DNA from: a virus
Length of the DNA: 64,000 nucleotides
Reading direction: 5' to 3' (one strand)
Virus record (IMG/VR): IMGVR_UViG_3300025652_007805
Location: 1-64,000 of that record
A model generated the notes under the pieces. It was not told where the DNA came from and searched no databases. It saw only the letters and a program-made list of their open reading frames with translations. This document shows positions 1 through 64,000 of the stretch, piece by piece; positions within the stretch are counted from its first letter, which is position 1; the number at the start of each line of letters is the position of its first letter. The translations under genes were made by a program, and so were the position numbers.

Positions 1-591
1 TATGCCGTTACTATAAATAGTCAAAGCTGGGCTATCGCCAGAAAGAGAATAGGCTGATTGACCATCTATTGTTTCTCCACCGGATGCAGAGACCGCTATT
101 TGATTAGAACTTGCTCTGGTTGAAGTAGTTTCATCCTTGATTATTAAAGTTTTACCAGCACCTGCGACTGAAGCTGAAGGAATCGTCAATGAAACATATG
201 ATGTTGATGTAATGCCAACTATGGAGTCATATGTATTCAAGCTGTAAGAAGTTGATGCAGAAGAAGAGTAGTGTTGATTGAGTCCACCAGAAATTATAGA
301 TATTGAGCCAGTGAACACATGAGTGTCGCCTGAATCATCTCCAAAGCGCGTACTTCCGCTTATGTCTATTTCGGTTTTAGTTGTAGTGATAACATCAAAA
401 ACATTTGCCCTAAGTGTTCCACTTATATCCATATTTCCACTAAGAACTAAAAAATCACTAGTGTAATCATACATCAAGTTAGAGCTACCAGAAATTTCCC
501 CTAGAGAGCCACTCGCAAATTGAAGAGACTGGTCTGGTCCTTTTGCTGGTTTTTGTGCGTCTGTAATATGTACCCAACCAAATTTACCCAT
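1..591 (-). CDS. Putative tail-fibre or virion surface protein, C-terminus cut by window edge
   Basis: This reading frame runs from an ATG at 589-591 to the left edge without a stop, giving the first 197 residues of a longer protein. It begins MGKFGWVHITDA and then becomes rich in Ser, Thr, Gly, Ile and Val in short alternating patterns (for example SGNMDISGTLRANVFDVI and FGDDSGDTHVFTGSISI). Such composition is typical of beta-structured fibre or decoration proteins of marine T4-like phages. I see no catalytic motif. An AGTAGGAT-like ribosome site precedes the start. It lies 12 bases downstream of the 604-1056 gene. The structural role is inferred from composition and context; the exact protein cannot be named. 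Confidence 0.6.
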   Translation of the reverse strand, partial: MGKFGWVHITDAQKPAKGPDQSLQFASGSLGEISGSSNLMYDYTSDFLVLSGNMDISGTLRANVFDVITTTKTEIDISGSTRFGDDSGDTHVFTGSISIISGGLNQHYSSSASTSYSLNTYDSIVGITSTSYVSLTIPSASVAGAGKTLIIKDETTSTRASSNQIAVSASGGETIDGQSAYSLSGDSPALTIYSNGI

Positions 592-603
592 TAAATAATC
601 CTA

Positions 604-1056
604 CTAAAAAGTGCTACACGCAGCGAAAGCTCTCGTATGTGCAGTGCTACGAACAAATGCAACTCGATCAACTCCAACAATTTCATATGTTCGATATTCT
701 CTCTCATCTGGAGTTATATCGGCAGGGTCTGCATGGCCTGAGTCAGCAGGGGCCGGAATAGTAATGGCGGTGGGGGCAGTGTTAGTACCAACCGGTTGAA
801 ATGACTGCGGAAGTTCAAACCATCTTTGAAAAGCGTGGGTGTAACCATATACCTTTACGGTTCCCGGTGTACCACCATTATTGTCTTCAGTTAGAACATG
901 AAGGTATCTTTGATTTTCAGTGGCATACCCTGTGGTTGTTGCCGTAACACCTAACAAGTCACCCGCAACACTAAATGTAACTTCAGTTGATGGTGGGCCT
1001 GCTAAATTTTTTGGGCCTCTTGTCCTTCCCCAGCTTGCTGCCTTATATACTGACAT
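604..1056 (-). CDS. Hypothetical phage protein, possibly virion-associated
   Basis: A 150-residue protein that I do not recognise. It starts MSVYKAASWGRTRG, has a Thr/Val-rich middle and a Pro/Ala-rich stretch around residues 90-110, and ends in Phe. No signal peptide, membrane segment or metal-binding motif is visible. A GGAGAG ribosome site lies 7 bases before the ATG. A CTATTTA-type box (1086-1093) sits 30-37 bases upstream and overlaps the stop codon of the bS21 gene, so this gene may start its own late transcript. Its position between head genes and a fibre-like gene makes a virion role plausible, but nothing in the protein proves it. Confidence 0.6.
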   Translation of the reverse strand: MSVYKAASWGRTRGPKNLAGPPSTEVTFSVAGDLLGVTATTTGYATENQRYLHVLTEDNNGGTPGTVKVYGYTHAFQRWFELPQSFQPVGTNTAPTAITIPAPADSGHADPADITPDEREYRTYEIVGVDRVAFVRSTAHTRAFAACSTF

Positions 1057-1085
1057 TTGTTCTCTCCTATAATACTATTTACAAA

Positions 1086-1093
1086 CTAAATAG
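1086..1093 (-). promoter_or_regulatory. Candidate late promoter box (CTATTTAG)
   Basis: On the coding strand this reads CTATTTAG, 30-37 bases before the start at 1056. It is a variant of the CTATTTAT box found before five other genes in the window. The TAG stop of the upstream bS21 gene is contained in it, so part of the match is constrained by coding. A promoter role is inferred from position only. Confidence 0.3.
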
Positions 1094-1301
1094 TTCGTTT
1101 CCTTTGTTTTGCTAACTCTTTTCGGCGTCTTGCATCTGATCGTTTCTTGGCTTTTCTTTTTCTTTCCGAGGGCTTGATATAGTGGCGACGTTCTTTGGCC
1201 TCATCAATGATACCCAATTTCTTAACTTTTTTATTAAATCTTTTTATTACTCTCTCGATGTTTTCATTCTTTCGAGGTTTTACTTTATAATTACAAGCCA
1301 T
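1086..1301 (-). CDS. rpsU: Ribosomal protein bS21 homologue, phage-encoded
   Basis: A 71-residue, very basic protein matching the bS21 family over its length: an N-terminal strand MACNYKVKPRKNENIE, then VIKRFNKKVKKLGII, then RRHYIKPSERKRKAKKR, which corresponds to the family core (A)xRRFKRxxEKxGxxxExRRRxxYEKPxxxRKRK. The tail is Lys/Arg-rich as in cellular bS21. Length equals that of bacterial versions. bS21 binds late to the 30S platform near the anti-Shine-Dalgarno end of 16S rRNA and affects translation initiation. Virus-encoded bS21 is known from marine phages, where exchange into host ribosomes has been proposed. The start lies one base after the stop of the 1303-1725 gene, so the two are probably translated together. 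Family assignment is strong; ribosome incorporation is inference. Confidence 0.88.
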   Translation of the reverse strand: MACNYKVKPRKNENIERVIKRFNKKVKKLGIIDEAKERRHYIKPSERKRKAKKRSDARRRKELAKQRKRTI

Positions 1302-1302
1302 G

Positions 1303-1725
1303 TTATTTACCTACTACCTTTTTCCAATTGTGTGCGGATCCCATTAAAGAACTGATGTCAACACCGGGATCACTTGGTGCTATATCGCTCAGAGGTCCTT
1401 GTGTCTGTGGTTGCCCTGGGGATGGGCCTGCTCTTGTCGGTGTTGTCCCCTCAAATACATTTACACCGTTATAAGCATCCGTTCCAATAGAATCAAGAAG
1501 CTTTCGTTTTTGTTCCAATAGCCGCTTTCTTTTAGCTTCTTGGGCTGCTGAGTTATCTATCTGTGGTTTTTGTTTGGGTTGTTTTGTTTCAACAATACGA
1601 GTACTAGCAGTGCCTTTCATAACCTCTGCTATCACTGTTGATAGAATGCCCTCTTCTAGCAATACTTCATTGATACATTGTTTTACTAAAGGTTTGAGAA
1701 CCTTTTTCAATTCGTCTTTATTCAT
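1303..1725 (-). CDS. Hypothetical head-module protein, possible scaffold or core component
   Basis: A 140-residue protein directly after the prohead protease gene, the place where T4 carries its scaffold gene 22. It opens with an amphipathic helix (MNKDELKKVLKPLVKQCINE) followed by VLLEEG, then a charged helical stretch (AAQEAKRKRLLEQKRKLLD, about residues 60-78) and a Pro/Gly-rich low-complexity segment (about 92-120). There is no homology I can name. The LLEEG sequence near residue 25 resembles the Leu/Ile-x-Glu cleavage sites of T4-type prohead proteases. It is much shorter than T4 gp22, so scaffold identity is only a positional guess. Confidence 0.6.
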   Translation of the reverse strand: MNKDELKKVLKPLVKQCINEVLLEEGILSTVIAEVMKGTASTRIVETKQPKQKPQIDNSAAQEAKRKRLLEQKRKLLDSIGTDAYNGVNVFEGTTPTRAGPSPGQPQTQGPLSDIAPSDPGVDISSLMGSAHNWKKVVGK

Positions 1726-1737
1726 TATTGCCTCAGA

Positions 1738-2361
1738 TTAGTCTTTTAAAATCTTTTTAAATAAGTCTCCGATAATTTCGGTCTTATTTTCATTAATTTT
1801 CTTCTCATAAATAGAAGTGGAGATACTTTTTGGTTTATTATCGGGATAAATATAAGCATCAGGTGTTGAAGGTTCAGATACAATATCAAAACAAATTAGT
1901 TCAAAATCTTCTTGAACCATAGAAGCACCCATTTGTTCTTGGACGGAACCCATACCTCTTGACGAGATACCAAGCTTAACACCGGAGTTAACAAGGTCTT
2001 TTACAACTTTGCCTGATGGTGTGTCCAAAATTTTGATCTTTCCGATAACATCGTTACCATCCCACCAAATATCGGTAATTAAATGAGATACATTACGAAG
2101 ATTAATAACTGAATCGTCTGGGTGATCTAGTTCTCCTAATGCTCTGTTGTCTTTTACAACATTCTCATATTTTTGTATTTCTCTTCTCAAAACATTACAG
2201 GGGTAGATTCTACCATTACCATTCTTCTTCTCGCAAGTTTGAATGCGACCGGAAAGATAAAGGGCACCATCGGCAACTTCCTTTTTCTCTCTTTCGGTTA
2301 AAAGATCTTGGCAGATTCCGTCTTTACATAATTCATAAAATTCTGTTAAAAGTTTTTTCAT
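1738..2361 (-). CDS. Prohead core protease, gp21-like (assemblin-type serine protease)
   Basis: A 207-residue protein with the T4 gp21 / U9 prohead-protease signature: YLSGRIQTCEKKNGNGRIYP at about residues 35-54, GELDHPDD with the likely catalytic His near residue 80, VSHLITDIWWDG, then VKLGISSRGMGSV with the likely catalytic Ser near 133. The length matches gp21 (212 residues). It would mature the prohead by cleaving scaffold, capsid and core proteins, usually after Glu in Leu/Ile-x-Glu sites. It lies between the 2373-2651 and 1303-1725 genes, downstream of the portal, as expected in a T4-like head module. The major capsid gene normally follows and is not in the window. Its own N-terminus (MKKLLTEFYE, later LLTEREKK) may be self-cleaved. 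Confidence 0.88.
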   Translation of the reverse strand: MKKLLTEFYELCKDGICQDLLTEREKKEVADGALYLSGRIQTCEKKNGNGRIYPCNVLRREIQKYENVVKDNRALGELDHPDDSVINLRNVSHLITDIWWDGNDVIGKIKILDTPSGKVVKDLVNSGVKLGISSRGMGSVQEQMGASMVQEDFELICFDIVSEPSTPDAYIYPDNKPKSISTSIYEKKINENKTEIIGDLFKKILKD

Positions 2362-2372
2362 TAGTTTGTCCC

Positions 2373-2651
2373 TTAGTTAGCAGGTATATTCATTTTCTTT
2401 GCTTTTTTATAAACAAGATCAAGCCCATCCATATCTTTCTTTTTTGCCATATTATGTATCATTTCCATTTCACCATCTGGACCATATTGATATCTTGTTA
2501 AAAGAACTCCAACAATATCATCACGACCAATTGCTTTTAAATCGGCTTTCAATTGTTCCATTTCTTTTGAATTCCACTCATATGAACCTTCTCGTAATGA
2601 GTTTAATTCTTCTTTAATAATCTCTATCAATCTTTCTTTTGTAATCTTCAT
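2373..2651 (-). CDS. Hypothetical small protein with MKxTKE N-terminal helix
   Basis: A 92-residue charged, mostly helical protein of unknown function. Its first 22 residues (MKITKERLIEIIKEELNSLR, then EG) form an amphipathic helix ending in an L-x-E-G sequence. Near-identical openings occur in the 36-residue protein at 8589-8699 and the protein at 9561-9962. The rest (GRDDIVGVLLTRYQYGPDGE, then Met/Lys-rich KKAKKMNIPAN) has no motif I know. It is the first gene after the terminator at 2666-2693, with an AAGGA ribosome site, and precedes the prohead protease. A head-packaged or core protein is a reasonable guess from the N-terminus and position. Confidence 0.65.
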   Translation of the reverse strand: MKITKERLIEIIKEELNSLREGSYEWNSKEMEQLKADLKAIGRDDIVGVLLTRYQYGPDGEMEMIHNMAKKKDMDGLDLVYKKAKKMNIPAN

Positions 2652-2665
2652 TATTATAATTCCTT

Positions 2666-2693
2666 AAAAAATAAAAAACGGGCGCAACCCGTT
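2666..2693 (-). terminator. Intrinsic (Rho-independent) terminator
   Basis: On the transcribed strand a 6-bp stem AACGGG/CCCGTT with the 5-base loop TTGCG is followed at once by a T-rich tract (TTTTTTATTTTTT counting the stem end). It begins 4 bases after the stop codon of the 19-residue ORF at 2698-2757. It would end the packaging operon that starts near 9530, before the 2651 gene. No comparable terminator was seen elsewhere in the window. Confidence 0.85.
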
Positions 2694-2697
2694 CGAG

Positions 2698-2757
2698 TTA
2701 GGATCCAGAACAGCAGCGACGAACTGGTTGAAGCATCCATTTAGTTGTCCAAGTCAT
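2698..2757 (-). CDS. 19-residue mini-protein (MTWTTKWMLQPVRRCCSGS)
   Basis: The ATG overlaps the TGA stop of the 2754-3131 membrane protein as ATGA, and a GGAGAGGA sequence lies about 5-10 bases upstream. The ORF ends with TAA just before the terminator stem. The product is basic and contains two Trp, RR and adjacent Cys-Cys. Start-stop coupling, a good ribosome site and its exact fit between gene and terminator support real translation. Function is unknown; the Cys pair could be a lipid, metal or redox site. It is too short to exclude chance. Confidence 0.5.
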   Translation of the reverse strand: MTWTTKWMLQPVRRCCSGS

Positions 2758-3131
2758 TTGTCCTCTCCTGTTTTGTTAATTTTTAAACCACCATCATTAA
2801 TTAGCATAGATAATATGTATGAAGTTCCCGAAGCAACCCAGCCACATATAAACATATTTCCAATGGAGTATTTGAAAGTAAATAGTTCTGTCCATCCGTT
2901 TATGAAAAACAAAAACATTCCTACCCAAAATCCCATACACATGGCACAATTCGCCATATATCCAATAAGACCGTATTGGTCTCTCCGGGGGCGGATTTTT
3001 TCAAATATTTTAGAATAAACTAAAATCTGTGTTAGTCCGTATGCGGCTAAAATAAACCAAATCATTCCCATATCAAACTCTACCATATTAAGATCGTCTG
3101 CGATGTTTATATTGCTACTATCAATATTCAT
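2754..3131 (-). CDS. DUF1360-like integral membrane protein
   Basis: A 125-residue protein with three likely membrane segments: MGMIWFILAAYGLTQILVYS (about 21-40), CAMCMGFWVGMFLFFINGW (about 62-80) and a weaker IGNMFICGWVASGTSYIL (about 90-107). The CxxCxGFWVG motif is the hallmark of DUF1360, a family of small bacterial and phage membrane proteins of unknown function. The loop between the first two segments is basic (KIFEKIRPRRDQYG), suggesting a cytoplasmic loop. It lies in the head operon after 3135-3725 and overlaps the 19-residue ORF by 4 bases. A membrane role in assembly or infection is possible; family function is not known. Confidence 0.7.
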   Translation of the reverse strand: MNIDSSNINIADDLNMVEFDMGMIWFILAAYGLTQILVYSKIFEKIRPRRDQYGLIGYMANCAMCMGFWVGMFLFFINGWTELFTFKYSIGNMFICGWVASGTSYILSMLINDGGLKINKTGEDK

Positions 3132-3134
3132 TTT

Positions 3135-3725
3135 CTACTCATATGAATACCGACCATAAATATAAGACCCAAATACATCGCTTTGAGGTATTGACCCTTT
3201 TTCAGTTTCTTGTGGAACTTCGCCGAGTTCAGTTGAATTTGCAGCATCAGGGTCAAGCAACGCATCATCCATCATATCGTCGTATGCTTCCATTGCTTTA
3301 AAGTATGGTCGCTCTCCGTCCATCCATTGGCTGATTTCATATAAAGAAGCTTTGACCGAATCAAGCTCTGTTGATTCTAAAATTTTAGCCTCAAGGGACC
3401 CGTAGACATTACCGCCTTGAATTGAATCAAAAGCAACAACACCCTTTTTCTTGAGGTGATCAAATAGTCGGCTCTCTGCTCCATAAACCACTTCGGACAT
3501 TAAATCTTTAGCAAAGGCAACAATCTTATTTGATTCAAGCATAACAACGATATCAATATCAGCATGATCAAAGATCATTAAGTCGCCGTTCAGAGCCCTT
3601 CGCATATTTAATTTAAATTCCAGCATTTGTCTATTGGGATCAACGATCTTAATATTAACCGTCTCGTTTGCTGGCTGTTCGATTGGTTCTGGGGTAGGAT
3701 CGGTAATATTTACTTTAATAGCCAT
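3135..3725 (-). CDS. Hypothetical head-module protein
   Basis: A 196-residue acidic protein without a motif I recognise. Residues 1-30 are Pro/Asn-rich (DPTPEPIEQPANETVNI). Residues about 30-140 look folded (FKLNMRRALNGDLMIFDHADIDIVVML; GGNVYGSLEAKILES). The C-terminal 50 residues are acidic and low in complexity (DDMMDDALLDPDAANS) and end in YIYGRYSYE. It overlaps the 3725-4549 gene by one base. In T4 this position, between portal and protease, carries small prohead core proteins (gp67, gp68). A core or assembly role is inferred only from order. Confidence 0.65.
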   Translation of the reverse strand: MAIKVNITDPTPEPIEQPANETVNIKIVDPNRQMLEFKLNMRRALNGDLMIFDHADIDIVVMLESNKIVAFAKDLMSEVVYGAESRLFDHLKKKGVVAFDSIQGGNVYGSLEAKILESTELDSVKASLYEISQWMDGERPYFKAMEAYDDMMDDALLDPDAANSTELGEVPQETEKGSIPQSDVFGSYIYGRYSYE

Positions 3726-4549
3726 TATTCGAGCACCTCAGAAACAAAATCTTGAATATAAAATACTTCTTTTACCAATTCTTCGGTAATTGGAGTTTTC
3801 TTATAATTTTCAAGCTTCTCAAGAATTCTTTGAGTATTATTATAGAATTCTTTATTATTTTTAATTTTATCTGTCTCGGAACATTTTGAGACTTGTTCCT
3901 TGAGTCGGGCCACTTCTTCGTTCAAAAACGATTTAAGACCAAGGCCGTTATCTGAGAAAGATGTGATATAGTTTGTTAAGAGATCCTTTTGTTCTTTACG
4001 AAGGGTATTATCATAAGTTTCATTAAATTTGTTAACGAATGTCTTATACTCCAAACTATCAATATGTTTCATTTCTTGCTTTTCTTCTGTCTTTGTAGAA
4101 GCAAGCATTCCAACGACTCTTTGTTCCAAAATCAAACGAGTTTTAGCATTAGCACCCTCTGAATTGAAATACTGATACAAAGATCCGATGTTCTTATAAT
4201 TTGATATAAAGTTTGAGAAAACAGCATTAGAATAAGATTCGTTGATCTCTTTAATTAAAGCGGTCTGTTGGTTGAAGATTTCTTTCTTATCAAGATTATT
4301 GAAATCTTTTTTGACCTCAAACAAAAATCTTTGAGAAAGATTCGGAGACATTACTTCTGCTTCTAATACAGATTTGTAGATTTCCAATTCTTTTTTAAGC
4401 GGAGAACCAGCATTAAAATATTTTTTAATGGTCTCCAGCACTTTTTGTTTTTTCTCTTCTTGTCCTCGGACAATTGCTTTTGTTAATTCTGTGATTAATG
4501 ATTCGTAAAGAAAAGCGGTATTTCTTTTCTTATTGTGTCTTACTCTCAT
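3725..4549 (-). CDS. Putative prohead core / assembly protein, helical
   Basis: A 274-residue, highly charged, largely helical protein. The opening MRVRHNKKRNTAFLYESLI followed by TELTKAIVRGQEEKKQKVLE resembles a conserved but uncharacterised protein that I associate with the gene next to the portal in marine T4-like phages. Coiled-coil-like stretches occur around residues 55-110 and 205-255. No catalytic or binding motif is visible. It overlaps the portal gene by 20 bases, which suggests coupled translation. Position and composition fit a scaffold or core protein, but no biochemical function can be read from the sequence. Confidence 0.65.
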   Translation of the reverse strand: MRVRHNKKRNTAFLYESLITELTKAIVRGQEEKKQKVLETIKKYFNAGSPLKKELEIYKSVLEAEVMSPNLSQRFLFEVKKDFNNLDKKEIFNQQTALIKEINESYSNAVFSNFISNYKNIGSLYQYFNSEGANAKTRLILEQRVVGMLASTKTEEKQEMKHIDSLEYKTFVNKFNETYDNTLRKEQKDLLTNYITSFSDNGLGLKSFLNEEVARLKEQVSKCSETDKIKNNKEFYNNTQRILEKLENYKKTPITEELVKEVFYIQDFVSEVLE

Positions 4550-6461
4550 TTTCTGTGTTCTCCGATTTGTTTAAGCCTTCTAAAAGCTTCTTTATTTCTG
4601 TTGATGTTTTAAATAGTTTTTCTTCTTCTATTTTGTCCAATGATTTATTTTCTGTTATACCTCTGGCTAATGAGTCCAGCCCACCATAGCCAGTCTTACC
4701 TTTATAAATACTTCTGGTTGTGTTTCCAAACTCGCCTGTGGCTTGATTTTTCATATGTTTAGAAAAGCCGCCTTTGCGATATTTTAACTGATGTTTCTTA
4801 TATGGACCTCTGGTTTTATCGTCGTCTCGTTTACCGGGGGCAGCGAGAAGAGTACCATCGTCTTCAGCAGCAGCGGGTTCTTCGGCAGCACCTTCGTCCC
4901 CGCCAAGATCAAGTTCATCACCGCCGCCAAGATCAAGTTCATCACCGCCAGTATCATCACCGCCGAGGTCAAGGTCTCCACCGCCGCCAGTGGCTTCGGG
5001 TGCTTGTCCAGCGGCTTCAAGTCCAGCCATAAACTTTCTATCATAGAACATTTCTCTTTGCATTCTAATGAATTCGTCTTCGGAGATACCAAACATATGT
5101 TCAGCGATCCATCGCATGGAAAAGAACCCTTCAGTAGCAGCACCGGCGACATCAAATTTGGTTTTCCAATGTTCAAGTTCTTGGAGTTCAGCGATCTTTG
5201 AAGGATTATTCAAAGCAAGGTCAAATGCTAAAAGATCGTCTCCTCTGAAGCCTAAAGTAAAAAGATGAATAATTCCAATTTTTTCCAATTCTGAAATAAC
5301 AACTCTTTGTAATCTTTGAATTGTTCTGGCGAAACGAATATCCTTTTGTGCTAAAGTTGTTTTATCCTCTGAGGATCCTTCGCCCATAACAAGATATGAT
5401 TGGGGAACTTTAAGAGCAGCAAATAATTTTTCTCTTAAATACTTAACATCTTCTACGGTTCCTGTAAATTGACCACCGGGGAGGTTTTGTATTTCTGTTC
5501 CAGAAGCACCACCGCGAATAGGAATAAAGTAATCTTCTTCAATTGATAAGGGATTATAGCGAAGATCAACTCGACCAGTTTTTGGATCAACAACTTGATG
5601 TCGTTTCATTTGAGTCATAACTTTCTGCATATACTGTTCAACATCGTTTGGTGCGATATTTCCAACATCAATTTTAAACACTCGTCTTTCTGGGCTTCTT
5701 ACAATTCTATATGCCATCATAGCATCTTCAAGAAGAGTTAATTGTCTCCAGATACGACGGGCAGGCTCAAGAACCGAAGTTCCATAAGGAGAATGCTTGT
5801 CGTTACCAAGAATGCGGAAATGAGCCATTTGCCAGTTTTCAAGAGTCATACCGGCACTATTCCATTGATATTGGACATAATTTGGGTTTGTCTCATCTTC
5901 TCCCTCTAATCTTTCAATTTCTTGGGGAGGTAGACCGATTACGCTTCTGATTCCCATTTTGTCATCAATGTCCAAATATAAAAACAAATCCCCATACTTA
6001 CACATTGTACGAGACCAACCAAAGAGATTGTGGTCAATGTTTAAAACATTATGATACAAAGAGTGTAAAATAGACTTTATTTCTTCATTAGGGCACTTAA
6101 TTCTTAACATGGGTTGTAAAGAAGAATGAGTGGTCATTTCATCAGCATAAATATCAATAGCAGAAGCAATGATAGGTTCATATTCCATTTGGTCAAAATC
6201 GACATACCTCTCAGAACGACCCCTGTTGGAAATCATATTAAGAGTGGTCACATTCATTGGGTTGTATTCTGACTTCTTAAATTGTTGTCCGGAAGCAGAT
6301 TTAAACTTAGAAGAATAAATATCCAAATGTCTTCTTCTTAATTGGCGACCCGATTGTGTTCGTCTCTGTGTTAGTGGACCAGAGAGCAATCTTGTTAGTT
6401 GCTTAAATAATCCTGATTCGTCATTATATGGGTTTCTTGTATTCTTTCTTCTTGGGGCCAT
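4530..6461 (-). CDS. Portal vertex protein, gp20-like
   Basis: A 643-residue protein of the T4 gp20 portal family (T4 gp20 is 524 residues). The typical order is visible: basic N-terminus with RRRHLDIYSSKF, then YEPIIASAIDIYADE, RTMCKYGDLFLYLDID, the SPYGTSVLEPARRIWRQL helix region, MAYRIVRSPERRVFKIDVGN and YLVMGEGSSEDKTTLAQ. The portal forms the dodecameric DNA gate and nucleates head assembly. The C-terminal 130 residues are an extension: an Asp/Gly repeat region with DELDLGG units (about residues 493-545), then a basic Gly/Lys tail. The gene lies 5 bases after terL. The extension is unusual for gp20 and its role is unknown. Confidence 0.93.
   Translation of the reverse strand: MAPRRKNTRNPYNDESGLFKQLTRLLSGPLTQRRTQSGRQLRRRHLDIYSSKFKSASGQQFKKSEYNPMNVTTLNMISNRGRSERYVDFDQMEYEPIIASAIDIYADEMTTHSSLQPMLRIKCPNEEIKSILHSLYHNVLNIDHNLFGWSRTMCKYGDLFLYLDIDDKMGIRSVIGLPPQEIERLEGEDETNPNYVQYQWNSAGMTLENWQMAHFRILGNDKHSPYGTSVLEPARRIWRQLTLLEDAMMAYRIVRSPERRVFKIDVGNIAPNDVEQYMQKVMTQMKRHQVVDPKTGRVDLRYNPLSIEEDYFIPIRGGASGTEIQNLPGGQFTGTVEDVKYLREKLFAALKVPQSYLVMGEGSSEDKTTLAQKDIRFARTIQRLQRVVISELEKIGIIHLFTLGFRGDDLLAFDLALNNPSKIAELQELEHWKTKFDVAGAATEGFFSMRWIAEHMFGISEDEFIRMQREMFYDRKFMAGLEAAGQAPEATGGGGDLDLGGDDTGGDELDLGGGDELDLGGDEGAAEEPAAAEDDGTLLAAPGKRDDDKTRGPYKKHQLKYRKGGFSKHMKNQATGEFGNTTRSIYKGKTGYGGLDSLARGITENKSLDKIEEEKLFKTSTEIKKLLEGLNKSENTENESKTQ
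4901..4982 (-). repeat. Short in-gene tandem repeat encoding Asp/Gly-rich DELDLGG units
   Basis: Two identical 22-base copies lie at 4901-4922 and 4925-4946 (24-base period), and a degenerate copy follows at 4961-4982. All are inside the portal gene and encode GGDELDLGG-type units. The local base composition is GC-rich compared with the AT-rich surroundings. The repeat is in frame, so copy-number change would lengthen or shorten the acidic tail without breaking the gene. Confidence 0.8.
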
Positions 6462-6466
6462 TTTAT

Positions 6467-8050
6467 TTATCCTTTAAAAATCCAAACAAAATCACTCATT
6501 TGTTGTTTTGCTTCTAATTGTTTTTCTTTGATGTCTGATCCGTATCCATTCATTCCTTTAATTGAAGTGTTCATTGTGGTTTTGTTTAGATACATAGAAT
6601 TTAACATTGCTTTTTTATATTCTGCTTCTCTTTGATTTACTTGTAGTGCGGTATCTCTAACCCAACATGCGATAGCCAAAGACATAACCAAGTCGTCATG
6701 ATAAGATCGCATGGCTTGGGGTTTTCCATTTTTCCAAATAAAGGTTTTAAACTCATGAAAAGTTCTTGACGAATAAAGATTTATCATTTTATTTCTTATA
6801 AACTCCTCAAGTTTTGCTACAATCAAAGGACGAGTCTTTGTAGAAGTTGTGAAACCCGCTACAGCAGTGTCCATTGCTTCGCCTTGAACAGACTCCACAA
6901 ATTCATGTGTTGATTTGATTGAGTAATAAAGGTTGGGATACCCAAGAGTAATTAGTTTTTCCAAGATCGATATACCAATTCCGTTGTTTTCAACAACTAA
7001 AAGGCAATTTCCGTATTCCGTACCTGCACTGAACAACATTTGAGAGTACATATCAAGAGTTGGTTTGCCTTGGTATTCTGCTACAATTTCCATTGTTTCT
7101 AATTTTAAAACATGAAATACAGAATTATCAGCACCGTCGCCTCTAGCAACATCAGCAACAAGCATATAGGAAAACCCTTCTTCAAATTTCTCCCAAATCC
7201 AAAAGTTTCTATCATACCCTGTTCTATATACTGGTTCTCTAATTGTTTCGTTTATCCAAGCAATATCATCAGGGTGGATTACTGTGTCGCCTGATGTATT
7301 AAAGTTGCATTCTAACTCTTGTGCTATTTGTCTCCGAGACATATTTTTTGTCTCTTTGTTGAACCACTCATGGTTTCTTTCGGGGTGAACATCCCATGGA
7401 AGACAAACCGGGTGGAAATCGTTCTCTTTATTGTCGGCATCAATATAGGTTTTATGAAACCAGTTTCCAACACCGTTTGGAGTTGAAAGAGCAATGCAGC
7501 GACCACCAGTTGATAGAGTAGGATACAAACCAGTCCAGAGTTCTTTTAACCCATCAACGTGAGCAGCCTCATCAATTACCAAAAGCGAAAGAGCTTCAGA
7601 ACGACCGGCGTCGCCAGAAGTAGAAGCGGCTTTGATTTGTGATCCATTTGATAATTCAAATGATGTTCTGTTATCAATTGAAATTGTAGCCACTTGCATC
7701 CAAGGAGGCAGATTCTTCATTATAGCTTTTACTTTCTTTACCAAGTTGGCAGCAGTCGCAAATTTGGTTGCGATGACCAGAACATTTTTATCACGATGAA
7801 ACAACATAAGCCACACACAATATGCGGCTGTAATAGTTGAAATGCCCAACTGTCGGGCTTTTAGTATAACTGTAAAGCGGAAATCATTGTAGTCGTTTAA
7901 TAAATCATCTTGATACGGATAAGTTTTAAACGGAACGAGTCCTTTCAGTGGGTGTGAGATCCTACAAAAATTATTTGTAAAGTAAACTGGATCTTTCCCG
8001 CATTTAAGGATTTCTTTTACAATCTCCTTTTTTGAGAGTTTAAAAGACAT
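6467..8050 (-). CDS. terL: Terminase large subunit, gp17-like ATPase-nuclease
   Basis: A 527-residue packaging motor. The ATPase domain has the Walker A variant KARQLGIST at about residues 64-72 and Walker B LLVIDEAAH near 158. ALSTPNGVGNWFHK near 190 is the coupling motif region. The nuclease domain shows RNase H-fold acidic residues in VADVARGDGADN (about 300), VVENNGIG (about 355) and SYHDDLVMSLAIA (about 450). Length and motif order match T4 gp17, slightly shortened. It translocates DNA into the prohead through the portal and cuts concatemers. It shares one base with the 8050-8592 gene and precedes the portal gene by 5 bases. Confidence 0.95.
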   Translation of the reverse strand: MSFKLSKKEIVKEILKCGKDPVYFTNNFCRISHPLKGLVPFKTYPYQDDLLNDYNDFRFTVILKARQLGISTITAAYCVWLMLFHRDKNVLVIATKFATAANLVKKVKAIMKNLPPWMQVATISIDNRTSFELSNGSQIKAASTSGDAGRSEALSLLVIDEAAHVDGLKELWTGLYPTLSTGGRCIALSTPNGVGNWFHKTYIDADNKENDFHPVCLPWDVHPERNHEWFNKETKNMSRRQIAQELECNFNTSGDTVIHPDDIAWINETIREPVYRTGYDRNFWIWEKFEEGFSYMLVADVARGDGADNSVFHVLKLETMEIVAEYQGKPTLDMYSQMLFSAGTEYGNCLLVVENNGIGISILEKLITLGYPNLYYSIKSTHEFVESVQGEAMDTAVAGFTTSTKTRPLIVAKLEEFIRNKMINLYSSRTFHEFKTFIWKNGKPQAMRSYHDDLVMSLAIACWVRDTALQVNQREAEYKKAMLNSMYLNKTTMNTSIKGMNGYGSDIKEKQLEAKQQMSDFVWIFKG

Positions 8051-8592
8051 TATTTCCTAGTGTCGTTACTTGGCCTCTTTTTAGAACTAAGAGAAAGAAA
8101 ATCTCTGATTGATTTATCTACTGTGTCCTCGGAAGGAGACAAGATTGGTTCTGAATCAACACCGGAGATTTTATACCATTGGTATGCCTGTACCCAAGAA
8201 TGAACACGGGAAACAGATTGCACTAACACTTTCATTTCGTCTTCTTTCATAAGAGTGATTTTAACTGATTCGCCAGTAATGGCTTTATATTCTTTTTGCA
8301 AGAACTTTTTAATTTCATTAATTCGTCTCGCGATTTCATCTTCAAACCCACCAGCATAAACTTCTTTGAGTTTAACTTCTGATTGATAATTGATGCACAT
8401 CGCATCACCAGAAAATTTAACTTTAAATCCATCAATAACTCTTGAATCAAGAATAGGATCGCCTTCTTCGCGATTAAGTCCCATTGATCGTGCTTTTCCA
8501 TCGGCAGCATATCGCTCGTCGTGTGAGCCGTCATATGAATTGGCTGCTGCTTGAGCAAGACCTTGTACGATTTTTAGTGTGTTTGAACTCAT
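8050..8592 (-). CDS. Hypothetical protein upstream of terL
   Basis: A 180-residue protein starting MSSNTLKIVQGLAQAAANSY, followed by DGSHDERYAADGKARSMGL. A middle region includes FKVKFSGDAMCINYQSEVKL, then a helical ARRINEIKKFLQKEYKAITG (about 90-110), and the end is Ser/Lys-rich. I do not recognise a domain. Its start overlaps the stop of the 36-residue ORF as ATGA. The slot immediately before terL is where a small terminase is expected, but the protein lacks a clear helix-turn-helix or gp16-like pattern. A virion or packaging accessory role is possible. Confidence 0.65.
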   Translation of the reverse strand: MSSNTLKIVQGLAQAAANSYDGSHDERYAADGKARSMGLNREEGDPILDSRVIDGFKVKFSGDAMCINYQSEVKLKEVYAGGFEDEIARRINEIKKFLQKEYKAITGESVKITLMKEDEMKVLVQSVSRVHSWVQAYQWYKISGVDSEPILSPSEDTVDKSIRDFLSLSSKKRPSNDTRK

Positions 8593-8699
8593 TTGCTTAT
8601 TTCCTCTTCTGTGTTTTGCTCTTCAGAGGCATCTTGTGTTGTAAGTTTTTCAAGTTCTTCTTTAATAATTTGCTTGAGTTGTTCTTTAGTGAGTTTCAT
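8589..8699 (-). CDS. 36-residue protein with MKLTKE N-terminal helix
   Basis: A short ORF coupled on both sides by ATGA overlaps: its ATG overlaps the stop of 8696-9073, and its TGA overlaps the start of 8050-8592. The product begins MKLTKEQLKQIIKEELEKLT and ends in an acidic Asp/Glu/Ser tail. The opening is nearly the same as that of the 2373-2651 and 9561-9962 proteins. The double coupling and shared N-terminus make it a credible gene despite its size. Function unknown; it is essentially the shared helix plus a short tail. Confidence 0.65.
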   Translation of the reverse strand: MKLTKEQLKQIIKEELEKLTTQDASEEQNTEEEISK

Positions 8700-9073
8700 T
8701 TTTTGGGTCTCCAACCTTTTTTCCATCTATCTTCCCGACCTTCAATCCACTGTATGTAACACTTTTCGCAGCAATCAAACTTCGTCATATAGACATCATC
8801 GTTTGATTTAAAAGAGTATGTATTACAAACCGGACAAGATCGTTCGGATTCTTTATTAAGTAGTTTTTTGGGAATAAAAACCCCATTTACTTCTTCTCGA
8901 TCAAAATCTTCTTTGTCTTCATAGTATTTGTGTGTTTCTTTTAGTTGAGCCAAATACTCTTTTTCTTTCTCATCTGTCCAATTGCTCTTCGGGTGTTGTA
9001 TTGTTTCTTCACCATATTTCTTCGCAATTGCTTTCTCAACTTTTACTGTATAATTCGGATCTTTTTTGGTCAT
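8696..9073 (-). CDS. Small zinc-ribbon-like protein
   Basis: A 125-residue basic protein. The C-terminal half has CPVCNTYSFKSN (Cys near residues 81 and 84) and CCEKC (near 103-107), two Cys pairs about 20 residues apart that would bind one zinc ion, followed by the Trp-rich YIQWIEGREDRWKKGWRPKK. The N-terminal half is charged (YGEETIQHPKSNWTDEKEKE). The family function is unknown; the ribbon may bind nucleic acid or protein. It overlaps the 9070-9501 gene and the 36-residue ORF by 4 bases each and belongs to the operon driven from 9531-9559. Confidence 0.7.
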   Translation of the reverse strand: MTKKDPNYTVKVEKAIAKKYGEETIQHPKSNWTDEKEKEYLAQLKETHKYYEDKEDFDREEVNGVFIPKKLLNKESERSCPVCNTYSFKSNDDVYMTKFDCCEKCYIQWIEGREDRWKKGWRPKK

Positions 9074-9501
9074 TGAATCCCCGGTTTAATCGCATACATA
9101 ATACCGATTGCTGCTCCTGCACCAACTGTGAAGCCACCAATAGCCCACCAATGGGCATTTGAAGGGCGAACATACTTTTCTAAACTCTGGATATGCTGGT
9201 CTCGAATATTAATAATCTCTTGATATTTTTGATTGTCTGCTTCTGATTTGGCATAGAAAATATCGTATTTGTACTGTTCTTCGGCTCTTACTTGACCAAT
9301 CTCAAAATCAACTCTCAGTTTGCACTCAAGGTTTTGAAATTGATTATCAACAATAATCTTGGATACAGCAGCATCGTTAAAAAGCCGCCCATCAAATGGT
9401 GCGACTTCGCCTTGTTTAATGTTACTAAATTTTGGTTTCTCGTCTTCGCCGTTTGCGGCAGAGGACCAAGTGAGCAAAGCTCCCATAAGTAGATACTTCA
9501 T
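9070..9501 (-). CDS. Secreted or membrane-anchored protein, possible spanin-like lysis component
   Basis: A 143-residue protein with a likely signal peptide (MKYLLMGALLTWSSAANG, cleavage after Ala/Gly near residue 16-18), a middle region with a charged helical segment (YAKSEADNQKYQEIINIRDQ), and a C-terminal membrane helix (WWAIGGFTVGAGAAIGIMYA, about 118-137). This topology, exported with a C-terminal anchor, is uncommon but seen in phage envelope proteins. It is the first gene behind a near-perfect sigma-70 promoter (9531-9559), with GGAGAG before the ATG. It follows several small membrane proteins, which suggests a lysis or envelope function; the sequence does not prove it. Confidence 0.7.
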   Translation of the reverse strand: MKYLLMGALLTWSSAANGEDEKPKFSNIKQGEVAPFDGRLFNDAAVSKIIVDNQFQNLECKLRVDFEIGQVRAEEQYKYDIFYAKSEADNQKYQEIINIRDQHIQSLEKYVRPSNAHWWAIGGFTVGAGAAIGIMYAIKPGIQ

Positions 9502-9530
9502 GTTCTCTCCAAGATTAAAAGGATGAATGT

Positions 9531-9559
9531 ATTATAACATATTTTTAATAACTTGTCAA
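9531..9559 (-). promoter_or_regulatory. Sigma-70 promoter, consensus -35 and extended -10
   Basis: On the coding strand TTGACA (9554-9559) is followed by a 17-base spacer and TATAAT (9531-9536), with TGT directly before the -10 (extended -10). Both hexamers match consensus exactly. The start point would fall near 9524, giving a leader of about 22 bases with a GGAGAG site. It would drive the operon from 9501 through terL and portal to the terminator at 2666-2693. Confidence 0.9.
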
Positions 9560-9560
9560 G

Positions 9561-9962
9561 TTATTTTTCTGGTGTCTCTGGTGTGCCTGTCTTATCAAGC
9601 ATCTTGCTAATTCCCATTGCAGCAGCGGCGGCTGGTACAGCTAAAAGACCAAGGTCTTTGAGAACACTAATGACCATCATAATATTCTCTGGTGTGATGT
9701 GTTCCATAGAAGGTGATTCGTTGAGTGGTACATCCATCACATCGGAGAAAAGCATTTCAAGCATTCCTTCAACATCAGCACGGCTAAGATTATTAACTTC
9801 TACAAAGTTTTGAAACTCTCCAAATATTTCTTTTGGTGATAGTCGCTTGGGCATATCAAGTGCATTATATATTTCATCTTCACCACCCATATCGTGATAA
9901 TCGCCTTCTGTTTGTACTTCTTCTTGAATAAGTTTTTTAAGTAATTTTGCTGTGAGTTTCAT
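9561..9962 (-). CDS. Hypothetical protein with MKLT N-terminal helix and a C-terminal membrane segment
   Basis: I choose the ATG at 9960-9962 (MKLTAKLLKKLIQEEV): it overlaps the stop of 9959-10159 as ATGA and has an AAGGA site 8 bases upstream. The ATG three codons earlier has poor spacing. The 133-residue product carries the shared amphipathic N-terminal helix ending QTEG, an acidic middle (VEGMLEMLFSDVMDVPLNE) and a hydrophobic Ala-rich stretch (LGLLAVPAAAAAMGISKML, about 105-123) that may enter a membrane. It ends 1 base before the -35 of the 9531-9559 promoter. Function unknown. Confidence 0.65.
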   Translation of the reverse strand: MKLTAKLLKKLIQEEVQTEGDYHDMGGEDEIYNALDMPKRLSPKEIFGEFQNFVEVNNLSRADVEGMLEMLFSDVMDVPLNESPSMEHITPENIMMVISVLKDLGLLAVPAAAAAMGISKMLDKTGTPETPEK

Positions 9963-10159
9963 TTTTTGCATCCTTTTGGTAAATGAGATCTTAAAGATTT
10001 TTTATATACTTCAATATCGGGTTGTGACCATCTTTTTTTGGGACAATAAGTTCTGTGATCTTCTTGGTCTTGAAGAAACAATTCTAATGCTCTCATATCT
10101 CTTTTGAGATTATCATCTCCACCGGTTAACATAGAAGCGATTAGAAGAGCCGCTTTCAT
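9959..10159 (-). CDS. Small hypothetical protein with a short hydrophobic N-terminus
   Basis: A 66-residue protein. The first 13 residues (MKAALLIASMLTG) are hydrophobic like a short signal peptide, and the rest is charged and basic (DDNLKRDMRALELFLQDQED; CPKKRWSQPDIEVYKKSLRS). One Cys lies at each end of the mature part (residues about 39 and 64). It overlaps genes on both sides by 4 bases. It could be an exported small protein, and possibly the outer-membrane partner of a two-component spanin, but it lacks a clear lipobox Cys close to the hydrophobic stretch, so I leave function open. Confidence 0.6.
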   Translation of the reverse strand: MKAALLIASMLTGGDDNLKRDMRALELFLQDQEDHRTYCPKKRWSQPDIEVYKKSLRSHLPKGCKK

Positions 10160-10440
10160 TGCTCTCTCCTCGTCACCATCGACTCGATCCGTCCCAGAGA
10201 CCCCTTCATATATTCGATGTCTTTTTCCATTCCGATTATTTGCTTTGAGTTGTCGTCGGAATTTAGAATTTTTTTTTCTAGGGACTCAATAACTTGTTCG
10301 GCGTCACCTAAATCATTTTTAAGTTCGGCAACCTTTAAATTGGTTGACCAAACCCAGCCAGCAAGTGGAAGAACCAATACTGACATAAGTAAGGAAAATA
10401 ATTTCCAAATATCATCTTTTGTTATATTAGCCATGTTCAT
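10156..10440 (-). CDS. Small membrane-anchored coiled-coil protein
   Basis: A 94-residue protein with a single membrane helix near the N-terminus (LFSLLMSVLVLPLAGWVWS, about 14-32) followed by a continuous coiled coil (KVAELKNDLGDAEQVIESLE and onward to residue 88). This is the architecture of XhlA-like or Rz-like phage membrane proteins. It is one of four consecutive small membrane or exported proteins. A role in lysis (spanin or holin partner) is plausible from topology and neighbours. Two ATGs (10440 and 10434) are possible starts; both lie inside the end of the 10427-10840 gene. Confidence 0.65.
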   Translation of the reverse strand: MNMANITKDDIWKLFSLLMSVLVLPLAGWVWSTNLKVAELKNDLGDAEQVIESLEKKILNSDDNSKQIIGMEKDIEYMKGSLGRIESMVTRREQ

Positions 10441-10840
10441 TAATCCCTAATTCATCTTCTAAAATTTTATCAATCTCTGAAGGGTTATTCTTTGCTTGTT
10501 TCAGTTTTTTTCTAACTTCAAATTCTTTCTCTATAATAAGAGAATCAAACTCTCCCTTATATTTCTCACGAACAGTCTTCATTGCATTATCATATTTCTG
10601 CTTTGCTTGTTCGCGAAGTTTCTTTTCGGTCTCGTATGCTTTTACAATAGCATCTTTCTCTTGCTTATAATGTTTAAGAGTAAGCTTGGCTTGGATGAGT
10701 TCCGCTCTATTTTGTCTCTTACCAAGAAGATAAACAATAGCAAGAGCAGCAATCATCACAAGCCAACGCCAATGTTGCCGACACCAAACAGAAGCAATGT
10801 CCCACCATTTTTTAATCAACAACATAGACATAAAGCTCAC
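10427..10840 (-). CDS. Rz-like inner-membrane spanin candidate
   Basis: A 137-residue protein with a cytoplasmic Trp-rich start (IKKWWDIASVWCRQHWR), one membrane helix (WLVMIAALAIVYLLG, about 26-40) and a long highly charged helical domain (about 45-135: KLTLKHYKQEKDAIVKAYE; KEFEVRKKLKQAKNNPSEID). N-in/C-out topology with a periplasmic coiled coil is the form of i-spanins such as lambda Rz. The gene overlaps its neighbours by 4 and 14 bases. No matching outer-membrane lipoprotein can be identified with certainty, so spanin is a topology-based inference. Confidence 0.6.
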   Translation of the reverse strand: MSFMSMLLIKKWWDIASVWCRQHWRWLVMIAALAIVYLLGKRQNRAELIQAKLTLKHYKQEKDAIVKAYETEKKLREQAKQKYDNAMKTVREKYKGEFDSLIIEKEFEVRKKLKQAKNNPSEIDKILEDELGINEHG

Positions 10841-11046
10841 TCTCCGTGTTTATAAACCTTCACAGTGTCGATGACCGATTGACCACCAACATAAACAATC
10901 GCAATCATGCCCCAGGTTTCTGGGTCAAGAAGCGAATAGGCCATAAGACCGGTTGCTGTTGCGAATACAAGAAGTTTTCTTGAGATTGCTTTTTCAAGCA
11001 ATTGATCAATTACACTTCCGGTTTTTTCTTTTAGTGCTTGTACCAT
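10837..11046 (-). CDS. Small two-helix membrane protein, holin candidate
   Basis: A 69-residue protein with a charged N-terminus (MVQALKEKTGSVIDQLLEK), a first hydrophobic segment (LLVFATATGLMAYSLL, about 25-40), a second (WGMIAIVYVGGQSVIDTV, about 45-62) and a basic end (KVYKHGE). Size, two membrane segments and charged ends fit a class II holin. It heads a run of small membrane and secreted genes. A CTATTTAT box lies 23-30 bases upstream, suitable for late expression of lysis genes. No sequence family is recognised, so holin is a hypothesis. Confidence 0.6.
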   Translation of the reverse strand: MVQALKEKTGSVIDQLLEKAISRKLLVFATATGLMAYSLLDPETWGMIAIVYVGGQSVIDTVKVYKHGE

Positions 11047-11068
11047 ATTTATCTCCTAATATGACACA

Positions 11069-11076
11069 ATAAATAG
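11069..11076 (-). promoter_or_regulatory. Candidate late promoter box (CTATTTAT)
   Basis: Coding strand CTATTTATTGTG, 23-30 bases before the start at 11046, in the short gap after the Mre11-Rad50 gene. The same extended form (CTATTTATTGTG) recurs at 40917-40924 before the gp6-like gene. An AGGAG ribosome site follows. Promoter role inferred. Confidence 0.5.
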
Positions 11077-11082
11077 TAAGTT

Positions 11083-14000
11083 CTATTTTAAAACAACATT
11101 AGCATATCCATCAATCTTATCTATATCAATGGTCATGTCTACAACATCTTTTAGTGATTCAAGGTGAGATACGAGCAATACAATCTTAAATTGTGTCTTT
11201 ACCATCTCTAACAAACGAACAAATCCTTCCATGTGCTCGGCATCCAATGCTGTTGCTGGTTCATCAAGCACAAAAAGGTTTCCAACTGGTAAGTTAGTAA
11301 TTGAAATCATACCAAGCCGTATAGCCATAGAAGCCAATGTTTTCTCAGCACCAGAAGCCATAGAAAGAGGTCTTGGGTCATATGCTGGGTGTTTGATAAA
11401 TATATCTAACTTGGAGTCTGTATTATCAAAAAAGACCTCGAAGTCAACAATATTAGCCAGAACTTTTCCTATTTCTTCATTAATAATTGGAAGACGATCT
11501 TTAATAATGTTGTATGAGATTCCATTAGCGTGCATACATCGCATAAACATTTCATAAGCAACCCACTTGTTTTCATAGCCCTTATACTCTTCAAGTTCTT
11601 TCTCGATGTTCTTTATGATTTGGGCGGTTGATCCCTGTTCAATAAGACATTCTTGCAACTGCTCATTACATTTAGTATGTACTTGTCGCAGTTGGGATAT
11701 CTTTGTTTCAAGTGCTTTCTTTTCTCTCGTAAGTGTTCCAAGGTTCTCAATGGCTTCTCTGTTTTCTTCATATTCCGCTTCCTGATTTCTTAAACTTTCT
11801 ATTTGATTCTTTAAAAGATTCAACTTGTCTTTATTAGACGATAGTTCCATAGATTTTATTTCATTTTGATTCTGTAATTGATCAATATCTTGAGAAAACT
11901 TATTGTGTCTCTCAATATTAGAAGTAATCTCTTCTGGATTTATAAAGTTTATTTTTTCTTGTATGTCTGAGACAAACTCTTGTAATTCCTCAATCATTTT
12001 GGTTGTGGGCATTATTTTAGTTGAAGCATCGTGAGCATCTTTTACAAACTGATTGCTTACACAATACTTGCAATTAGGATCATACTGGTGTTCGTCAAGA
12101 AGTTTAACTTTTGATTTTAGATTTTCTAATATTTTTGTTTGTTGATTTAATTTTAATGTTATTATTGACTTTCGTTCTTTATGAGTTTTACAAGTTTCAT
12201 TTAGAGAAACAAGTTGTTCATAATTCAAATCGTCAAGAACCATTTTATATTGTTCTACAAACTCTTCATTATTTAATATTTCTTTTTGAAGGTCGATGTT
12301 TTCATGTAAAATTCTCTTAACACCTTCTTCTTTAGAAACAATATCGGCCTTAACTTTATCAATATCAATTATCTCCGCTGGTATTGAAGATATAATATCT
12401 TCTACTTCTTTTAATTTGCCGGTAAAAGATTCAACTGATTTTGTTGTCTTCTGACATTCTTTTTTCTTATTCTCAATTGCTTCAACTATTTCTTCTAAAA
12501 GTTCTTGGTTTTTGGTTATATCTTCAAGATAATTCTTTGCTTCAAACTTCTTAATTAAAGTTTTAATATCAGCGGAGTCCTTTTTGGCTAATTTAAACTT
12601 CTGATCGAAGATATCCAAGTCAAGGAATTTAGCAATAATCTCTTTCCTCTTCGTCGAACCTTCTTTGATAAACGACAGGGAGTCAAGCTGTGAGGCCATA
12701 GAGGTTAGTAGAAAGTCGTCAATCGTACCAAACTTCCTTCTGATATTAGCATCGGTCTCGTTGCGAGTGGTTCCGTTTAAACTCTCTTCAACTCCACCAA
12801 TTTCTTTTGTAAAATCAAGATCAACCTTTGCTTCAATTGTTTCCTTGCCTTTTAGTTTTCTTGTATACTTGTTCAAATTGCGAGCAATCTTGTATGTCGC
12901 ATTATCTGATTCTATTTCAAGAAGAATTTTGGCATCTTGTTTGTTCTGGTTGATTATGTGGACATTTTTTCTTTCATTTTTAGAAGTTGTATTATACATT
13001 CCGTATAAAACACTATCAATAATAGAAGATTTACCGGAGTAGTTCTTACCAAAAATACCCACGATACCATTAAGTCGATCAAAGTTGATAGTGTTCTTTT
13101 CGCCATAGTTAAAAAGATTGTCCCAAGTCGCACTCTTAAGTTTCCAAATAACATTTCTTGTTATCTCCTCGTTTTCTTCAACGGTTTGATTATATTTTCT
13201 GTTTAATTCCAATACCTTATCCATGATTCCATCATCGAGTTCCATATCTTTAAGGTATTTTCTAATATATTTCTCTTGTACTGTGATATCTCGGAGGTTT
13301 TCTTTCTTTAAAGCATCGGAAAGGTTTGTCTTTTCGTTACCTTTGTAGCTCGTCTTGACACTAAATGAGACACTTATTGGTCGCCACTTAACCTTGGCAA
13401 AATCCATCGCTCTTTTCATTTTAATTGGAGGTATAAGATTAGAACCAATTAAACGCAAGCGACAACCAATAGGAACATCAACTTTGGGCAATTGTCCTGT
13501 CTTAGTTAACACAACGTTAACAAACGGACGAGGGTTGTTAAGCTTATGAAATTTAACCTTAAAATCTGTTTTGTCGTTAATGTGCCACATTAAGTAGCCT
13601 TTATCAACATCCTCTCCAAAGTTCTGCTGAACAGTGGAGCCGCAATATGCTATTGTGCCTGTCTTATTAAGGAACTGCTTCTTATGTATATCTCCGAGCA
13701 TAGCATAATCAAAATTCTTGAATATATCCGAATCATGCTCTCCAAACTCCATGGTATAGCCTAAATCGGTTTGACAATTTGAGATTGCTCCATGGTATAG
13801 GGCGACATTAATCTTGCTATCATCGGTGGGCTGTGTCCAATTTTCTTCGTCAAACACTGAAAGGACATTAAATACTATCTTATCATCGAGTGAAAATTCA
13901 CCGGCATCTTTGAGAAAATGAAGATTAGGGTGCTTTAGTGCTGCGACGATTGGACCAATAGCATCTTCGCGATTAGCATTTTTAAGGTTACCATCGTGGT

Positions 14001-14250
14001 TACCTGCTATAATAATAGTGGGTGCTACATTCGCAAGGTTACTTAAAAACTCTGTTGCAAGAGAAAAATACTCTGGTGATAGTTGTGTCTTTGTGTGAGC
14101 CAAGTCGCCACAATGAACAATATAATCTGGTTGAGATTCTTTCAACTGCTTATAAAGATCAGCAAAGGCTTCACGATATTCAAAATGGTATTTTAAATTA
14201 CGGATATGAGTATCGGCTATATGAGCCAATTTAATTGTCTTGTTATTCAT
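11083..14250 (-). CDS. Mre11-Rad50 (SbcD-SbcC, gp47-gp46) single-chain fusion nuclease
   Basis: A 1055-residue protein joining two subunits that are separate in T4 and in cells. Residues 1-340 are an Mre11/SbcD metallophosphoesterase: HIADTHIR (about 9-16), VHCGDLAH, IIAGNHDGN and ALYHGAISN, later MLGDIHKK. After a linker come Rad50/SbcC parts: Walker A FGKNYSGKSS (about 399-408), long coiled coils, a zinc-hook CKYC (about 725), the ABC signature LSMASGAEKTLAS (about 960) and Walker B LFVLDEPATALD (about 990-1000). All key residues appear intact. It would process DNA ends for recombination-dependent replication and host DNA breakdown. No frameshift or internal start with a good ribosome site is visible at the junction. 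Confidence 0.93.
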   Translation of the reverse strand: MNNKTIKLAHIADTHIRNLKYHFEYREAFADLYKQLKESQPDYIVHCGDLAHTKTQLSPEYFSLATEFLSNLANVAPTIIIAGNHDGNLKNANREDAIGPIVAALKHPNLHFLKDAGEFSLDDKIVFNVLSVFDEENWTQPTDDSKINVALYHGAISNCQTDLGYTMEFGEHDSDIFKNFDYAMLGDIHKKQFLNKTGTIAYCGSTVQQNFGEDVDKGYLMWHINDKTDFKVKFHKLNNPRPFVNVVLTKTGQLPKVDVPIGCRLRLIGSNLIPPIKMKRAMDFAKVKWRPISVSFSVKTSYKGNEKTNLSDALKKENLRDITVQEKYIRKYLKDMELDDGIMDKVLELNRKYNQTVEENEEITRNVIWKLKSATWDNLFNYGEKNTINFDRLNGIVGIFGKNYSGKSSIIDSVLYGMYNTTSKNERKNVHIINQNKQDAKILLEIESDNATYKIARNLNKYTRKLKGKETIEAKVDLDFTKEIGGVEESLNGTTRNETDANIRRKFGTIDDFLLTSMASQLDSLSFIKEGSTKRKEIIAKFLDLDIFDQKFKLAKKDSADIKTLIKKFEAKNYLEDITKNQELLEEIVEAIENKKKECQKTTKSVESFTGKLKEVEDIISSIPAEIIDIDKVKADIVSKEEGVKRILHENIDLQKEILNNEEFVEQYKMVLDDLNYEQLVSLNETCKTHKERKSIITLKLNQQTKILENLKSKVKLLDEHQYDPNCKYCVSNQFVKDAHDASTKIMPTTKMIEELQEFVSDIQEKINFINPEEITSNIERHNKFSQDIDQLQNQNEIKSMELSSNKDKLNLLKNQIESLRNQEAEYEENREAIENLGTLTREKKALETKISQLRQVHTKCNEQLQECLIEQGSTAQIIKNIEKELEEYKGYENKWVAYEMFMRCMHANGISYNIIKDRLPIINEEIGKVLANIVDFEVFFDNTDSKLDIFIKHPAYDPRPLSMASGAEKTLASMAIRLGMISITNLPVGNLFVLDEPATALDAEHMEGFVRLLEMVKTQFKIVLLVSHLESLKDVVDMTIDIDKIDGYANVVLK

Positions 14251-14258
14251 TGAAGTTC

Positions 14259-15710
14259 CTATTGTTCAGGTTTCAGTTTTTTTATCAAGTCGTTTGCTGT
14301 CTTTTTATATTCCTCTATGTCCGTCCAACCTTGTTCTGGGAACATAATATTATTTGGAGCATAGTTTACCAATGGGATTGAGAATCCCGTGTATCGATGT
14401 TTAGTAAACATAACCTTAGAGAACTCGCCTGTCAAGATTAAATTAATAATTTTTCTTGTTATCTCTAGAGAAATTCTTTTTCCTTTTCCGTAACCACCAC
14501 CAGTCCAACCAGTATTAACAAGCCAGCAGTTAATATTGTGTTCTTCTATTTTGTTCTTCAGTAAGTTAGCATATGTATCAACCTTTAAAGGCATAAATGG
14601 TTGTCCGAAACAGGCTGAGAAGGTTGGGACAGGCTCTTTAACACCTTTCTCAGTTCCAGCAACTTTAGCAGTATATCCAAGTTTAAATTGCTGAACTGCT
14701 TCTTCTGTGGATAATTTCATCACTGGCGGTAGAACTCCGAAAGCATCACAAGTCAACATAACAATGTTTTTAGGGTGCTTATTAACATAGCCCATTATAT
14801 GGGAATTGGGCACCACATCCGTTGAATAAGAGGCTCTACCGTTCTCTGTGATGGACCCATCATCAAAGTCGGGCTTACCGTCTTTCATTACAACATTTTC
14901 CAATATCGTTCCTACCGACTTACAAGCATTCCAGATCTCTGGTTCTCCTGTTTCTGAAAGGCGAATGGTTTTAGCGTAACAGCCGCCTTCGATATTTGTA
15001 AGACCATTATCTGTCCAAAGGTGTTCATCATCGCCAATTAAGACTCTATTGGGGTCAGCAGATAGGGTTGTTTTACCTGTGCCTGATAATCCAAAGAAAA
15101 TAGTTGGATTTTCATTGCCCTTATCAACGTTCACAGAACAATGCATTGGTAGAAAGCCTTTACTCGGTGTTAAAAAATTGATAAGAGTAAAAGCCGCTTT
15201 CTTGATTTCACCAGCATAATAAGTTCCAGAAATAAGAATTAACTTTTCTGATACTGAAATCATTACCCTTGGTTCGTCTAAAAGTGACGGCAAGTGTAAA
15301 ATAGTATATATATCAGTGACTTCCGGCGAATCTATAACTTGTTCTTTTGTGATAAACATATTCCTAACAAACTGTGAGTGTCTCGCATATTCCGTATATA
15401 CACGGAATCCAATTGCATGCTCAGGGTCTCTTATTAGAAGAGCGTCTTGTAAGTAAACTTCTTTATCTTTGACTGTGTTTAAGAACTTTCTCTTCATTTT
15501 ATTAAAAGCACCTTTGGTCATTTTTTGATTCTCGGACCAATCTACTTTTGTTTTTGTTTGCTTCTCATTAACAATATACTTTGCTGTTGGGCAGCGACCA
15601 GTATATTCACCAGTATAAGTGACGAGTGCTCCGTCTTCCGTTAAAGAACAACCTTCTTTTTCTATGGCGATCTCTAACAGTTTCGGTGTTTCTAAATTTT
15701 TATAAATCAT
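14259..15710 (-). CDS. pckA: Phosphoenolpyruvate carboxykinase (ATP), EC 4.1.1.49
   Basis: A 483-residue ATP-type PEPCK (cellular enzymes are about 530-540), converting oxaloacetate + ATP to PEP + CO2 + ADP. Visible active-site elements: TGRCPTAKYIV with the substrate Arg near residue 39, YYAGEIKKAAF (metal and substrate Lys, about 165-175), MHCSVNV (metal His), the kinase P-loop GLSGTGKTTLS (about 206-216), GDDEHLW (metal Asp, about 223-229), NGRASYSTD (Arg near 289) and NTGWTGGGYGKGKRI. The reduction in length is spread, not a broken end. Its ATG overlaps the primase stop by 4 bases, and the Mre11-Rad50 gene follows 8 bases later, so it is expressed with replication genes. It probably diverts carbon from the TCA cycle to PEP. 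Confidence 0.95.
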   Translation of the reverse strand: MIYKNLETPKLLEIAIEKEGCSLTEDGALVTYTGEYTGRCPTAKYIVNEKQTKTKVDWSENQKMTKGAFNKMKRKFLNTVKDKEVYLQDALLIRDPEHAIGFRVYTEYARHSQFVRNMFITKEQVIDSPEVTDIYTILHLPSLLDEPRVMISVSEKLILISGTYYAGEIKKAAFTLINFLTPSKGFLPMHCSVNVDKGNENPTIFFGLSGTGKTTLSADPNRVLIGDDEHLWTDNGLTNIEGGCYAKTIRLSETGEPEIWNACKSVGTILENVVMKDGKPDFDDGSITENGRASYSTDVVPNSHIMGYVNKHPKNIVMLTCDAFGVLPPVMKLSTEEAVQQFKLGYTAKVAGTEKGVKEPVPTFSACFGQPFMPLKVDTYANLLKNKIEEHNINCWLVNTGWTGGGYGKGKRISLEITRKIINLILTGEFSKVMFTKHRYTGFSIPLVNYAPNNIMFPEQGWTDIEEYKKTANDLIKKLKPEQ

Positions 15711-16645
15711 AAATTCCTCAAAGCATTAATTAGAAAAAAATTGTCGTAATCTACCGACTTTGCTTGGTTTTTTCTCTCAATAAAAACGTCATGAGACATA
15801 GAACCAACGTCCTCACAACCAGAGGTATCTATTTCAAGCAACTCGATATCATATTGTAGCATATTTTTAACGATTTGTCCAGTCTTTTTTTTCGCGTCTT
15901 CGTCTAAAGCCAAGTAAACTGGTGTATCATTTATCGCAATTGCTTGAAATAGTTTGGTGTTTTCTCGGAGAGTTGAGCCGAGAATAGGAATAGCGTTTTC
16001 CCCAGCCACTATGGCGTCAAAAACTCCTTCTACGAGGATCACCGGACTATCCCAGTCTACAGAAAGTTGATTGAATATTATGTCCTTCTCGGCTGTTGGA
16101 TTGAGATACTTTCTCTGGTGACCAACATACGATCTCGCAATAAAATAATTAACATTTCCGTCGTTGTTAAAAGACGGTATAATTACTCTGCCGCCGAAAC
16201 GACCATCGTCACAATAACCAATCTTCCATTTCAATATTTGTTCTCTGGTTATTCCTCTCAATTGAAGATAGTTGAGAACTCTTTTGGAGGAGTAGGGCAG
16301 GTGCTTGTTACAAAGAGAGATAAATTTCTCTGGTAGTTCAATTACTTGCTCTTCTTCTACATCATTCATTTCTGCGAAGATATTCTCAAATTCGTTTAAA
16401 TCAAGACGACCTTCAAGTTCAAGCCACTTCTGTCGTTGTTGGTATGTTCCAAATTTACGAACAAGACGATAAATGTTCTTGCCGCTAGCAGAACATACCC
16501 AACATTTATAGCAACCTTTCGCAAAATTAACGGACATTTTCTTTTTGTGGTGATTACAAACTGGGCAAGAAAAAATAAACTCGTCTCTAGACTTTCTATA
16601 AGATCCAAGTATATTACAAATAATCTTCTTTTTTTGCTCAAACAT
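15707..16645 (-). CDS. DNA primase, DnaG/gp61-like
   Basis: A 312-residue primase. An N-terminal zinc ribbon has CPVC (Cys 27 and 30) and CYKCWVC (Cys 45, 48 and possibly 51). A TOPRIM catalytic fold follows: VILVEGVFDAIVAG (catalytic Glu, about 200) and VYLALDEDAKKKTG (acidic pair, about 245). It would synthesise RNA primers at the phage fork with a gp41-type helicase that is not in this window. It is close in length to T4 gp61 (342). An AGAGGTGA ribosome site lies 5 bases before the ATG. The gene is first behind the sigma-70 promoter at 16664-16691 and is coupled to PEPCK by ATGA. Confidence 0.9.
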   Translation of the reverse strand: MFEQKKKIICNILGSYRKSRDEFIFSCPVCNHHKKKMSVNFAKGCYKCWVCSASGKNIYRLVRKFGTYQQRQKWLELEGRLDLNEFENIFAEMNDVEEEQVIELPEKFISLCNKHLPYSSKRVLNYLQLRGITREQILKWKIGYCDDGRFGGRVIIPSFNNDGNVNYFIARSYVGHQRKYLNPTAEKDIIFNQLSVDWDSPVILVEGVFDAIVAGENAIPILGSTLRENTKLFQAIAINDTPVYLALDEDAKKKTGQIVKNMLQYDIELLEIDTSGCEDVGSMSHDVFIERKNQAKSVDYDNFFLINALRNL

Positions 16646-16663
16646 AAGTCACCTCTCAAAAAC

Positions 16664-16691
16664 AACATAACATATTATATTATTTTGTCAA
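16664..16691 (-). promoter_or_regulatory. Sigma-70 promoter for the primase-PEPCK-Mre11/Rad50 operon
   Basis: On the coding strand TTGACA (16686-16691) is followed by 16 bases and TATGTT (16664-16669), with an extended -10 TGT. The -35 overlaps the last codons of the 16688-17302 gene. The -10 is weaker than at 9531 and 18747 (4 of 6). It precedes the primase ATG by about 18 bases and should permit expression by host RNA polymerase early in infection. Confidence 0.75.
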
Positions 16692-17302
16692 GAAGAAACG
16701 ATTATTCTCATAAAGTCATCATACATTGCTGGTAGTGGGAGGGCTTTTTCTACCTCTTCTTTATTTCCATCAGCAATAGCATTTCTTAAGTTTGTGGCTG
16801 ATATTTCATCGGCATTAACTGTAATTGGGGGTAAATCTGTCTGGGCATTGTTATAGTCTTTTGTTATCTTTGCGAACTTCTCTCCACGACCAGCATCTTT
16901 TGATGAGTGACCAAGAGCAAACACCTTGCCTTGAAATAAAGCAGGGTCGGCGTCCTTTACAAAATCAATAGCATCGGCAAATGGATTTTCATACTCTTTG
17001 CCTTTGCTTGAGATTCTTGAAGACGATCTAATCAACTCAACCTTGGGATCTTTGGTAACTCCGTAAAGATCAAATATTTTAAGAGTTTTATCAACATCAA
17101 AAGACATCGTTCCGTCGTCACTTTGTCTCGGAGCAGAACCAACAAACACAAATACCTTCTCGACATCGGGGTGTTCGGCATATTTTCTGATCATTTGAAG
17201 GTGACCTTTATGTGGAGGTTTATACCCACCGGGCAAAAGAATAATATATTTATCTTTTTCTTCGGTTAAGAATCTTCTCCAATTTTCAAACAGTCTTCTC
17301 AT
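16688..17302 (-). CDS. Nucleotidyltransferase of the cytidylyltransferase/NMNAT superfamily
   Basis: A 204-residue protein with the HIGH-type motif GGYKPPHKGHLQMI at about residues 25-38 and the second motif DEISATNLRNAI (ISxTxxR type) at about 168-179. These bind the nucleotide triphosphate in NMN adenylyltransferases and CTP:phosphotransferases. The substrate (NMN, or a phosphorylated alcohol) cannot be decided; phage NAD-salvage enzymes of this superfamily are known. The first 18 residues (MRRLFENWRRFLTEEKDK) are an added amphipathic helix before the catalytic fold, shared in style with the two upstream genes, and may target the protein into the head. A CTATTTAT box lies 21-28 bases upstream. 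Confidence 0.8.
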   Translation of the reverse strand: MRRLFENWRRFLTEEKDKYIILLPGGYKPPHKGHLQMIRKYAEHPDVEKVFVFVGSAPRQSDDGTMSFDVDKTLKIFDLYGVTKDPKVELIRSSSRISSKGKEYENPFADAIDFVKDADPALFQGKVFALGHSSKDAGRGEKFAKITKDYNNAQTDLPPITVNADEISATNLRNAIADGNKEEVEKALPLPAMYDDFMRIIVSS

Positions 17303-17640
17303 AATAAGGCTTTCCTTTCATTATAAATAGCCATTATTCTATAAAGAGACTCCAAAGCATCAGGATCAAGATATCTTTGTGGTATTCCGATTACCTCTAA
17401 AGACATTGTTATTGAAGCCTTTTCGTTTACCTCTAAGAATGCAAATTTAAAATAATTTGCTCTTTCCTCAACTTGTTGTTCGTAATCTTCAGCCTCATTA
17501 TCAAGGCTCATATCTTGAAAAGCAAGGTATTCAAACCATTCGTATAATTCTTCCGCTGCTTTATTAAGAGCATATCGGTTTAGATTAACAACTTTGCTAT
17601 TATCTACTGATTTGTTCCACTCTTCAAAGTGCTTTTTCAT
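17299..17640 (-). CDS. Hypothetical protein
   Basis: A 113-residue acidic protein that I do not recognise. It begins MKKHFEEWNKSVDN, similar in style to the helix that starts the 16688-17302 and 17642-18163 proteins, then has helical regions with many aromatic and acidic residues (AAEELYEWFEYLAFQDMSLD; YFKFAFLEVNEKASITM) and ends in a Leu-rich helix (YRIMAIYNERKALL). No motif suggests enzyme activity. It overlaps the nucleotidyltransferase gene by 4 bases, and the late-type box for that gene lies within its last codons. Function unknown. Confidence 0.6.
   Translation of the reverse strand: MKKHFEEWNKSVDNSKVVNLNRYALNKAAEELYEWFEYLAFQDMSLDNEAEDYEQQVEERANYFKFAFLEVNEKASITMSLEVIGIPQRYLDPDALESLYRIMAIYNERKALL
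17323..17330 (-). promoter_or_regulatory. Candidate late promoter box (CTATTTAT)
   Basis: Coding strand CTATTTATAATG, 21-28 bases before the start at 17302 and inside the end of the 17299-17640 gene. Read on the other strand the site contains TATAAATA, the T4 late consensus, but facing away from the gene. Same box as at 11069, 22044 and 40917. Confidence 0.45.
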
Positions 17641-17641
17641 T

Positions 17642-18163
17642 TTACTCTTTTACGAAATCAAGCGTTCCCTTGTTGGCATCACGAACTCTTTGTTGCATAG
17701 TTTTAGATGAAGCATCGTCTTCTTTCTCTGCTTGGTCGGCTGAGACTTTGCCCTGGAGTTTATCTACTTTTAATTTTAATGCTTGTAGTGCTTCCGGTGA
17801 ATCAACTTGGCTAGCCATTTGATCAACTAAATAAGCATCAGCCATTTGATCTTTCTCAAGATCTCCAAAACTAAGTTTTTCTGCTGGGTTGCTTGCTATG
17901 TCTTTTGCTAAATCTGCTGCACCTTTCAAAGAAGTGTCTTTTTGTGAAAGTATCTGAAGAGCACTGGAGACGACATCCATAGTTGCATCATCAGCATTCT
18001 CAAATCCAGCACCCATAGCATTAGGGCTGAAACCCATACCTAAGCCCAATAGGAGAGCGGCGATCTTCTGCTTCATTCCTTCTTCAAGCAATTCTTGTTC
18101 GGTTTTCTCAGGAGTTGAAAAATTTCTCCAACCTTCCATGATAAGTTTCATATCTTTAGACAT
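17642..18163 (-). CDS. Hypothetical protein with MEGWRNF-type N-terminus
   Basis: A 173-residue protein. Residues 1-16 (MSKDMKLIMEGWRNFS) and EQELLEEGM near 22-30 contain two L/I-x-E-G sites of the sort cut by T4-type prohead proteases. A short hydrophobic stretch follows (IAALLLGLGMGFSPNAMGAG, about 33-52). The rest is helical and rich in Ala, Asp and Lys (SSALQILSQKDTSLKGAADL; QALKLKVDKLQGKVSADQAE). No known domain. It may be a head-packaged internal protein. AGAGGA precedes the first ATG with good spacing. It lies between RuvC and the 113-residue protein in the same transcript. Confidence 0.6.
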   Translation of the reverse strand: MSKDMKLIMEGWRNFSTPEKTEQELLEEGMKQKIAALLLGLGMGFSPNAMGAGFENADDATMDVVSSALQILSQKDTSLKGAADLAKDIASNPAEKLSFGDLEKDQMADAYLVDQMASQVDSPEALQALKLKVDKLQGKVSADQAEKEDDASSKTMQQRVRDANKGTLDFVKE

Positions 18164-18193
18164 AATAAATCCTCTTAATTTATCCTTAATTAG

Positions 18194-18739
18194 TTATGAA
18201 TTTAGGATTATTCCTGCTAAAGCAACAACAACAGCATCGGCTTTATCGTCTGTTCCCGGCTTGGGATTTCCATATCTCGTAAGTTCATAATTAAAATCTT
18301 CTGGATATTCATTTTTAACCCACTCTATAACTTTCTTTTTTGTGTCTTCGCCTCTTTTGATCTTGAGACCAACGGCTCCTCTTGCTTTGTTTGCGGCGAT
18401 CAACTCGGCATCAAAACCAAATTGCTTCCTTACCATAAAAGAGATCATACCATTAAATCGCTGAAGTTTGCTCATCGTCATAGCGGTTGTTTTTCCACCG
18501 GAGAACATCATAAACGGAGACTCAATGTAAACTTTAGTGATATTGAATCTGTTCTTCTTGTTGATGTAATTATATGCATTAAGAGAAGAGAGGGTGTGTT
18601 CAACGACCAAGCACCTATCTTCCAATGAGGTTTTGTTATCTAATTTTATTGTTTCAGATTTTACGAGGTTTTTGTTAGTATCAAGTATAGATAACCCTAA
18701 TTTACTTGTGCTAACATCCAAGCCTAAAATATAATTCAT
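18194..18739 (-). CDS. RuvC-like Holliday junction resolvase
   Basis: I choose the ATG at 18737-18739 (MNYILGLDVSTSKLG); the longer open frame to 18775 would run through the promoter. The 181-residue product has the RuvC-type RNase H fold: GLDVSTSKLGLSIL (first Asp near residue 7), VYIESPF (Glu near 70), and TDDKADAVVVALAG near the end with the last acidic pair. It would cut branched DNA before packaging, a job done in T4 by the unrelated gp49. The predicted transcript start is at or within a base or two of the ATG, so the mRNA may be leaderless. It heads the 18739-16688 gene group. Confidence 0.85.
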   Translation of the reverse strand: MNYILGLDVSTSKLGLSILDTNKNLVKSETIKLDNKTSLEDRCLVVEHTLSSLNAYNYINKKNRFNITKVYIESPFMMFSGGKTTAMTMSKLQRFNGMISFMVRKQFGFDAELIAANKARGAVGLKIKRGEDTKKKVIEWVKNEYPEDFNYELTRYGNPKPGTDDKADAVVVALAGIILNS

Positions 18740-18746
18740 AACATTT

Positions 18747-18775
18747 ATTATAACATTAAATTTATTAAATGTCAA
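18747..18775 (-). promoter_or_regulatory. Sigma-70 promoter for ruvC, consensus -35 and extended -10
   Basis: On the coding strand TTGACA (18770-18775), a 17-base spacer and TATAAT (18747-18752) with TGT just before it. The -35 lies within the last three codons and stop of the 18765-19916 structural gene. The start point is expected about 18740, next to the ATG at 18739. Confidence 0.9.
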
Positions 18776-19916
18776 GTTTTAGTTTAAAAGTATATTGATC
18801 TGCTTCTGTCTTGCGAACAGGAGTTGCCATTTTGGCTATTCCAATAAGGTTTTTATCTTTGTCGTAAATTCCAACTTTTGATAGATATGTCGTCTTTTCA
18901 AACTTTGGTTCTTCGTCAGTAAATGAAGAACTTACAATATTTCGTATTTCTTTTGCTTGCTCAATATATTGATATGAGCCTGTGGAAACAGATAAGGAGT
19001 CTGATGAAGAAACAAATGTTGGATTTGTTGAATGGTTAAGTTCGCCATACTTGGCATGAGCAAGCATTGTCATTGTCTGAAATTGGTTTGATCCTGAGAA
19101 CTCTAAAGAATAACTTGCCGACAAGGTGGTTAAAGCGACTGAGGCGGCATCGTGAACTCCAAATCCATAATAAATCCATTTAGAAGTCTGTGCGGCTGCT
19201 GGGTCATATTTGATTGTGGTGCTGTCTAATTCCCAACTTCCTGTGAGAGCCACAAAACCTTCGTTATAAAGAACAACACCAGCCACAGAACCTGATCCTG
19301 TTGACCCCACAGGTCCTATCTGAACCAAGTCACCATTCTCTCTATAATCACTTAGTTCGCCGATTAATGTTCCAGTTATATAATACTTTAAATTTACAGT
19401 TCCTTTTTTAATTGAAGATCCATAAAAAATAGAAGGAATTGTTATTAAATTTACTGTCTGGTTTGCTTTGTCTCCAAGGGACGAGGAATATTGATAATGC
19501 GGAGACAAATATGAATAATGGTTAAATGTATTCTCTAATGCTTTTATAGAGGCTGAATTGGAAGTTGCAGAAGCTATTATGCGGCCAATACTAGCAGACA
19601 TGCTATATGAAGAAGTAATTATATCGCCATATTGTGCTGAATTATATGAAGCAGTTGGTGTGACTTTGAAGCCGTCTTTCATGCCGTTTTTAAATAAAAA
19701 CGGATATACACTATTGCCAGCCGGTCTATCAATATTATATTCATACAACGAAATAAATCCAGCAGGCACCCCAATGTGATTTGCGGTGTTTTGCCCTGCT
19801 AAGTTCGGGAAATTATTAATATATACTGTTCCACTTTGAATGTAAAACTTATTTTGCGGGTAAGCCTCAACAGTGTTTAAAAACAGATCGTCTTCTTCAA
19901 ATTTATAAAAAGCCAT
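18765..19916 (-). CDS. Virion structural protein (tail or baseplate-associated), paralogue of the next gene upstream
   Basis: A 383-residue Ser/Thr/Tyr-rich, beta-patterned protein. Its C-terminal 110 residues match the 19963-21057 protein: NHSTNPTFVSSSDSL compared with NYSSNPTYLSGSKI, TYLSKVGIYDKDKNLIGIAK with the same VGxYxxxxxLxxxxK pattern, and endings PVRKTEADQYTFKLKLDI and PLKKTPDNEFTIRVRLDY. No enzyme motif is present. It is the last gene of the long structural operon, and its 3' end carries the -35 of the ruvC promoter. The virion role is inferred from context and composition. Confidence 0.75.
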   Translation of the reverse strand: MAFYKFEEDDLFLNTVEAYPQNKFYIQSGTVYINNFPNLAGQNTANHIGVPAGFISLYEYNIDRPAGNSVYPFLFKNGMKDGFKVTPTASYNSAQYGDIITSSYSMSASIGRIIASATSNSASIKALENTFNHYSYLSPHYQYSSSLGDKANQTVNLITIPSIFYGSSIKKGTVNLKYYITGTLIGELSDYRENGDLVQIGPVGSTGSGSVAGVVLYNEGFVALTGSWELDSTTIKYDPAAAQTSKWIYYGFGVHDAASVALTTLSASYSLEFSGSNQFQTMTMLAHAKYGELNHSTNPTFVSSSDSLSVSTGSYQYIEQAKEIRNIVSSSFTDEEPKFEKTTYLSKVGIYDKDKNLIGIAKMATPVRKTEADQYTFKLKLDI

Positions 19917-19931
19917 TTATCAACCTCTCTC

Positions 19932-19939
19932 TTAAATAG
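19932..19939 (-). promoter_or_regulatory. Candidate late promoter box (CTATTTAA)
   Basis: Coding strand ACTATTTAAG, 16-23 bases before the start at 19916 in a 46-base gap. This is a one-base variant of the CTATTTAT box before other genes. The closest box to its start codon of the six, so the leader would be very short. Confidence 0.3.
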
Positions 19940-19962
19940 TTTTATTGAGGTTTATTGCTAGA

Positions 19963-21057
19963 TCAGTAATCCAATCTAACACGAATGGTAAATTCGTTAT
20001 CAGGAGTCTTCTTAAGGGGTTCAGATAATTTAGAAACAGCCATCAACTCATTGTTGTCGCTATAGAGACCAACAGTAGTGATATATGAAACAGGCAGATC
20101 TGTTGTTTTTGTCTTTACTCGAATTTTACTTCCACTCAAATATGTTGGGTTAGAAGAATAATTGAATTCATTATGATTTACACGACAGAAATACACTGTT
20201 GAGTTTAGTTCTACTGTGTTGTTGAACTGTAGGTTATATAAACGTGCCCTGATTGCATCGGCGGAACCTGATATACTAGATCCGGTAATAAATTGAAACC
20301 CTGTTGGGCCAGTAGAATAGCCCATCTGGACAGACCCTGAAGTATTGCTTATAATTCCACCTTGCGTTGCTGAATTGAAAATAGACCCTGATATAACTGC
20401 TACTCCAGCTTGGTAAAATAATAATCCAACGGGGTAACTTTTATTTTCTGCTAATACTTTTATACCGGCACTTTGTGTTGCAAATAAAATACCATATTCT
20501 CCAACTGGTGAATTAACCAAATAGCCGCTTGATCCACTTGCATCAGTTAACTTGATTCTTGAAGAAAAAGCAGTTCCATCTTGTGCGAAAGTTCCCGATA
20601 CTCCTAGCTCCAATTCAAAAGATCCTTTTTTAATCTCATCCTTCGTCAGTAAACGAGAAAAATTCATAAAGAAAACATTTTTTTGCTTTGATCCACCAGC
20701 AAGCAAGTCACCATCCTCATCAAATTGCAAAATAGAACCAGTCTGATCATATCCCATAAGGACCTGGGACATCTGATTGTAAATATTAATCTTCTTTGCA
20801 TTTTGTGTGTTTGCCGAGGCAGATAATCCTGAATCGTTGGAATAGCCAGCGGTTAAATCAAAAATATGATTAGCTGAGGAGCTTAAAAAAGGATAATCAT
20901 AGACTGATTGAAACATTCCGTGTGAATAGTCTTTAATATTGGAAACACCATATGTACCAGAGACTATAGTTCCAGTTAAAGGAATAGCTTCATGAAGAAG
21001 TGTTCTTGTATTAACAATATCGTTAGATTGATTTAATGATTTATAAAAATTGGCCAT
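19963..21057 (-). CDS. Virion structural protein, paralogue of 18765-19916
   Basis: A 364-residue beta-rich, Gly/Ser/Thr-rich protein. It shares its C-terminal region with the following gene (NPTYLSGS; TTVGLYSDNNELMAVSKLSE; PDNEFTIRVRLDY), which indicates duplication and divergence of the N-terminal parts. The middle (SGSVQMGYSTGPTGFQFITG and similar) is typical of phage tail-tip or decoration proteins. No catalytic residues are seen. It lies between the HGRK-domain protein at 21069-22010 and its paralogue. Exact virion location unknown. Confidence 0.75.
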   Translation of the reverse strand: MANFYKSLNQSNDIVNTRTLLHEAIPLTGTIVSGTYGVSNIKDYSHGMFQSVYDYPFLSSSANHIFDLTAGYSNDSGLSASANTQNAKKINIYNQMSQVLMGYDQTGSILQFDEDGDLLAGGSKQKNVFFMNFSRLLTKDEIKKGSFELELGVSGTFAQDGTAFSSRIKLTDASGSSGYLVNSPVGEYGILFATQSAGIKVLAENKSYPVGLLFYQAGVAVISGSIFNSATQGGIISNTSGSVQMGYSTGPTGFQFITGSSISGSADAIRARLYNLQFNNTVELNSTVYFCRVNHNEFNYSSNPTYLSGSKIRVKTKTTDLPVSYITTVGLYSDNNELMAVSKLSEPLKKTPDNEFTIRVRLDY

Positions 21058-21068
21058 GTTTTACTCTC

Positions 21069-22010
21069 TTATGAAATAACTGCTTTAATAAAGCGTATTG
21101 GGATATCGATAGTATATCCAGTTGACATTCCGGTGGCTCTAACCATAGTGTCTATAAAATTAACCACCGAAGCACCCGATGCCTTGTTTGTCATACCAGC
21201 GGTGCCACCAAGCTGAGTGAACAAATAGGTACTCGTATTTAAGTCCAAACTTGCTCCAATTTTAAATTCTAATTTTGTACCTCTAGGTCCAGCGATTGTT
21301 TGTGAAGTAGAATTAGAGTCGTCTAGGTTATCAGAAACCACATTGTCACTCGAATCAACGGTATAAAAAGCGATATTGTCGTCATCAATATAATCAGCAG
21401 CAACTCTATTTCCATTACGATCAACAATATATCCCATTCGATTATCAATTTGAATTATATATGAACTTTCAATCATATCGCTTATTGAACTTCTTTGTTT
21501 TGGAGATATTTCTGTTGTATCTAAACCCTGGTCTATTCTAATATAATTTGAATCCTCAAAGGATTCTCCAAACAAAATACCTTGAACCTGGTCTGACCCT
21601 ATATAGCCAACGGCAGAGGTTGTCCCAGCGGCATCTGTTCCTTCTGTTGAGCGATCAACAGCGACCATGAATGCACCAGAAGTATGTGTTTTAGTGTTTG
21701 TAAGATTTTGATTTAATTTTAAAACTGGTAAATAAAGCAAATTTGTATTCGCAATTGTGACAAGTTTTGTTTTCATTGAAGAACCATTATTTGTAAATGA
21801 TTCAAGAACTGGCGTTTGCAAGATTTCCAAATCGTAATATGCTGAACCTGATGTTTGGTTTGGATTATAAAGAGTATAATTAATCTCTTCGTCTCCAAGG
21901 GCAAATTTTGTGATTCGGAAAGATCCATCGCCCTTTGAAAGAACCTTTCTACCGTGATCGGTTAAAACCGCATCAAGTATTATATCACCACTGTTGTCTA
22001 AAAAAGCCAT
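21069..22010 (-). CDS. Virion structural protein with N-terminal LTDHGRK-type domain
   Basis: A 313-residue protein. The N-terminal region (LTDHGRKVLSKGDGSFRITK, then FALGDEEINYTLYN) corresponds to the start of the 26890-27822 protein (LTPHGRQLLMKG, then YAFFDDDILYDTQ), so the two share a domain. Related openings are known to me from structural proteins of marine T4-like phages. The remainder is Thr/Ser/Asp-rich and beta-patterned. It starts downstream of a CTATTTAT box and ends 11 bases before the next gene. Function within the tail is unknown. Confidence 0.75.
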   Translation of the reverse strand: MAFLDNSGDIILDAVLTDHGRKVLSKGDGSFRITKFALGDEEINYTLYNPNQTSGSAYYDLEILQTPVLESFTNNGSSMKTKLVTIANTNLLYLPVLKLNQNLTNTKTHTSGAFMVAVDRSTEGTDAAGTTSAVGYIGSDQVQGILFGESFEDSNYIRIDQGLDTTEISPKQRSSISDMIESSYIIQIDNRMGYIVDRNGNRVAADYIDDDNIAFYTVDSSDNVVSDNLDDSNSTSQTIAGPRGTKLEFKIGASLDLNTSTYLFTQLGGTAGMTNKASGASVVNFIDTMVRATGMSTGYTIDIPIRFIKAVIS

Positions 22011-22043
22011 TAATGAACTCCCAAATATGTCACTTTTCTCATA

Positions 22044-22051
22044 ATAAATAG
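22044..22051 (-). promoter_or_regulatory. Candidate late promoter box (CTATTTAT)
   Basis: Coding strand CTATTTATTATG, 34-41 bases before the start at 22010, in a 42-base gap after the 22053-23900 gene. A GGGAG ribosome site follows. The gap has no other evident signal. Confidence 0.5.
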
Positions 22052-22052
22052 A

Positions 22053-23900
22053 TTACACAGAGAAATCTTCTTCACTTTCTTCTTTTATCAAGTTAACTTT
22101 AACATTAAAATCTATAATTTTTCCGCTATCGTTTGATCTCACTCTAAATTTAAACTTTCTTCCCCAAATTTTATGAGCCAATTCTTCAATCCCTTCTGTA
22201 TTTCCAAGACTTGCTGATTGAAGTTGTTGTTTGAACGTTGGAATAAAACCATCATTGTTTCTAAAATTTTCAATATTAAAATAAATTTGTTGTTCTGCTG
22301 CCTGCAACTGCAATAGGCTCCTAAAATTCAAATTAGAAGAGTTTGGAATTAAATTCCTTTGTTCAGTAATTAGGATTGAGTTTACTAAAACTCTCGAATC
22401 ATCAGCGTCTTTTAACAATTCAACTTCATATGCAGCACTTGGGTTGGAATATGAACCAAATTCATTAATCGTTCTAAAAATATAATAATATTTTTTATTT
22501 GGACGTATGTTATCCAAAACAACCATATTTTCAGTCATATCAAGATTTTGAAATGTACCTATTAGATTATCTGTGAAATCATCATATATCGTTGGTCTCG
22601 TAGAAGTTCTGTAAATCTGAAATCTTGCGGATTCTTTTCTATATTTAAACTGTACTTCTCCATTTGGCAAATTATAGTTTGGTCCAATTTTATTATTTAA
22701 TATCGAAAATGAGGATAAATCAGCCTGTTCTTCGCCTTTTTGTAATTCTAAATAAATCTTAACTTTTCCTTCTGAGGACATTTTGTTGTGAAATGATACA
22801 AAAGGTGGTAATGGAGGTGCCGGTATGTTTATCAATGTATTTTCAAAAATAACTACATTATCTAATCTTATTTTAGGTCTAACATTGACCACACATTCGC
22901 CAGAGTCACCATTATCAACAACATCACTAAAGAAGTATTCTTGTCCTATAACAGCATAATAAGCAGTAGCACGATAATAATATGTTTTATTTTCTTTAAT
23001 CTGGGTATCGATGAAGAGCTTATTTTCTTGTGTTGCAGCCATAAAGAAAACCTGATCGGGTGTTCCAACCGCTGTTTCCGAAAACCACTTCTCTACTCTA
23101 AAGAAAAGATATTCATTTGCATTTTCATCACCTTTAAATATATCAACATAGTCCATTGAGTTTTTTGAAATCGTTTTTCTTATTTGACCAAAGACTTCTT
23201 GTTGTATTATATCATATGAAAGATCAATAGGTTTATTTGATATTGGATAATATGCATCAACTGGGAAAGGGTAATTGAAATTGTCTATAAATGATTTCAA
23301 CGTTAAATCTTCTTCATTTGTTAGTCTAGAAACAGAATTTGAATAGTGTCCAAAAAGCACCATGAACCTTTCATATATGCTAAATCCATATCCCAATCTA
23401 TCAGCTTCTTGAATGTGATTAGAGATTTGACCATCGGTTGGATAAGTCATATATAATATATTAGAGAACTGATATTTGCTAAAATCTGCTTCTGGGTTTC
23501 CTATTAATGGTGTATTGCTATTAAAAACAATATTTCTTTGATTGGTAGAGCCTTCTTCTCTGGTGTAAAATAAGGGCAATTCTATTTCATCTGCCGGGTT
23601 TGGAGTTGCTTCAAAAAATCTATTTGTTGTAAGTGAATATGTCGGAGTTCCAGAAGGAGTTTCGGTATCAATTTCTTGAGGAGTAATTGGCTCCAATATA
23701 CTTGAATTAAAATAAGTTATTATTTCACCAGGCAATAAATCTATTGCGTTTTGTTCTTCAGTTTTGGTAAACTTTATTTTTGTTGTCTTATGATAAACAT
23801 CACCCATATCAGCCAAATTTAACTGCCCTATTTCAAGTATAGAGAGAGTCTCGTCCTTAAATGGATCAGTGCCTGGTTCATTTATAACAATCTTAGACAT
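22053..23900 (-). CDS. Virion structural protein with fibronectin-III-like segment
   Basis: I choose the ATG at 23898-23900 (MSKIVINEPGTDPF), which follows the upstream stop by 1 base and has a GGGGGA site; the earlier ATG at 23951 would overlap the upstream gene by 50 bases and start with a Gln/Pro run. The 615-residue product is beta-rich. Two Tyr-rich repeats, ENKTYYYRATAYYAVIGQEY and PNKKYYYIFRTINEFGSYSN, look like FN3-type strands (KxYYYxxRA). The C-terminal part includes ELAHKIWGRKFKFRVRSNDS. It belongs to the large tail operon. No enzyme motif; a tail or baseplate surface role is likely. Confidence 0.75.
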   Translation of the reverse strand: MSKIVINEPGTDPFKDETLSILEIGQLNLADMGDVYHKTTKIKFTKTEEQNAIDLLPGEIITYFNSSILEPITPQEIDTETPSGTPTYSLTTNRFFEATPNPADEIELPLFYTREEGSTNQRNIVFNSNTPLIGNPEADFSKYQFSNILYMTYPTDGQISNHIQEADRLGYGFSIYERFMVLFGHYSNSVSRLTNEEDLTLKSFIDNFNYPFPVDAYYPISNKPIDLSYDIIQQEVFGQIRKTISKNSMDYVDIFKGDENANEYLFFRVEKWFSETAVGTPDQVFFMAATQENKLFIDTQIKENKTYYYRATAYYAVIGQEYFFSDVVDNGDSGECVVNVRPKIRLDNVVIFENTLINIPAPPLPPFVSFHNKMSSEGKVKIYLELQKGEEQADLSSFSILNNKIGPNYNLPNGEVQFKYRKESARFQIYRTSTRPTIYDDFTDNLIGTFQNLDMTENMVVLDNIRPNKKYYYIFRTINEFGSYSNPSAAYEVELLKDADDSRVLVNSILITEQRNLIPNSSNLNFRSLLQLQAAEQQIYFNIENFRNNDGFIPTFKQQLQSASLGNTEGIEELAHKIWGRKFKFRVRSNDSGKIIDFNVKVNLIKEESEEDFSV

Positions 23901-23901
23901 A

Positions 23902-24894
23902 TCAATATCCCCCCGTTGTTGGAGTTGTAGTTGAGGCTGGGGCGGTAGCAACAGGGCTGCCTACGGTACCACCGCTGCTGTCGCTTGGTGCTGTAAATCC
24001 GCCGCTTCCATCATTCGGTCTTGTATAGCCAGCAGTTCCAGTTTGAGCAACAATATTGGAAGTTGATCCAATCACATCATAATCTTTAGAAATATAGTGC
24101 TGAACTGATATGTTCTTTATTTCCCTTTCTTGATTGCTTGGTCTTACAGTTTGTGTAATGGAATTTTCTGGCTGTATGAAAAAATATTGCCCTTCAATTG
24201 GAAAAGATAGCAAGTCTCTTTTTATTTTTAAATTATTGTTATAATATCTCTTTAACCTGCAAAGTGTTGTCGTGGTTAAAGAATCAATATCACCTTTTTT
24301 TAAAAGTTTAAATTTTGGCTTATTAATCATAATTTCACCTTCTTTGGACATTTCATATCCGTCAAACATTTCAACTTGGACCAACTTAAAATGATTTACA
24401 TTCATTGCGGCTTGGGTTTTTAAGTTCTTAATTAAATCTCCAGTGGGGTTGCCTTTCAGTTTTTTGACAAATTCTAATTGATATAAAAATAATGCTTTTA
24501 TCTGATTTGGTAACTCGGCTAAAAATTCAGTGAATTCTCTTTTTGTTAAATTTTCATTTGCTAATGCAATAAAATTTTTCTCAAATTCTAAGTTATAGTC
24601 TCTTCCTTTTGAAATATTTATATCAGGTGGAGTGTTAAAGTTTTCAGCCACTTCGGGGGATACCTCAGTAGTAGAGGTATCAAATGCTTCATTTTCATCA
24701 CTAATAAAAGAGTATCTTACAAATAATGAATTATCTCCCAAGAACTCACTGGATTCAATAAAGTCTTCAAACTGACTCACAGACACAGTTTTCGTGCTGA
24801 CTGCTTCTATTGCTTTGAAATTTTCACTATTTTGTGTTATCTCAGAAACAACCAATTTTTCTTGCGGAGTTGATGATGGACTTTTAGCTGGCAT
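23902..24894 (-). CDS. Virion-associated protein with low-complexity C-terminus
   Basis: A 330-residue protein. An acidic Ser-rich N-terminal third is followed by a helical region (REFTEFLAELPNQIKALFLY; KKLKGNPTGDLIKNLKTQAA), a beta-like part with LLSFPIEGQYFFIQPENS, and a flexible Gly/Ser/Thr/Pro-rich tail of about 50 residues (NDGSGGFTAPSDSSGGTVGS, then Ala/Thr/Pro repeats). No recognised domain. It overlaps the 24884-26890 gene by 11 bases. Presence in the tail operon suggests a virion role. The tail could be a flexible linker or attachment segment. Confidence 0.7.
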   Translation of the reverse strand: MPAKSPSSTPQEKLVVSEITQNSENFKAIEAVSTKTVSVSQFEDFIESSEFLGDNSLFVRYSFISDENEAFDTSTTEVSPEVAENFNTPPDINISKGRDYNLEFEKNFIALANENLTKREFTEFLAELPNQIKALFLYQLEFVKKLKGNPTGDLIKNLKTQAAMNVNHFKLVQVEMFDGYEMSKEGEIMINKPKFKLLKKGDIDSLTTTTLCRLKRYYNNNLKIKRDLLSFPIEGQYFFIQPENSITQTVRPSNQEREIKNISVQHYISKDYDVIGSTSNIVAQTGTAGYTRPNDGSGGFTAPSDSSGGTVGSPVATAPASTTTPTTGGY

Positions 24895-26890
24895 TTGACT
24901 TCTCCTTTTTTATTTCAGAATTTGGCTTGCTCATTTCTTCAGTAACATTTTTCAAATCTGCTGGTTTTTGTCTTCCAACTTTAAAAACATTTGTATCAAA
25001 TGTCGGATTAAATATCTTATTTACTTCTTCTAATTTGATTGTTGATATATCTTTTAAATTAGTTGATAAATCTTTACCAAAAACCATTAAGTTTGGGCTT
25101 AAAAAAGAATATAAATTTTCCTGTAGGTCTAAAAGTTTTTCGTAACTCTTTGGGACCAACTCAGTATCCTTGTCGCTTGGAGAGGAATTGAAAAATTTAT
25201 TAAATTCGTTATTTGCACGATTTTCAAATTGACTACTCTGTAGTATGGCTGCGCCTTCACCAGTATTCATATTCATATAGTTATAAGACATTGAATAATT
25301 TTTTAAAACAACCGCCTCTTTGAAAAGATAATCTAAAAATATAACGTTTCTACTGTTTGGTGTATTAACAAACGCCCTTAGCGAGTCTGCCTGTGTATTG
25401 TTGTTGGACAAATCAAATGAACTTTCAAAATCTCTTGCTAATTTAGATAAATCCTCGCTAAAACCTCTCAAAGAAAAAAGAGTTGCATTTCTAGGGTCAA
25501 CTTTTGTAGATATAGAGTTGGTTAAATCCCGTTTGTTCTTATTTGATAATTCATATAAATATGAAAAAGCACGAACATAAACTTCATTAGCAGTGGACCA
25601 AGAGGGGCTATCTGGGTCGCTTATATTAAAATCGTTAAATTGTGATTCATATAATCTTGATTTTGTACGATTCAAATCAAAATCATAGTTTTTACTTCTC
25701 TCAACCATTGTATAATAATCGCTTATTTCTTTCTCCGAGATTCTCAAATCGTCTATGATGTTTGAAACAAAATCAACCGTAGGATCTTTGAAAGTTAAAC
25801 CTAAACGATATTGATAGCGACCCAAAGAAGTTTTGTCTACTGTTTTATCTGTAAATTGAAACATTCTTATATCATTTTGTCCAGTATTTATTTCACTAAT
25901 CAATCCAAAATCCTCTTCTACAGAATCTATTTGAAAGCCCTGACCTGATGAGAATGTCTTAACTATAATGGCAGTTTCATCGACATCCATTCGTTTTCTT
26001 GTAATTTGTAGATTTTTTATTTTAATATTGTTGATATTTTCTGAGATTGCTTGTTGGCTCAATGTTCTTAAAAAATATCCATATTTTGTATTATAAAGAA
26101 CCAAATTCTTAAAGTTTATTGAAAAAATACCAGTTACATTTCCTTCATTATTGATAGAGTATTTTAAATCACTAAACGAGGAAACCTGTTTTTCTCCGAT
26201 TGCTTTTGGCGAATCAAATTGTTTTTTTCTGAAATCTTTAATTTTAAAATTGATAATATCCAAGGTCGTAAGTAAACTATGTTCTTCCTCAATATGCCTT
26301 GGTCCAACCATATATCCTTTCTCTGGGTGTAAGTGCACTGGGCCGCTGTATTGTTCTCCAGTTGGTAACACAAAAACAGTCGCTGTGGATACAGCACTTC
26401 CCAAATCAATAACCGAATCAGAAGCAATGTTTCCATAACGGCGAACAGCACCTGAGAAGTCTAAATTTGCTGCTTGTAAAATTTCGGACATTTCAAAATA
26501 AACAGAACAAAATACTTTAACTTGTTGTTCTTGATTATTAAATTTTACATCATAAGAGTCTATAAATCTAACATTGTCTTCGGAATTTACTTGATTAAGG
26601 GACTTTGCCGGTCTGGAAATGATTTTAACCGATTCGTCTTCACCATAGTTTGAAATTAAAAAGTCTTTATCAAATTGAATTTGACCTAAAGTAATATTAT
26701 CGTTCAAGCCAACATTTGAAGATATAACCATAAGAACTCTCATGTGTTGTGAGGTCTCTGGTGTAGACCAACTATTGTTATCTTTTGAGTCACCGATTAC
26801 TGTTGTGACCTTTATGCTCATTTCTTCATTAGAGGCATCGAATAAATCTATTTCTTTTATAAAAATATTTGGTATTTGTCCTTTGCTCAT
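24884..26890 (-). CDS. Virion structural protein
   Basis: I choose the ATG at 26888-26890 (MSKGQIPNIFIKEIDLFDAS), which overlaps the upstream stop by one base as TAATG and has a GAGG about 10 bases before it. The 668-residue product is rich in Asn, Ser, Asp and aromatic residues. It contains NNWSTPETSQHMRVLMVISS-type beta regions and a helical C-terminal third (FNKFFNSSPSDKDTELVPKS; DLQENLYSFL), and ends in a Lys/Glu/Ser-rich tail. No family is recognised. Its place among structural genes and its length suggest a tail or baseplate component. Confidence 0.7.
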   Translation of the reverse strand: MSKGQIPNIFIKEIDLFDASNEEMSIKVTTVIGDSKDNNSWSTPETSQHMRVLMVISSNVGLNDNITLGQIQFDKDFLISNYGEDESVKIISRPAKSLNQVNSEDNVRFIDSYDVKFNNQEQQVKVFCSVYFEMSEILQAANLDFSGAVRRYGNIASDSVIDLGSAVSTATVFVLPTGEQYSGPVHLHPEKGYMVGPRHIEEEHSLLTTLDIINFKIKDFRKKQFDSPKAIGEKQVSSFSDLKYSINNEGNVTGIFSINFKNLVLYNTKYGYFLRTLSQQAISENINNIKIKNLQITRKRMDVDETAIIVKTFSSGQGFQIDSVEEDFGLISEINTGQNDIRMFQFTDKTVDKTSLGRYQYRLGLTFKDPTVDFVSNIIDDLRISEKEISDYYTMVERSKNYDFDLNRTKSRLYESQFNDFNISDPDSPSWSTANEVYVRAFSYLYELSNKNKRDLTNSISTKVDPRNATLFSLRGFSEDLSKLARDFESSFDLSNNNTQADSLRAFVNTPNSRNVIFLDYLFKEAVVLKNYSMSYNYMNMNTGEGAAILQSSQFENRANNEFNKFFNSSPSDKDTELVPKSYEKLLDLQENLYSFLSPNLMVFGKDLSTNLKDISTIKLEEVNKIFNPTFDTNVFKVGRQKPADLKNVTEEMSKPNSEIKKEKSNAS

Positions 26891-27822
26891 TATTCGCAAT
26901 CCTCGATGTCTTCATCAGTAACTAATGTTTGATATATATTTACTTCGCCGTCTTGTATGTCTTCACATTTTATATCCAATCCTAAGTAAATATTTTTTTC
27001 TTTAAGTTTTGATATACCCTGGCATAAATCAGAATTAGGTATTTCTCTATCTCTTGATATATTGAAATAGTTTTCAACACTATTTTCGTCAACTATGAGA
27101 CCCATGACGGTTGATTCTGCGGAAAAAGGCGACTCTTCTTTTAAAATATCAATGTCTTTTTCTTGATTATCTAATGCAAAAATAAGTTTATCAAAAGTGA
27201 CTTCATCATAATCATATTTAAACACTTCTATTGAAAGAGAATCTTTATAAGAGAATCCATTTTTCTCCAATAGGTGCAATAATAATTGCTCTTTTTCTAA
27301 TTTTAAAAATGTATCGTCTTCTGCGACTTCTGAGGATTCATAATCCATACTAATATATGCATCTCTGCTTAAATGTGCCAAAGACATAGTGAAATTCAAC
27401 TCACACTCTACTTGAGGGACATTATAAAGGGGACTTGTTGAAGAAGAAATATAACTATTTGAAGAACTAAATTCTCCCAAAAGTGCGGTTGCTTCCCAAC
27501 CATTCGCTTTTTTAGAAGAAGGCTTATTGGTTCCAATAGGATATATTAAAATATTATCGTCTTCTGTTGTGTTTTGGTCGTAATATTTGCTTTCAACACC
27601 TGTTAAAGTTGTCTGTGGTTTTAGGCTTGGTGTATCAGTTAAAATTCTAACTTTTGTTTGTGTATTATTCTCGGAAAATCCACCGGCTTGAGTATCATAT
27701 AAAATGTCATCATCAAAAAAAGCATAATATTCAGGCTTGAGTTCACCCTTCATTAAAAGTTGTCTTCCGTGCGGAGTCAACTCAATCTTTATTACGTCTT
27801 CTTTTTTATTGAAAAATGTCAT
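26890..27822 (-). CDS. Virion structural protein with LTPHGRQ-type N-terminal domain
   Basis: A 310-residue acidic protein. The opening (FFNKKEDVIKIELTPHGRQL, then LMKGELKPEYYAFFDDDILYD) is related to that of the 21069-22010 protein. The remainder has SSSNSYISSSTSPLYNVPQV, a hydrophobic helix near KLEKEQLLLHLLEKNGFSY and a very acidic end (VTDEDIEDCE). No active-site motif. It lies between the 1337-residue structural protein and the 668-residue protein. A virion role is inferred from the shared domain and position. Confidence 0.72.
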   Translation of the reverse strand: MTFFNKKEDVIKIELTPHGRQLLMKGELKPEYYAFFDDDILYDTQAGGFSENNTQTKVRILTDTPSLKPQTTLTGVESKYYDQNTTEDDNILIYPIGTNKPSSKKANGWEATALLGEFSSSNSYISSSTSPLYNVPQVECELNFTMSLAHLSRDAYISMDYESSEVAEDDTFLKLEKEQLLLHLLEKNGFSYKDSLSIEVFKYDYDEVTFDKLIFALDNQEKDIDILKEESPFSAESTVMGLIVDENSVENYFNISRDREIPNSDLCQGISKLKEKNIYLGLDIKCEDIQDGEVNIYQTLVTDEDIEDCE

Positions 27823-27838
27823 TGTTTATTCCTCATTA

Positions 27839-30800
27839 TCAAGATCCACTCTTTATACAATCACTTAATTGCTGTCGATGCAAATCACTCATATTACTAC
27901 GACCAATAACATCCCTTAATGCTCTCAATTCACTACATAAGAGCCCCAATTGATCTGGTGAAATAGCAACTTGGCTGTAAGGGTCGCTTGGGTTTGCTGA
28001 AATACCAGCACTTCCGAGTGTCCCGGCACCTGTAGCACCAACGCCAATTGCTGTACCCGCAGGGGCACCAGTCGGACCAGTGGCTATCGCGGCGAGACCT
28101 GCTTTGCCGGGAACGCCAGCACTAACAGACGATTGTGCTTCTTCTGTTAGAGCCTCAGAAACAGGAACAGCGGCTTCTGCTATTTTACCCTGTGGTTTGA
28201 CTAATGTTTTGAGACCACCTGGTTCAAATTGTCCGATGGCAACTTCAGCATCAAGTTTTGCCAATTCCACAAGAGAAAAGAAATCATATGGCCAATTAAA
28301 AGTGTTTCTTGGAACTTCTTGAAGTTTATCGCCTTCTGTTCCTACTACAGATCTCCAATAATTGGTAGTTGCTCTTTGTTTTACCTTGAAAACCATCCAA
28401 CGAATTTTTGATGGTAACGGTGTTCCTTTATCGCTAGTATCCAATACTTTGCCACCAGGTTGTTGGAGGACCGTTGCTCCGCCGCCAAGAAGTTCTTGTG
28501 CTAACAATGGATGAGAAATTTCAGATCTGACTGCTTCAAATTTTGAAGTTATACTTGGATAAAGCCCTTGCCATATGTCTGCGAGGTCTTGTTTTGATAG
28601 TGTTTGTGAGAACTCAAATATATACATCGCGAAGGGCTCAATTGATTCCGTGGCTAAAAAGTCCATACTCGGTGGAAATACATAATCTCGCATTTTATTA
28701 ACCATATTTGTAACAGAATCACCTGTGCCGTTGTTGGATAAAATAGCATTTGTTATGTCTTTGCGAGGTATGTGGAAATATTTTCTAAGTCCCTCCGCTT
28801 CAATGAATGGAACCGCGACCACCGCTTCTTTAATAACTTTTTCATTGGCGACTTCTCCCATTCTCTTTGGTTTTGTTGAGAAGTCAAGTTGGTCTGCTAA
28901 TGACCGAATATTTCCAGTGTCTTTTTCAAGTATATTAGTTAACCAGTTTGAATCAATATCCTCAATCTGTAAAAAGACACCTTTTGCTTGGTCTTCTTCT
29001 ATTCTTCCATACTGATGCCACATTCCTCTTGGAACCGACTGGGAGGCGTTAAGAGGAAGTGTGACCGAAGTTTTTGAAGACAAGTGGGCAAAGTTTAACA
29101 TTGGGGACTCCCACTTACTTTGAATAACTAAGCGAGCAGTCTCTTCGTTAAGGTCTCCAGATTGATCTCTTTCAATAGAAAGAAGGTTAACGGAGGCACT
29201 CAATTGCAAAGCATTAGCATTATATGCGTAGTTTTGAGCATAAGCAGACTCTATCTTTTTCGGACTACCAGCAGGAATATCAAAAATATCTTCGCCTGTA
29301 TCTGTATTTGGATCAACATATCTATAATACGTTATGGAGGCAGATCTTTGAATATCTTTGGCGGTATAAATTCCGTCTTCTGTTGGCGTAAATTTAATAT
29401 CAGCCCAAGCTTGTCCGTGATAATAAGGAGGAGTAAAAGGGTAATTTTCCCCTTTACTGGATTTATTACCTATTTGAGTCTCGCTGGCGAAGACAACACT
29501 TCCACCTGTATATCCGACCCCTTGTGCTTCAATTAACGAAGGAGGACCAAATGCTGTTGGTCTTGAATACATTGTAAAATTCTCTGTAGAGTCAGCAGAA
29601 TATTGCGGGGCGGTAAAATATTTAGACCCAACACCACCAGAGACATTAGATATTTGAGCATCAGAAGTGGTTTTATACATCTTTACTCGCATCATATAAT
29701 CTTTGCCTGCTTCAAACTGTTTTAATTCATTTGACGGCTTAGAGAAAAATGTAGTATAATTCTTATTTTGTAAGAAAAAGTTTGATGTCTCTGATAAAAA
29801 ATTATGAGTCATCAAGGTGTATAGTCTGTCTCCAGCAACAGAATTTAATGTTGCTGAGGAAGAGTGGTTAGCAATAATATCTGGTTCGTTACAAAACAAT
29901 TCAACACCCTGTAAGGTCTCTGGTTTTATGATTGCTTCAAATGGTATTCGTTTATCAAATATTAGACCCTCTCCATTATTTATTGAGTATCTATTCTCGT
30001 TGCTAGCCAGAGAACCACTATAAGAACAATAGTAGTCGCTACCAGAAACAAATACTCTTTTGTTTGCTGATCCTGATTCTTTCAATGACCCATTGATTAA
30101 AGGATAGTCAACTGCCACACCAGATTTGATTGAATTATACATAATCCCTGGGGCAAATAAAGGTGCAAGAATGTTTTGGAAAGTAATTTTTGCTGGTCCA
30201 CCGGCAAAACCTCCTGTTCCTGATCCTGATGCTGCTAAAGAAGCACTATAAGAAGTAAAAAACTGCTGGGCTATTTGCACTGTTCTCTGTTGTGGGTAAA
30301 AACCCTCATAAGGAAGTAACTTTTTAATTGCTTTGCATTTTAAAGTTATTTTTAATGGCTCTCCCATACTTTCGTTGTCGTTTAGAACCATTTCAAAGTT
30401 TTTCATAAAATCAGAATTTGAATAAATTTGATAAAAATTGTCTTCGTTGGAGCCAGTTGTGCTTGATAGACCTCCGTTCAATTCAAAAATATTTAAATTT
30501 TCATCAATCGGAGACTTTGTTTCATAAAAAGAAACATGATTTGATATTCTAAATTCTGGTATGATTGTATGGTCTTTTCCAAGCTGTCTTGGTCCTTGTA
30601 TGAAATCTCCATAAGAATCATAAAATGGGTTTTTACCTGATTGTGATCCTGCTTCCCATTTTGCCTCTCCGGAAGGGACGGAATAATCTGCATCCAGATC
30701 GCTAAACAAAGATCCGCTATTGACGCCTTCAACTTCCATTCCATTTATATTGACTGCGGAAGAGAGTGGAGTGATTGTGTGTTTTCTATTATAAATTGGA

Positions 30801-31852
30801 GCAGGTCTTAAATAAAGATCTAAAAAGTTAAATGCCGTAGAAGAAGAAAGGGCTCCAGCACCATAGGAATATTGGTTTTGTAAAATACCATAATCTGTTT
30901 TACCTGGGTTTATTATATCGAGAACATTTTTGTCCCAACCATACCACTTAGACGCTCTTTCGTTTGTAGTGTCAATCGCTTGAGTGTTCCAATTTCTATA
31001 GGCATCCATAGTCCAAACACTTTGAGACACTTCTGCTCCAAAGCCATTATCAACTTGATCAATTGGGGTCCTGTTTGATCTATTATCTCGCCAAGGAAAT
31101 GTGAATGTTGTTCTTTGTCTCACATAATTCTTATATGTGTGAAGCTGTGGGGGATAAACTGTTTCTCCGTAAGTCATAATCTCAAAGATATCAAGAGGGC
31201 TTTTCCCTCCAAGCAGGGCTCCATTTAAATAAAGTTCTTTTGCATCTTCATACAAGTCTGGGGTTATATTGACTAAACCCAATTCTTCGTTTAATTGTGC
31301 ATTATTAAATTGAGAAATTGCATTTCCGAGTGGGGCTGCTATGCTTACTCTTTTTGTCCCTTTTTCTGTGATTGTAGAGCCATAAACAACAACAGGTTTA
31401 AACTTTGAAAGCACAGGAGTTTCAGAAAATTTTAAAATAGGACCATATTTTGCTTTCTGTGATCTTGTTTTGCTGTTTCTTGTAAAAGTAAATTCTGGTC
31501 CTGGTTCTTGGACAATTGTTAAGATATTTTCTTTGACTTGTCTACGAGTAAGTGGATTTTGACCAACTCTTATTTGTCTCCAGGTTGGAAAACCATATGG
31601 TCCATTTCTATGAAGCATAAGAGCGGGGAAGAATGATGCTGTTGTTGGTAAATGATGTGAAAAAATAAAATTTTTATAATTTGATAAAACAGCATTAGAT
31701 TCTAGTGTCTCTGGTATGCCGATTATATTTTGCTCTTTATCAATAGAAGCACCACTTGTGAGTGTTTCGGATAGATCTTCAACTATATCCCAACCCACGG
31801 GTTCATATATAAATGTATTTAATCCGACAAAATCTTGATAATATTTAGCCAT
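27839..31852 (-). CDS. Large virion structural protein with Gly-rich C-terminal segment
   Basis: A 1337-residue protein beginning MAKYYQDFVGLNTFIYEPVG. It is rich in Ser, Tyr, Asn and Pro and beta-patterned across its length, with no catalytic motif that I can see. Near residues 1250-1300 is a Gly/Ala/Thr low-complexity stretch (ATGPTGAPAGTAIGVGATGA) resembling a short collagen-like linker, followed by a helical end rich in Leu and Arg (LGLLCSELRALRDVIGRSNM). It lies one base from the 1896-residue gene. Such giant proteins commonly form distal tail or fibre structures in large marine phages; the exact part is unknown. Confidence 0.75.
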   Translation of the reverse strand: MAKYYQDFVGLNTFIYEPVGWDIVEDLSETLTSGASIDKEQNIIGIPETLESNAVLSNYKNFIFSHHLPTTASFFPALMLHRNGPYGFPTWRQIRVGQNPLTRRQVKENILTIVQEPGPEFTFTRNSKTRSQKAKYGPILKFSETPVLSKFKPVVVYGSTITEKGTKRVSIAAPLGNAISQFNNAQLNEELGLVNITPDLYEDAKELYLNGALLGGKSPLDIFEIMTYGETVYPPQLHTYKNYVRQRTTFTFPWRDNRSNRTPIDQVDNGFGAEVSQSVWTMDAYRNWNTQAIDTTNERASKWYGWDKNVLDIINPGKTDYGILQNQYSYGAGALSSSTAFNFLDLYLRPAPIYNRKHTITPLSSAVNINGMEVEGVNSGSLFSDLDADYSVPSGEAKWEAGSQSGKNPFYDSYGDFIQGPRQLGKDHTIIPEFRISNHVSFYETKSPIDENLNIFELNGGLSSTTGSNEDNFYQIYSNSDFMKNFEMVLNDNESMGEPLKITLKCKAIKKLLPYEGFYPQQRTVQIAQQFFTSYSASLAASGSGTGGFAGGPAKITFQNILAPLFAPGIMYNSIKSGVAVDYPLINGSLKESGSANKRVFVSGSDYYCSYSGSLASNENRYSINNGEGLIFDKRIPFEAIIKPETLQGVELFCNEPDIIANHSSSATLNSVAGDRLYTLMTHNFLSETSNFFLQNKNYTTFFSKPSNELKQFEAGKDYMMRVKMYKTTSDAQISNVSGGVGSKYFTAPQYSADSTENFTMYSRPTAFGPPSLIEAQGVGYTGGSVVFASETQIGNKSSKGENYPFTPPYYHGQAWADIKFTPTEDGIYTAKDIQRSASITYYRYVDPNTDTGEDIFDIPAGSPKKIESAYAQNYAYNANALQLSASVNLLSIERDQSGDLNEETARLVIQSKWESPMLNFAHLSSKTSVTLPLNASQSVPRGMWHQYGRIEEDQAKGVFLQIEDIDSNWLTNILEKDTGNIRSLADQLDFSTKPKRMGEVANEKVIKEAVVAVPFIEAEGLRKYFHIPRKDITNAILSNNGTGDSVTNMVNKMRDYVFPPSMDFLATESIEPFAMYIFEFSQTLSKQDLADIWQGLYPSITSKFEAVRSEISHPLLAQELLGGGATVLQQPGGKVLDTSDKGTPLPSKIRWMVFKVKQRATTNYWRSVVGTEGDKLQEVPRNTFNWPYDFFSLVELAKLDAEVAIGQFEPGGLKTLVKPQGKIAEAAVPVSEALTEEAQSSVSAGVPGKAGLAAIATGPTGAPAGTAIGVGATGAGTLGSAGISANPSDPYSQVAISPDQLGLLCSELRALRDVIGRSNMSDLHRQQLSDCIKSGS

Positions 31853-31853
31853 T

Positions 31854-34800
31854 CTATTCTCCGAAAATCTCTGAAGCGGTTGGGAAGTTTATCGCTGGAA
31901 CAAAACCAGAATCCCCTCCTATAATTACTGACGAACTCAAAATTCCATCTCTTGGCGAATAACCATATATTCTTTGGTTTCCACTTGTAACTGAATAATT
32001 ATTACCTAATGAGGAAGTTACCCAACCATATTGGAAGTCAGATTGGGGTATTGGTGAGTTCACAAAAGCATTATCAAAATTATCCGTAAGGACCGGGGAT
32101 AACACCGTTGAGTTATCCGCTGGTATTTTTCTTCCGTTTCTTTGAATCTTATGAAAATTAGGAACAACGACATAACTTTCAGCAACAGGATTAGCGTGTT
32201 GCGAATCTGCTCCAAACTGACCGCAGTGTCTTCTTAAAAGTGTTTGTAAGCCTTCACGATAGTTGTTTTGACTGTTCATTCGGATTGTACCGGCTTCGCC
32301 ACTTCCAGAAGAACGAACAGTATAATTTCTATAATTTAAATTATTATATACTGAGTATTCTCTCGCATAAACATCAAGGTATCCGAGGGAATTTACTTCG
32401 ATACCGCCGGGTGCGGAAAATCGTGAAGTAATGATTGTGTTTGTAACCGACGATGTAATGACGGCATTAACTACATCTAAGGCACTTCTTGTATCTCCAC
32501 CTGTTGAGGAGCCACCATCGACAGCCACAAATGTTCTATAACTGTTTCCGGGGTCTGGGACAGGGGTATAGCCAGAAGCTTGAATTTCAAGCAAAGAATC
32601 GCCAGTGCTAGATGTGATTCCTATTGTCGCCTTACCAACAGAAGGAACATCGGCATAGATATTAAAAGAATAATTTGTATTAAAGTAAGAGTCTGCTTGA
32701 ATAGCACCGGTAACATTTGCAAAAAATTCAGCATTAGAGGAGCCAGTTAATATAGCATTTGAACCGGGAGTTACTCCCCCACCAAGTTCTATTTCAATTA
32801 TAACAGATGCTCCTGCAACATTTGCGATTCTCAATCGGTCTGCATCAACAACGGAAGAACTTGTTTCTATAATAAAAGATCCGCTGTGTAATACTTCTGT
32901 TGTTGGTACGACTACTAACGAACCTGTGTCTGGTTGCCTGTTATTTTGATAAACACCAAAAACATTCCCCGAAACAAATGGTGCTTGTCCAAATAAGGAC
33001 ATTGGGTGTGTTGTTTCTGGTAGGATTGAGCCAATTGAAGTCGGTAGATAAAGAGACTGTTCTGGGTTCTTGACCAAATATAGGTTGTTTTCGTGCTTTC
33101 CGAAGCTTTGAACAATTTCGTGATTTTCTTTGTAGTTTCCGTGAGTAAAGAAAGGACTTCCGCCAGTATTTGTTTTAATATTTTTAATATTAACTGGTCT
33201 TTTTGCTCTTTCTTCTCGATAGTATGTTGCACCTTTTCTTGCAGGGTCGGGATATGGGCTACCATAGTCTGCCCCTACGAACCCAAAAGCACCGTCAGAT
33301 CCAGTATATTCACTGAATAATATTTGCCATGCTTCTTCGCGTGTATATTCATCATGGAGACCATTTAGAGGAGCAAGTCCAGTTTCATCAGACAACCTAA
33401 GTGAATCATAATAATTCAAATCTACATGACGATGTTGATGACCGCCGACCCAATTTTGAGTAAATGAACCTTGCATTGGGATTTCATTTGTATAATCTGT
33501 CGTGTCGGAATGAATATTTGTTATAATCGACTCGCTGTGAAAATGTTCTGCCACAACCGCATTATACCCTGAATTAACCGAACCTGATATGATATTGACA
33601 GGCATTTTTTCTGATCCAAATGTGAAATAATAAGAATCATTTTCGCTGCTTGGTCCACTTGGGTGGACTAAATCATTTGTATATTTTCCAACATATCCTT
33701 CTACATTTGTTCTTTTTTTCAAATTAGGGCTTACTGGATCGTCACATTGTTTTGGATCAATGATACCTTTTCCAGTTCCTGAACCTACCAAAAAAGTATT
33801 TAAAGGAACACCAGAATCACTAATTGCACCGGCCCTATCAACAAGATTGTGGATGATGTTTCTATCTTTATTTGGTGGATAATTTATACCACCATGAATT
33901 ATATGTTTTAAAATCTTTTCCAACCTATAGGGCTTAGAAAGCGTCCTAAAAACATAAGCGGAGCCTTGATAAGTTGAACCGTTTGTTTGAAAAAAGTTAG
34001 GTAATTCAGAGTCACTGTGTTTATTGATAGATTTTCTTATTGTTTCGCGATCCGATAAATCTGTTCTTTCTTTTCTTTCTTTTTGCCATAAACAATTATT
34101 ATTATCTCCGCCTTCGATTGGAGCATGGCCTGTTTTCCAATTATAATTTAATTCTGCTTGACCTTTTGCCGAGCCTTCGGTTGAAGCATATCTTGTTGTA
34201 ATTGGAAACTTATTTTGATATTTGTTTCTTTCCAAAACATGACTATCGATAACGTTTGTCACACCGCCGGAGAAACGAGCACTTACAGGAAACAGGTCCT
34301 CTATAATACGAGAGATTGAAGTATCAATCCATTTAAAGTATTCCATATAACGGTCAAGGTCAGGTGTACCGCTCACTCTTTCAAAAAACAATCTTCTCAA
34401 GACACTTAAGTCTTTATATTCCATTCGATATTTGTCTACTGGTTTTCCAACAAGGTTACTGAATTCTGTTATAGAAGAGAACATATTTAAGATTTCTTCA
34501 GAAATTGATTGATACATGCTTTTCTCAAGAGCATAAAAATTATCAGATACATCTTCGTCTTTTACAAAAAATACTTCTTTATCACCCTTTACATTTACAT
34601 TATCCGATATAACAGAGATTTCTGGTAGCTCTTTCTTTTGAGAGAAAATAAATTCATTGGAAACAAAAGAAGTTTTGCTTGTTCCAAAATTAGCACCTCG
34701 TCCTCTATGTTCGCGACGAATAATATTGTCTATCCAACCATAAATTGTATCAGTTGATCCACTCGAAAAGTCTTCTACTATAAAATCACCACTAGAATTA

Positions 34801-37544
34801 GAACCAGTGACTGTATCGAAATTCCAATTTATTGCTAATAAATCAGCACTTGGAATAGATGCAGATAGTTGATATGCAAAAGCAGTAGGCGGCCTAATAT
34901 CTTCACCAGATCCGTAATTTGAAGGGTCGAGATTATGCTGCTGTATGATTGACTTATTTAGATAATCTTCATATAATCTAAAAGAGCCAATTTGTATATC
35001 TGATCTTTGATCTACCGCGCCAGTAAAGTTTGTTGTATGAGCACCAACATAAAATCTCTTTGTATTAGAAAGAAAACTAGATCCGCTAGCATAGTCTAAA
35101 CTAGCAGTCAATAAAAATTCGGATCTTACAACATCAAAATCATGATTTACGCCATAAAATTCTATCGTATATGTTGGGTTTGTTGTAGATATTATATTTC
35201 CAACCAATTCATATTTATCGGGCCTCACACTAACTGCAAGGTTCCACCTTTGATTGTCATAAATGTCAGATACCATGCTAGAAGTTAATTCTATTGTTCC
35301 AGATTGATTTTTTATAAGAAATTTAGCATTTTTAGATTCTCTTTCTTCGCGAACCAAGTATATTTGCAAGTTGGCTATTTCACTTGTAACCCAAGTATAA
35401 TCATCAACATCAGTGGGAATTGCTTCGTGAAAACCAAAGATTGATGAAGATAGAAATGTTGTTTGAAAATACCCACTTTTGTGCTCTGGTATCTTAAAAG
35501 GAACAATGATATCTGCTTCTGCTGTAAATGCAGAATATCTTTCTAATTTTTCAGTACCAGAGCCAGAGACAAACGTATTTGTGCTACTTACCGAAGAAGT
35601 CTGATATATGGTTGACGGGAAATAATTTGGATCATTAAAGTTTATATATTTTGTATTAAGAGAAGATCGTTTTGTTTTATCATTAAAATAGTGTGTACCA
35701 CCATCGGTATAAATATTTAACTTTATAAGCTCGTCGTCAACACCAAAACTACGAAGAAGGTTTCTTACTGATTTTTCGGTTCCCTTGGATTTATAAATGT
35801 GTTCTAAGTTGTTGTAAATGTTAGTATAAATGAGATTTTTAACTTCTGATATGTCTTTCTCATAAATAACTTGATTAGAATCTCTATCACCAAATCTTTC
35901 CAAAATTTTAGAATCTACAAAAAGATTATTAACAGTTATTCCTCTCTCTGTAAGCAGTCTATCTGCAAATGGGAGCGGCTTTTTATCGGATTCAATATAT
36001 TTCTTTTCTTTTAACTTTGGTATCTCTGTAATTTGTGCATGTAATGTGTCGAAATAGTTTGATATAATTTGAAACAAATATTTAACATTATTATTACTCG
36101 CTTCGTCTTCTTCCCGAATCCAGCTTGGAACACTATTGAATATCATGTTTCCATTTTCTTGATCCCAATCAGAACCAGAAGTTTGCATTTCAGAAAGAAT
36201 ACTAACAACATTAGGATGTGTGCTATAAATAATAGGGTCGGCGACCTCAGAGGAAACGAGACCTGATTCAGTAAATGCAGAATCGGTTGAGCGAGCACCA
36301 GAAGAATAACCAGTCCAAGAGCCATTTGCAATTCGACCAGAATAATCTAGTACAACAGAGTCTGTCGCTGAAGCTCCAACAACACCTTCATTAAATTTAT
36401 AATAAACACCAAGTTTTACATTTGCATCGTCTGTGTTGGTTCCTCCACCGATGCCGCGATACCAATTGTTGTGAATTTCTTCTGAGGTTCTCCGAGTTTT
36501 CCAAAAGCGGAAATCATCAAGAGAAGCAGAAAGTTTACCAGCGAACTTTAATTGATTTATTGTAAGAGCACCGACACTGGAGGAAGGAGAAGCCTGTAAA
36601 GCTCCAATATATCCGTTAACCAATCCTGAGAAGTCACCGAATCCTGTTGTTCCCAATGTTCTCTCGTCGTCTAAATTACCATTTTGATATAGCCGAGAAG
36701 TGATCCCAGAAGAGGCAGAAACAAGGCTTAGAGCATAATGTGACCAGTTTGCGAGCGATCCGGTAGTGATATTAGACGAGCCAATAAGTTGCTCAAAAAC
36801 TCCCGTAGAGCCCGATTGTAGGGTAATTCTAAATGGTTGATTTGAGCCTGCGCCAGCACCGGGCGAACTTGTAAGATTGAGAGTTAAGCGACCATAATCA
36901 GCCGATGAAGATAATTCTCCATTCCAAAGGTCAAGAATAACTTCTTTCTCTGTTTTTGCAATATCGAAGGCACTCTTTTTAAGCCAAAATTCAATCGTGA
37001 CTCCTTCGGAGCCGTTAATATCATAAGTGATAGTTCTATTTTTTGTAGAATCATAAACAACTGATTTATCAAATGTTTCTCGTAATGGCTTACCTTCCAT
37101 TCCAGCAGAAGCTGTGTGCATTCCACCGCGAGAATAAATATATTCGTAATCTGCTACGGCATTAGGGAGCCCATATCCATCGGTTATAGAAGCAGCGGTT
37201 CCCCACCCTCCATAAGAAAAATTAACATATCCCGTTGTCTTTGGATATTTGTTATCAAAAACCCACTTATCAAGATATGACGAGGACAATTCAAACAATA
37301 TTTTTTCTTTCTCGGACCCATCATACGGATAATCTCCGTAAATCCTTTCTATTGTTTGAGTATAATATTCATAAGCAGAACCGTATTTAGCAAAGTTGGA
37401 AGCCGTTGCAAAATCAACACTTGGTTGAAAGGTTTCATTTTGAACAATTTTTGTGTTAATAAAATCAAATGATTCAACAGCGGAACTACCGGTTGTTGCA
37501 TTTTCAAAAGTTGCTGATTTGTTAAAAAGGTCTTTAATACTCAT
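31854..37544 (-). CDS. Giant virion protein with LamG/concanavalin-like domain
   Basis: A 1896-residue protein. Residues about 175-390 form a laminin-G-type (LamG_3) jelly roll: GVTIEFWLKKSAF, NWSHYALSL, NGYIGALQASP, GKLSASLDDFRFWKTRRTSE and KLGVYYKFNEG are the hallmark strands. Later regions are Ser/Asn/Tyr-rich and beta-patterned, with another YxxxxFxV-type jelly-roll-like block near 700-900 (QRWNLAVSVRPDKYELVGNI; GSFRLYEDYLNKS). LamG folds bind glycans, so adhesion is plausible. It overlaps the 37534-39096 gene by 11 bases. A fibre or host-recognition role is inferred. Confidence 0.8.
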   Translation of the reverse strand: MSIKDLFNKSATFENATTGSSAVESFDFINTKIVQNETFQPSVDFATASNFAKYGSAYEYYTQTIERIYGDYPYDGSEKEKILFELSSSYLDKWVFDNKYPKTTGYVNFSYGGWGTAASITDGYGLPNAVADYEYIYSRGGMHTASAGMEGKPLRETFDKSVVYDSTKNRTITYDINGSEGVTIEFWLKKSAFDIAKTEKEVILDLWNGELSSSADYGRLTLNLTSSPGAGAGSNQPFRITLQSGSTGVFEQLIGSSNITTGSLANWSHYALSLVSASSGITSRLYQNGNLDDERTLGTTGFGDFSGLVNGYIGALQASPSSSVGALTINQLKFAGKLSASLDDFRFWKTRRTSEEIHNNWYRGIGGGTNTDDANVKLGVYYKFNEGVVGASATDSVVLDYSGRIANGSWTGYSSGARSTDSAFTESGLVSSEVADPIIYSTHPNVVSILSEMQTSGSDWDQENGNMIFNSVPSWIREEDEASNNNVKYLFQIISNYFDTLHAQITEIPKLKEKKYIESDKKPLPFADRLLTERGITVNNLFVDSKILERFGDRDSNQVIYEKDISEVKNLIYTNIYNNLEHIYKSKGTEKSVRNLLRSFGVDDELIKLNIYTDGGTHYFNDKTKRSSLNTKYINFNDPNYFPSTIYQTSSVSSTNTFVSGSGTEKLERYSAFTAEADIIVPFKIPEHKSGYFQTTFLSSSIFGFHEAIPTDVDDYTWVTSEIANLQIYLVREERESKNAKFLIKNQSGTIELTSSMVSDIYDNQRWNLAVSVRPDKYELVGNIISTTNPTYTIEFYGVNHDFDVVRSEFLLTASLDYASGSSFLSNTKRFYVGAHTTNFTGAVDQRSDIQIGSFRLYEDYLNKSIIQQHNLDPSNYGSGEDIRPPTAFAYQLSASIPSADLLAINWNFDTVTGSNSSGDFIVEDFSSGSTDTIYGWIDNIIRREHRGRGANFGTSKTSFVSNEFIFSQKKELPEISVISDNVNVKGDKEVFFVKDEDVSDNFYALEKSMYQSISEEILNMFSSITEFSNLVGKPVDKYRMEYKDLSVLRRLFFERVSGTPDLDRYMEYFKWIDTSISRIIEDLFPVSARFSGGVTNVIDSHVLERNKYQNKFPITTRYASTEGSAKGQAELNYNWKTGHAPIEGGDNNNCLWQKERKERTDLSDRETIRKSINKHSDSELPNFFQTNGSTYQGSAYVFRTLSKPYRLEKILKHIIHGGINYPPNKDRNIIHNLVDRAGAISDSGVPLNTFLVGSGTGKGIIDPKQCDDPVSPNLKKRTNVEGYVGKYTNDLVHPSGPSSENDSYYFTFGSEKMPVNIISGSVNSGYNAVVAEHFHSESIITNIHSDTTDYTNEIPMQGSFTQNWVGGHQHRHVDLNYYDSLRLSDETGLAPLNGLHDEYTREEAWQILFSEYTGSDGAFGFVGADYGSPYPDPARKGATYYREERAKRPVNIKNIKTNTGGSPFFTHGNYKENHEIVQSFGKHENNLYLVKNPEQSLYLPTSIGSILPETTHPMSLFGQAPFVSGNVFGVYQNNRQPDTGSLVVVPTTEVLHSGSFIIETSSSVVDADRLRIANVAGASVIIEIELGGGVTPGSNAILTGSSNAEFFANVTGAIQADSYFNTNYSFNIYADVPSVGKATIGITSSTGDSLLEIQASGYTPVPDPGNSYRTFVAVDGGSSTGGDTRSALDVVNAVITSSVTNTIITSRFSAPGGIEVNSLGYLDVYAREYSVYNNLNYRNYTVRSSGSGEAGTIRMNSQNNYREGLQTLLRRHCGQFGADSQHANPVAESYVVVPNFHKIQRNGRKIPADNSTVLSPVLTDNFDNAFVNSPIPQSDFQYGWVTSSLGNNYSVTSGNQRIYGYSPRDGILSSSVIIGGDSGFVPAINFPTASEIFGE

Positions 37545-39096
37545 CTTTTTCTACTCTGAACTTGAACAAATATGGCTGCTCTCTATAAGAGGAGACCGAA
37601 TCTTCGTAAAAACTATACTGAAATGCGTAAGTGTATCCTGCTTCAAGCATGGTTAAGTCAAGATCAAAATAATTACCAGAAACATCATAAGACAACATAG
37701 AGTAGTTGTTATCGCTTGAGCCAGTGCCATAAGGAATAACAATCTTTTGATCAATTGTTCTAATCACTTGATATGAAGCACTTTCAATAATTAAGGTTGG
37801 GACATTTGCTTGTGCTTTTGTATAAATATTTGGGCACCAATTCTTGTCTCTCACATACAGCTTAAATCTTTCTGTTTCTGCGTTAGAATATGATTCTTTA
37901 AGATAAGGCATTGAAACAACATATTTCCCATTTGGATTGATGTTTGAAGCTTCCAAAGTGATTGGCTCTATTGTTCCTGTGTGGAACTGAATTGATGCAG
38001 ATGAGGCATTTGCTATGGCATCAGATCCGCTAAACCAAACATCATAAACTGTTTCCAAATCTGAGGAGCCTGTGGTGGCTAAAGAACACTTATATATACC
38101 GGTTGAAACATGACTCCCTGTTGCAGCAAATTGATTGTCACTGCTAACATGTGTTCCATCTGCGACTAAACTTAATGGATGACCGGTTGGAGTGGTATTA
38201 TCCGAAGAACCAGAATAGAGGCTAACATATATACTATCTGTTCCAATACTTGGTATATCTTTCAACCTACCTCTAACATAATTATATAAAAAGACTGTGT
38301 TCAAATTATCAGCAGCAGGGGCAAGCGATGAACTAAAAAAGAAAGTTCCACGTTGATCTTTTAAAGTAGAATCCCACCTTGCTTCAAGAGTTGGTTTTTT
38401 AAAAAAGAATTCACTACCTCTTGCGAAGAATTGCTTAGTGTAATAGGATACAACCGCTCCTTCAAGGTTTGTTGAGCTTGTTGCTTCATAAGAAGCTGAT
38501 AGTTTTACTAAAACGCCATTGTTGGTTTTTGATCCAAGAACATTGCCGCCACTATTAATCCACTGTTCGACGAGCGTTGTGATATCAACAGATAAATCTT
38601 CAGTCCCAATAGGAAACGATTGTTCAAAAGAAGAACTAGAGTCTGTATAAATATCTCCGCCAGCGGTAGTCCAAGAGGTGCTACCTGCTTTTCTTATCCA
38701 ATTTGACCCTATTTTGTCATAAGTTAAATCTGTATAATTGTCCAAATCTAAACCATAGCCCTCTTCCCAAACTCCATTGATAGCATTAACAGTTAATTTA
38801 AAGTCTCTTGGTAAAGTCGTGGAGTGTGGAGCATTATATAAATTTAAGAAGAAATTAACACTACCAGAAGCCGGTATGGTTCCTGCTGTTCTATCAGAGG
38901 AAATATCTGAAATTGGGAATTGAACTAAAATTCTGGATAATTCAGAAGATCCAGAAGATTCTTGACCATAAATTGAAAATGTCTCCAAAACATCAGCGGC
39001 ACCAGCATTTGATCCGGTTCCTCTAGTTTGCAAATTTGATTCAAATGCATTTGTTATAGAGTTGTCTGCATTCGCTGTGTATCTTTTAATAGCCAT
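37534..39096 (-). CDS. Virion structural protein downstream of gp6
   Basis: A 520-residue Ser/Thr/Tyr-rich protein. The N-terminal 250 residues (SRILVQFPISDISSDR; GSVNFFLNLYNAPHSTTL; TVNAINGVWEEGYGLDLD) resemble the DNRLRE-type beta domain of surface proteins, a weak pattern match. The C-terminal part contains DLDLTMLEAGYTYAFQYSFY and ends in KFRVEKDEY. It shares one base with the gp6-like gene upstream. In T4 the genes after gp6 are baseplate wedge proteins, so a baseplate role is reasonable. No enzyme motif. Confidence 0.7.
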   Translation of the reverse strand: MAIKRYTANADNSITNAFESNLQTRGTGSNAGAADVLETFSIYGQESSGSSELSRILVQFPISDISSDRTAGTIPASGSVNFFLNLYNAPHSTTLPRDFKLTVNAINGVWEEGYGLDLDNYTDLTYDKIGSNWIRKAGSTSWTTAGGDIYTDSSSSFEQSFPIGTEDLSVDITTLVEQWINSGGNVLGSKTNNGVLVKLSASYEATSSTNLEGAVVSYYTKQFFARGSEFFFKKPTLEARWDSTLKDQRGTFFFSSSLAPAADNLNTVFLYNYVRGRLKDIPSIGTDSIYVSLYSGSSDNTTPTGHPLSLVADGTHVSSDNQFAATGSHVSTGIYKCSLATTGSSDLETVYDVWFSGSDAIANASSASIQFHTGTIEPITLEASNINPNGKYVVSMPYLKESYSNAETERFKLYVRDKNWCPNIYTKAQANVPTLIIESASYQVIRTIDQKIVIPYGTGSSDNNYSMLSYDVSGNYFDLDLTMLEAGYTYAFQYSFYEDSVSSYREQPYLFKFRVEKDEY

Positions 39097-40892
39097 TATT
39101 TAACAGTTCCTTTAATATCTAAGTCGGGGTATTTTAATTCAGCAATAACGTTTTGCGGCATTTTTATAAAAGTTCCGTCGCGTGATAATGCATCACGAAA
39201 ATTTAAAGCCGATGAAGAATAATTTCCGCCAGTTATATTTTCCAAAACTACGTCTTTTACGCTTGTTACGCCATCAATGTCATTTAATCTTTGATATATT
39301 CTTGTTATATATATTGGCTCCCCAACATAAGACACTTCTTTGAAATATGTTTTTAAGTCTTCTATACACTCTGCTAACACAGAATCAGTGTCAAATCTTT
39401 TATCTATTTGAGCTACAAAATCAACCGAAAAATTGATTACTTTTACATCCATGATATCCACAACATCATTAAGCATTTTATATGAAGTGAGCCAATTTTT
39501 TAAATTATTTTTTGTAACGCTGTTGGTAGCGGCCAACTTTCCTTGTGAATCTTCTGAAACAACATATAAAGATAATCTTCTGTTTGTTGAAGAGGGGTCA
39601 TTAACAATGTTCGCTCTTTTAATTGCGCCAAATTTAGCAGGCATGTTGTAAACTAATGATTCATAATCTTGTTTTGAGACGGCACGATTTTGAGCGGAAT
39701 AAGAAGCTATTGCTCTCTGCTTTAATTCTTCCAATGTTATGTCTGCATTTACAGAAGTTATCGGCAATTCATTTGTTATTTCTAAAGAATTGGATACAGT
39801 GTTTTTCTTGTCTTGGTCTAAATCAGCGTCAACATCAAAAACCAATTCACTTTGCGACACTATAGAAACACTATTTGTTCCAACACTGCTTCCGACCTGA
39901 TCATTGGATCTATATGCAATAGTTAAAGTTGTATTAGAGGGAGAAATTCCGAGTTTATTGGTTGATATCAGTTTTGTTGGGTCAAAAGAGTTTTCTGATA
40001 TTGTTCTTTTACCGTGTAAGTTCAAAGCTATTTTAGAAGGATCGGTTAACCCAGTAGCGTCTTCACCCTCAGAGCCGAAACCAAACTGAATGTATGTTCC
40101 TTCGTCATCTCTTTGTGTAACAAATCTTCTAGTAGCTACAAATGGTTTAATTATTGATCTCACTCCGTCTGCTATAGCATTTTGGTTTGTTGTTTCTATA
40201 AAGATTACTTCTTGTGCTAGGTTATCGACTTCATAATATTGATTACCCTCAGAATCAAATACACTTTGCACTTCGCTTATTGTTGAGTCGCCGATTCTAA
40301 TTCTCTTGAATCTTTCAAAAACAGATTCCACTTCCACTTCAGTTGAAAATATCAATCCAGATTGTATCATACCATTTGCCTTTACTGCAAAAAAGGTAGT
40401 GGCTCCTGTTGTTTCATTAAATCGGGCAGCTACAAATTCATTTTTAGCATCATTAAATACTATATCTTCTGTTAAAGCAAAATTCACACCATTGCCTGTT
40501 GAAAAAACCGAACCTCTTTTCAAAGTTGGTAAAAAAGTTAAATCTGGTGCGGTTCCTTCGGCGTTTGCTGGGCATAGCACATATGCTGTGATGACTCCAT
40601 ATGACGAGGGTATCCCTGTATAGTTGTACCCTAAAGCTCTTGCGTGTTTTCTAACATTATCAAATTCTATAGCCGTGTCTAAAAAACTTTCATTTACACT
40701 GTAATCTACATAATAAGATAAAACATCACCAACATATGCAACACTATCTAAAATCATTGACCCAAAAGAAGCATCCGTAAAGTCTTTATAAGACTCAGGA
40801 TAATACCTTTTAGCATAGTCCACCAGATCTTGTTTTATCGAGGCAAACTCTCTACTGGTGTAGTTTATATTAATATTTTTACTTTTCGGCAT
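39096..40892 (-). CDS. Baseplate wedge protein, gp6-like (baseplate J family)
   Basis: A 598-residue protein (T4 gp6 is 660). The conserved start is clear: INYTSREFASIKQDLVDYAK, YYPESYKDFTDASFGSMILD and YVGDVLSYYVDYSVNESFLD, then ARALGYNYTGIPSSYG. Later, QNRAVSKQDYESLVYNMPAK and IKRANIVND match the central baseplate-J fold. gp6 joins wedges into the hexameric baseplate and controls contraction. It lies directly after gp25, as in many contractile systems. A CTATTTAT box sits 25-32 bases upstream of the ATG. Confidence 0.92.
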   Translation of the reverse strand: MPKSKNININYTSREFASIKQDLVDYAKRYYPESYKDFTDASFGSMILDSVAYVGDVLSYYVDYSVNESFLDTAIEFDNVRKHARALGYNYTGIPSSYGVITAYVLCPANAEGTAPDLTFLPTLKRGSVFSTGNGVNFALTEDIVFNDAKNEFVAARFNETTGATTFFAVKANGMIQSGLIFSTEVEVESVFERFKRIRIGDSTISEVQSVFDSEGNQYYEVDNLAQEVIFIETTNQNAIADGVRSIIKPFVATRRFVTQRDDEGTYIQFGFGSEGEDATGLTDPSKIALNLHGKRTISENSFDPTKLISTNKLGISPSNTTLTIAYRSNDQVGSSVGTNSVSIVSQSELVFDVDADLDQDKKNTVSNSLEITNELPITSVNADITLEELKQRAIASYSAQNRAVSKQDYESLVYNMPAKFGAIKRANIVNDPSSTNRRLSLYVVSEDSQGKLAATNSVTKNNLKNWLTSYKMLNDVVDIMDVKVINFSVDFVAQIDKRFDTDSVLAECIEDLKTYFKEVSYVGEPIYITRIYQRLNDIDGVTSVKDVVLENITGGNYSSSALNFRDALSRDGTFIKMPQNVIAELKYPDLDIKGTVK

Positions 40893-40916
40893 TAATGTGG
40901 AACTCCGTAATTCACA

Positions 40917-40924
40917 ATAAATAG
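40917..40924 (-). promoter_or_regulatory. Candidate late promoter box (CTATTTAT)
   Basis: Coding strand CTATTTATTGTG, 25-32 bases before the start at 40892, in the 40-base gap after the gp25-like gene. Identical over 12 bases to the box before 11046. A CGGAG site follows. Confidence 0.5.
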
Positions 40925-40932
40925 ATTTCTAG

Positions 40933-41310
40933 TTAAATATTTGTTATATCTAAGTCAATAGAATCCACAATTTGTGCAAATTCAATTTCATAGTTCAATT
41001 TAATGTTTATGCTTATGTCATCTATTGGTCTAATAGACAGTCTTATAATTGTTATGTAAGGTGCATATGTGGCTATTTGTTCTACTATTCTTTGTTGTGC
41101 ATCATTTATTAACTCAAAAGAACCTTGTTCAAACAACAAATTCATAATACCAACGCCAAAATCAGGTATCATTATTCTTTCACCAGGGTTTGTTAAAATG
41201 ATGTTTTTTAGATTAAATCTCACCGTTTCTTGAAGATCTGCTAGTTTATACCCTGCATTATCTTCGGTGATTTCTAATGGAAACGATACACCTGGTGTTT
41301 CTTTTGGCAT
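40933..41310 (-). CDS. Baseplate wedge protein, gp25-like (GPW/gp25 family)
   Basis: A 125-residue protein of the gp25/W family. Characteristic segments are the LQETVRFNLKNIILTNPGER block, where family members have an EN/R-x-x-LLTxPGER pattern, MIPDFGVGIMNLLFE (FGxGLxxLLFE), and AYAPYITIIRLSIR towards the end. Length is close to T4 gp25 (132). It is the conserved sheath-initiating wedge component of contractile tails and directly supports a myovirus assignment. It follows the 2300-residue gene by 11 bases and precedes gp6. Confidence 0.93.
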   Translation of the reverse strand: MPKETPGVSFPLEITEDNAGYKLADLQETVRFNLKNIILTNPGERIMIPDFGVGIMNLLFEQGSFELINDAQQRIVEQIATYAPYITIIRLSIRPIDDISINIKLNYEIEFAQIVDSIDLDITNI

Positions 41311-41321
41311 TTATTTATCCT

Positions 41322-44300
41322 CTATCTTTTTATATTAAATAATCCACCGAACTGATTTTGACACTCTTTGCCTTCTTTATCTGTTGGTTTATTTGGTTTT
41401 ATTCTTCTTCTGGTCAACCAAGATACTTCCTCGGTGAGTGCTGTAGCGGCATATGACTTTGCAAGGGCTTTTTGTGCTACTAATGATAATTCATCAATTT
41501 CTTCTTCTTCGTTTGGAGGGTCAAAATCATTTCTTTTATAATTTGATACAAAAATCTTTCTACACTCACTTCTTGAATCATTGAAAAAGTCCGAACGATC
41601 GTCTGCGTCTGGTAAATCAATATCACCTCCAAACAAATCAGCAAATACAGATATATCTGGTTCTCTTCGTTCTCCTTGTCCTAAGCCAATCGATGGAACG
41701 AAATTTAAATCAGAATAACAAGCAAGGGCTGATCCTATTTTTTTAACATTCAATATCTTGTTAAGAATTAAATTATACTCTTCAGATTGTGCAAGTCCAT
41801 CGATAAAACATTTTAGATCTTGATTGAAATCTTCTGTTGCTGTTTTTAACGAAGATAGTTTTACATCAATAATATCCTTTTCATATGTTGCAAGGGGGAA
41901 ATGCAAACATCGACCAACACTTGGCATATTGATAGCAAAAGTTCTTTCTTGTTTTGATTTCTCCATTATTTCTGATAAATCTGATCTTGTTAATAAATTA
42001 ATATTATTTATGAGTTCTTCTGGTGCTATATAAACAAGCCTGACTCCAAACTTGATTCCAATTGATCCAGTATAACCCTCTTCGACTTCAGAAGAAATTT
42101 TAGCATCGCCAAACCAATCAGAAATATTAACATCGTCCGGTATTTCCTGTGTATTTAGGAAATCAATAAATTCTTGTATATTTTGGATCCCAGAAGGAAG
42201 ATTATCTGGTCTTGAAACAGCGGTTGCTTCAGCAATTTGTCCCGGTGTTTGCGCAACTGTTAAGCCCAATATACTTGTGGATTCTGGTATTTTTGGAACA
42301 GCCCTTAAATATTTTTCCAAATAAAGTCCACCCGATTGTTTGATGTTTTGTTTTTCTTGAGAGGATAAAGAATTCTCAAGAAGTCGGTTGACTCCATCAT
42401 CTTGGGCACAATGATTTATGGTTCCATAATATTCTGTTGAAGATTGTGTAGTTTGATCTATACCAGAAGTCCCACCAATGGGAACCTCAACATCGTATAT
42501 ACCGGCTCTAATATTATTTCCATAAAGTACTTTAGAACCTCCGATAAAGAATTTATTAATGTCATAAATCAAAGGTCTTGGGTTTAATTCGGAAGCCAAT
42601 TTTGTAGAGTAAAACTGAACCTGTTCTCTGATTAGTCTCTTCAAAAACACTTTACAAGACTCTTCGTTCTCTGCTATTGTTGCTATTTTTGCAGAAAAGT
42701 TCATTTGTGCTTGGGTCCAAAATCTAAATCCACCGCCAAACATTATTGTTATTTTGTCTTGCTCGTCTCCAAAGTCATCGGCAATTGTTTGAAAAAAGCC
42801 AGTTTTAAGAGTTTTATTCCAATCTTTTGTGTTTCTAGAGATTAAATAGCCGCCAACTGCTGGGTATGCATATACATCGTCAAAGTCATTTCTAGCAGCA
42901 TTTAAAAACTCTGATACATTTTGAGGGGGAGGAGAAATCTGTATTTTAAAAGCATTATCAAATAAAGCACCGGTATCTCTTGAGGGCTTCACATATGCTA
43001 TCTGAGCATTGTTTATTGTTTCCATTGCTACTTCTGTTTCCGCATCAACAGTCATTTCTCCAAGTTTTATTTTTCTATTATAAACTTGAGCACATTGTTC
43101 TAAAAATAATAGCCAGTATGTGTAACCTTCATAAGTTGAAGCAAAGAAACTTCTTTCATTTGATAAACCTTGCTCCATTTTAGAAACTATGTATTCATAA
43201 ATTAATTCTTCATAATTGTTATTATTTAAAGCCAAATTGCCATGAATCCCAAAAGAATTAATAATAAAATGTGTTAAATATACTCTTATTGTTGCAGTGA
43301 TTGATTGTTCCAATGCAGCGAGAGTTGCTGGTGAGGCTATTTTTTCAAAAGGTATTTCATCAACACATTCAGGAGATTGTGATAACTTTTCACTTGGCTT
43401 TATCTTATCTTCTTTTGTAGCCATTTCGTTTTCCAATTGTTCTAATTGAAGAAAATTAGTAGCCCTTGGATTGCAGCCATCAATATTTGGGACTAATATT
43501 TTACTAAAAGCAAGCCACCCACGGGGTAAGTCGGGCTCTATATAAATGTTTGGTGTCTCATAGGTTCCTCCGTGCTTTAAGGGATCTAAGAATTTAACTC
43601 TTGGGTTGTTCGTTAAACTTCTTCCCAAGACGGCTTCGTCTTCGTCATATGTATAATCTGTCGCACCAGGGAGAGGATTTACATAAGTTAAATCGTCAAC
43701 TGTTATGAGTTTCTGGTCTGAGCCGCCGTGAACAAATCCATTTGAAATGTTTCCATTTTCATCGCTCAAAATACTGTTTTTAAAATCACCAAATAATATG
43801 TTATTAATATTTCTAACAATATTTCCTATTTCTTCTATTGGAAGATCAAGAGTATCAGAAATAACTGTAAGTTTAGATTCCAAGTAATTTTTAAGAATAT
43901 AGTTTTTATAATTATTGCTCAAGTTACCTGGTGTGGGGTCATAAGATAGTTCTGTGTTTGATGGGACAAACTCACTTATAAACTGTGTTTCGCTGGGTGT
44001 GTTTATATTTTCAACAATAATATCTTTCATTGGAGGAACAGTATAAGTGCCTTGTCCCATAGAAAAACTATAATTAAAATTATTATTGTGATATTGTTGT
44101 CCTTGAACTTCAACAGGGTAAGAATCTTCTAAAATAAGTTTTGTGATATATCTATCTGAATACTGTAATCCATTCTCATAATCAAGAAATACTTTTAAAT
44201 CCTGACCGTAAAACAAATTGGAATTAAGGAGTTTAGCTCTCATTTGAGCACCAACAGTTTCTGGGAAGGGTGCCTCATTATCAAAAAGACCAATAACACA

Positions 44301-47300
44301 AAGTAATCTGAAAAATAAGTTGTTTCTTACTCTCATATGTTTAGCATAATTGTATCCAATTGAATCTGCTGTTATCATCAATAAGATTCCAATTGAATCA
44401 GTAAATTCAAAAGGGTTCTCTTCTACTGTATCGTCAATGAAAGCCTTTTGAAGACGAGCGAAAGCACCTTTTGCTAGTTGTTCTTTTTGTTTTTCTAATT
44501 CTTCTGGTGTCTTCAATAAAGACTTGTCAACTGAACAATCGGGATCAGGAGGGGCAAACAAGTTGTCTATTTCGTCTTGTAGAATACCCTCTGGTCCTTT
44601 TGCAAGTATATCTGCGAGATCTGCTAAATCGGATCTTGCTCGGTCTCTTTGATTATCAACAAAATCATTAGCAATATTTGGATCCCCAATTTGATTAGCA
44701 TAAATTACTTTCAAATTATTATAGTATTCTTTTGCTTGGTCATTTGTCAAACAAATGCTTGGATCTAATGGAAAGAATTGTTGCGGATCAGCAGCGATTG
44801 CAGCGGCTCTTTCTCTTTGTTCTTCTGATAGATAGTTACCGGCTGATTGCAGCACACTATCTAAGCCATTTGAGGTTCCAAGCGTTGAGGCATAGTCTGG
44901 GTGTACTATCCCTATTGTTCTTGATACGTTTTCAAGAAAGTTTGGATCCGCTTGTCCCGTCATTGCTTTTAAATAATCTTGTTCTGATCCAAGAGTGGAT
45001 AGTGTTTCAAGAACTTCTTTTGGTGTTGTTGTTCCTCTCTTTGGGGCACCACTTAAAGAAAACAATTTATCTACACTTTTATCTTTCTCGTCGCTATCTA
45101 ATTGGTCTCCACAAACAGCATCAGAAAGTATCTCTGTGATTGAGCGATCAAATCTTCCACCACTTCGAGAGGCAAAATATAAATCTTGTGTAAGTTCGCT
45201 AGAAAAAGTTAATGCTTCACAGATTCCCGCTTCAAGTGCTTGTATCGATTTTAACATCAAAGCGGAAACAATTTGAGAAGTTGTTTTTTTGAACGCAAAC
45301 ATAAATGCGTCTTTAAAACTTCCCCAAACATCATACAAATCAGGGAGTTGTTTTAATTGCGGTAAAGAAAACGGTCTTGTTTTTCCTTTGCCGCAAGCAC
45401 CAAGTGTAAATGTTCCCAAAAACTCGTCTATTGGAGGATAAGCGAAAGAATATTTTGGACAATCAAAAGAAGCAAAAAACTCTCCAACAATAGAAGCACC
45501 TGGTAGTTTTTCTAATCCAGTTAAAATTTCTTGAACTGAGGCATTTTCAATAATGGCGTTTCCATATGCTCTCATCAATTCCTTCTGGACATTTCCAACG
45601 GCTCTACCGTAAGTTCCTTGTCTTACTTTATCCCCTTCTTGAATGGAGGCATAATCTAGTTTTTGCTTTTCCTTGTCTATAATCTTTTGTTGCTCTTCGG
45701 GTGTTTTATCAGCAAAACCAATCGTATCAGAATTCGTTTTGAGTTCTTCTAAAGCCCTGTCTTCTGATTCGGCTAACTGTTGTTTTATACTTGCTTCTTG
45801 TGCTTCAAGTTCGGTTATTTTTCTCTGTTTATCGGCTTCCCATTGAGATTCTTCAATGGGAACGAATTTTGCATCTTTTGCAGCCTCTAATTCCTGTTCA
45901 GCGGTAGCCAATGCTTCAATTGCTTGTTGTTCGTTTGCCTCAGCCTGTTCGTATCTCGTCTGGGCGGTATCTCTTATTTGTGAAGCGGTATTGATTGTGG
46001 CTTGTGTATATGCGGTGTCTAATGCTTCTTCATAATTTAGTTGTGCTTCTGTTAATTCTTGTTCTCTGATTCTGACTTGTCCAGAGGCTGCTGCTGCTTG
46101 TATTCTTAATTCTCCGACCCTACTTTCTTTTCTCGCTATATTTTCTGATTTTTTATCGTTTTCTGCTCCAAAGTCCTGCAAATATTTAAGGAATGTTGAA
46201 TTTCTAACATCGGTTAATTCTGCCTGTACCACTGGTAATTGTGCGTTTAATTCATCAAAAGTAGTATATACTGCGGCACTTTGATTTATATTCTCTTGGG
46301 CTTGTCTATCATATGCAGCCTCAACATTACCTGGGTCGTATCCAACTTCCCACGGAGCAGGCAAATCTTTAAATTCTTTTTCAACTGTTTCTCTGACTTT
46401 CCGTTGTTTATCGGCAGGTAAGCCAGATAAAAGGATTTCCATACCTTCTGTTGTTACAGAGCCCATTAAACCTTTGATAATCTCTCTATAACCTTCTTCC
46501 ACAGTCATACCAGACAAGAGACACTGGACTCCTTTAAGAGTTAACTTTCTCCAGTTACAGGGGTTTATCTTATCAAATAGCTTGGCTAATTTGCTATCGT
46601 CTATATCTTGTGTGCTTTTGATATCTTTTATCTTTTTGTCTTCTGTTAGACCTTTTTCTTTTAAAGTTCTTTTTTCTTGCTCTTTCCGAGCCTTTTCAAG
46701 TTTCTTTAGATCTTCTTCGCTTGAAAATACCGTTATCTTGCCCTTGTCTTTATCTGATAGGAGACGGCAATTATTTTTATTAAATTGATATGCGAGCGAT
46801 TCAAAGAAACTCATTGATGAGTTCAAAATAGCATCGTCAAGATCAGAAAATTTATCTAACAAACAGCCAAATGCATTTGACTTTGCGTCCAAAGAACTAC
46901 CATAATTTACTGATACAGCGGGAAAAGTGTGCTCTACAATAAAATCTATCCAAGGTGGATTCTTTTTAGCATCAACTTGTGTTCTGATTTCATCATAATT
47001 TGCTATATAACCCATCAATGTTTGGTCAAAAAAACCAATATGTCTGATATTGTCTCCAACTGGCTGTTCAGGGTTTGGTTCTGGTGGGAGTTTTAGTATA
47101 ACCTCTTTGCAACCAACAGGTTTTATTGTAATTGTGTCTGCTAATTTAAAAGGTCTATTTTCATCAGACTTATCAAATTTTAATTCTATCTCTTCAATGC
47201 TCTTTGAACTCTCAAACGAAAGGACCGCACCAAGGGAGGAATAGTAATCATATCCCTTTGATTCTAAAAACTTTGATAGCAGGTCTTCAAACCTCTCAAA

Positions 47301-48224
47301 TCGACCAGACATAAATTTAGCATAAAACGGGACCTCTTCTCCTTCCACAAGTTGAAATAATCTTCCGTCTTCTGTGTGTTTAAAATAAGACTGGAATTTT
47401 GAAAACAATACAAAAATTGATTCCATTTTAGCAATCCAAGTTGTAAACTCTGGTACTTTAAACTTTACTGATTCTATGTTTGTGTCTACCTCGGAAATAA
47501 CCGGGGCTTTTGGAACTTGATCAAAAATGTGAGCAGGGATCGTTACAAGAACAGCCATCATACCATTTGCAGCACCATAAAAATGATAATCAGCAGATAA
47601 TGCAAATAATTCAAGTGCATTATAGTTGTCTATAGTCGGCAAACTTTCTATATCTTGTTGTTCTTTTCTTGCCCATTCATAAAACGAAACATCAGAATTT
47701 AATGAAGCATAGTGTTTTCTCTGTCTGATATATTTTTTTGCTTCAGTGGTTGTAAAAATAGAACAGTTATCATTAGCACAAACTAGTTCGTCACTTTCTA
47801 ATTTACCATAATGCCGAAGCATTGATCGAATACCGGGTTTTACAAAACTTCTTTTAATTCTATCAAATTTTTCGTCATTCTTTATTTGTTGTTGTTCAGC
47901 CATTTGTGAAGAGACAGCACTCATAGGGGCTGATAGCGGTATACCAGATTCTGCTATTGAGATAGTCGTTCCCTGTACGGGATCTAAAATGTTTTTCAAA
48001 TCACTTAATCTATAATTATCGCCGCTTTGGTTGACAAAGACAGCGACGGAGTATTCACAAGTCTTTTCATTTAACCATGGTTCTGTTTGTTTCCACCACT
48101 CTGGTGGGATATAAGAAGGGCTTGGGACACAAGTGGGGCACACCCTATCAATTGTTTGCTCTTCGGGCAATACAATTTCACAAGGATCTTGTTGTATATT
48201 TATAAATTTTGATTTATTAGCCAT
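41322..48224 (-). CDS. Giant (2300-residue) baseplate or tail structural protein with coiled-coil domain
   Basis: The longest gene in the window. The N-terminus has clustered Cys (PCEIVLPEE, then VCPTCVPSPSYIPPEWWK). A long charged coiled coil fills about residues 640-860 (VVQAELTDVRNS; EQELTEAQLNYEEALDTAY; EQQAIEALATAEQELEAAKD). The remaining domains are mixed alpha/beta with NFNYSFSMGQGTYTVPP and many Cys-containing segments (RCLHFPLATYEKDI). No enzymatic motif is seen. It sits between the 311-residue protein and gp25, inside the baseplate module. A scaffold-like hub or wedge component is likely, but no homologue can be named. Confidence 0.75.
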   Translation of the reverse strand: MANKSKFINIQQDPCEIVLPEEQTIDRVCPTCVPSPSYIPPEWWKQTEPWLNEKTCEYSVAVFVNQSGDNYRLSDLKNILDPVQGTTISIAESGIPLSAPMSAVSSQMAEQQQIKNDEKFDRIKRSFVKPGIRSMLRHYGKLESDELVCANDNCSIFTTTEAKKYIRQRKHYASLNSDVSFYEWARKEQQDIESLPTIDNYNALELFALSADYHFYGAANGMMAVLVTIPAHIFDQVPKAPVISEVDTNIESVKFKVPEFTTWIAKMESIFVLFSKFQSYFKHTEDGRLFQLVEGEEVPFYAKFMSGRFERFEDLLSKFLESKGYDYYSSLGAVLSFESSKSIEEIELKFDKSDENRPFKLADTITIKPVGCKEVILKLPPEPNPEQPVGDNIRHIGFFDQTLMGYIANYDEIRTQVDAKKNPPWIDFIVEHTFPAVSVNYGSSLDAKSNAFGCLLDKFSDLDDAILNSSMSFFESLAYQFNKNNCRLLSDKDKGKITVFSSEEDLKKLEKARKEQEKRTLKEKGLTEDKKIKDIKSTQDIDDSKLAKLFDKINPCNWRKLTLKGVQCLLSGMTVEEGYREIIKGLMGSVTTEGMEILLSGLPADKQRKVRETVEKEFKDLPAPWEVGYDPGNVEAAYDRQAQENINQSAAVYTTFDELNAQLPVVQAELTDVRNSTFLKYLQDFGAENDKKSENIARKESRVGELRIQAAAASGQVRIREQELTEAQLNYEEALDTAYTQATINTASQIRDTAQTRYEQAEANEQQAIEALATAEQELEAAKDAKFVPIEESQWEADKQRKITELEAQEASIKQQLAESEDRALEELKTNSDTIGFADKTPEEQQKIIDKEKQKLDYASIQEGDKVRQGTYGRAVGNVQKELMRAYGNAIIENASVQEILTGLEKLPGASIVGEFFASFDCPKYSFAYPPIDEFLGTFTLGACGKGKTRPFSLPQLKQLPDLYDVWGSFKDAFMFAFKKTTSQIVSALMLKSIQALEAGICEALTFSSELTQDLYFASRSGGRFDRSITEILSDAVCGDQLDSDEKDKSVDKLFSLSGAPKRGTTTPKEVLETLSTLGSEQDYLKAMTGQADPNFLENVSRTIGIVHPDYASTLGTSNGLDSVLQSAGNYLSEEQRERAAAIAADPQQFFPLDPSICLTNDQAKEYYNNLKVIYANQIGDPNIANDFVDNQRDRARSDLADLADILAKGPEGILQDEIDNLFAPPDPDCSVDKSLLKTPEELEKQKEQLAKGAFARLQKAFIDDTVEENPFEFTDSIGILLMITADSIGYNYAKHMRVRNNLFFRLLCVIGLFDNEAPFPETVGAQMRAKLLNSNLFYGQDLKVFLDYENGLQYSDRYITKLILEDSYPVEVQGQQYHNNNFNYSFSMGQGTYTVPPMKDIIVENINTPSETQFISEFVPSNTELSYDPTPGNLSNNYKNYILKNYLESKLTVISDTLDLPIEEIGNIVRNINNILFGDFKNSILSDENGNISNGFVHGGSDQKLITVDDLTYVNPLPGATDYTYDEDEAVLGRSLTNNPRVKFLDPLKHGGTYETPNIYIEPDLPRGWLAFSKILVPNIDGCNPRATNFLQLEQLENEMATKEDKIKPSEKLSQSPECVDEIPFEKIASPATLAALEQSITATIRVYLTHFIINSFGIHGNLALNNNNYEELIYEYIVSKMEQGLSNERSFFASTYEGYTYWLLFLEQCAQVYNRKIKLGEMTVDAETEVAMETINNAQIAYVKPSRDTGALFDNAFKIQISPPPQNVSEFLNAARNDFDDVYAYPAVGGYLISRNTKDWNKTLKTGFFQTIADDFGDEQDKITIMFGGGFRFWTQAQMNFSAKIATIAENEESCKVFLKRLIREQVQFYSTKLASELNPRPLIYDINKFFIGGSKVLYGNNIRAGIYDVEVPIGGTSGIDQTTQSSTEYYGTINHCAQDDGVNRLLENSLSSQEKQNIKQSGGLYLEKYLRAVPKIPESTSILGLTVAQTPGQIAEATAVSRPDNLPSGIQNIQEFIDFLNTQEIPDDVNISDWFGDAKISSEVEEGYTGSIGIKFGVRLVYIAPEELINNINLLTRSDLSEIMEKSKQERTFAINMPSVGRCLHFPLATYEKDIIDVKLSSLKTATEDFNQDLKCFIDGLAQSEEYNLILNKILNVKKIGSALACYSDLNFVPSIGLGQGERREPDISVFADLFGGDIDLPDADDRSDFFNDSRSECRKIFVSNYKRNDFDPPNEEEEIDELSLVAQKALAKSYAATALTEEVSWLTRRRIKPNKPTDKEGKECQNQFGGLFNIKR

Positions 48225-48231
48225 TTTTTAC

Positions 48232-49167
48232 CTATGTTATAAACACTTTTTTGCTTAAAATAGAATTAGCACCAGGTATGATTGCGTCATTTAAATGATC
48301 TATATCATTTATGGTTTCATTATATAGACCTGTTAACATACTTCTTATATTTTGAATATTTTCTGCTGCATTCGCACCAGCGACAGTACTCATTGCACCA
48401 GCGGTTAGTGGTATTAATGCTGCTGTGTTTACTGTTATTTGTTGTATTAAACTTTGAAGAATTTTAAGTTTTTTCCGATTGATCTCATTGTTTTGTTTCA
48501 AATAAGAAATTAAATTCTCGCCCAATACTGCTGGTTGCATATCGTCTTCACCTTGATTTCCAACAATAAGTTCAATTCTTGGATTATCAATCTCTGTACC
48601 GTCTGCTCTTAGTTCTCCGCCAGAACCAAATCCGTCTGCTCTAGCACCACCTGCGTAAATTCTAACACTTTCTCTACCAACAACTCTTGTACAATCTGAT
48701 TTTATAACAATAGCAGATAGATCTGAGGGGTCCGACCCAAAGACATTTGAAAAACCAAGGTATTCGTCTATATTGATTGCTTTTTGAGTAATATAAACTC
48801 TAGCTGCATCGGCAAAAAAATTATTATCCACAACTGTATTGCTGTCTATTGGTTTTGTTGAATCTCTTTCAAGTGATTTCCAAATTGTAGAGGAAATTCT
48901 ACCTGATACTATATCTATCATTCCACATTGAGTGTCTCCGCGACCACCGCAGCCAGACATTTCGCCGCCTGGCTTGTCTCTTCCAAGGACAATATAAGTA
49001 TTATTTTTGCCTGAGTATATTTTCTCACAATCAGAAGGATCATAATATGGTAATGATTCAGCTATCTCGGTGCAACCAATTCCATTCGCAGCTTTGGAGC
49101 CAAGTAGACGAGAGTTTTTTATAAATTGTAGCACTTTTGAATCTAAGTTTGTTGCTTTTTTTGTCAT
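48232..49167 (-). CDS. Putative baseplate hub-associated protein
   Basis: A 311-residue protein. The Cys-rich first third includes GCTEIAESLPYYDPSDCEKI and GGEMSGCGGRGDTQCGMIDI, then VYITQKAINIDEYLGFSNVF and a Gly-rich loop (YAGGARADGFGSGGELRADG). QPAVLGENLISYLKQNNEIN, common in hub or spike proteins of marine T4-like phages, is followed by a helical C-terminal region. It lies 12 bases after the hub-amidase gene and before the 2300-residue gene. No enzyme motif; a role next to the gp5-like spike is inferred from order and the VLGE segment. Confidence 0.65.
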   Translation of the reverse strand: MTKKATNLDSKVLQFIKNSRLLGSKAANGIGCTEIAESLPYYDPSDCEKIYSGKNNTYIVLGRDKPGGEMSGCGGRGDTQCGMIDIVSGRISSTIWKSLERDSTKPIDSNTVVDNNFFADAARVYITQKAINIDEYLGFSNVFGSDPSDLSAIVIKSDCTRVVGRESVRIYAGGARADGFGSGGELRADGTEIDNPRIELIVGNQGEDDMQPAVLGENLISYLKQNNEINRKKLKILQSLIQQITVNTAALIPLTAGAMSTVAGANAAENIQNIRSMLTGLYNETINDIDHLNDAIIPGANSILSKKVFIT

Positions 49168-49179
49168 TTTATTTTTCCT

Positions 49180-50511
49180 TTATAAAGCGTCATAGAATCT
49201 TTTAGTTCTTTCTAAAAAGTCTTTCCAATTCCAGTAATTCCCTGTGTCTTTTCCGTACCGTTTTCCTTTTTTTGTTTTTCCAATTGTTGCACCAGGTCCA
49301 ATTTTACCTTTTGGATTAAAATCTTCATGCCCAATTAATACTTGCCTGGTGGGCTGAAGGTTCCATCTTTTACAGATACCGGCGCACAGCTTTGCAGTTG
49401 CGTTAAGTAATTTATCATTGTACATTTCAGAATAAATACCGCCAGACCCTTTACCGGGGCCGTTTTGAGGGAAGCCGACCATTTCAATACCTATACTTAT
49501 TTTGTTTTTTGTACCACCGCTATGTTGAGCAATGTCTTTTTCGGCTGCCCCTTGAACTACTTCTCCTCCTCCGTCAACACAATAATGTATCGATGTGTTT
49601 CTGTTTGTTCTTACTTCACCATTCTTGCAAATTGTTTTGTCAGGAAGTCCTGCGCCAGATCTCAGTACGTCTTCACATGGAGGGTTCTCTATCACATCCC
49701 CTGAAGGGCTTGTCCATTTATAAGTCCCAGCGGGACCTGTATGAAACCAATTAATAAGAGTTCGCGCTCTACCGGGCCCAGGGGGCCCTTGACTTCCATG
49801 TAATACAATAAGTTCAATATCACCTGGTTTTCTGTTTGCTTCTCTTACATTCATTCCACGCTTACCAGGATACAAAAAGCCAGTCGTATCATTGGGACCC
49901 GATGTTTGAGATAGTGAACCAATAATATTACCTGATTTTCCTCTTGATGCTTGTAGTGCTCCAATACCGCCAGCAGCTATTATCAAGTCATTGTCTCTTC
50001 CAACTGAGTTTAGTTCAAATCTAATATCTCTAGCTTTACCATTATTATCCATACCTTCACCAAAAGTACAAACCACAACATCGCCAATTGCTAATAATAT
50101 TGACTGTCCATTTCCTGAAGGACTAACTGAACGAGCTTCAAAATGAGCCGCTACTGCATTTAAAGCCATTTCTCCTTGTATTATATCTGTATTTGTTAGT
50201 TGAAAGTCAGAAAAATCCCAAGGGGCTGGTGTGGCTGAGACCCATTCTGGTCTTACCATAACTTCATAATAATTAGCTGGTTTGTATCCGTCTACAACCG
50301 TTGTAACTCTTGTTCCACTGGACTCGTCAACAAGGAATCGTGCTTTAACAGATAATATTGTTGCTCTAAATGGACCTATGTCTTTTAAAGAATTATTATA
50401 AGCGTCATTAATCATGTCAGAATAAAGTTGCTTATCTAGTGATAGTGCCACTTTAGGATTAGATCTGGCTTGATTATCTGCTGCTAATGTATTTTTGGTT
50501 GTTGTAGCCAT
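49180..50511 (-). CDS. gp5-like baseplate hub protein fused to an N-acetylmuramoyl-L-alanine amidase (Amidase_2) domain
   Basis: A 443-residue protein. Residues 1-225 look like a hub or OB-fold module (FRATILSVKARFLVDE; YYEVMVRPEW; LLAIGDVVVCTFGEG). Residues about 230-443 are an Amidase_2/PGRP domain: IELIVLHGSQ (zinc His near 239), TSIHYCVDGGGEVVQ (about 307), ISIGIEMVGF and VLIGHEDFNPKGK (zinc His near 393), then GNYWNWKDFL. The domain would cut the peptidoglycan amide bond during DNA entry, replacing the lysozyme domain of T4 gp5. The usual K-x-D-P-G is KIGPG here, so the third zinc ligand seems absent. It could also serve as the endolysin. Confidence 0.82.
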   Translation of the reverse strand: MATTTKNTLAADNQARSNPKVALSLDKQLYSDMINDAYNNSLKDIGPFRATILSVKARFLVDESSGTRVTTVVDGYKPANYYEVMVRPEWVSATPAPWDFSDFQLTNTDIIQGEMALNAVAAHFEARSVSPSGNGQSILLAIGDVVVCTFGEGMDNNGKARDIRFELNSVGRDNDLIIAAGGIGALQASRGKSGNIIGSLSQTSGPNDTTGFLYPGKRGMNVREANRKPGDIELIVLHGSQGPPGPGRARTLINWFHTGPAGTYKWTSPSGDVIENPPCEDVLRSGAGLPDKTICKNGEVRTNRNTSIHYCVDGGGEVVQGAAEKDIAQHSGGTKNKISIGIEMVGFPQNGPGKGSGGIYSEMYNDKLLNATAKLCAGICKRWNLQPTRQVLIGHEDFNPKGKIGPGATIGKTKKGKRYGKDTGNYWNWKDFLERTKRFYDAL

Positions 50512-50805
50512 TTATTCTTTTTCCTCTTCTTTGGAAATCATTTCATAAATACCGTCCATATCAGCAGCAGTAAGTCTATCTGCTCCTTCTTTTTTCGCCA
50601 TTAAATTAGCAACCTTTACCAGTTGTTCATTAGATCTTTGAAGAGTCTCGACATATTTTGATAAAGTAATCCCTATCTCTCTATGTCGAGATTCATCCTT
50701 TGCAAGCCACTTTATAGCATCATCAAGGAGTTCTTTCGTAACTTCTCTATCTTTTCTAATGTTATTGACTGCTTCTTCTAAATATGTGTCTACTTTTTTG
50801 GCCAT
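50512..50805 (-). CDS. Small helical hypothetical protein
   Basis: A 97-residue charged, fully helical protein (VDTYLEEAVNNIRKDREVTK; YVETLQRSNEQLVKVANLMA), ending in an acidic EEEKE tail. No Cys and no known motif. It abuts the hub-amidase gene directly and follows the late sigma gene by 21 bases, so all three are probably co-transcribed. It could be a chaperone, a structural peptide or a regulator; the sequence does not tell. Confidence 0.65.
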   Translation of the reverse strand: MAKKVDTYLEEAVNNIRKDREVTKELLDDAIKWLAKDESRHREIGITLSKYVETLQRSNEQLVKVANLMAKKEGADRLTAADMDGIYEMISKEEEKE

Positions 50806-50826
50806 AGTAAAACTAATTAGTTTCCT

Positions 50827-51513
50827 TTAAATTTTACCATTATCCCAATCAGCCTTGAATAAGAAATATCGTTTTCGTAGTTTGTTTAACTGAGAGACGA
50901 TTTGTTTTGTATTGAGACCAGTAAGCTCTCGTAAATATAAGTAAACTGCTTTTTTATTAAAAATTTCTATGTCTTCAACAGAATTAAGAATGGTTCTTAC
51001 GGCATTATAGACTTTTCGTTCGTTCTCTTTCATATCGTTGGTTTCCCAGCATTCAATCTCGGACCACAAAGATTTCCAAAAGTCTCTAAATTCTTGTTCT
51101 GCTGGGAAAGGATTGTAAGTTATGATCTTTTCTTCATCAACCTGCTTTAAGGCGTCTTCATAATCAACCTCACGTTTGGCTCGCTTGGATGTTTGTTTTA
51201 CTTTATGAATAAACCAGTTCTTTGTGATTACAGAGAAGTAAGAGAATGCTTTGGAACCACGGTTTGGATCATACTTGGAAAGTATGGTGGTTAACCATAT
51301 CTTACATTCGTCTCTTAATTCGTCTATATTCGGAAGAGTTGTAAACTTATATGTATAAACAATCTTATCGACCATTTCATTAAATGCTGGTTGTATCCAG
51401 TCTACATATAATTTGGTTCTTATTACGTTGTCACTTGTGCTGCAATATTTAACTATCGCGTCTTCGTGAACCTGCGTAAAATACATTCTCTTCGTTGATT
51501 TGCGTCTCGCCAT
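50827..51513 (-). CDS. Late-transcription sigma factor, gp55-like
   Basis: A 228-residue protein of the T4 gp55 type (185 residues in T4), a reduced sigma-70 family factor. The region 2 signature KYDPNRGSKAFSYFSVITKN is present at about residues 79-98, followed by WFIHKVKQTSKRAKREVDYE. The N-terminal MYFTQVHEDAIVKYCSTSDN matches gp55 relatives, and the C-terminal half is helical and basic (LNTKQIVSQLNKLRKRYFLF), a possible sliding-clamp or core contact. It directs host RNA polymerase to phage late promoters. The first 65 bases overlap the 51449-51859 gene. GGAG precedes the chosen ATG. Confidence 0.9.
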   Translation of the reverse strand: MARRKSTKRMYFTQVHEDAIVKYCSTSDNVIRTKLYVDWIQPAFNEMVDKIVYTYKFTTLPNIDELRDECKIWLTTILSKYDPNRGSKAFSYFSVITKNWFIHKVKQTSKRAKREVDYEDALKQVDEEKIITYNPFPAEQEFRDFWKSLWSEIECWETNDMKENERKVYNAVRTILNSVEDIEIFNKKAVYLYLRELTGLNTKQIVSQLNKLRKRYFLFKADWDNGKI

Positions 51514-51859
51514 CAGGCTGATCTCCTTTTAAATTTTGTTCTTCTTCTTCTTCTTCTTCATATATTTCCTCAAATGGTGTTGTTATTGAGTAAACGTCTT
51601 CGTAATCTTCTAATATTTCTAATAAACTTGTTGTATGAGACATTAAATGCTTTATGGTTTCGTCTCCATAATACATTTCCATCCCATATATATTTCTCAA
51701 ATGTTCTCGGTAATTTGCCACCAGAGTGGTCAAATCTTCTAAATTTTGGGAGGTATAAATGAACCCCGGTAATACCCGCCTCATATACCAAAAAGCCAAA
51801 GAATTGGCCATTACGGACACTAAAAACACTATTATGAGTGTAGTTTCTAAAGTTGTCAT
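51449..51859 (-). CDS. Small membrane-anchored hypothetical protein
   Basis: A 136-residue protein with an N-terminal membrane helix (TLIIVFLVSVMANSLAFWYM, about 7-26), then a soluble domain (LTTLVANYREHLRNIYGMEM) and an acidic stretch of Glu residues (about 97-107) followed by a basic end. Similar membrane-anchored proteins precede gp55 in related phages as far as I recall, but function is unknown. It overlaps the gp55-like gene by 65 bases in another frame, a long overlap for this compact genome, so the C-terminal 21 residues share DNA with the sigma N-terminus. Confidence 0.7.
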   Translation of the reverse strand: MTTLETTLIIVFLVSVMANSLAFWYMRRVLPGFIYTSQNLEDLTTLVANYREHLRNIYGMEMYYGDETIKHLMSHTTSLLEILEDYEDVYSITTPFEEIYEEEEEEEQNLKGDQPDGETQINEENVFYAGSRRRDS

Positions 51860-52137
51860 TACGGTTCATACTCCCAGGAAGTTGCTTCCTTTTTTTGCTG
51901 CTTTAAAATTTCAGCATTTTCAGAAATTGCCTCTCTCACATTAGCACCGGCATTTCTGTTTTTTTGTCTCCAGTTGTCTTCTTCATAATCTGAAGTTCTA
52001 ATATTGGGCATTTGCGGGATACGACGGAGACAAGAAGACGACGAACAAAGTTCGCAATAATCTTGTCTTTCCGTCATTCCATGCACAGTTTCAAAATCAC
52101 CATTACATTCATTACAATGATAAACGTATTTAGGCAT
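51859..52137 (-). CDS. FmdB-like zinc-ribbon protein
   Basis: A 92-residue protein. The N-terminal half is a FmdB-type ribbon: MPKYVYHCNECNGDFETVHG (Cys near 8 and 11) and YCELCSSSSCLRRI (Cys near 28 and 31). FmdB proteins are putative regulators of unclear mechanism, and small versions are frequent in T4-like marine phages. The second half is charged and helical with no motif. It shares one base with each neighbour. A nucleic acid or protein binding role is likely; the target is unknown. Confidence 0.78.
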   Translation of the reverse strand: MPKYVYHCNECNGDFETVHGMTERQDYCELCSSSSCLRRIPQMPNIRTSDYEEDNWRQKNRNAGANVREAISENAEILKQQKKEATSWEYEP

Positions 52138-52340
52138 TAACTATTTGTTTCCGTTGTTGTGGTGCCTGGTGACTTCATTGTTGGTGCCTTAACACTCGGT
52201 GGATTTGTAACAACAACTTGGTTAGTGTCGTCCACCTCTAATTTGAATCCTTGAAGAACAGGTACAATGTCTGTTTGTTCCATCAAAGATTTTTGAAGAG
52301 CCATCATTACGGCTCCTACTGCTTGATCACTTAGTTTCAT
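52137..52340 (-). CDS. Small hypothetical protein (MKLSDQAVGAVM type)
   Basis: A 67-residue protein. It opens MKLSDQAVGAVMMALQKSLM then EQTDIVPVLQGFKLEVDDTN, and ends in a Pro/Thr/Ser-rich tail (PSVKAPTMKSPGTTTTETNS). The N-terminal half is conserved in my recollection of marine T4-like phages next to late sigma genes, but has no known function. No Cys, membrane segment or catalytic motif. It overlaps the epimerase gene by 4 bases upstream and FmdB-like by one base downstream, so it is part of the same transcript. Confidence 0.7.
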   Translation of the reverse strand: MKLSDQAVGAVMMALQKSLMEQTDIVPVLQGFKLEVDDTNQVVVTNPPSVKAPTMKSPGTTTTETNS

Positions 52341-53158
52341 GTTTTCTCCTTTTTAAAACATTTATTTAGACCTTCGTCTATTGAAATTTTTGGTTGCCAA
52401 CCAAGGTCCTTTAGGTCACTAATATCAGCACAAGAGTGCCTGATATCTCCTATTCTTTCTGGTTGTTTTTTCCAGATTACATTATGATGATGATTTATAA
52501 ATTTCTTTATATAGTTTAAAGTAATTGGCTTTCCTGTTCCTACGTTTAAAACCTTTCCGTTGAATTTTTTATCGTTTTTCATACAAAAGATGTTTGCTGA
52601 TACAATGTCGGATAAATGTATAAAGTCCCTTGTCTGGTTACCGTCGCCATCTATTCGAAGTGGTTTATTTTGCTTTATCATTTCCATCCAAGCTGAAATT
52701 GCTGTTGAATATGCTCCTCCAAACTCCTGATTTTCAGAATAAACATTGTAATATCTCAAACATACAGTATCTAAGCCATAAAGATCAGAATATAGTTTAC
52801 ATTCCAGTTCGTTCATTAATTTATGCAACCCGTAAGGGGACTTTGGTTCTCCGTCATTTACAGCAGCAGAAGAAGAAAATATGACTCTTTTGACTTTATT
52901 TAGTACACTCCACTCTAAAAGAACCGATGTGGCTAAGACATTTTGTTTTAATGTATAAGAAGGGTTCTCAATAGAATAGGACACTTTTGGATAAGCAGAT
53001 AGGTGAAAAACATAATCATAAGATTCTCTCGGAAGGCAGTGTAAAATATCGTCACCTTCTTTCAAATCAATACCCGTTGTTTCAAAACCTTGTCTTATTA
53101 ATTCATCATAAATTTTTGAACCAATATATCCTTTGTGTCCCGTTACAAGAACTTTCAT
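52337..53158 (-). CDS. NAD-dependent sugar epimerase/dehydratase (SDR family)
   Basis: A 273-residue extended SDR enzyme. Rossmann motif VTGHKGYIGSKI (about 4-15), VFHLSAYPKVSYS (about 50-62), the catalytic Ser region IFSSSAAVN, and the YxxxK motif YGLHK (about 108-112), followed by RYYNVYS and GDGNQTRDFIHLSDIV. These match UDP-glucose 4-epimerase and dTDP-glucose dehydratase relatives. The substrate cannot be fixed from the sequence. It is the last gene of the sugar module and overlaps the SIS-HAD gene and the 67-residue gene by 4 bases each. Confidence 0.88.
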   Translation of the reverse strand: MKVLVTGHKGYIGSKIYDELIRQGFETTGIDLKEGDDILHCLPRESYDYVFHLSAYPKVSYSIENPSYTLKQNVLATSVLLEWSVLNKVKRVIFSSSAAVNDGEPKSPYGLHKLMNELECKLYSDLYGLDTVCLRYYNVYSENQEFGGAYSTAISAWMEMIKQNKPLRIDGDGNQTRDFIHLSDIVSANIFCMKNDKKFNGKVLNVGTGKPITLNYIKKFINHHHNVIWKKQPERIGDIRHSCADISDLKDLGWQPKISIDEGLNKCFKKEKT

Positions 53159-54132
53159 AGTATTTTTTTCTCACGCAATTTTTCAAAACAATTATCCCAA
53201 TTTTTAAATTCAACTGCTTTGTCATCAATATAACATACTGCTCTTGGTTTTTCTGCTGTTACTTTACTAACAAACCTAGCCATATCATGTTTTTTGAGCC
53301 AGTCCCACACTAATTCAATACCAGATTTGCCATTTACAAGTCCACGATCTGGCTTTGCTTTTGCAGTATACATAATGATTGTGTACTCTTTTGAAATCTT
53401 CTCAAGAGCTTGATATGCCCCTGGAACTGGTTCATCGTATATTGTTCCATCGTAATACCCTTTAGAGCATAAATGTATTACACCATCAAAATCAATTCCA
53501 ATATTTATTTTTTCATCTGGGTAGCTATGTTTTCTGATTTTTCCACCTTTCCAATTTAATTTTTCTAATTCTTCGGGTGAGTTTTGCCCAATAGGGGGAC
53601 AAATATTACCAGAACCATGTGTTAGTTGATATTGTAACAAAAGAGTTAAGCATTCCGCTGTGTGGTAGTATTCTACATCTAGCACAACTTGTGTTAAATT
53701 TTTAATTTCCACATCAATAGGTTTTGCCGTTATTAGACAAGCTTGCATTCCATTGTCTGTTGCCCATTGGAGTGCTTTGATTACATCTTTTGATTTACCA
53801 GAAGAAGAAATTCCATATACGAGTGATTTTTTCATTTGGGGCTTTGTTCTGGTTGATGTTCGGGACCGTAACCATGCAACCATCCATTGATCAAAGCTGG
53901 TATCATTAATTAATGAAGTTGCTACTACGCAACTACCGGGACACATTGCATTTTTTGTACCATTAGAAAGTCTCGTCATATCAACAGCGGTGTGATCGGC
54001 AACGCCCATGTTACCACCGTGCCCTAGAACATAAATATCATTACAATCATTGTATTTTGATTGTAGTGTTTTCCACTCCTCACTACACACTACTTCAACA
54101 AATTTTTCACCTATGTTTTCAAAATTTAACAT
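53155..54132 (-). CDS. SIS-domain sugar isomerase (GmhA-like) fused to HAD phosphatase
   Basis: A 325-residue two-domain protein. Residues 1-190 are a SIS fold like sedoheptulose-7-phosphate isomerase GmhA: LGHGGNMGVADHTAVD (about 35-50), YGISSSGKSKDVIKAL (about 108-123) and TAECLTLLLQ. Residues 208-325 are HAD-type: IGIDFDGVIH (nucleophile Asp near 216), MYTAKAKPD, KPRAVCYIDDKA. In heptose synthesis GmhA is followed by phosphatase GmhB, so the fusion could do two steps of a heptose pathway. The join (NWKGGKIRKH) resembles an old start site. Substrates are inferred. Confidence 0.78.
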   Translation of the reverse strand: MLNFENIGEKFVEVVCSEEWKTLQSKYNDCNDIYVLGHGGNMGVADHTAVDMTRLSNGTKNAMCPGSCVVATSLINDTSFDQWMVAWLRSRTSTRTKPQMKKSLVYGISSSGKSKDVIKALQWATDNGMQACLITAKPIDVEIKNLTQVVLDVEYYHTAECLTLLLQYQLTHGSGNICPPIGQNSPEELEKLNWKGGKIRKHSYPDEKINIGIDFDGVIHLCSKGYYDGTIYDEPVPGAYQALEKISKEYTIIMYTAKAKPDRGLVNGKSGIELVWDWLKKHDMARFVSKVTAEKPRAVCYIDDKAVEFKNWDNCFEKLREKKIL

Positions 54133-54805
54133 CTTTTAGAATCTCCTTATTATATTCTATTACAGCAATAGTATCCATGCCTAAACATTTTAGTCCATAA
54201 TTTTTATATTTATGGATCTCTTTATTAATATTTTTTGGTATGTGAACAGCCATCTTATCTTTGTTTAAAATTTTATTCACCTTATCAATATAACACAAAA
54301 ATTCTTCATCGTCAAACTGTCCTGGCTTATTTAAACTCAATGAAAGGTCATATGGTCCGATTAAATAATAGTCAAAATTAAACTTTATTATTTCTTTCAA
54401 ATTATCAACCGCTTTTTTACTCTCAATTTGAGGAATAATTATTGGGTCTGATTGAATCAGGTTCTTTTCTCCCCATAAGTTTTGGCGAACGAGGCCCAAG
54501 CCTCTTTTACCTTTTGGGGAATAGTAGCAATATTCTATTATTTTTTCACACTGTTTTTTAGTTTCTACTGTTGACAAAATTAACCCATCCACAGCAGCAT
54601 CTAAACAATATCGAATCATAGTTTTTGAAATTTCAGTTAAACGAACAAAACACTTTTTTTGGGATGCTTTTATAACTTGAATACAAGAGAATAATGTTTC
54701 ATTATCATAACATCCGTGTTCTGTGTCTAAGACAACTCCATCAAAATTGTGACACATTATTTCAGAAATTAATGGAGAGGGTATTTGCTGCCAGGACAAA
54801 ATCAT
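54119..54805 (-). CDS. HpcH/HpaI-family aldolase (2-keto-3-deoxy acid aldolase type)
   Basis: A 228-residue class II aldolase fold. Diagnostic segments: FDGVVLDTEHGCYDNETL (catalytic His), FVRLTE with substrate Arg, CLDAAVDGLILSTVET, SPKGKRGLG, IIIPQIESKKAVDNL (metal Glu) and YYLIGPYDLSLSL (metal Asp). All family ligands appear present. Family members cleave or form 2-keto-3-deoxy acids from pyruvate and an aldehyde, and versions are common in surface polysaccharide clusters. It overlaps the SIS-HAD gene by 14 bases and the GDPD-like gene by 4. Product identity is unknown. Confidence 0.85.
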   Translation of the reverse strand: MILSWQQIPSPLISEIMCHNFDGVVLDTEHGCYDNETLFSCIQVIKASQKKCFVRLTEISKTMIRYCLDAAVDGLILSTVETKKQCEKIIEYCYYSPKGKRGLGLVRQNLWGEKNLIQSDPIIIPQIESKKAVDNLKEIIKFNFDYYLIGPYDLSLSLNKPGQFDDEEFLCYIDKVNKILNKDKMAVHIPKNINKEIHKYKNYGLKCLGMDTIAVIEYNKEILKDVKF

Positions 54806-55260
54806 TTGTTTTCCTCATATAGAGATATAAAGTCTGAGCATATCCCATAACAATTTAATATTTCTTCTTTTTTGTATTTTGCATTTTCGGGCATTACAGC
54901 TATGGAATTGTCGCTAAGAACAGACCCAGGGTATGCCCATATTATATTATTACTAGTAAGAGTGTAATCGTCATTTTGATGCCAAAAGAATCTATATTTG
55001 TCTTGCATATGTTTTGAAAAAAAATTTAAACAATTAAGATTTTTTGCATGTATCCATAAACTATTTTTTCTATTCATAATCCATTCTATATTTACTTTAT
55101 GTTGAGCAGTATCGTGTCCAAGAAAAAAACAATTGTCAATTATTCTAATATCTGTTTCTACATCGTATCCCATAGAAATAGCACTATCAATATAGATAGG
55201 GTCGTTTTCTAAAGCAATATTTTTACCACTTATATTTCCTCTATGAGAAATGAAAATCAT
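54802..55260 (-). CDS. Glycerophosphodiester phosphodiesterase-like protein
   Basis: I choose the ATG at 55258-55260 (MIFISHRGNISGKN), which overlaps the upstream stop as ATGA; the longer frame adds nine residues (MPLCVCYKV) encoded within the methyltransferase gene. The 152-residue product has the GDPD/PI-PLC start: SHRGN, LENDPIYIDSAISMGYDVET and GHDTAQ, with the metal and catalytic His and acidic residues in the usual order. It is much shorter than typical GDPDs (about 250), so the C-terminal half of the barrel seems trimmed. It may act on a phosphodiester-linked sugar or lipid; activity is uncertain. Confidence 0.65.
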   Translation of the reverse strand: MIFISHRGNISGKNIALENDPIYIDSAISMGYDVETDIRIIDNCFFLGHDTAQHKVNIEWIMNRKNSLWIHAKNLNCLNFFSKHMQDKYRFFWHQNDDYTLTSNNIIWAYPGSVLSDNSIAVMPENAKYKKEEILNCYGICSDFISLYEENK

Positions 55261-55964
55261 GACTTTATAACATACGCAGAGGGGCAAATATAATTCAAAG
55301 ATTTTACTTGAACATTTTTATTTTTAAAAAACTTATCAACACCTTCAGATTCCGACCATTTATGAAAAGCATATTCGTCAAACACAACTATCCCACCACT
55401 CACAACTCTATCCCACATATTTTTTAAAGTTTCATAAGTTGGCTCCCCTAGGTCTAAATCAATATACAATAGAGAAATTCTAAACCCTGGTCTTTCGGAA
55501 ACAAATTGCTTGGTCGTCTCAATAACATCCCCCGCCACTAAATCAAATTCATGTTCCATAAATCCCATATTTTTGATATTTTCAGAAAAGTATTTTACGC
55601 AATTACTACTATGTTCGAAATTCCTATCTTTAAATAATGTACTCATTGCCTCTTTATCGATACCACTGAGAGATTCAATCAATTTTTTAGAATTATAAAA
55701 GTCAAAACCAATTACTTTTTTAAGTGTATTCGGGCACAAATATTTTTTTAATTTAAGGAAAGTTAGAAGACCAGTTCCCTTAAATACACCGCATTCAACT
55801 ATGTCTCCAGGTAAATCCTTAACTTGATTAAAAAGAAGCGTCCTAGCTAAAAGTTTTCCAAATATTTTTGTATCTGAACTTAATATAAATCCGTTGAAAT
55901 TATCATAAAGTTTTTGATCTATATCTATAATTTCTAAATCTTTTAAATTCATTTTATTTGCCAT
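55257..55964 (-). CDS. TylF/macrocin-O-methyltransferase-like SAM enzyme
   Basis: A 235-residue methyltransferase. The SAM-binding motif DLPGDIVECGVFKGTGLL lies at about 51-68, followed by VIGFDFYN. The metal-binding acidic cluster typical of TylF appears in LLYIDLDLGEPTYETLKN and GGIVVFDEYAFHKWSES. TylF-type enzymes O-methylate sugars or polyketide sugar moieties. Within this gene cluster a sugar O-methyltransferase is the likely role. It overlaps the upstream HAD-nucleotidyltransferase gene by 11 bases. A later in-frame ATG at 55952 is an alternative start. Confidence 0.8.
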   Translation of the reverse strand: MANKMNLKDLEIIDIDQKLYDNFNGFILSSDTKIFGKLLARTLLFNQVKDLPGDIVECGVFKGTGLLTFLKLKKYLCPNTLKKVIGFDFYNSKKLIESLSGIDKEAMSTLFKDRNFEHSSNCVKYFSENIKNMGFMEHEFDLVAGDVIETTKQFVSERPGFRISLLYIDLDLGEPTYETLKNMWDRVVSGGIVVFDEYAFHKWSESEGVDKFFKNKNVQVKSLNYICPSAYVIKS

Positions 55965-57324
55965 GATTCTTATTAAAATTATCTAAATCTTCAGGTGTTC
56001 CAATGCCCCACATTCCTTCAAAATGAAATGTTTTAATTTTTTTACCTGCTTCTATGGCTTGATTAAAAACAGGGCAAACATAAAATTCATTATTAAATCT
56101 TACATTTTTTTCAATCATTTGTTCGGCATACTTAACATAATCACTTCCATGCTTCCAATAATAGATTCCTGCTGTGGCTATATCACTAATTGGTTTCTTT
56201 TCTGCTACTTCGGTCACTAAGCCGTCAATATTTGTCTTAGCAAAACTCCACTTTGGGTGAGTTGCTTTAAATGTTAACATTCCACCATCAATGCCATCTG
56301 CTTCCATAGAATACATAAATTCATTACTATCCCAGTCTAAGAATTGATCAGAGTTAGCAAATATTAGAGGATCTTCATTGTTGATAAATTCTTTTGCTAG
56401 CAAAGTTGTGCATGCAGCACCCTCCGTCATTCCATCTACTTGGACAATTTCACAATCTGGTGAAATTAAATTTAAAAGGTGTTTTAAATTATAATTTTCA
56501 TAATGTTCTTTCTGGACGACAAAAATATGTCTTGCATCTATGTTCAAGTTTTCAACCACTAGTTGAATCATTGGTTTGCCACGAACCTCTATTAGAGGCT
56601 TGGGGAAAGTATAGCCAGCTTTTGCAAATCTAGATCCAGCACCGGCCATTGGTATTAATACGTTCATTTTTCCTCCCTGCCATTTTGGTTTAATATTCTC
56701 TTTGCTATCAATCTGATTAATTTGATTTTTTATCTTTTCATATGTCACATCTGAGGTGTTTTTAACAGCACACAGGTGGCCGCCACTATTAATTGCTGCT
56801 TTTCTTCCGTGATGAGAATCCTCAATTATAATAGTTTCGTTCGGATCAACATTCGCCCTCAACATACACCTTAAATAAATTTCAGAACTTGGTTTAGGTT
56901 TCGTTACATCTTGATTTGAATATAGAAAATCAATATATTCAAAAAAACCTTTTCTTATAAGTTGTAACTTTGCGGTTTTTCGTATAGAATTTGTTGCACA
57001 AGCAACCATATATCCATCATTTTTAAGTTTTTTTAATATATCACGCATTCTGCGGTCAATACTAAAGTTATCAATAATATCAACGGTTTTTTTCTGCTTT
57101 AATTTCCAAACAGCATCATGAAATTCTAAAGGAAGATTTTTATTTTGTGTCAACATTTTTAATTTTTTAGTTGTTGACAGTCCGTCATATAAAGATAAGT
57201 GTTCTTGGCGTCCAATTATATACTTTTTATCAATATCTGATAAGGCCGCATTTAATGCTTCATAATGTATTTCTCTTGCATCAACAAGAACACCGTCTAA
57301 ATCAAAAACTACTAATTTAATCAT
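55954..57324 (-). CDS. HAD-family phosphatase fused to sugar-phosphate nucleotidyltransferase
   Basis: A 456-residue fusion. Residues 1-200 are a HAD phosphatase of the beta-phosphoglucomutase type: VVFDLDGVLVDA (nucleophile Asp near 8), ACATNSIRKTAKL, KPKPSSEIYLR and IIEDSHHGRKAA. Residues 219-456 are an NTP-transferase: NVLIPMAGAGSRFAKAGYTF (nucleotide-binding GxGxR), PKPLIEVRGKPMI, IFANSDQFLDWD (metal Asp) and GMWGIGTPEDLDNF. It would dephosphorylate and activate sugars. An internal ATG at 56665-56667 with GGGAGGA before it could also give the transferase alone. Confidence 0.85.
   Translation of the reverse strand: MIKLVVFDLDGVLVDAREIHYEALNAALSDIDKKYIIGRQEHLSLYDGLSTTKKLKMLTQNKNLPLEFHDAVWKLKQKKTVDIIDNFSIDRRMRDILKKLKNDGYMVACATNSIRKTAKLQLIRKGFFEYIDFLYSNQDVTKPKPSSEIYLRCMLRANVDPNETIIIEDSHHGRKAAINSGGHLCAVKNTSDVTYEKIKNQINQIDSKENIKPKWQGGKMNVLIPMAGAGSRFAKAGYTFPKPLIEVRGKPMIQLVVENLNIDARHIFVVQKEHYENYNLKHLLNLISPDCEIVQVDGMTEGAACTTLLAKEFINNEDPLIFANSDQFLDWDSNEFMYSMEADGIDGGMLTFKATHPKWSFAKTNIDGLVTEVAEKKPISDIATAGIYYWKHGSDYVKYAEQMIEKNVRFNNEFYVCPVFNQAIEAGKKIKTFHFEGMWGIGTPEDLDNFNKNHGK
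56665..56677 (-). promoter_or_regulatory. Strong internal ribosome binding site and in-frame ATG
   Basis: Coding strand GGGAGGA, three bases, then ATG at 56667-56665, in frame inside the HAD-nucleotidyltransferase gene and exactly at the domain boundary. Translation from here would give a 237-residue nucleotidyltransferase (55954-56667). It is a stronger Shine-Dalgarno than those before most genes of the sugar module. Use is inferred. Confidence 0.6.
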
Positions 57325-58247
57325 TTTCTAAATTTTTCTCCTTTTTTGGTTGGATGTGTGTCTATATCACCACTTTTACCAAGATCTAACCAAGTATCCC
57401 CTTTTCTCCATCCAATATAATTTTTATCAACAAGTTCTATATCTTTTTCAAAATAATAATATTGAACAAAATTTGGCACCATTGGTGGAGAAGGGGGGTT
57501 CTCAACAAAGTCTTTTGTCCAATTAGTAAGCCAACCATAATAAGCTGGTTGTTTTTTCCATGTATCTTTCCATTTCCAATAAAAAATCTGTGTTGTGTGA
57601 TACCATGCTTCATCCCACAGGTCATTAGATTTTATTTTCATCCAATCAGAATTGTTTCCTTGGTATTCATTAGTATCCAATGGCAATGCATCATTGTTAT
57701 TTAACAATCTACTATGTGAAATATCATTTATCATTGAATTATTTTTATTATATATTAATGCTCTAATATAATAATCAGCCTCTTTATTACCAGGGGTTAA
57801 GAATCTTTCATCCCACATACCAATTTTTTTAACAGCCTCTGGTCTGTAACTGATTATATTATCTCCGAGACAGCCGGTAACAAAAGTATATTTCTTATGA
57901 AGTTTCAAAAGATTTGTTGCCCAATTAGGATGTAAAACAATATCATTTTGCATTGTTACAACAATTTTTGTTTCAGGGCTGTTCAGGTCTTTAAACCCAT
58001 GAACCAAGGCTTGGTTCCAGTTTCTAGCGAGATTACCGGTGTCCCAATCTGGTCTTGCATTGTTGTGAATAACATTTACTTTATCAACAAACTCTTCATC
58101 CAAGTGAAAGTCTGAGTGGTTGTTGATGATATTTACTTCTGTGTTTGGCACCAGTGAGAAGTCTGTTTTGTTGAATAAGGTGTCTAAGGTTTTGTTTAAA
58201 ATTTCTTTTCTACGATATGTGACAATATAGACTTTTATGTTTTTCAT
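57321..58247 (-). CDS. GT-A-fold glycosyltransferase
   Basis: I choose the ATG at 58245-58247 (MKNIKVYIVTYRR); the longer open frame back to 58340 would add 31 unlike residues in another gene's sequence. The 308-residue product begins like a GT2 enzyme (VYIVTYRRKEILNKTLDTLF), has NHSDFHLDEE, the ARNWNQALVHGF helix, VTMQNDIVLHPNW (DxD-type metal site near 100) and GMWDERFLTPGNKEADYYIR (acceptor region). It would transfer a sugar from a nucleotide donor; donor and acceptor are unknown. It overlaps the cytidylyltransferase gene by 38 bases. Confidence 0.78.
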   Translation of the reverse strand: MKNIKVYIVTYRRKEILNKTLDTLFNKTDFSLVPNTEVNIINNHSDFHLDEEFVDKVNVIHNNARPDWDTGNLARNWNQALVHGFKDLNSPETKIVVTMQNDIVLHPNWATNLLKLHKKYTFVTGCLGDNIISYRPEAVKKIGMWDERFLTPGNKEADYYIRALIYNKNNSMINDISHSRLLNNNDALPLDTNEYQGNNSDWMKIKSNDLWDEAWYHTTQIFYWKWKDTWKKQPAYYGWLTNWTKDFVENPPSPPMVPNFVQYYYFEKDIELVDKNYIGWRKGDTWLDLGKSGDIDTHPTKKGEKFRK

Positions 58248-58884
58248 TTTTTCTCTTTTGAAATTTTTTCCAATCTTCTTCTGTATCAATGTCAGCATTT
58301 TCTGGTTCTGGTACTTCAAAAAAATATGGATTTTTACCAATTCTATTGCCTGTCTTTAAAAGAACATCTGGTTCAAATATATAAAAAGCCGAATTCTCTT
58401 CGTAATACTTTGGTAAATCTTGTGTTTGTTCTAATTTTAATGGATTATGATTCACAGGACAAAATCCATAATTTTCTTTTCGCCAAAATCTTGTTTGATA
58501 AACATTACAAGAAACAATAGAATCATAATCACCTATCATATTATAACATGTTTTAACAGTAGACGCAAGTAAAAAAGGAGAAGTGACATGAATTTGTGCT
58601 ATAGGGTCTTTAATATTATATTTTAATATAAAGTTTTTTATAAGATCACATACTGAAACAGTATCGCCAATTAATGTTTCTTCTCTTTTGAAAACCTCTA
58701 CATTAGACAGCCTAGGATCTTCTTTTATCCCATTATATATTTCATCACTATCAGTATCCACAAACACTCTTTCATTAGTGTATTTAAGTAATGTGTGCTT
58801 ATAGAGAGGATTATTATCAAAGGTTCTAAAATTTTTTCTTGGTACTCTCTGGGAATTATGTTTTATTGGTATAAAAACATTCAC
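58210..58884 (-). CDS. CMP-sugar (acylneuraminate-type) cytidylyltransferase
   Basis: A 224-residue NeuA/KdsB-family enzyme. It starts FIPIKHNSQRVPRKNFRTFD (CTP-binding, with RVPRKN), then VFVDTDSDEIYNGI, PIAQIHVTSPFLLASTV (about 93-109) and VSCNVYQTRFWRKENYG. The C-terminal ENSAFYIFEPDVLL and DIDTEEDWKKFQ complete the family pattern with the metal Asp. It would activate a nonulosonic or ulosonic acid as its CMP form. A second enzyme of this kind is encoded at 60055-61194, so the module may activate two sugars. It overlaps the aminotransferase gene by 4 bases. Confidence 0.87.
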   Translation of the reverse strand: MNVFIPIKHNSQRVPRKNFRTFDNNPLYKHTLLKYTNERVFVDTDSDEIYNGIKEDPRLSNVEVFKREETLIGDTVSVCDLIKNFILKYNIKDPIAQIHVTSPFLLASTVKTCYNMIGDYDSIVSCNVYQTRFWRKENYGFCPVNHNPLKLEQTQDLPKYYEENSAFYIFEPDVLLKTGNRIGKNPYFFEVPEPENADIDTEEDWKKFQKRKNEKHKSLYCHIS

Positions 58885-60062
58885 TGTATTTCTTCTAAAG
58901 CCTCTTTAATAAGTTGACAACCATAATTTGCATCTTCTTCGTTTATAAAGAGATTTGGTCGGAGTCGTATAGATTTAACACCAGTTGAATTGCAAATCAT
59001 TCCTTTGTTTCGTAAAACTTTCATAAATTTATCTCTTGTCTTGCAACTTTCCATATCAAAGCCAATTATAAGACCTTGAGATCTCAGCCCTTCAATACCG
59101 CCAATCTTTGATAAAAGGCCAGTTATTTGTTTTCCTCTTTTATTTACATTTTCTAAAATATTATTCTTTTTGAAAGATTTAATAATATGCTTGCATCTTA
59201 TCATATCAATAGTATCTGAATTCCATGTTACTTCTAAACGATTAACATGTTCGCGATCAAAGATACCATTTAATTTTTCTATCGCCATTAATCCTGAAAC
59301 TTGGGTCTTTTTTCCAAATAGAACAATATCGGGGATAATATCTAAATGTTCAAAAAACCATAGTTTTCCTGTTGTTCCGAATCCAATCTGTATCTCATCA
59401 AAAATCAAAGGTACATCATATTTGTTACATAAACTCCTTATTTTGTTAAAAAAATCATGAGAATGATGAATATCACCAGCAGTACATTGAATTGGTTCAA
59501 CTATGATACAAGTAACTGGGTTTTCATTATTTGATAAATGTTGTTCAACTTGCTCTAAATCATAGTCACATTTAGTTGAGAATAGTTCTGGTAGACCTTT
59601 CAATCTAGGGAGAGAAGAAAAAAATCTATCTGTTACAAATCCTCCGTAACTATTGACACCATGAAAGCTGTTCTTAAAAGATAGGACATTTAAATTTTTA
59701 TAGTTTTTATAGTGCAAGCAAGTTTTAATGGCTGCTTCAACAGCCAAAGCACCTGTTGAACAATAATGAAAATTAGAATATATTCCCTTTCCACAATATT
59801 CAGAAAATACATTATCAAAGTCTTCTGTTTCTGATGAGATAAATTCGCAATTTGTAACTTTTATATTTGCACATTTTAATATTTCATCGTTAAATTCATC
59901 GCTTTTTAAGTCTGGGTGGTTGTATCCTAGCGGTAAAGAAGCGTACATACCAAAAAAATCTAAATAAGATTTTTTTGAATTTTTATCATAAATGTAAGAT
60001 CCTGTGCTTTTTTCAAAATCCACTTTAATATTAAAAATGCTTCCCCTTGCTACATTAGCCAT
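58881..60062 (-). CDS. Class-III PLP aminotransferase
   Basis: I choose the ATG at 60060-60062 (MANVARGSIFNIKVDFEKST): GGAG lies upstream and it overlaps the previous stop by 8 bases; earlier ATGs lie further inside that gene. The 393-residue product has STGALAVEAAIKTCLHY (about 115-131), FHGVNSYGG, VEPIQCTAGD, LIFDEIQIGFGTTGKLW (PLP Asp near 219) and VLFGKKTQVSG (PLP Lys near 249). Class-III enzymes aminate keto groups, including those on sugars or amino acids. It lies between two CMP-sugar synthetase genes and may make an amino sugar precursor. Confidence 0.88.
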   Translation of the reverse strand: MANVARGSIFNIKVDFEKSTGSYIYDKNSKKSYLDFFGMYASLPLGYNHPDLKSDEFNDEILKCANIKVTNCEFISSETEDFDNVFSEYCGKGIYSNFHYCSTGALAVEAAIKTCLHYKNYKNLNVLSFKNSFHGVNSYGGFVTDRFFSSLPRLKGLPELFSTKCDYDLEQVEQHLSNNENPVTCIIVEPIQCTAGDIHHSHDFFNKIRSLCNKYDVPLIFDEIQIGFGTTGKLWFFEHLDIIPDIVLFGKKTQVSGLMAIEKLNGIFDREHVNRLEVTWNSDTIDMIRCKHIIKSFKKNNILENVNKRGKQITGLLSKIGGIEGLRSQGLIIGFDMESCKTRDKFMKVLRNKGMICNSTGVKSIRLRPNLFINEEDANYGCQLIKEALEEIQ

Positions 60063-61194
60063 TCTTGTGTTCTCCATCTGGGTAAGTGTGAACCACGTCA
60101 TCCCTACTAACGGCTAATCTTATAGATTGTTCGTTACCTGTTCCTGTAATTTTATGATTTATTCCTTTTGGAATAAAAACAAAATCACCTTTTTTTACAA
60201 TATGAACTTCGCCATCTATTTCCCATTCCCATTGTCCTTTGAGAATATACCACCATTCGTTCCAATCTGGATGATAGTGTCTTCTGTTTCCTTGTCCTGG
60301 CATTTGAGCAATTAATGTTGCACTATTATTTTCTGTATTGATGACTCGGTGGCACCAGCTAGATTGATCATCGTTTTTTTCTAAAATTTCTTTTATATTA
60401 ACAATTTTTTGATTTGATAAATTATAGCTTGAACTCTCAACTCCATCATTAGAAAGTATTTCAGGTACATCAACTTCTGAATGTTCTTCACCATAATATC
60501 TTTTTGTAAAAATCTTATTCTTTGACAAACTTCTGGCTACAAATTCAGCCAATTGAAATTCCTCTTCATTATCAATATCTATAGTTGATAAGCCTTTTAA
60601 GGTGAAAAAATCTATTTTACCATCGCCGCCATGATAAGCGGCTCCGTATTTTTCTATATTTTTAAAATAATTATTCTTTCTCCAGCCCATTAAAGAACAA
60701 CCATATGCTTTAATGGGTTCAAGAGTTTGAGAAGGCGGTGTAATCTTTTTTTGATTAAAATTAATAGGCTTACCTTCGTACATGGATTCTATTTGAACGT
60801 CTACCATTGAAATCAATGTGTCTAAACCATCATAAACAAATTTTTTAACAAAATCTTTGATCTCTGTTGAAGATATAAAAGGAGAAGTTGGAAGAATCTG
60901 TATTACTATATCTGATTCTACATTTTTAAAAAAATCATTAGTAAATTCATCATTACTGGCCTCGTCTGAGGCGTAGTAAGCTGGTCGTTTGTAAAAATTT
61001 ACTCCCGATTCTATCGCAATTTTTTCAATTATTTCTCCATCAGAATTTACCCAAATTTCATCAAAACAATCAGCTTCTTTTACAGCATCAATGGCGTATT
61101 GAATTAATGGCTTTCCATTTAGTAATCTTATATTCTTTTTAGGTATTCTTTTACTTCCCATCCGAGCGGGTATCATAGCAACTATTTTTGACAT
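60055..61194 (-). CDS. CMP-sugar cytidylyltransferase fused to a cupin domain
   Basis: A 379-residue fusion. Residues 1-230 are NeuA-type: MIPARMGSKRIPKKNIRLLN (CTP-binding), IWVNSDGEIIE, VIQILPTSPFISSTEIKDFV, then STIDIDNEEEFQLAE. Residues about 280-379 are a cupin: GNRRHYHPDWNEWWYILKGQ (metal His pair), WEWEIDGEVHIVKKGDFVFI and PKGINHKITGTG. Cupin domains often catalyse sugar isomerisation or epimerisation or sense small ligands. The combination is unusual. The gene lies 9 bases after the GT29-like gene and overlaps the aminotransferase gene. Confidence 0.82.
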   Translation of the reverse strand: MSKIVAMIPARMGSKRIPKKNIRLLNGKPLIQYAIDAVKEADCFDEIWVNSDGEIIEKIAIESGVNFYKRPAYYASDEASNDEFTNDFFKNVESDIVIQILPTSPFISSTEIKDFVKKFVYDGLDTLISMVDVQIESMYEGKPINFNQKKITPPSQTLEPIKAYGCSLMGWRKNNYFKNIEKYGAAYHGGDGKIDFFTLKGLSTIDIDNEEEFQLAEFVARSLSKNKIFTKRYYGEEHSEVDVPEILSNDGVESSSYNLSNQKIVNIKEILEKNDDQSSWCHRVINTENNSATLIAQMPGQGNRRHYHPDWNEWWYILKGQWEWEIDGEVHIVKKGDFVFIPKGINHKITGTGNEQSIRLAVSRDDVVHTYPDGEHKNG

Positions 61195-61203
61195 TTTTAA
61201 TCC

Positions 61204-63114
61204 TTATTGTGTAGTGTGGTAAATTTTCGGTAGCTTTTTAAATTTGTCTATTCTGTCTGATAGAGACTTTTCGTACAATCTTATCTTAATTTCTTCATCT
61301 AAAACAAATCTTGGATCCTTTTCTAAAACATTCTTACAATGCATAATCTGCGAGATTTGATCATGTAGCATGGTGTCAGGACCTAAGTATGTTCCATCTC
61401 TTCCTTGAGCGGCTATATAAGCAGGGTTATATTTGTCTTTCATTTCTCTAACAACACCAAAATTATAAAAATCAACACCAAAGACGGCTAGCTCCTTTAG
61501 GGGACAAGATAAAAGATGACAAAGTGCTCCATATCCAGAATTGAAATTTCCAGAATAATAAGTGTACAAATCATCTTCTACTTTTTCAATATGGGGTTTA
61601 GCATAAACTTCCCAGTATAAAGACCATCTCTCCCAAGAGCCATCTTCATTCTGTAAATGAGCAAGAGGAACTCCATAATCTTTTAAATAATCGTCGTATT
61701 CTCTCACAACTGATAACCAGTTTCCACTTCCTGGGTGTGGGACTTCTCTAGCTACAGTGTCGTTACAGATTATAAATTTTGGTTTTTCCTCAGAAGACTT
61801 GTTGTTTAAATATCTGGCTACTTTTGGACTGTATGCTGAGTTTAAGCAACTTTGAATTATGTCTGTTCTGCTTCCGAAATCTTTTGTGTCCCATATTTCT
61901 GGTTGTATTCTTACTACAATATCATAGCTGTCTATTAATTTGCCTTTTGATTTTCCAACCAGATAAGAAGCAGGGCCAACAAATGCAACTCTTTTTCCTT
62001 TTAAATATTCTATTAAATCAGGGTTTGTTTTTGCATTTTTTACAAATAAAGAAGAATTGTTTTTCATTTTTTGATATATTTCAAGACATTCATTCATTGT
62101 TATATTTCGTCTTTCAGTCAATTCATCATTAATTTTTTTACAAATCAAGGGCCAAGGGTTGTTTTTTGTTTTTAATTTTTCAAACGTGACCTCTCTTCTC
62201 AAGACCTCTTCAATATCTTTAATAAACAAGTCGTCTAATATTTCAAATTGTTTTTCAATTGGTTTTTGTTTGTTTAAGAAAAATTGATGTTCCAAGTCAA
62301 ATACTTTTTCAATCTTATCTTGTTTATAATAAATCACATCTCTAGGGGATCGTGATGGGGTTATATTTTTGTTTTTCAACAAATCAACAAAAACATTTTT
62401 TATAAATAAGCTATCTTCTAAATCTTTATCAGTTCTTTTGTGATGATTCAAAATAGCTTTCATTTTAAAAGAAGAGCTAATCCATTTCCACATCTCGTCC
62501 ATTTTATATTTAGAAAAAGCCCCGTCTTTGTTATAGATTGCCTGTGGGTCGCTGACTCCATTATCATAAATCATTTTATGACTACAAATGACATTTTTTA
62601 AAAATGGTATTTCCTGAATATTAAACATATGGCAAGAATCTACATTAACAGAGAAATCAGTGCAAAGGGGGAAAAACCATTTTATTAAAGAGTGGTGAAT
62701 GATTTTCAAACCGAAATGTGTAAACGGAATACATGAATAATCTTTACTGTTGAAGTATTCCAAATCAGTTGCATATGGTGTTTCTAAATTTGTACCAGGA
62801 TAATAAGTTAAAACAGCAGGATTCATTTCTAAATCCTCTATTATTTGTTCTAACACATTTAAATCCCTCTGTGGTCTGAATATATAATCATAATCTACCA
62901 AAGCATAATAATCATATTTTTTCTCAACCATTTCAATCAATAAGTTTCTAGTTTCAGCCCACATTGTGTTTGGACAATGTTTCATGGCTTCAGGGTTTTC
63001 TTTATCATGTGTTACAAAATAAAAATCACAATCTTCTTTATTTTTGAAATAAGAGACATGATCTTGGTTCGGATCAGACGGAGTAACCTGTAATACGCAT
63101 AATCTTTTATTCAC
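61204..63114 (-). CDS. Two-domain glycosyltransferase with C-terminal GT29 (sialyltransferase-like) domain
   Basis: A 636-residue protein. The N-terminal part (about 1-240) has a GT-A-like region with DYYALVDYDYIFRPQRDL (a DxD motif near 73). The C-terminal part from about 370 matches GT29 sialylmotifs: LKGKRVAFVGPASYLVGKSK followed by GKLIDSYDIVVRIQP (L-motif), NSGYGALCHLLSCPLKELAV then FGVDFYN (S-motif), and later DGTYLGPDTMLHDQISQIM (with His). GT29 enzymes transfer CMP-activated acidic sugars, so the two cytidylyltransferases next to it would supply its donor. Acceptor unknown. Confidence 0.72.
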   Translation of the reverse strand: MNKRLCVLQVTPSDPNQDHVSYFKNKEDCDFYFVTHDKENPEAMKHCPNTMWAETRNLLIEMVEKKYDYYALVDYDYIFRPQRDLNVLEQIIEDLEMNPAVLTYYPGTNLETPYATDLEYFNSKDYSCIPFTHFGLKIIHHSLIKWFFPLCTDFSVNVDSCHMFNIQEIPFLKNVICSHKMIYDNGVSDPQAIYNKDGAFSKYKMDEMWKWISSSFKMKAILNHHKRTDKDLEDSLFIKNVFVDLLKNKNITPSRSPRDVIYYKQDKIEKVFDLEHQFFLNKQKPIEKQFEILDDLFIKDIEEVLRREVTFEKLKTKNNPWPLICKKINDELTERRNITMNECLEIYQKMKNNSSLFVKNAKTNPDLIEYLKGKRVAFVGPASYLVGKSKGKLIDSYDIVVRIQPEIWDTKDFGSRTDIIQSCLNSAYSPKVARYLNNKSSEEKPKFIICNDTVAREVPHPGSGNWLSVVREYDDYLKDYGVPLAHLQNEDGSWERWSLYWEVYAKPHIEKVEDDLYTYYSGNFNSGYGALCHLLSCPLKELAVFGVDFYNFGVVREMKDKYNPAYIAAQGRDGTYLGPDTMLHDQISQIMHCKNVLEKDPRFVLDEEIKIRLYEKSLSDRIDKFKKLPKIYHTTQ

Positions 63115-64000
63115 TATAATATTCCTTTTGTATCTGAGTTTTTATTATACCAAATGTCGTACCACTTTATTGTCTCAGTTAATCCATTTAATAAATTTGT
63201 TTTTGGAGAGTAATTTATTTGTTTTCTAAGTTTTGTCAAGTCAGGACATCTTCTTTCTACGCTCCCGTTTGGTGCTCTTCTTATATCATAAAGACCTTCT
63301 AAATTATAGTAATTGTTTACTATTTCTGCAACTTCTGATATTTTGACTTCTTCTTCATCATTTCCAATATGAAAAATGCCATTAATGTTTTTTGTAGATA
63401 ACAAATATGTAGCCTCAACAGCGTCTTCTACATAACAGAAAGCTCTTGTCTGGTCAGATCCATAAATTTTAAATGGCTGTTCTCCATCTTTTGCTCTTTT
63501 TATAAATTGTGGCATAACATGCTTAGTACCCATTCTTGGCCCATACACATTATGATACCTTATTATTTGATAATCTAATGAATACTGCTTGTGGTAGCTA
63601 TTAATCATTATCTCGCATGCTAGTTTGCTACCTCCATAGGAAAATCTTTCATTTAAAACATTCTCTATTGTACATGAAATATTTTCCCCTGTGGGGATTA
63701 AATTATCATTGTTTTTAATTGTTCCAGCATATACTTCAGATGACGAGGAAAATACAAATTTTGTTTTTTTATTTAAATGTTCCAACAAATTCATTGTGCT
63801 CTTTAAAGCAACTTCAAAAACAGAATAAGGAATTTTATAAAAATTTTCAGTTCCATTTATTGCTGCTAGGTGATAAACAACATCATAATCAGTATCTAAT
63901 TTAGACATTTCACTTTTGACTGTTAAATCCATTTTGATAAATTTAACATTGTATTCTTCAATCAAAGAAGAGATAAACTCATCATTTCTTCCTCTTAAAT
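63114..64000 (-). CDS. NAD-dependent sugar epimerase/dehydratase, N-terminus cut by window edge
   Basis: The frame is open to the right edge: residues LRGRNDEFISSLIEEYNVKF precede the TTG at 63965, so the true start and the GxxGxxG motif lie outside. Visible SDR elements are VVYHLAAINGTENFY, FSSSSEVYAG (catalytic Ser), YGGSKLACE (YxxxK) and RYHNVYGPRM, GSDQTRAFCYVEDAVEATYL and FHIGNDEEEVKISE. This is the UDP-glucose 4-epimerase/dTDP-glucose dehydratase group. It shares one base with the GT29-like gene. It provides the first sugar-modifying step visible in the module; substrate unknown. Confidence 0.85.
   Translation of the reverse strand, partial: LRGRNDEFISSLIEEYNVKFIKMDLTVKSEMSKLDTDYDVVYHLAAINGTENFYKIPYSVFEVALKSTMNLLEHLNKKTKFVFSSSSEVYAGTIKNNDNLIPTGENISCTIENVLNERFSYGGSKLACEIMINSYHKQYSLDYQIIRYHNVYGPRMGTKHVMPQFIKRAKDGEQPFKIYGSDQTRAFCYVEDAVEATYLLSTKNINGIFHIGNDEEEVKISEVAEIVNNYYNLEGLYDIRRAPNGSVERRCPDLTKLRKQINYSPKTNLLNGLTETIKWYDIWYNKNSDTKGIL

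Follow-up and report, generated by a model that had tools for sequence, protein, structure and literature searches.

Does the long open frame at 11083-14250 on the minus strand of this viral DNA encode a genuine single-chain form of the Mre11 nuclease and the Rad50 ATPase, and how far is such an arrangement shared by related phages? The stretch analysed here, referred to below as the window, comprises 64,000 nucleotides of an IMG/VR virus record.

Domain organization of the fused protein

The frame begins with ATG and extends over 1055 residues with no internal stop codon. It matches the Metallophos (calcineurin-like phosphoesterase) domain at residues 7-189 (Pfam, E 1.3e-12) and an SbcD-like profile at residues 1-362 (PHROGs, E 5.5e-34), followed by the AAA_23 ATPase domain at residues 378-606 (Pfam, E 9e-12) and an SbcC-like profile at residues 309-1049 (PHROGs, E 1.7e-51); its sequence matches in the PDB are mostly to Rad50, SbcC, SMC and Mre11/SbcD chains. 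The calcineurin-like fold, capping domain and metal ligands of Mre11/SbcD are present, as are all the Rad50/SbcC features, namely Walker A and B, the signature, the Q-loop, the His switch and a long coiled coil. An earlier sequence-only reading had proposed a single open polypeptide with a nuclease followed by an ATPase bearing a zinc hook, which is borne out by the ORF, the Pfam and PHROGs matches and the motifs. Its boundaries (nuclease 1-340, ATPase from 385) were slightly off, as the structural model gives nuclease plus cap at about 1-298, a helix-loop-helix at 322-360 and Rad50 from about 368. The features are as follows, with the basis of each assignment in brackets.

11083..14250, minus strand: Mre11-Rad50 (SbcD-SbcC) fusion, 1055 aa (ATG-started single frame, Pfam, PHROGs, independent contigs)
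13537..14250, minus strand: Mre11/SbcD nuclease domain, residues 1-238, with D13, H15, D49, N84, H85, H153, D187 and H189 (Pfam, motifs, fold)
13357..13536, minus strand: Mre11 capping domain, residues 239-298 (model secondary structure; fold alignment to SbcD 7dog_A)
13171..13287, minus strand: helix-loop-helix, residues 322-360, presumed Rad50-binding element of Mre11 (model helices 322-336 and 340-360)
13150..13170, minus strand: short link between the Mre11 and Rad50 parts, residues 361-367 (without regular structure in the model)
12616..13149, minus strand: Rad50 N-lobe with Walker A GKNYSGKS (401-408) and Q521 (Pfam, motifs, Rad50 fold matches from 365-369)
12052..12090, minus strand: zinc-hook apex, residues 721-733, CxxC (C727, C730) (coiled-coil helix break at 721-733; motif)
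11086..11442, minus strand: Rad50 C-lobe with signature SGAEK (966-970), Walker B (D996, E997) and His switch (H1029) (motifs; PDB Rad50 matches at about 940-1051)
15707..16645, minus strand: primase, upstream of the fusion (phrog_47, E 1.7e-41)

An AlphaFold2 model of the fusion, for which 40 own and IMG/VR sequences served as input, has a mean pLDDT of 82 and a pTM of 0.47, so that the individual domains are good and their relative placement is unreliable; residues 299-321 form a weakly predicted link between the capping domain and the helix-loop-helix. The nuclease-cap part (fusion residues 5-298) aligns with Staphylococcus aureus SbcD (7dog_A; Z 24.8, rmsd 3.2, 275 residues), the best among the fold alignments to SbcD/Mre11 chains over approximately residues 1-300, and the alignments to 3tho_B and 6s6v_A extend to fusion residues 364 and 359, respectively. 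The Rad50 part aligns with Escherichia coli SbcC (7yzo_D; Z 23.6, rmsd 3.9, 338 residues).

Motif conservation was scored across 88 distinct fused proteins drawn from 91 fused ones, a set that includes the window protein and that of locus L009 (one protein differing in leading residues) and three proteins without the first nuclease motif. D13, H15, D49, N84, H85, H153, D187 and H189 never vary where their column is filled, with D187 present in all 88; position 86 is D except for a single E, and position 52 is H in 86 of the 88 and S once. In the window protein, accordingly, His 52 replaces the third Asp of GDxxD and Asp 187 replaces the first His of HxH (the position of Pf Mre11 His206), so that the earlier statement that all motifs are kept is nearly right: it holds for the ATPase and hook motifs, which are intact, and fails at these two residues.

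The fused frame could additionally give rise to a Rad50-only product, and with it surplus ATPase, by initiation at ATG343 or TTG347 near the junction. Both codons are preceded by weak Shine-Dalgarno-like matches (-3.3), near the -3.9 of the real fusion start, but weaker than the median of -5.2 over 34 gene starts; furthermore, Met is found at position 343 in 25 of the 88 fused proteins, and a start at 343 or 347 would cut through the helix-loop-helix of the model. Such a product is thus unlikely, and weak internal initiation at the junction, if any, is no conserved feature. The claim that there is no internal ribosome site at the join is mostly right, the qualification being these weak matches, and the 1:1 stoichiometry that had been suggested follows from the single chain; a restricted geometry of the 2:2 complex, suggested alongside it, may be a further consequence.

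Genomic neighbourhood and probable function

The window fusion lies near T4-type head genes, encoding the portal, the terminase large subunit and the prohead protease, and also near a baseplate wedge gene; these head-gene neighbours identify the window as the DNA of a tailed phage. A primase gene is found upstream of the fusion in 57 of the 60 loci, among the best-ranked 80, that have at least 1.2 kb of upstream sequence. A complete gene for an ATP-type phosphoenolpyruvate carboxykinase (14259-15710, minus strand; Pfam E 4.3e-171), with no match to a PHROGs family, is situated between the primase and the fusion. It recurs in L005/L015, L008 and L009, yet in only one of the 80 loci L015-L094, and eight records match it in the phages collection; coverage reaches 80% or more in four, namely two Salmonella strain records, Staphylococcus phage UPMK_1 and an uncultured phage of 636 kb. 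Further upstream of the primase is a cytidylyltransferase-like (nucleotidyltransferase) gene (16688-17302, minus strand), and very long open frames occupy 31854-37544 (1896 aa) and 41322-48224 (2300 aa), also on the minus strand. A tRNA scan of the 64,000-nt window found none.

We propose that the fusion is very probably the only DNA-end-processing complex of the phage, a chain of the R555 type (see below) that would serve replication and repair as the counterpart of T4 gp47/gp46. Its sequence, folds, motifs, conservation as a fusion and synteny with primase are direct observations, and the fusion is the sole match in the 75,096-base virus record, which may be an incomplete genome. Two chains most likely dimerise to give an M2R2 complex, in which the Rad50 lobes, binding ATP, would clamp the DNA ends that the Mre11 domains trim, and the zinc hook would join the coiled coils. 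The trimmed product would then be used in recombination-dependent replication of the phage genome and in its repair. PADLOC matches (e.g. LmuB, 2e-22) and the presence of a Lamassu chain (9hqx_B) among the Foldseek matches could instead point to an SMC-nuclease acting in defence or counter-defence. However, the strong PADLOC matches extend over the Rad50 half alone, a consequence of the fold common to SMC and Rad50 proteins, and a defence system was rejected as the main reading on this ground; phage SbcC and SbcD are also the better profile matches, and the gene has a conserved place near primase and head genes. These points make a role in defence very unlikely.

Prevalence of the fused form, probable re-splitting and hook diversity

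A scan of IMG/VR with the single protein recovered nine distinct loci, each open across the stretch covered. These include L009 (100% identity, on a 76,463-base contig), L005 (93%) and L006, L007 and L008 (71-72%), all of which are open over the stretch corresponding to the fusion; the absence of a frameshift, for which the sequence-only reading had sought confirmation from independent sequence, is hence confirmed. In a scan with a full-length alignment, both halves lie in one ORF in all 80 relatives (the best 80 of at least 401). As such a query favours fused forms, we scanned with a nuclease-only alignment as a check, and this sample was likewise selected (the best 80 of at least 587). Here 67 of the 80 are complete fusions and a further 10 read from nuclease into Rad50 in frame before being cut later (nine by the contig end, one by an internal stop), leaving the junction open in 77; two end with the contig before the junction, and one (L260) is broken within the nuclease domain. 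Among the 80 loci kept from genome contigs one is fused (L095), and it agrees with the IMG/VR virus L065 in both length and range. The fused form is the rule in this phage group among the relatives examined, and the single chain looks like the usual form of Mre11-Rad50 in a large group of aquatic phages.

A sequencing or assembly error that deleted a stop between two ordinary genes has a negligible probability and was rejected, since independent contigs of 71-100% identity and the best-ranked relatives of both alignment scans (80/80 and 77/80) run uninterrupted through a junction whose sequence is itself conserved, and since no support for it was found, the breaks in a few relatives falling elsewhere (L213 near the hook; L260, L002 and L190 in the nuclease domain).

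In three of these loci the nuclease domain is interrupted at about one place, near residue 196 and just past the GDIH/GDVH motif (L002:5665-6582, L260:6678-6739, L190:4973-5053). The gap in L002 holds an ORF with a match to an HNH endonuclease PHROG; Rfam gave a single match to this interrupted region, at 14.8 bits and under its gathering score, and no intron family was found there.

A related group encodes the nuclease and Rad50 as separate genes. It comprises L098, a Prochlorococcus single-cell contig identical to L175 of IMG/VR, and 15 other IMG/VR contigs (L176-L190). The nuclease ORF is 272-273 aa long in 15 of the 16 IMG/VR loci and broken further in L190, and its alignment to the fused profile stops near residue 263, the conserved part stopping earlier. 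The first 125-165 residues of the partner Rad50 genes, ahead of the ATPase lobe, match residues 256-362 of the window protein, that is, the remainder of the cap and the helix-loop-helix. In profile comparisons, 14 distinct Rad50 N-termini of this group matched residues 200-368 with a probability of 93 (E 2.5e-7) and, against the full-length fusion, landed on 256-362 (E 2.5e-6), as against E 0.33 or worse for three control segments. At E 0.01 these N-termini were missed by a plain HMM covering the cap and the helices, and the evidence for a split within the capping domain is thus at the level of profiles. In the model, strands 243-247 and 264-269 of the capping domain flank the break. A similar split, with the two genes on opposite strands, occurs in L096, a phage-like contig assigned to a Mycoplasmatota MAG.

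The relationships of these forms were assessed from a reduced tree of 33 sequences (10 of 42 fused representatives, five of eight re-split, all six phage separate-gene pairs, 10 of 15 cellular and both others) and from FastTree on all 73; L190 was excluded because its nuclease gene is broken. The 33-sequence tree separates the window clade, L003, PTm1 and the re-split group from the phage separate-gene, cellular and phiXF1 sequences (99/99). Within the former, it pairs PTm1 with L003 (78.6/58) and unites both with the re-split group (94.4/58), whereas FastTree joins the re-split group to L003 (0.968) with PTm1 outside. The simplest reading is a fusion followed by a new split inside the capping domain; in view of the weak inner branches and the disagreement over PTm1, this order of events is likely, short of proven.

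The zinc hook also varies among these proteins. A C-x6-C-type hook (PC[GS]...CxF[IV], a pattern that permits a spacing of 6 or 7) is predicted in 48 of the 88 fused proteins; the others comprise 28 with the CxxC hook of the window type, four with another CxxC, four with C-x7-C, three with GCKC and one of another kind. Hook class changes approximately 15 times on a tree built without the hook, against an average of 34.5 over 300 shuffles, none of which gave fewer than 29, and differs also between the window protein and L008, which are 72% identical. The fusion genes of L023 and L026 are nearly identical and yet differ in hook class, the divergent region spanning about residues 685-790. Their proteins are 94-98% identical in bins over residues 1-680 and 90-100% over 861-1055, but 66, 36 and 54% in the bins 681-709, 710-745 and 746-780; likewise, at the DNA level 30-codon blocks are 78-100% identical except for four consecutive hook blocks at 64, 40, 71 and 74%. 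This pattern is consistent with what recombinational replacement of a cassette looks like, and a search within the set of fused proteins found no close donor. An assembly chimera could also account for the difference in that one pair, but hook class switches elsewhere in the tree too. As judged from these sequence comparisons, the zinc hook acts as an exchangeable cassette.

Taken together, these observations suggest a fluid Mre11-Rad50 architecture in aquatic phages, to which we give about an even chance: an ancestral fusion, one group re-split in the capping domain, which leaves the part of Mre11 that would bind Rad50 encoded by the Rad50 gene, and recombining hook cassettes that include C-x6-C. 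If this is true, the hook would be a swappable module for dimerisation specificity. The re-split and the cassettes are less expected than the fusion and carry most of the remaining interest, and a literature search of limited depth found no report of either. The re-split group is a natural experiment on which part of Mre11 has to accompany Rad50, and the cassettes provide naturally occurring alternatives for the dimerisation end.

Comparison with known systems

The novelty of the fusion, implied by the sequence-only reading, does not stand: the fused form is common among relatives, and Yoshida, Claverie and Ogata had already described Mre11/Rad50 chains of this kind in 2011 (PMC3175470), namely R555 of Mimivirus together with twelve more, found in eukaryotes, in bacteria (in part on plasmids) and in Bacillus phage 0305phi8-36. 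A plasmid search for the published Clostridium kluyveri and Deferribacter fusions gave 50 records, all with less than 80% coverage of the query, and neither genus was among the counts listed. In the published description, the same authors argued that R555 homologues in aquatic metagenomes are abundant and viral, some probably belonging to phages, and noted phage-type primase genes on some of the scaffolds (PMC3175470). As 57 of the 60 relatives with enough flank carry a primase upstream, the window gene fits this predicted group, and taken alone it extends a known family.

The window gene is an R555-type fusion by its motifs, domain order and fold ranking, R555 being compared by its published description. 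That description gives R555, also a viral protein, the same domain order in one chain and the same two departures from cellular Mre11 at the metal site, GDxxH in place of GDxxD and an Asp where Pf Mre11 has His206 (PMC3175470). R555 differs in its length (1351 as against 1055 aa) and comes from an amoeba virus, whereas the window derives from a tailed phage whose portal, terminase and prohead protease are T4-like. In BFVD, the folds closest to the window protein belong to long DNA-repair proteins from giant viruses other than Mimivirus, namely Tupanvirus (1379 aa, E 2.1e-60), Harvfovirus, Yasminevirus and Catovirus, accompanied by proteins of the Tenacibaculum phages pT24 and PTm1. The top ten comprise six named giant-virus proteins, two of Tenacibaculum phages and two others, a ranking that favours long targets; read with that bias, it would place the window fusion nearer to the fusions of giant viruses than to relatives with two genes.

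Among cultured phages, the same order of nuclease and then Rad50 in one chain is seen in Microcystis phage Mel-JY01 (WWT39521.1, about 30% identical to the window protein) and, more distantly, in Tenacibaculum phage PTm1 (ORF-075) and Xanthomonas phage phiXF1 (phiXF1_71, 951 aa). The last falls outside the window clade on a long branch, and may thus represent an independent fusion event. Describing the window protein as a useful natural single-chain model is fair, but the shorter phiXF1_71 and other cultured-phage fusions already exist; as the single chain is usual in a large aquatic phage group, compact Mre11-Rad50 chains of 951-1055 aa are available for structural work. T4 gp47/gp46 and bacterial SbcD/SbcC share folds, motifs and a presumed role with the window fusion, but are encoded by separate genes rather than as one chain, and in the tree the window protein groups with fused viral proteins, apart from the T4-type and cellular pairs (99/99).

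Follow-up and report, generated by a model that had tools for sequence, protein, structure and literature searches.

A shortened ATP-type phosphoenolpyruvate carboxykinase gene in a T4-like phage belongs to a virus-only branch among sampled sequences and probably serves gluconeogenesis

The DNA analysed here, called the window, comprises 64,000 nucleotides (positions 1 to 64,000) of IMG/VR record IMGVR_UViG_3300025652_007805, which is incomplete and 75,096 bases long. On its minus strand, an open reading frame running from an ATG start codon at 15710 to 14259 encodes an ATP-type phosphoenolpyruvate carboxykinase (PEPCK) of 483 aa. The gene is encoded inside the phage genome with phage genes on either side. 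Upstream, a T4-type DNA primase gene (15707..16645, minus strand; phrog_47, E 1.7e-41) shares its stop codon with the PEPCK start in an ATGA overlap (15707..15710, minus strand) preceded by GAGGA. Downstream, a gene for a fused SbcD/SbcC-like (gp47/gp46) nuclease (11083..14250, minus strand; phrog_77, E 1.7e-51; phrog_100, E 5.5e-34) starts 8 nt past PEPCK with its own AGGA. The same 4-base overlap of primase and PEPCK was found in the loci L001, L002 and L122, and together with the GAGGA sequence it likely confers translational coupling. A RuvC-like resolvase (18194..18775, minus strand; phrog_159, E 7.5e-15) belongs to the same replication/recombination block. Because PEPCK sits in a slot of this operon, it would most likely be translated along with the replication proteins primase and gp47/46. 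The T4-type portal protein gp20 (4530..6461, minus strand; PF07230, E 8.3e-79), the large terminase subunit of T4 type (6467..8050, minus strand; PF03237, E 2.3e-8) and a head maturation protease (1738..2361, minus strand; phrog_207, E 3.7e-62) are all encoded within 14 kb of PEPCK. The phage origin of the gene, as claimed in the preliminary description, is thus borne out by the primase overlap, the flanking gp47/46 gene and the nearby portal and terminase genes. The nearest isolated phages, which infect Flavobacterium and Microcystis, share only ~42-43% portal identity with the window, and for this reason no host was called.

Other genes of the record were noted in passing. A cytidylyltransferase-like protein is encoded directly upstream of the primase (16688-17302). 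At 52337-63998 lies a surface-polysaccharide-like module with two NAD-dependent epimerases, a SIS-domain protein, an HpcH/HpaI aldolase, a HAD-nucleotidyltransferase fusion, a class III aminotransferase, a CMP-sugar synthetase-like/cupin fusion and a GT29 (sialyltransferase-like) protein, and further sugar and glycosyltransferase-like genes follow in the record beyond 63998 (L123). This sugar-nucleotide module prompted the idea that PEP feeds a phage NeuB sialic-acid-like pathway, which we discarded since the window record contains no NeuB.

The ATP-type identity of the enzyme, also proposed earlier, was confirmed by profile, structure-database and fold comparisons. A profile search against PF01293 (PEPCK_ATP) gave 570 bits (E 4.3e-171; cut-off 26.5), and the match spans residues 2-446 of 483 and profile positions 3-456 of 465. 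The best match in the PDB is the Thermus thermophilus enzyme 1j3b (E 1e-115), and the Escherichia coli ATP-PEPCK 1aq2 was also matched (E 7e-98). An AlphaFold2 model, for which only window and locus sequences served as input, reached a mean pLDDT of 91.5 and a pTM of 0.90, with a confident active-site region. In Foldseek comparisons, the model superimposed with Thermus PckA over the whole length (TM 0.90-0.92) and with ATP-PEPCKs at TM 0.85-0.94 (E 1e-47 or better), whereas GTP-PEPCKs reached only TM 0.75-0.78 at 13-15% identity. The predicted fold is therefore of the ATP type rather than the GTP type. The protein fell below the cut-offs of the NCBIfam equivalog TIGR00224 (pckA; 494 versus 590 bits needed) and of NF006820 (599 versus 636), and the subfamily model NF006821 was the only NCBIfam model that it passed (403.5 versus 369). 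Such low scores are to be expected for a divergent subfamily, and judging from these profiles the enzyme belongs in PF01293 but outside the narrower TIGR00224 equivalog.

When aligned with E. coli Pck (NC_000913), the window enzyme showed a complete set of the catalytic residues. Arg39 (codon 15594..15596; all codons here on the minus strand) corresponds to E. coli R65, which binds the substrate carboxylate. The YAGEIKK motif (Tyr165-Lys171; 15198..15218) contains the equivalents of Y207, K212 and K213, and His190 (15141..15143) that of the metal ligand H232. The P-loop GLSGTGKTT (residues 207-215; 15066..15092) includes K213 and T214 for K254 and T255, and the GDDEH metal site (residues 226-230; 15021..15035) includes D228 for D269. 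Arg292 (14835..14837) and Arg412 (14475..14477) match R333 and R449. In full, E. coli R65, Y207, K212, K213, H232, S250 and K254 are kept as R39, Y165, K170, K171, H190, S209 and K213, and T255, D268, D269, E270, H271, R333 and R449 as T214, D227, D228, E229, H230, R292 and R412. All motifs named in the preliminary description are present and none of the catalytic residues checked is lost; R333, R449 and Y207, which it had not named, are kept as well. The catalytic residues are also invariant in the other viral copies of the clade described below, wherever the sequence covers them.

The enzyme is nevertheless short. Cellular PEPCKs have a median length of 537 aa (range 512-610; n=80, among the matches listed), compared with 483 aa in the window, so the earlier estimate of about 50 missing residues was right. 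The alignment to E. coli located the loss at three sites: the N-terminus is shorter by ~14 residues, a loop of 9 residues at E. coli 182-190 is missing, and the C-terminal tail lacks E. coli 529-539. The missing loop and the shortened ends are common to the virus clade, whose members measure 472-503 aa (median 486-488); the deletion columns are occupied in >80% of cellular PEPCKs and in <10% of the virus clade. This clade-wide loss could be taken to mean that the protein is dead or moonlighting, for example by assembling with host PEPCK as its decoy or inhibitor, or by playing a binding role. We regard this as improbable, since all near-full copies keep the complete catalytic set, which a decoy would not need, the predicted fold is confident over the active site, and the dN/dS ratio is low. 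The NG86 estimates were 0.083 between the window and L001 and 0.12 between the window and L002, values that are approximate because dS is near saturation. PEPCK is under purifying selection in these related phages.

The gene order primase-PEPCK-gp47/46 recurs in L001, with a PEPCK 79% identical to that of the window, and in L002 (64%), and in L004 and L122 (63-64%) two small ORFs lie between PEPCK and gp47/46. By eye, of these two extra ORFs (L122 5419-6183) one looks Smr-like and the other GIY-YIG-endonuclease-like; the latter could mobilise the slot in the L004 phage. The L004 gene seems to be broken only because its scaffold has 10 N in a row there, and we dismissed the notion of a pseudogene. 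Another IMG/VR record (L003), which may not be an independent sample, is identical to the window over 21,449 bp. The codon usage of PEPCK resembles that of other window genes (RSCU r 0.90; controls 0.74-0.91). These observations bear on the suspicion that bacterial DNA had been joined to a phage contig. Some records filed as phage do carry a host pckA, as seen in Staphylococcus phage UPMK_1 and in Salmonella and Escherichia fragments. The ATGA overlap with the primase, the same gene order in contigs whose PEPCKs are 64-79% identical, the identical stretch in a second record and the phage-like codon usage argue against such a chimera here, as do the virus-only branch (see below) and the want of any cellular PEPCK that exceeds 48% identity over its full length among the matches listed. 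We therefore rejected host contamination, whose probability we consider negligible; the preliminary description had named evidence of a chimera as what would overturn it, and none was found.

A scan that started from the primase yielded 80 phage loci, among which the primase often stands directly before gp47/46 (for example in L127, L162, L165 and L167-L171), while other loci mostly have ORFs of unknown identity in between. The window lineage alone has PEPCK at this place, and 0 of 30 records from T4-like relatives lacking it in the slot contain it anywhere in their available sequence. As the slot is empty or differently filled in relatives and none of the 30 has the gene, PEPCK is cargo carried at a variable position within the replication/recombination operon. 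In T4-like phages this gap is a cargo hotspot (L131 6941-8852, L150 6937-8904, L128 6993-8353 and others), and nearly all ORFs of the alternative cargo were without known identity in Pfam. Elsewhere, neighbours of PEPCK include an MgtC family protein (L011 8879-9544), S-adenosylhomocysteine hydrolase (L021 11358-12689), UvdE and DnaJ (L017 9066-12505) and a cysteine-synthase-like PALP protein (L018 12179-13045); IMP dehydrogenase lies near PEPCK in eight loci.

Apart from the window record, scans of IMG/VR identified 33 contigs that carry genes of the PF01293 type. Thirty of them form, together with the window, one PEPCK branch of 31 viral records, which received a support of 100/98 and was present in 100% of 200 bootstrap trees (61 rows). 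Its SH-aLRT support was 99 in a tree of 106 rows and 98 with later members added. The trees are unrooted, and no sampled cellular PEPCK falls inside the branch. The preliminary description had proposed a tree to see whether the gene nests in one bacterial clade; such nesting was not seen. With no inferred root and an incomplete cellular sample (the best 80 genome loci listed, 398 Pseudomonadota genomes, of which 243 had a PEPCK match, and hardly any Bacteroidota), virus-only means virus-only among the sampled sequences. A T4-type portal and terminase were found in 12 in-clade PEPCK records, including 8/8 tested contigs >120 kb, and the portal family was absent from 14/14 cellular control genomes. 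Within the branch, identity to the window is 44-79%, and the most distant members are in raw identity no closer to the window than the best cellular PEPCKs; their placement follows from the tree and the shared deletion, not from raw identity. The nearest cellular copy among the matches listed lies on a Melainabacteria contig (L027), which we considered as a hidden phage and set aside because NADH dehydrogenase, malate dehydrogenase and SOD genes are present. Viral PEPCKs on the cellular side, outside the branch, occur in L007 (a 636-kb phage), L022, L024 and L025, and by sequence look like separate acquisitions.

Many phage metabolic genes are host-derived, and with Bacteroidota hardly included in an incomplete cellular sample, one might suppose that the window PEPCK was lately acquired from the present host. 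Such a recent pick-up is very improbable, because the best cellular identity to the window, 47-48% among the best 80 genome loci listed and the 243 Pseudomonadota genomes, is lower than that of most phage copies, and because the viral copies share a deletion and a single branch. The portal data strongly rejected the PEPCK topology (p-AU 2e-15), whereas the PEPCK data did not reject the portal topology (p-AU 0.13). Since this rejection is one-sided, the discordance between the two trees suggests, short of demonstrating, phage-to-phage transfer of PEPCK.

Two in-clade PEPCK phages, G003 (267 kb, L017) and G004 (202 kb, L018), additionally carry an aceB-aceA operon, in which the adjacent genes for malate synthase and isocitrate lyase overlap at their ends and the KKCGH motif is kept. 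These operons lie at L283 4193-6941 and at L284 8351-11111 (minus strand) in sequence from the PEPCK phages. A third PEPCK phage, G006, has a transaldolase; neither aceBA nor transaldolase was found in the incomplete 75-kb window record. AceBA would convert acetyl-CoA into C4 acids and transaldolase would turn sugar phosphates into pentoses, so that a PEPCK working towards gluconeogenesis fits in between. The co-occurrence suggests, though not significantly, a flux from acetyl-CoA to PEP: 2/22 PEPCK records and 1/30 T4-like relatives without PEPCK had aceBA or isocitrate lyase (Fisher p 0.57). No PEPCK was seen on 10 other aceA-bearing viral contigs, most of which are fragments; their isocitrate lyases are 77-85% identical.

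The direction of the reaction deserves attention because ATP-PEPCK is reversible. In some succinate-producing bacteria (Actinobacillus, Anaerobiospirillum) the enzyme runs in the carboxylating direction, and the same active phage enzyme might do so as well, turning PEP, CO2 and ADP into oxaloacetate and ATP, with a gain of ATP and a refilled TCA cycle. The PEPCKs of succinate producers (1ygg and 1ytm) align with that of the window over nearly the full length, and the active site gives no sign of direction. Yet the Thermus enzyme is the higher-scoring match to the window protein when compared with theirs, and the two clade phages with the glyoxylate shunt already make C4 acids by it, which would render extra oxaloacetate from PEP redundant in G003 and G004. 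Carboxylation is the main rival to the gluconeogenic reading, and we judge it unlikely.

Taking into account the gene and its fold, the active-site residues, the phage context, synteny, purifying selection, the virus-only branch and the co-occurrence with aceBA in two relatives, we favour, with a probability of roughly three in four, the reading that the window PEPCK is a true metabolic gene of the phage, kept by selection, and belongs to a shortened subfamily peculiar to viruses and present in diverse T4-like phages, and that its product probably converts oxaloacetate to PEP for gluconeogenesis. From these sequences we infer that the enzyme is catalytically active and decarboxylating, and would benefit the phage when made at the time of its replication proteins. 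It would probably convert oxaloacetate of the host and ATP into PEP, CO2 and ADP, drawing carbon from the TCA cycle into gluconeogenesis at the expense of ATP, and the PEP may then lead to pentose phosphates for nucleotides and also to sugar or aromatic precursors. The presumed host would use organic acids or amino acids for its growth. A wider proposal is more tentative, and we hold it to be somewhat doubtful though possible: phages may own a long-standing PEPCK lineage, not derived from present hosts, which passes as cargo between T4-like phages and in some genomes is paired with a phage-encoded glyoxylate shunt, thereby supplying the committed steps from host acetyl-CoA (from fatty acids or acetate) to PEP for nucleotides.

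Most of the well-known phage genes for carbon metabolism act in cyanobacteria, on photosynthesis and on the pentose phosphate pathway. If the reading proposed here is true, T4-like phages would have a gluconeogenic gatekeeper peculiar to viruses, which would show that phages draw on the TCA cycle as well. The shortened PEPCK clade is a specific, testable protein family, its loop deletion may serve as a marker by which environmental surveys can tell genuinely viral PEPCKs from contaminating host genes, and the pairing with aceBA in two phages offers a concrete flux hypothesis open to laboratory test.

The preliminary description had placed PEPCK outside the usual phage auxiliary metabolic genes, a statement that has to be amended, because viral PEPCKs have already been listed (PMC12448302, PMC9894754, PMC9270025). 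In trench sediments, pckA has been counted as a putative viral metabolic gene (PMC12448302), and PEPCK is listed in ANME-1 viruses (PMC9894754); PEPCK also occurs in giant viruses (Mimiviridae; PMC9270025), and BFVD contains it in Catovirus and Klosneuvirus. Phage lambda affects the cellular gene in another way, its CI protein repressing host pckA (PMC6359870). No family in PHROGs v4 matches the window PEPCK, and among 50,697 phage records PEPCK matches occurred only in one uncultured huge phage and in host-DNA-like records. One such record, that of UPMK_1 (MG543995, L006), has host-like PEPCK, menaquinone and peptidase genes, so that a publicly deposited phage entry probably contains host DNA. 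In the openly searchable literature, a scope that leaves out most subscription papers and preprints, we found no description of a virus-specific PEPCK clade, of its deletion signature or of its pairing with aceBA.

Compared with these systems, the trench and ANME-1 PEPCKs bear the same enzyme annotation in virus contigs, but in what is accessible of both sources they stand as survey listings, with nothing said on their phylogeny, active-site residues or place in the genome, nor on a clade peculiar to viruses. The giant-virus enzymes likewise have an ATP-PEPCK fold in a virus, but they come from eukaryotic viruses with at most 36% identity to the window and were left out of the tree. The marine phage TARA_ERS478052_N000008 (PMC5332604) is large and T4-like and, as G003 and G004 do, carries the glyoxylate shunt as an aceBA operon; PEPCK goes unmentioned in the main text of that paper, whereas in G003 and G004 aceBA and PEPCK share one contig. 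The unannotated record of the uncultured huge phage LR756504 (636 kb; L007 7959-9530) encodes a full-length ATP-PEPCK among phage genes, with a portal present, but this enzyme has the cellular length of 524 aa and groups with cellular PEPCKs, and would thus have been acquired separately from the window clade. With cellular PckA (EC 4.1.1.49; Thermus 1j3b/1xkv and E. coli 1aq2), the window enzyme shares the whole-length fold, the catalytic Arg/Lys/His/Asp set, the P-loop and GDDEH; it differs in its identity of 36-48%, in being ~50 residues shorter through the loss of a loop and both ends, and in its place in a phage operon.
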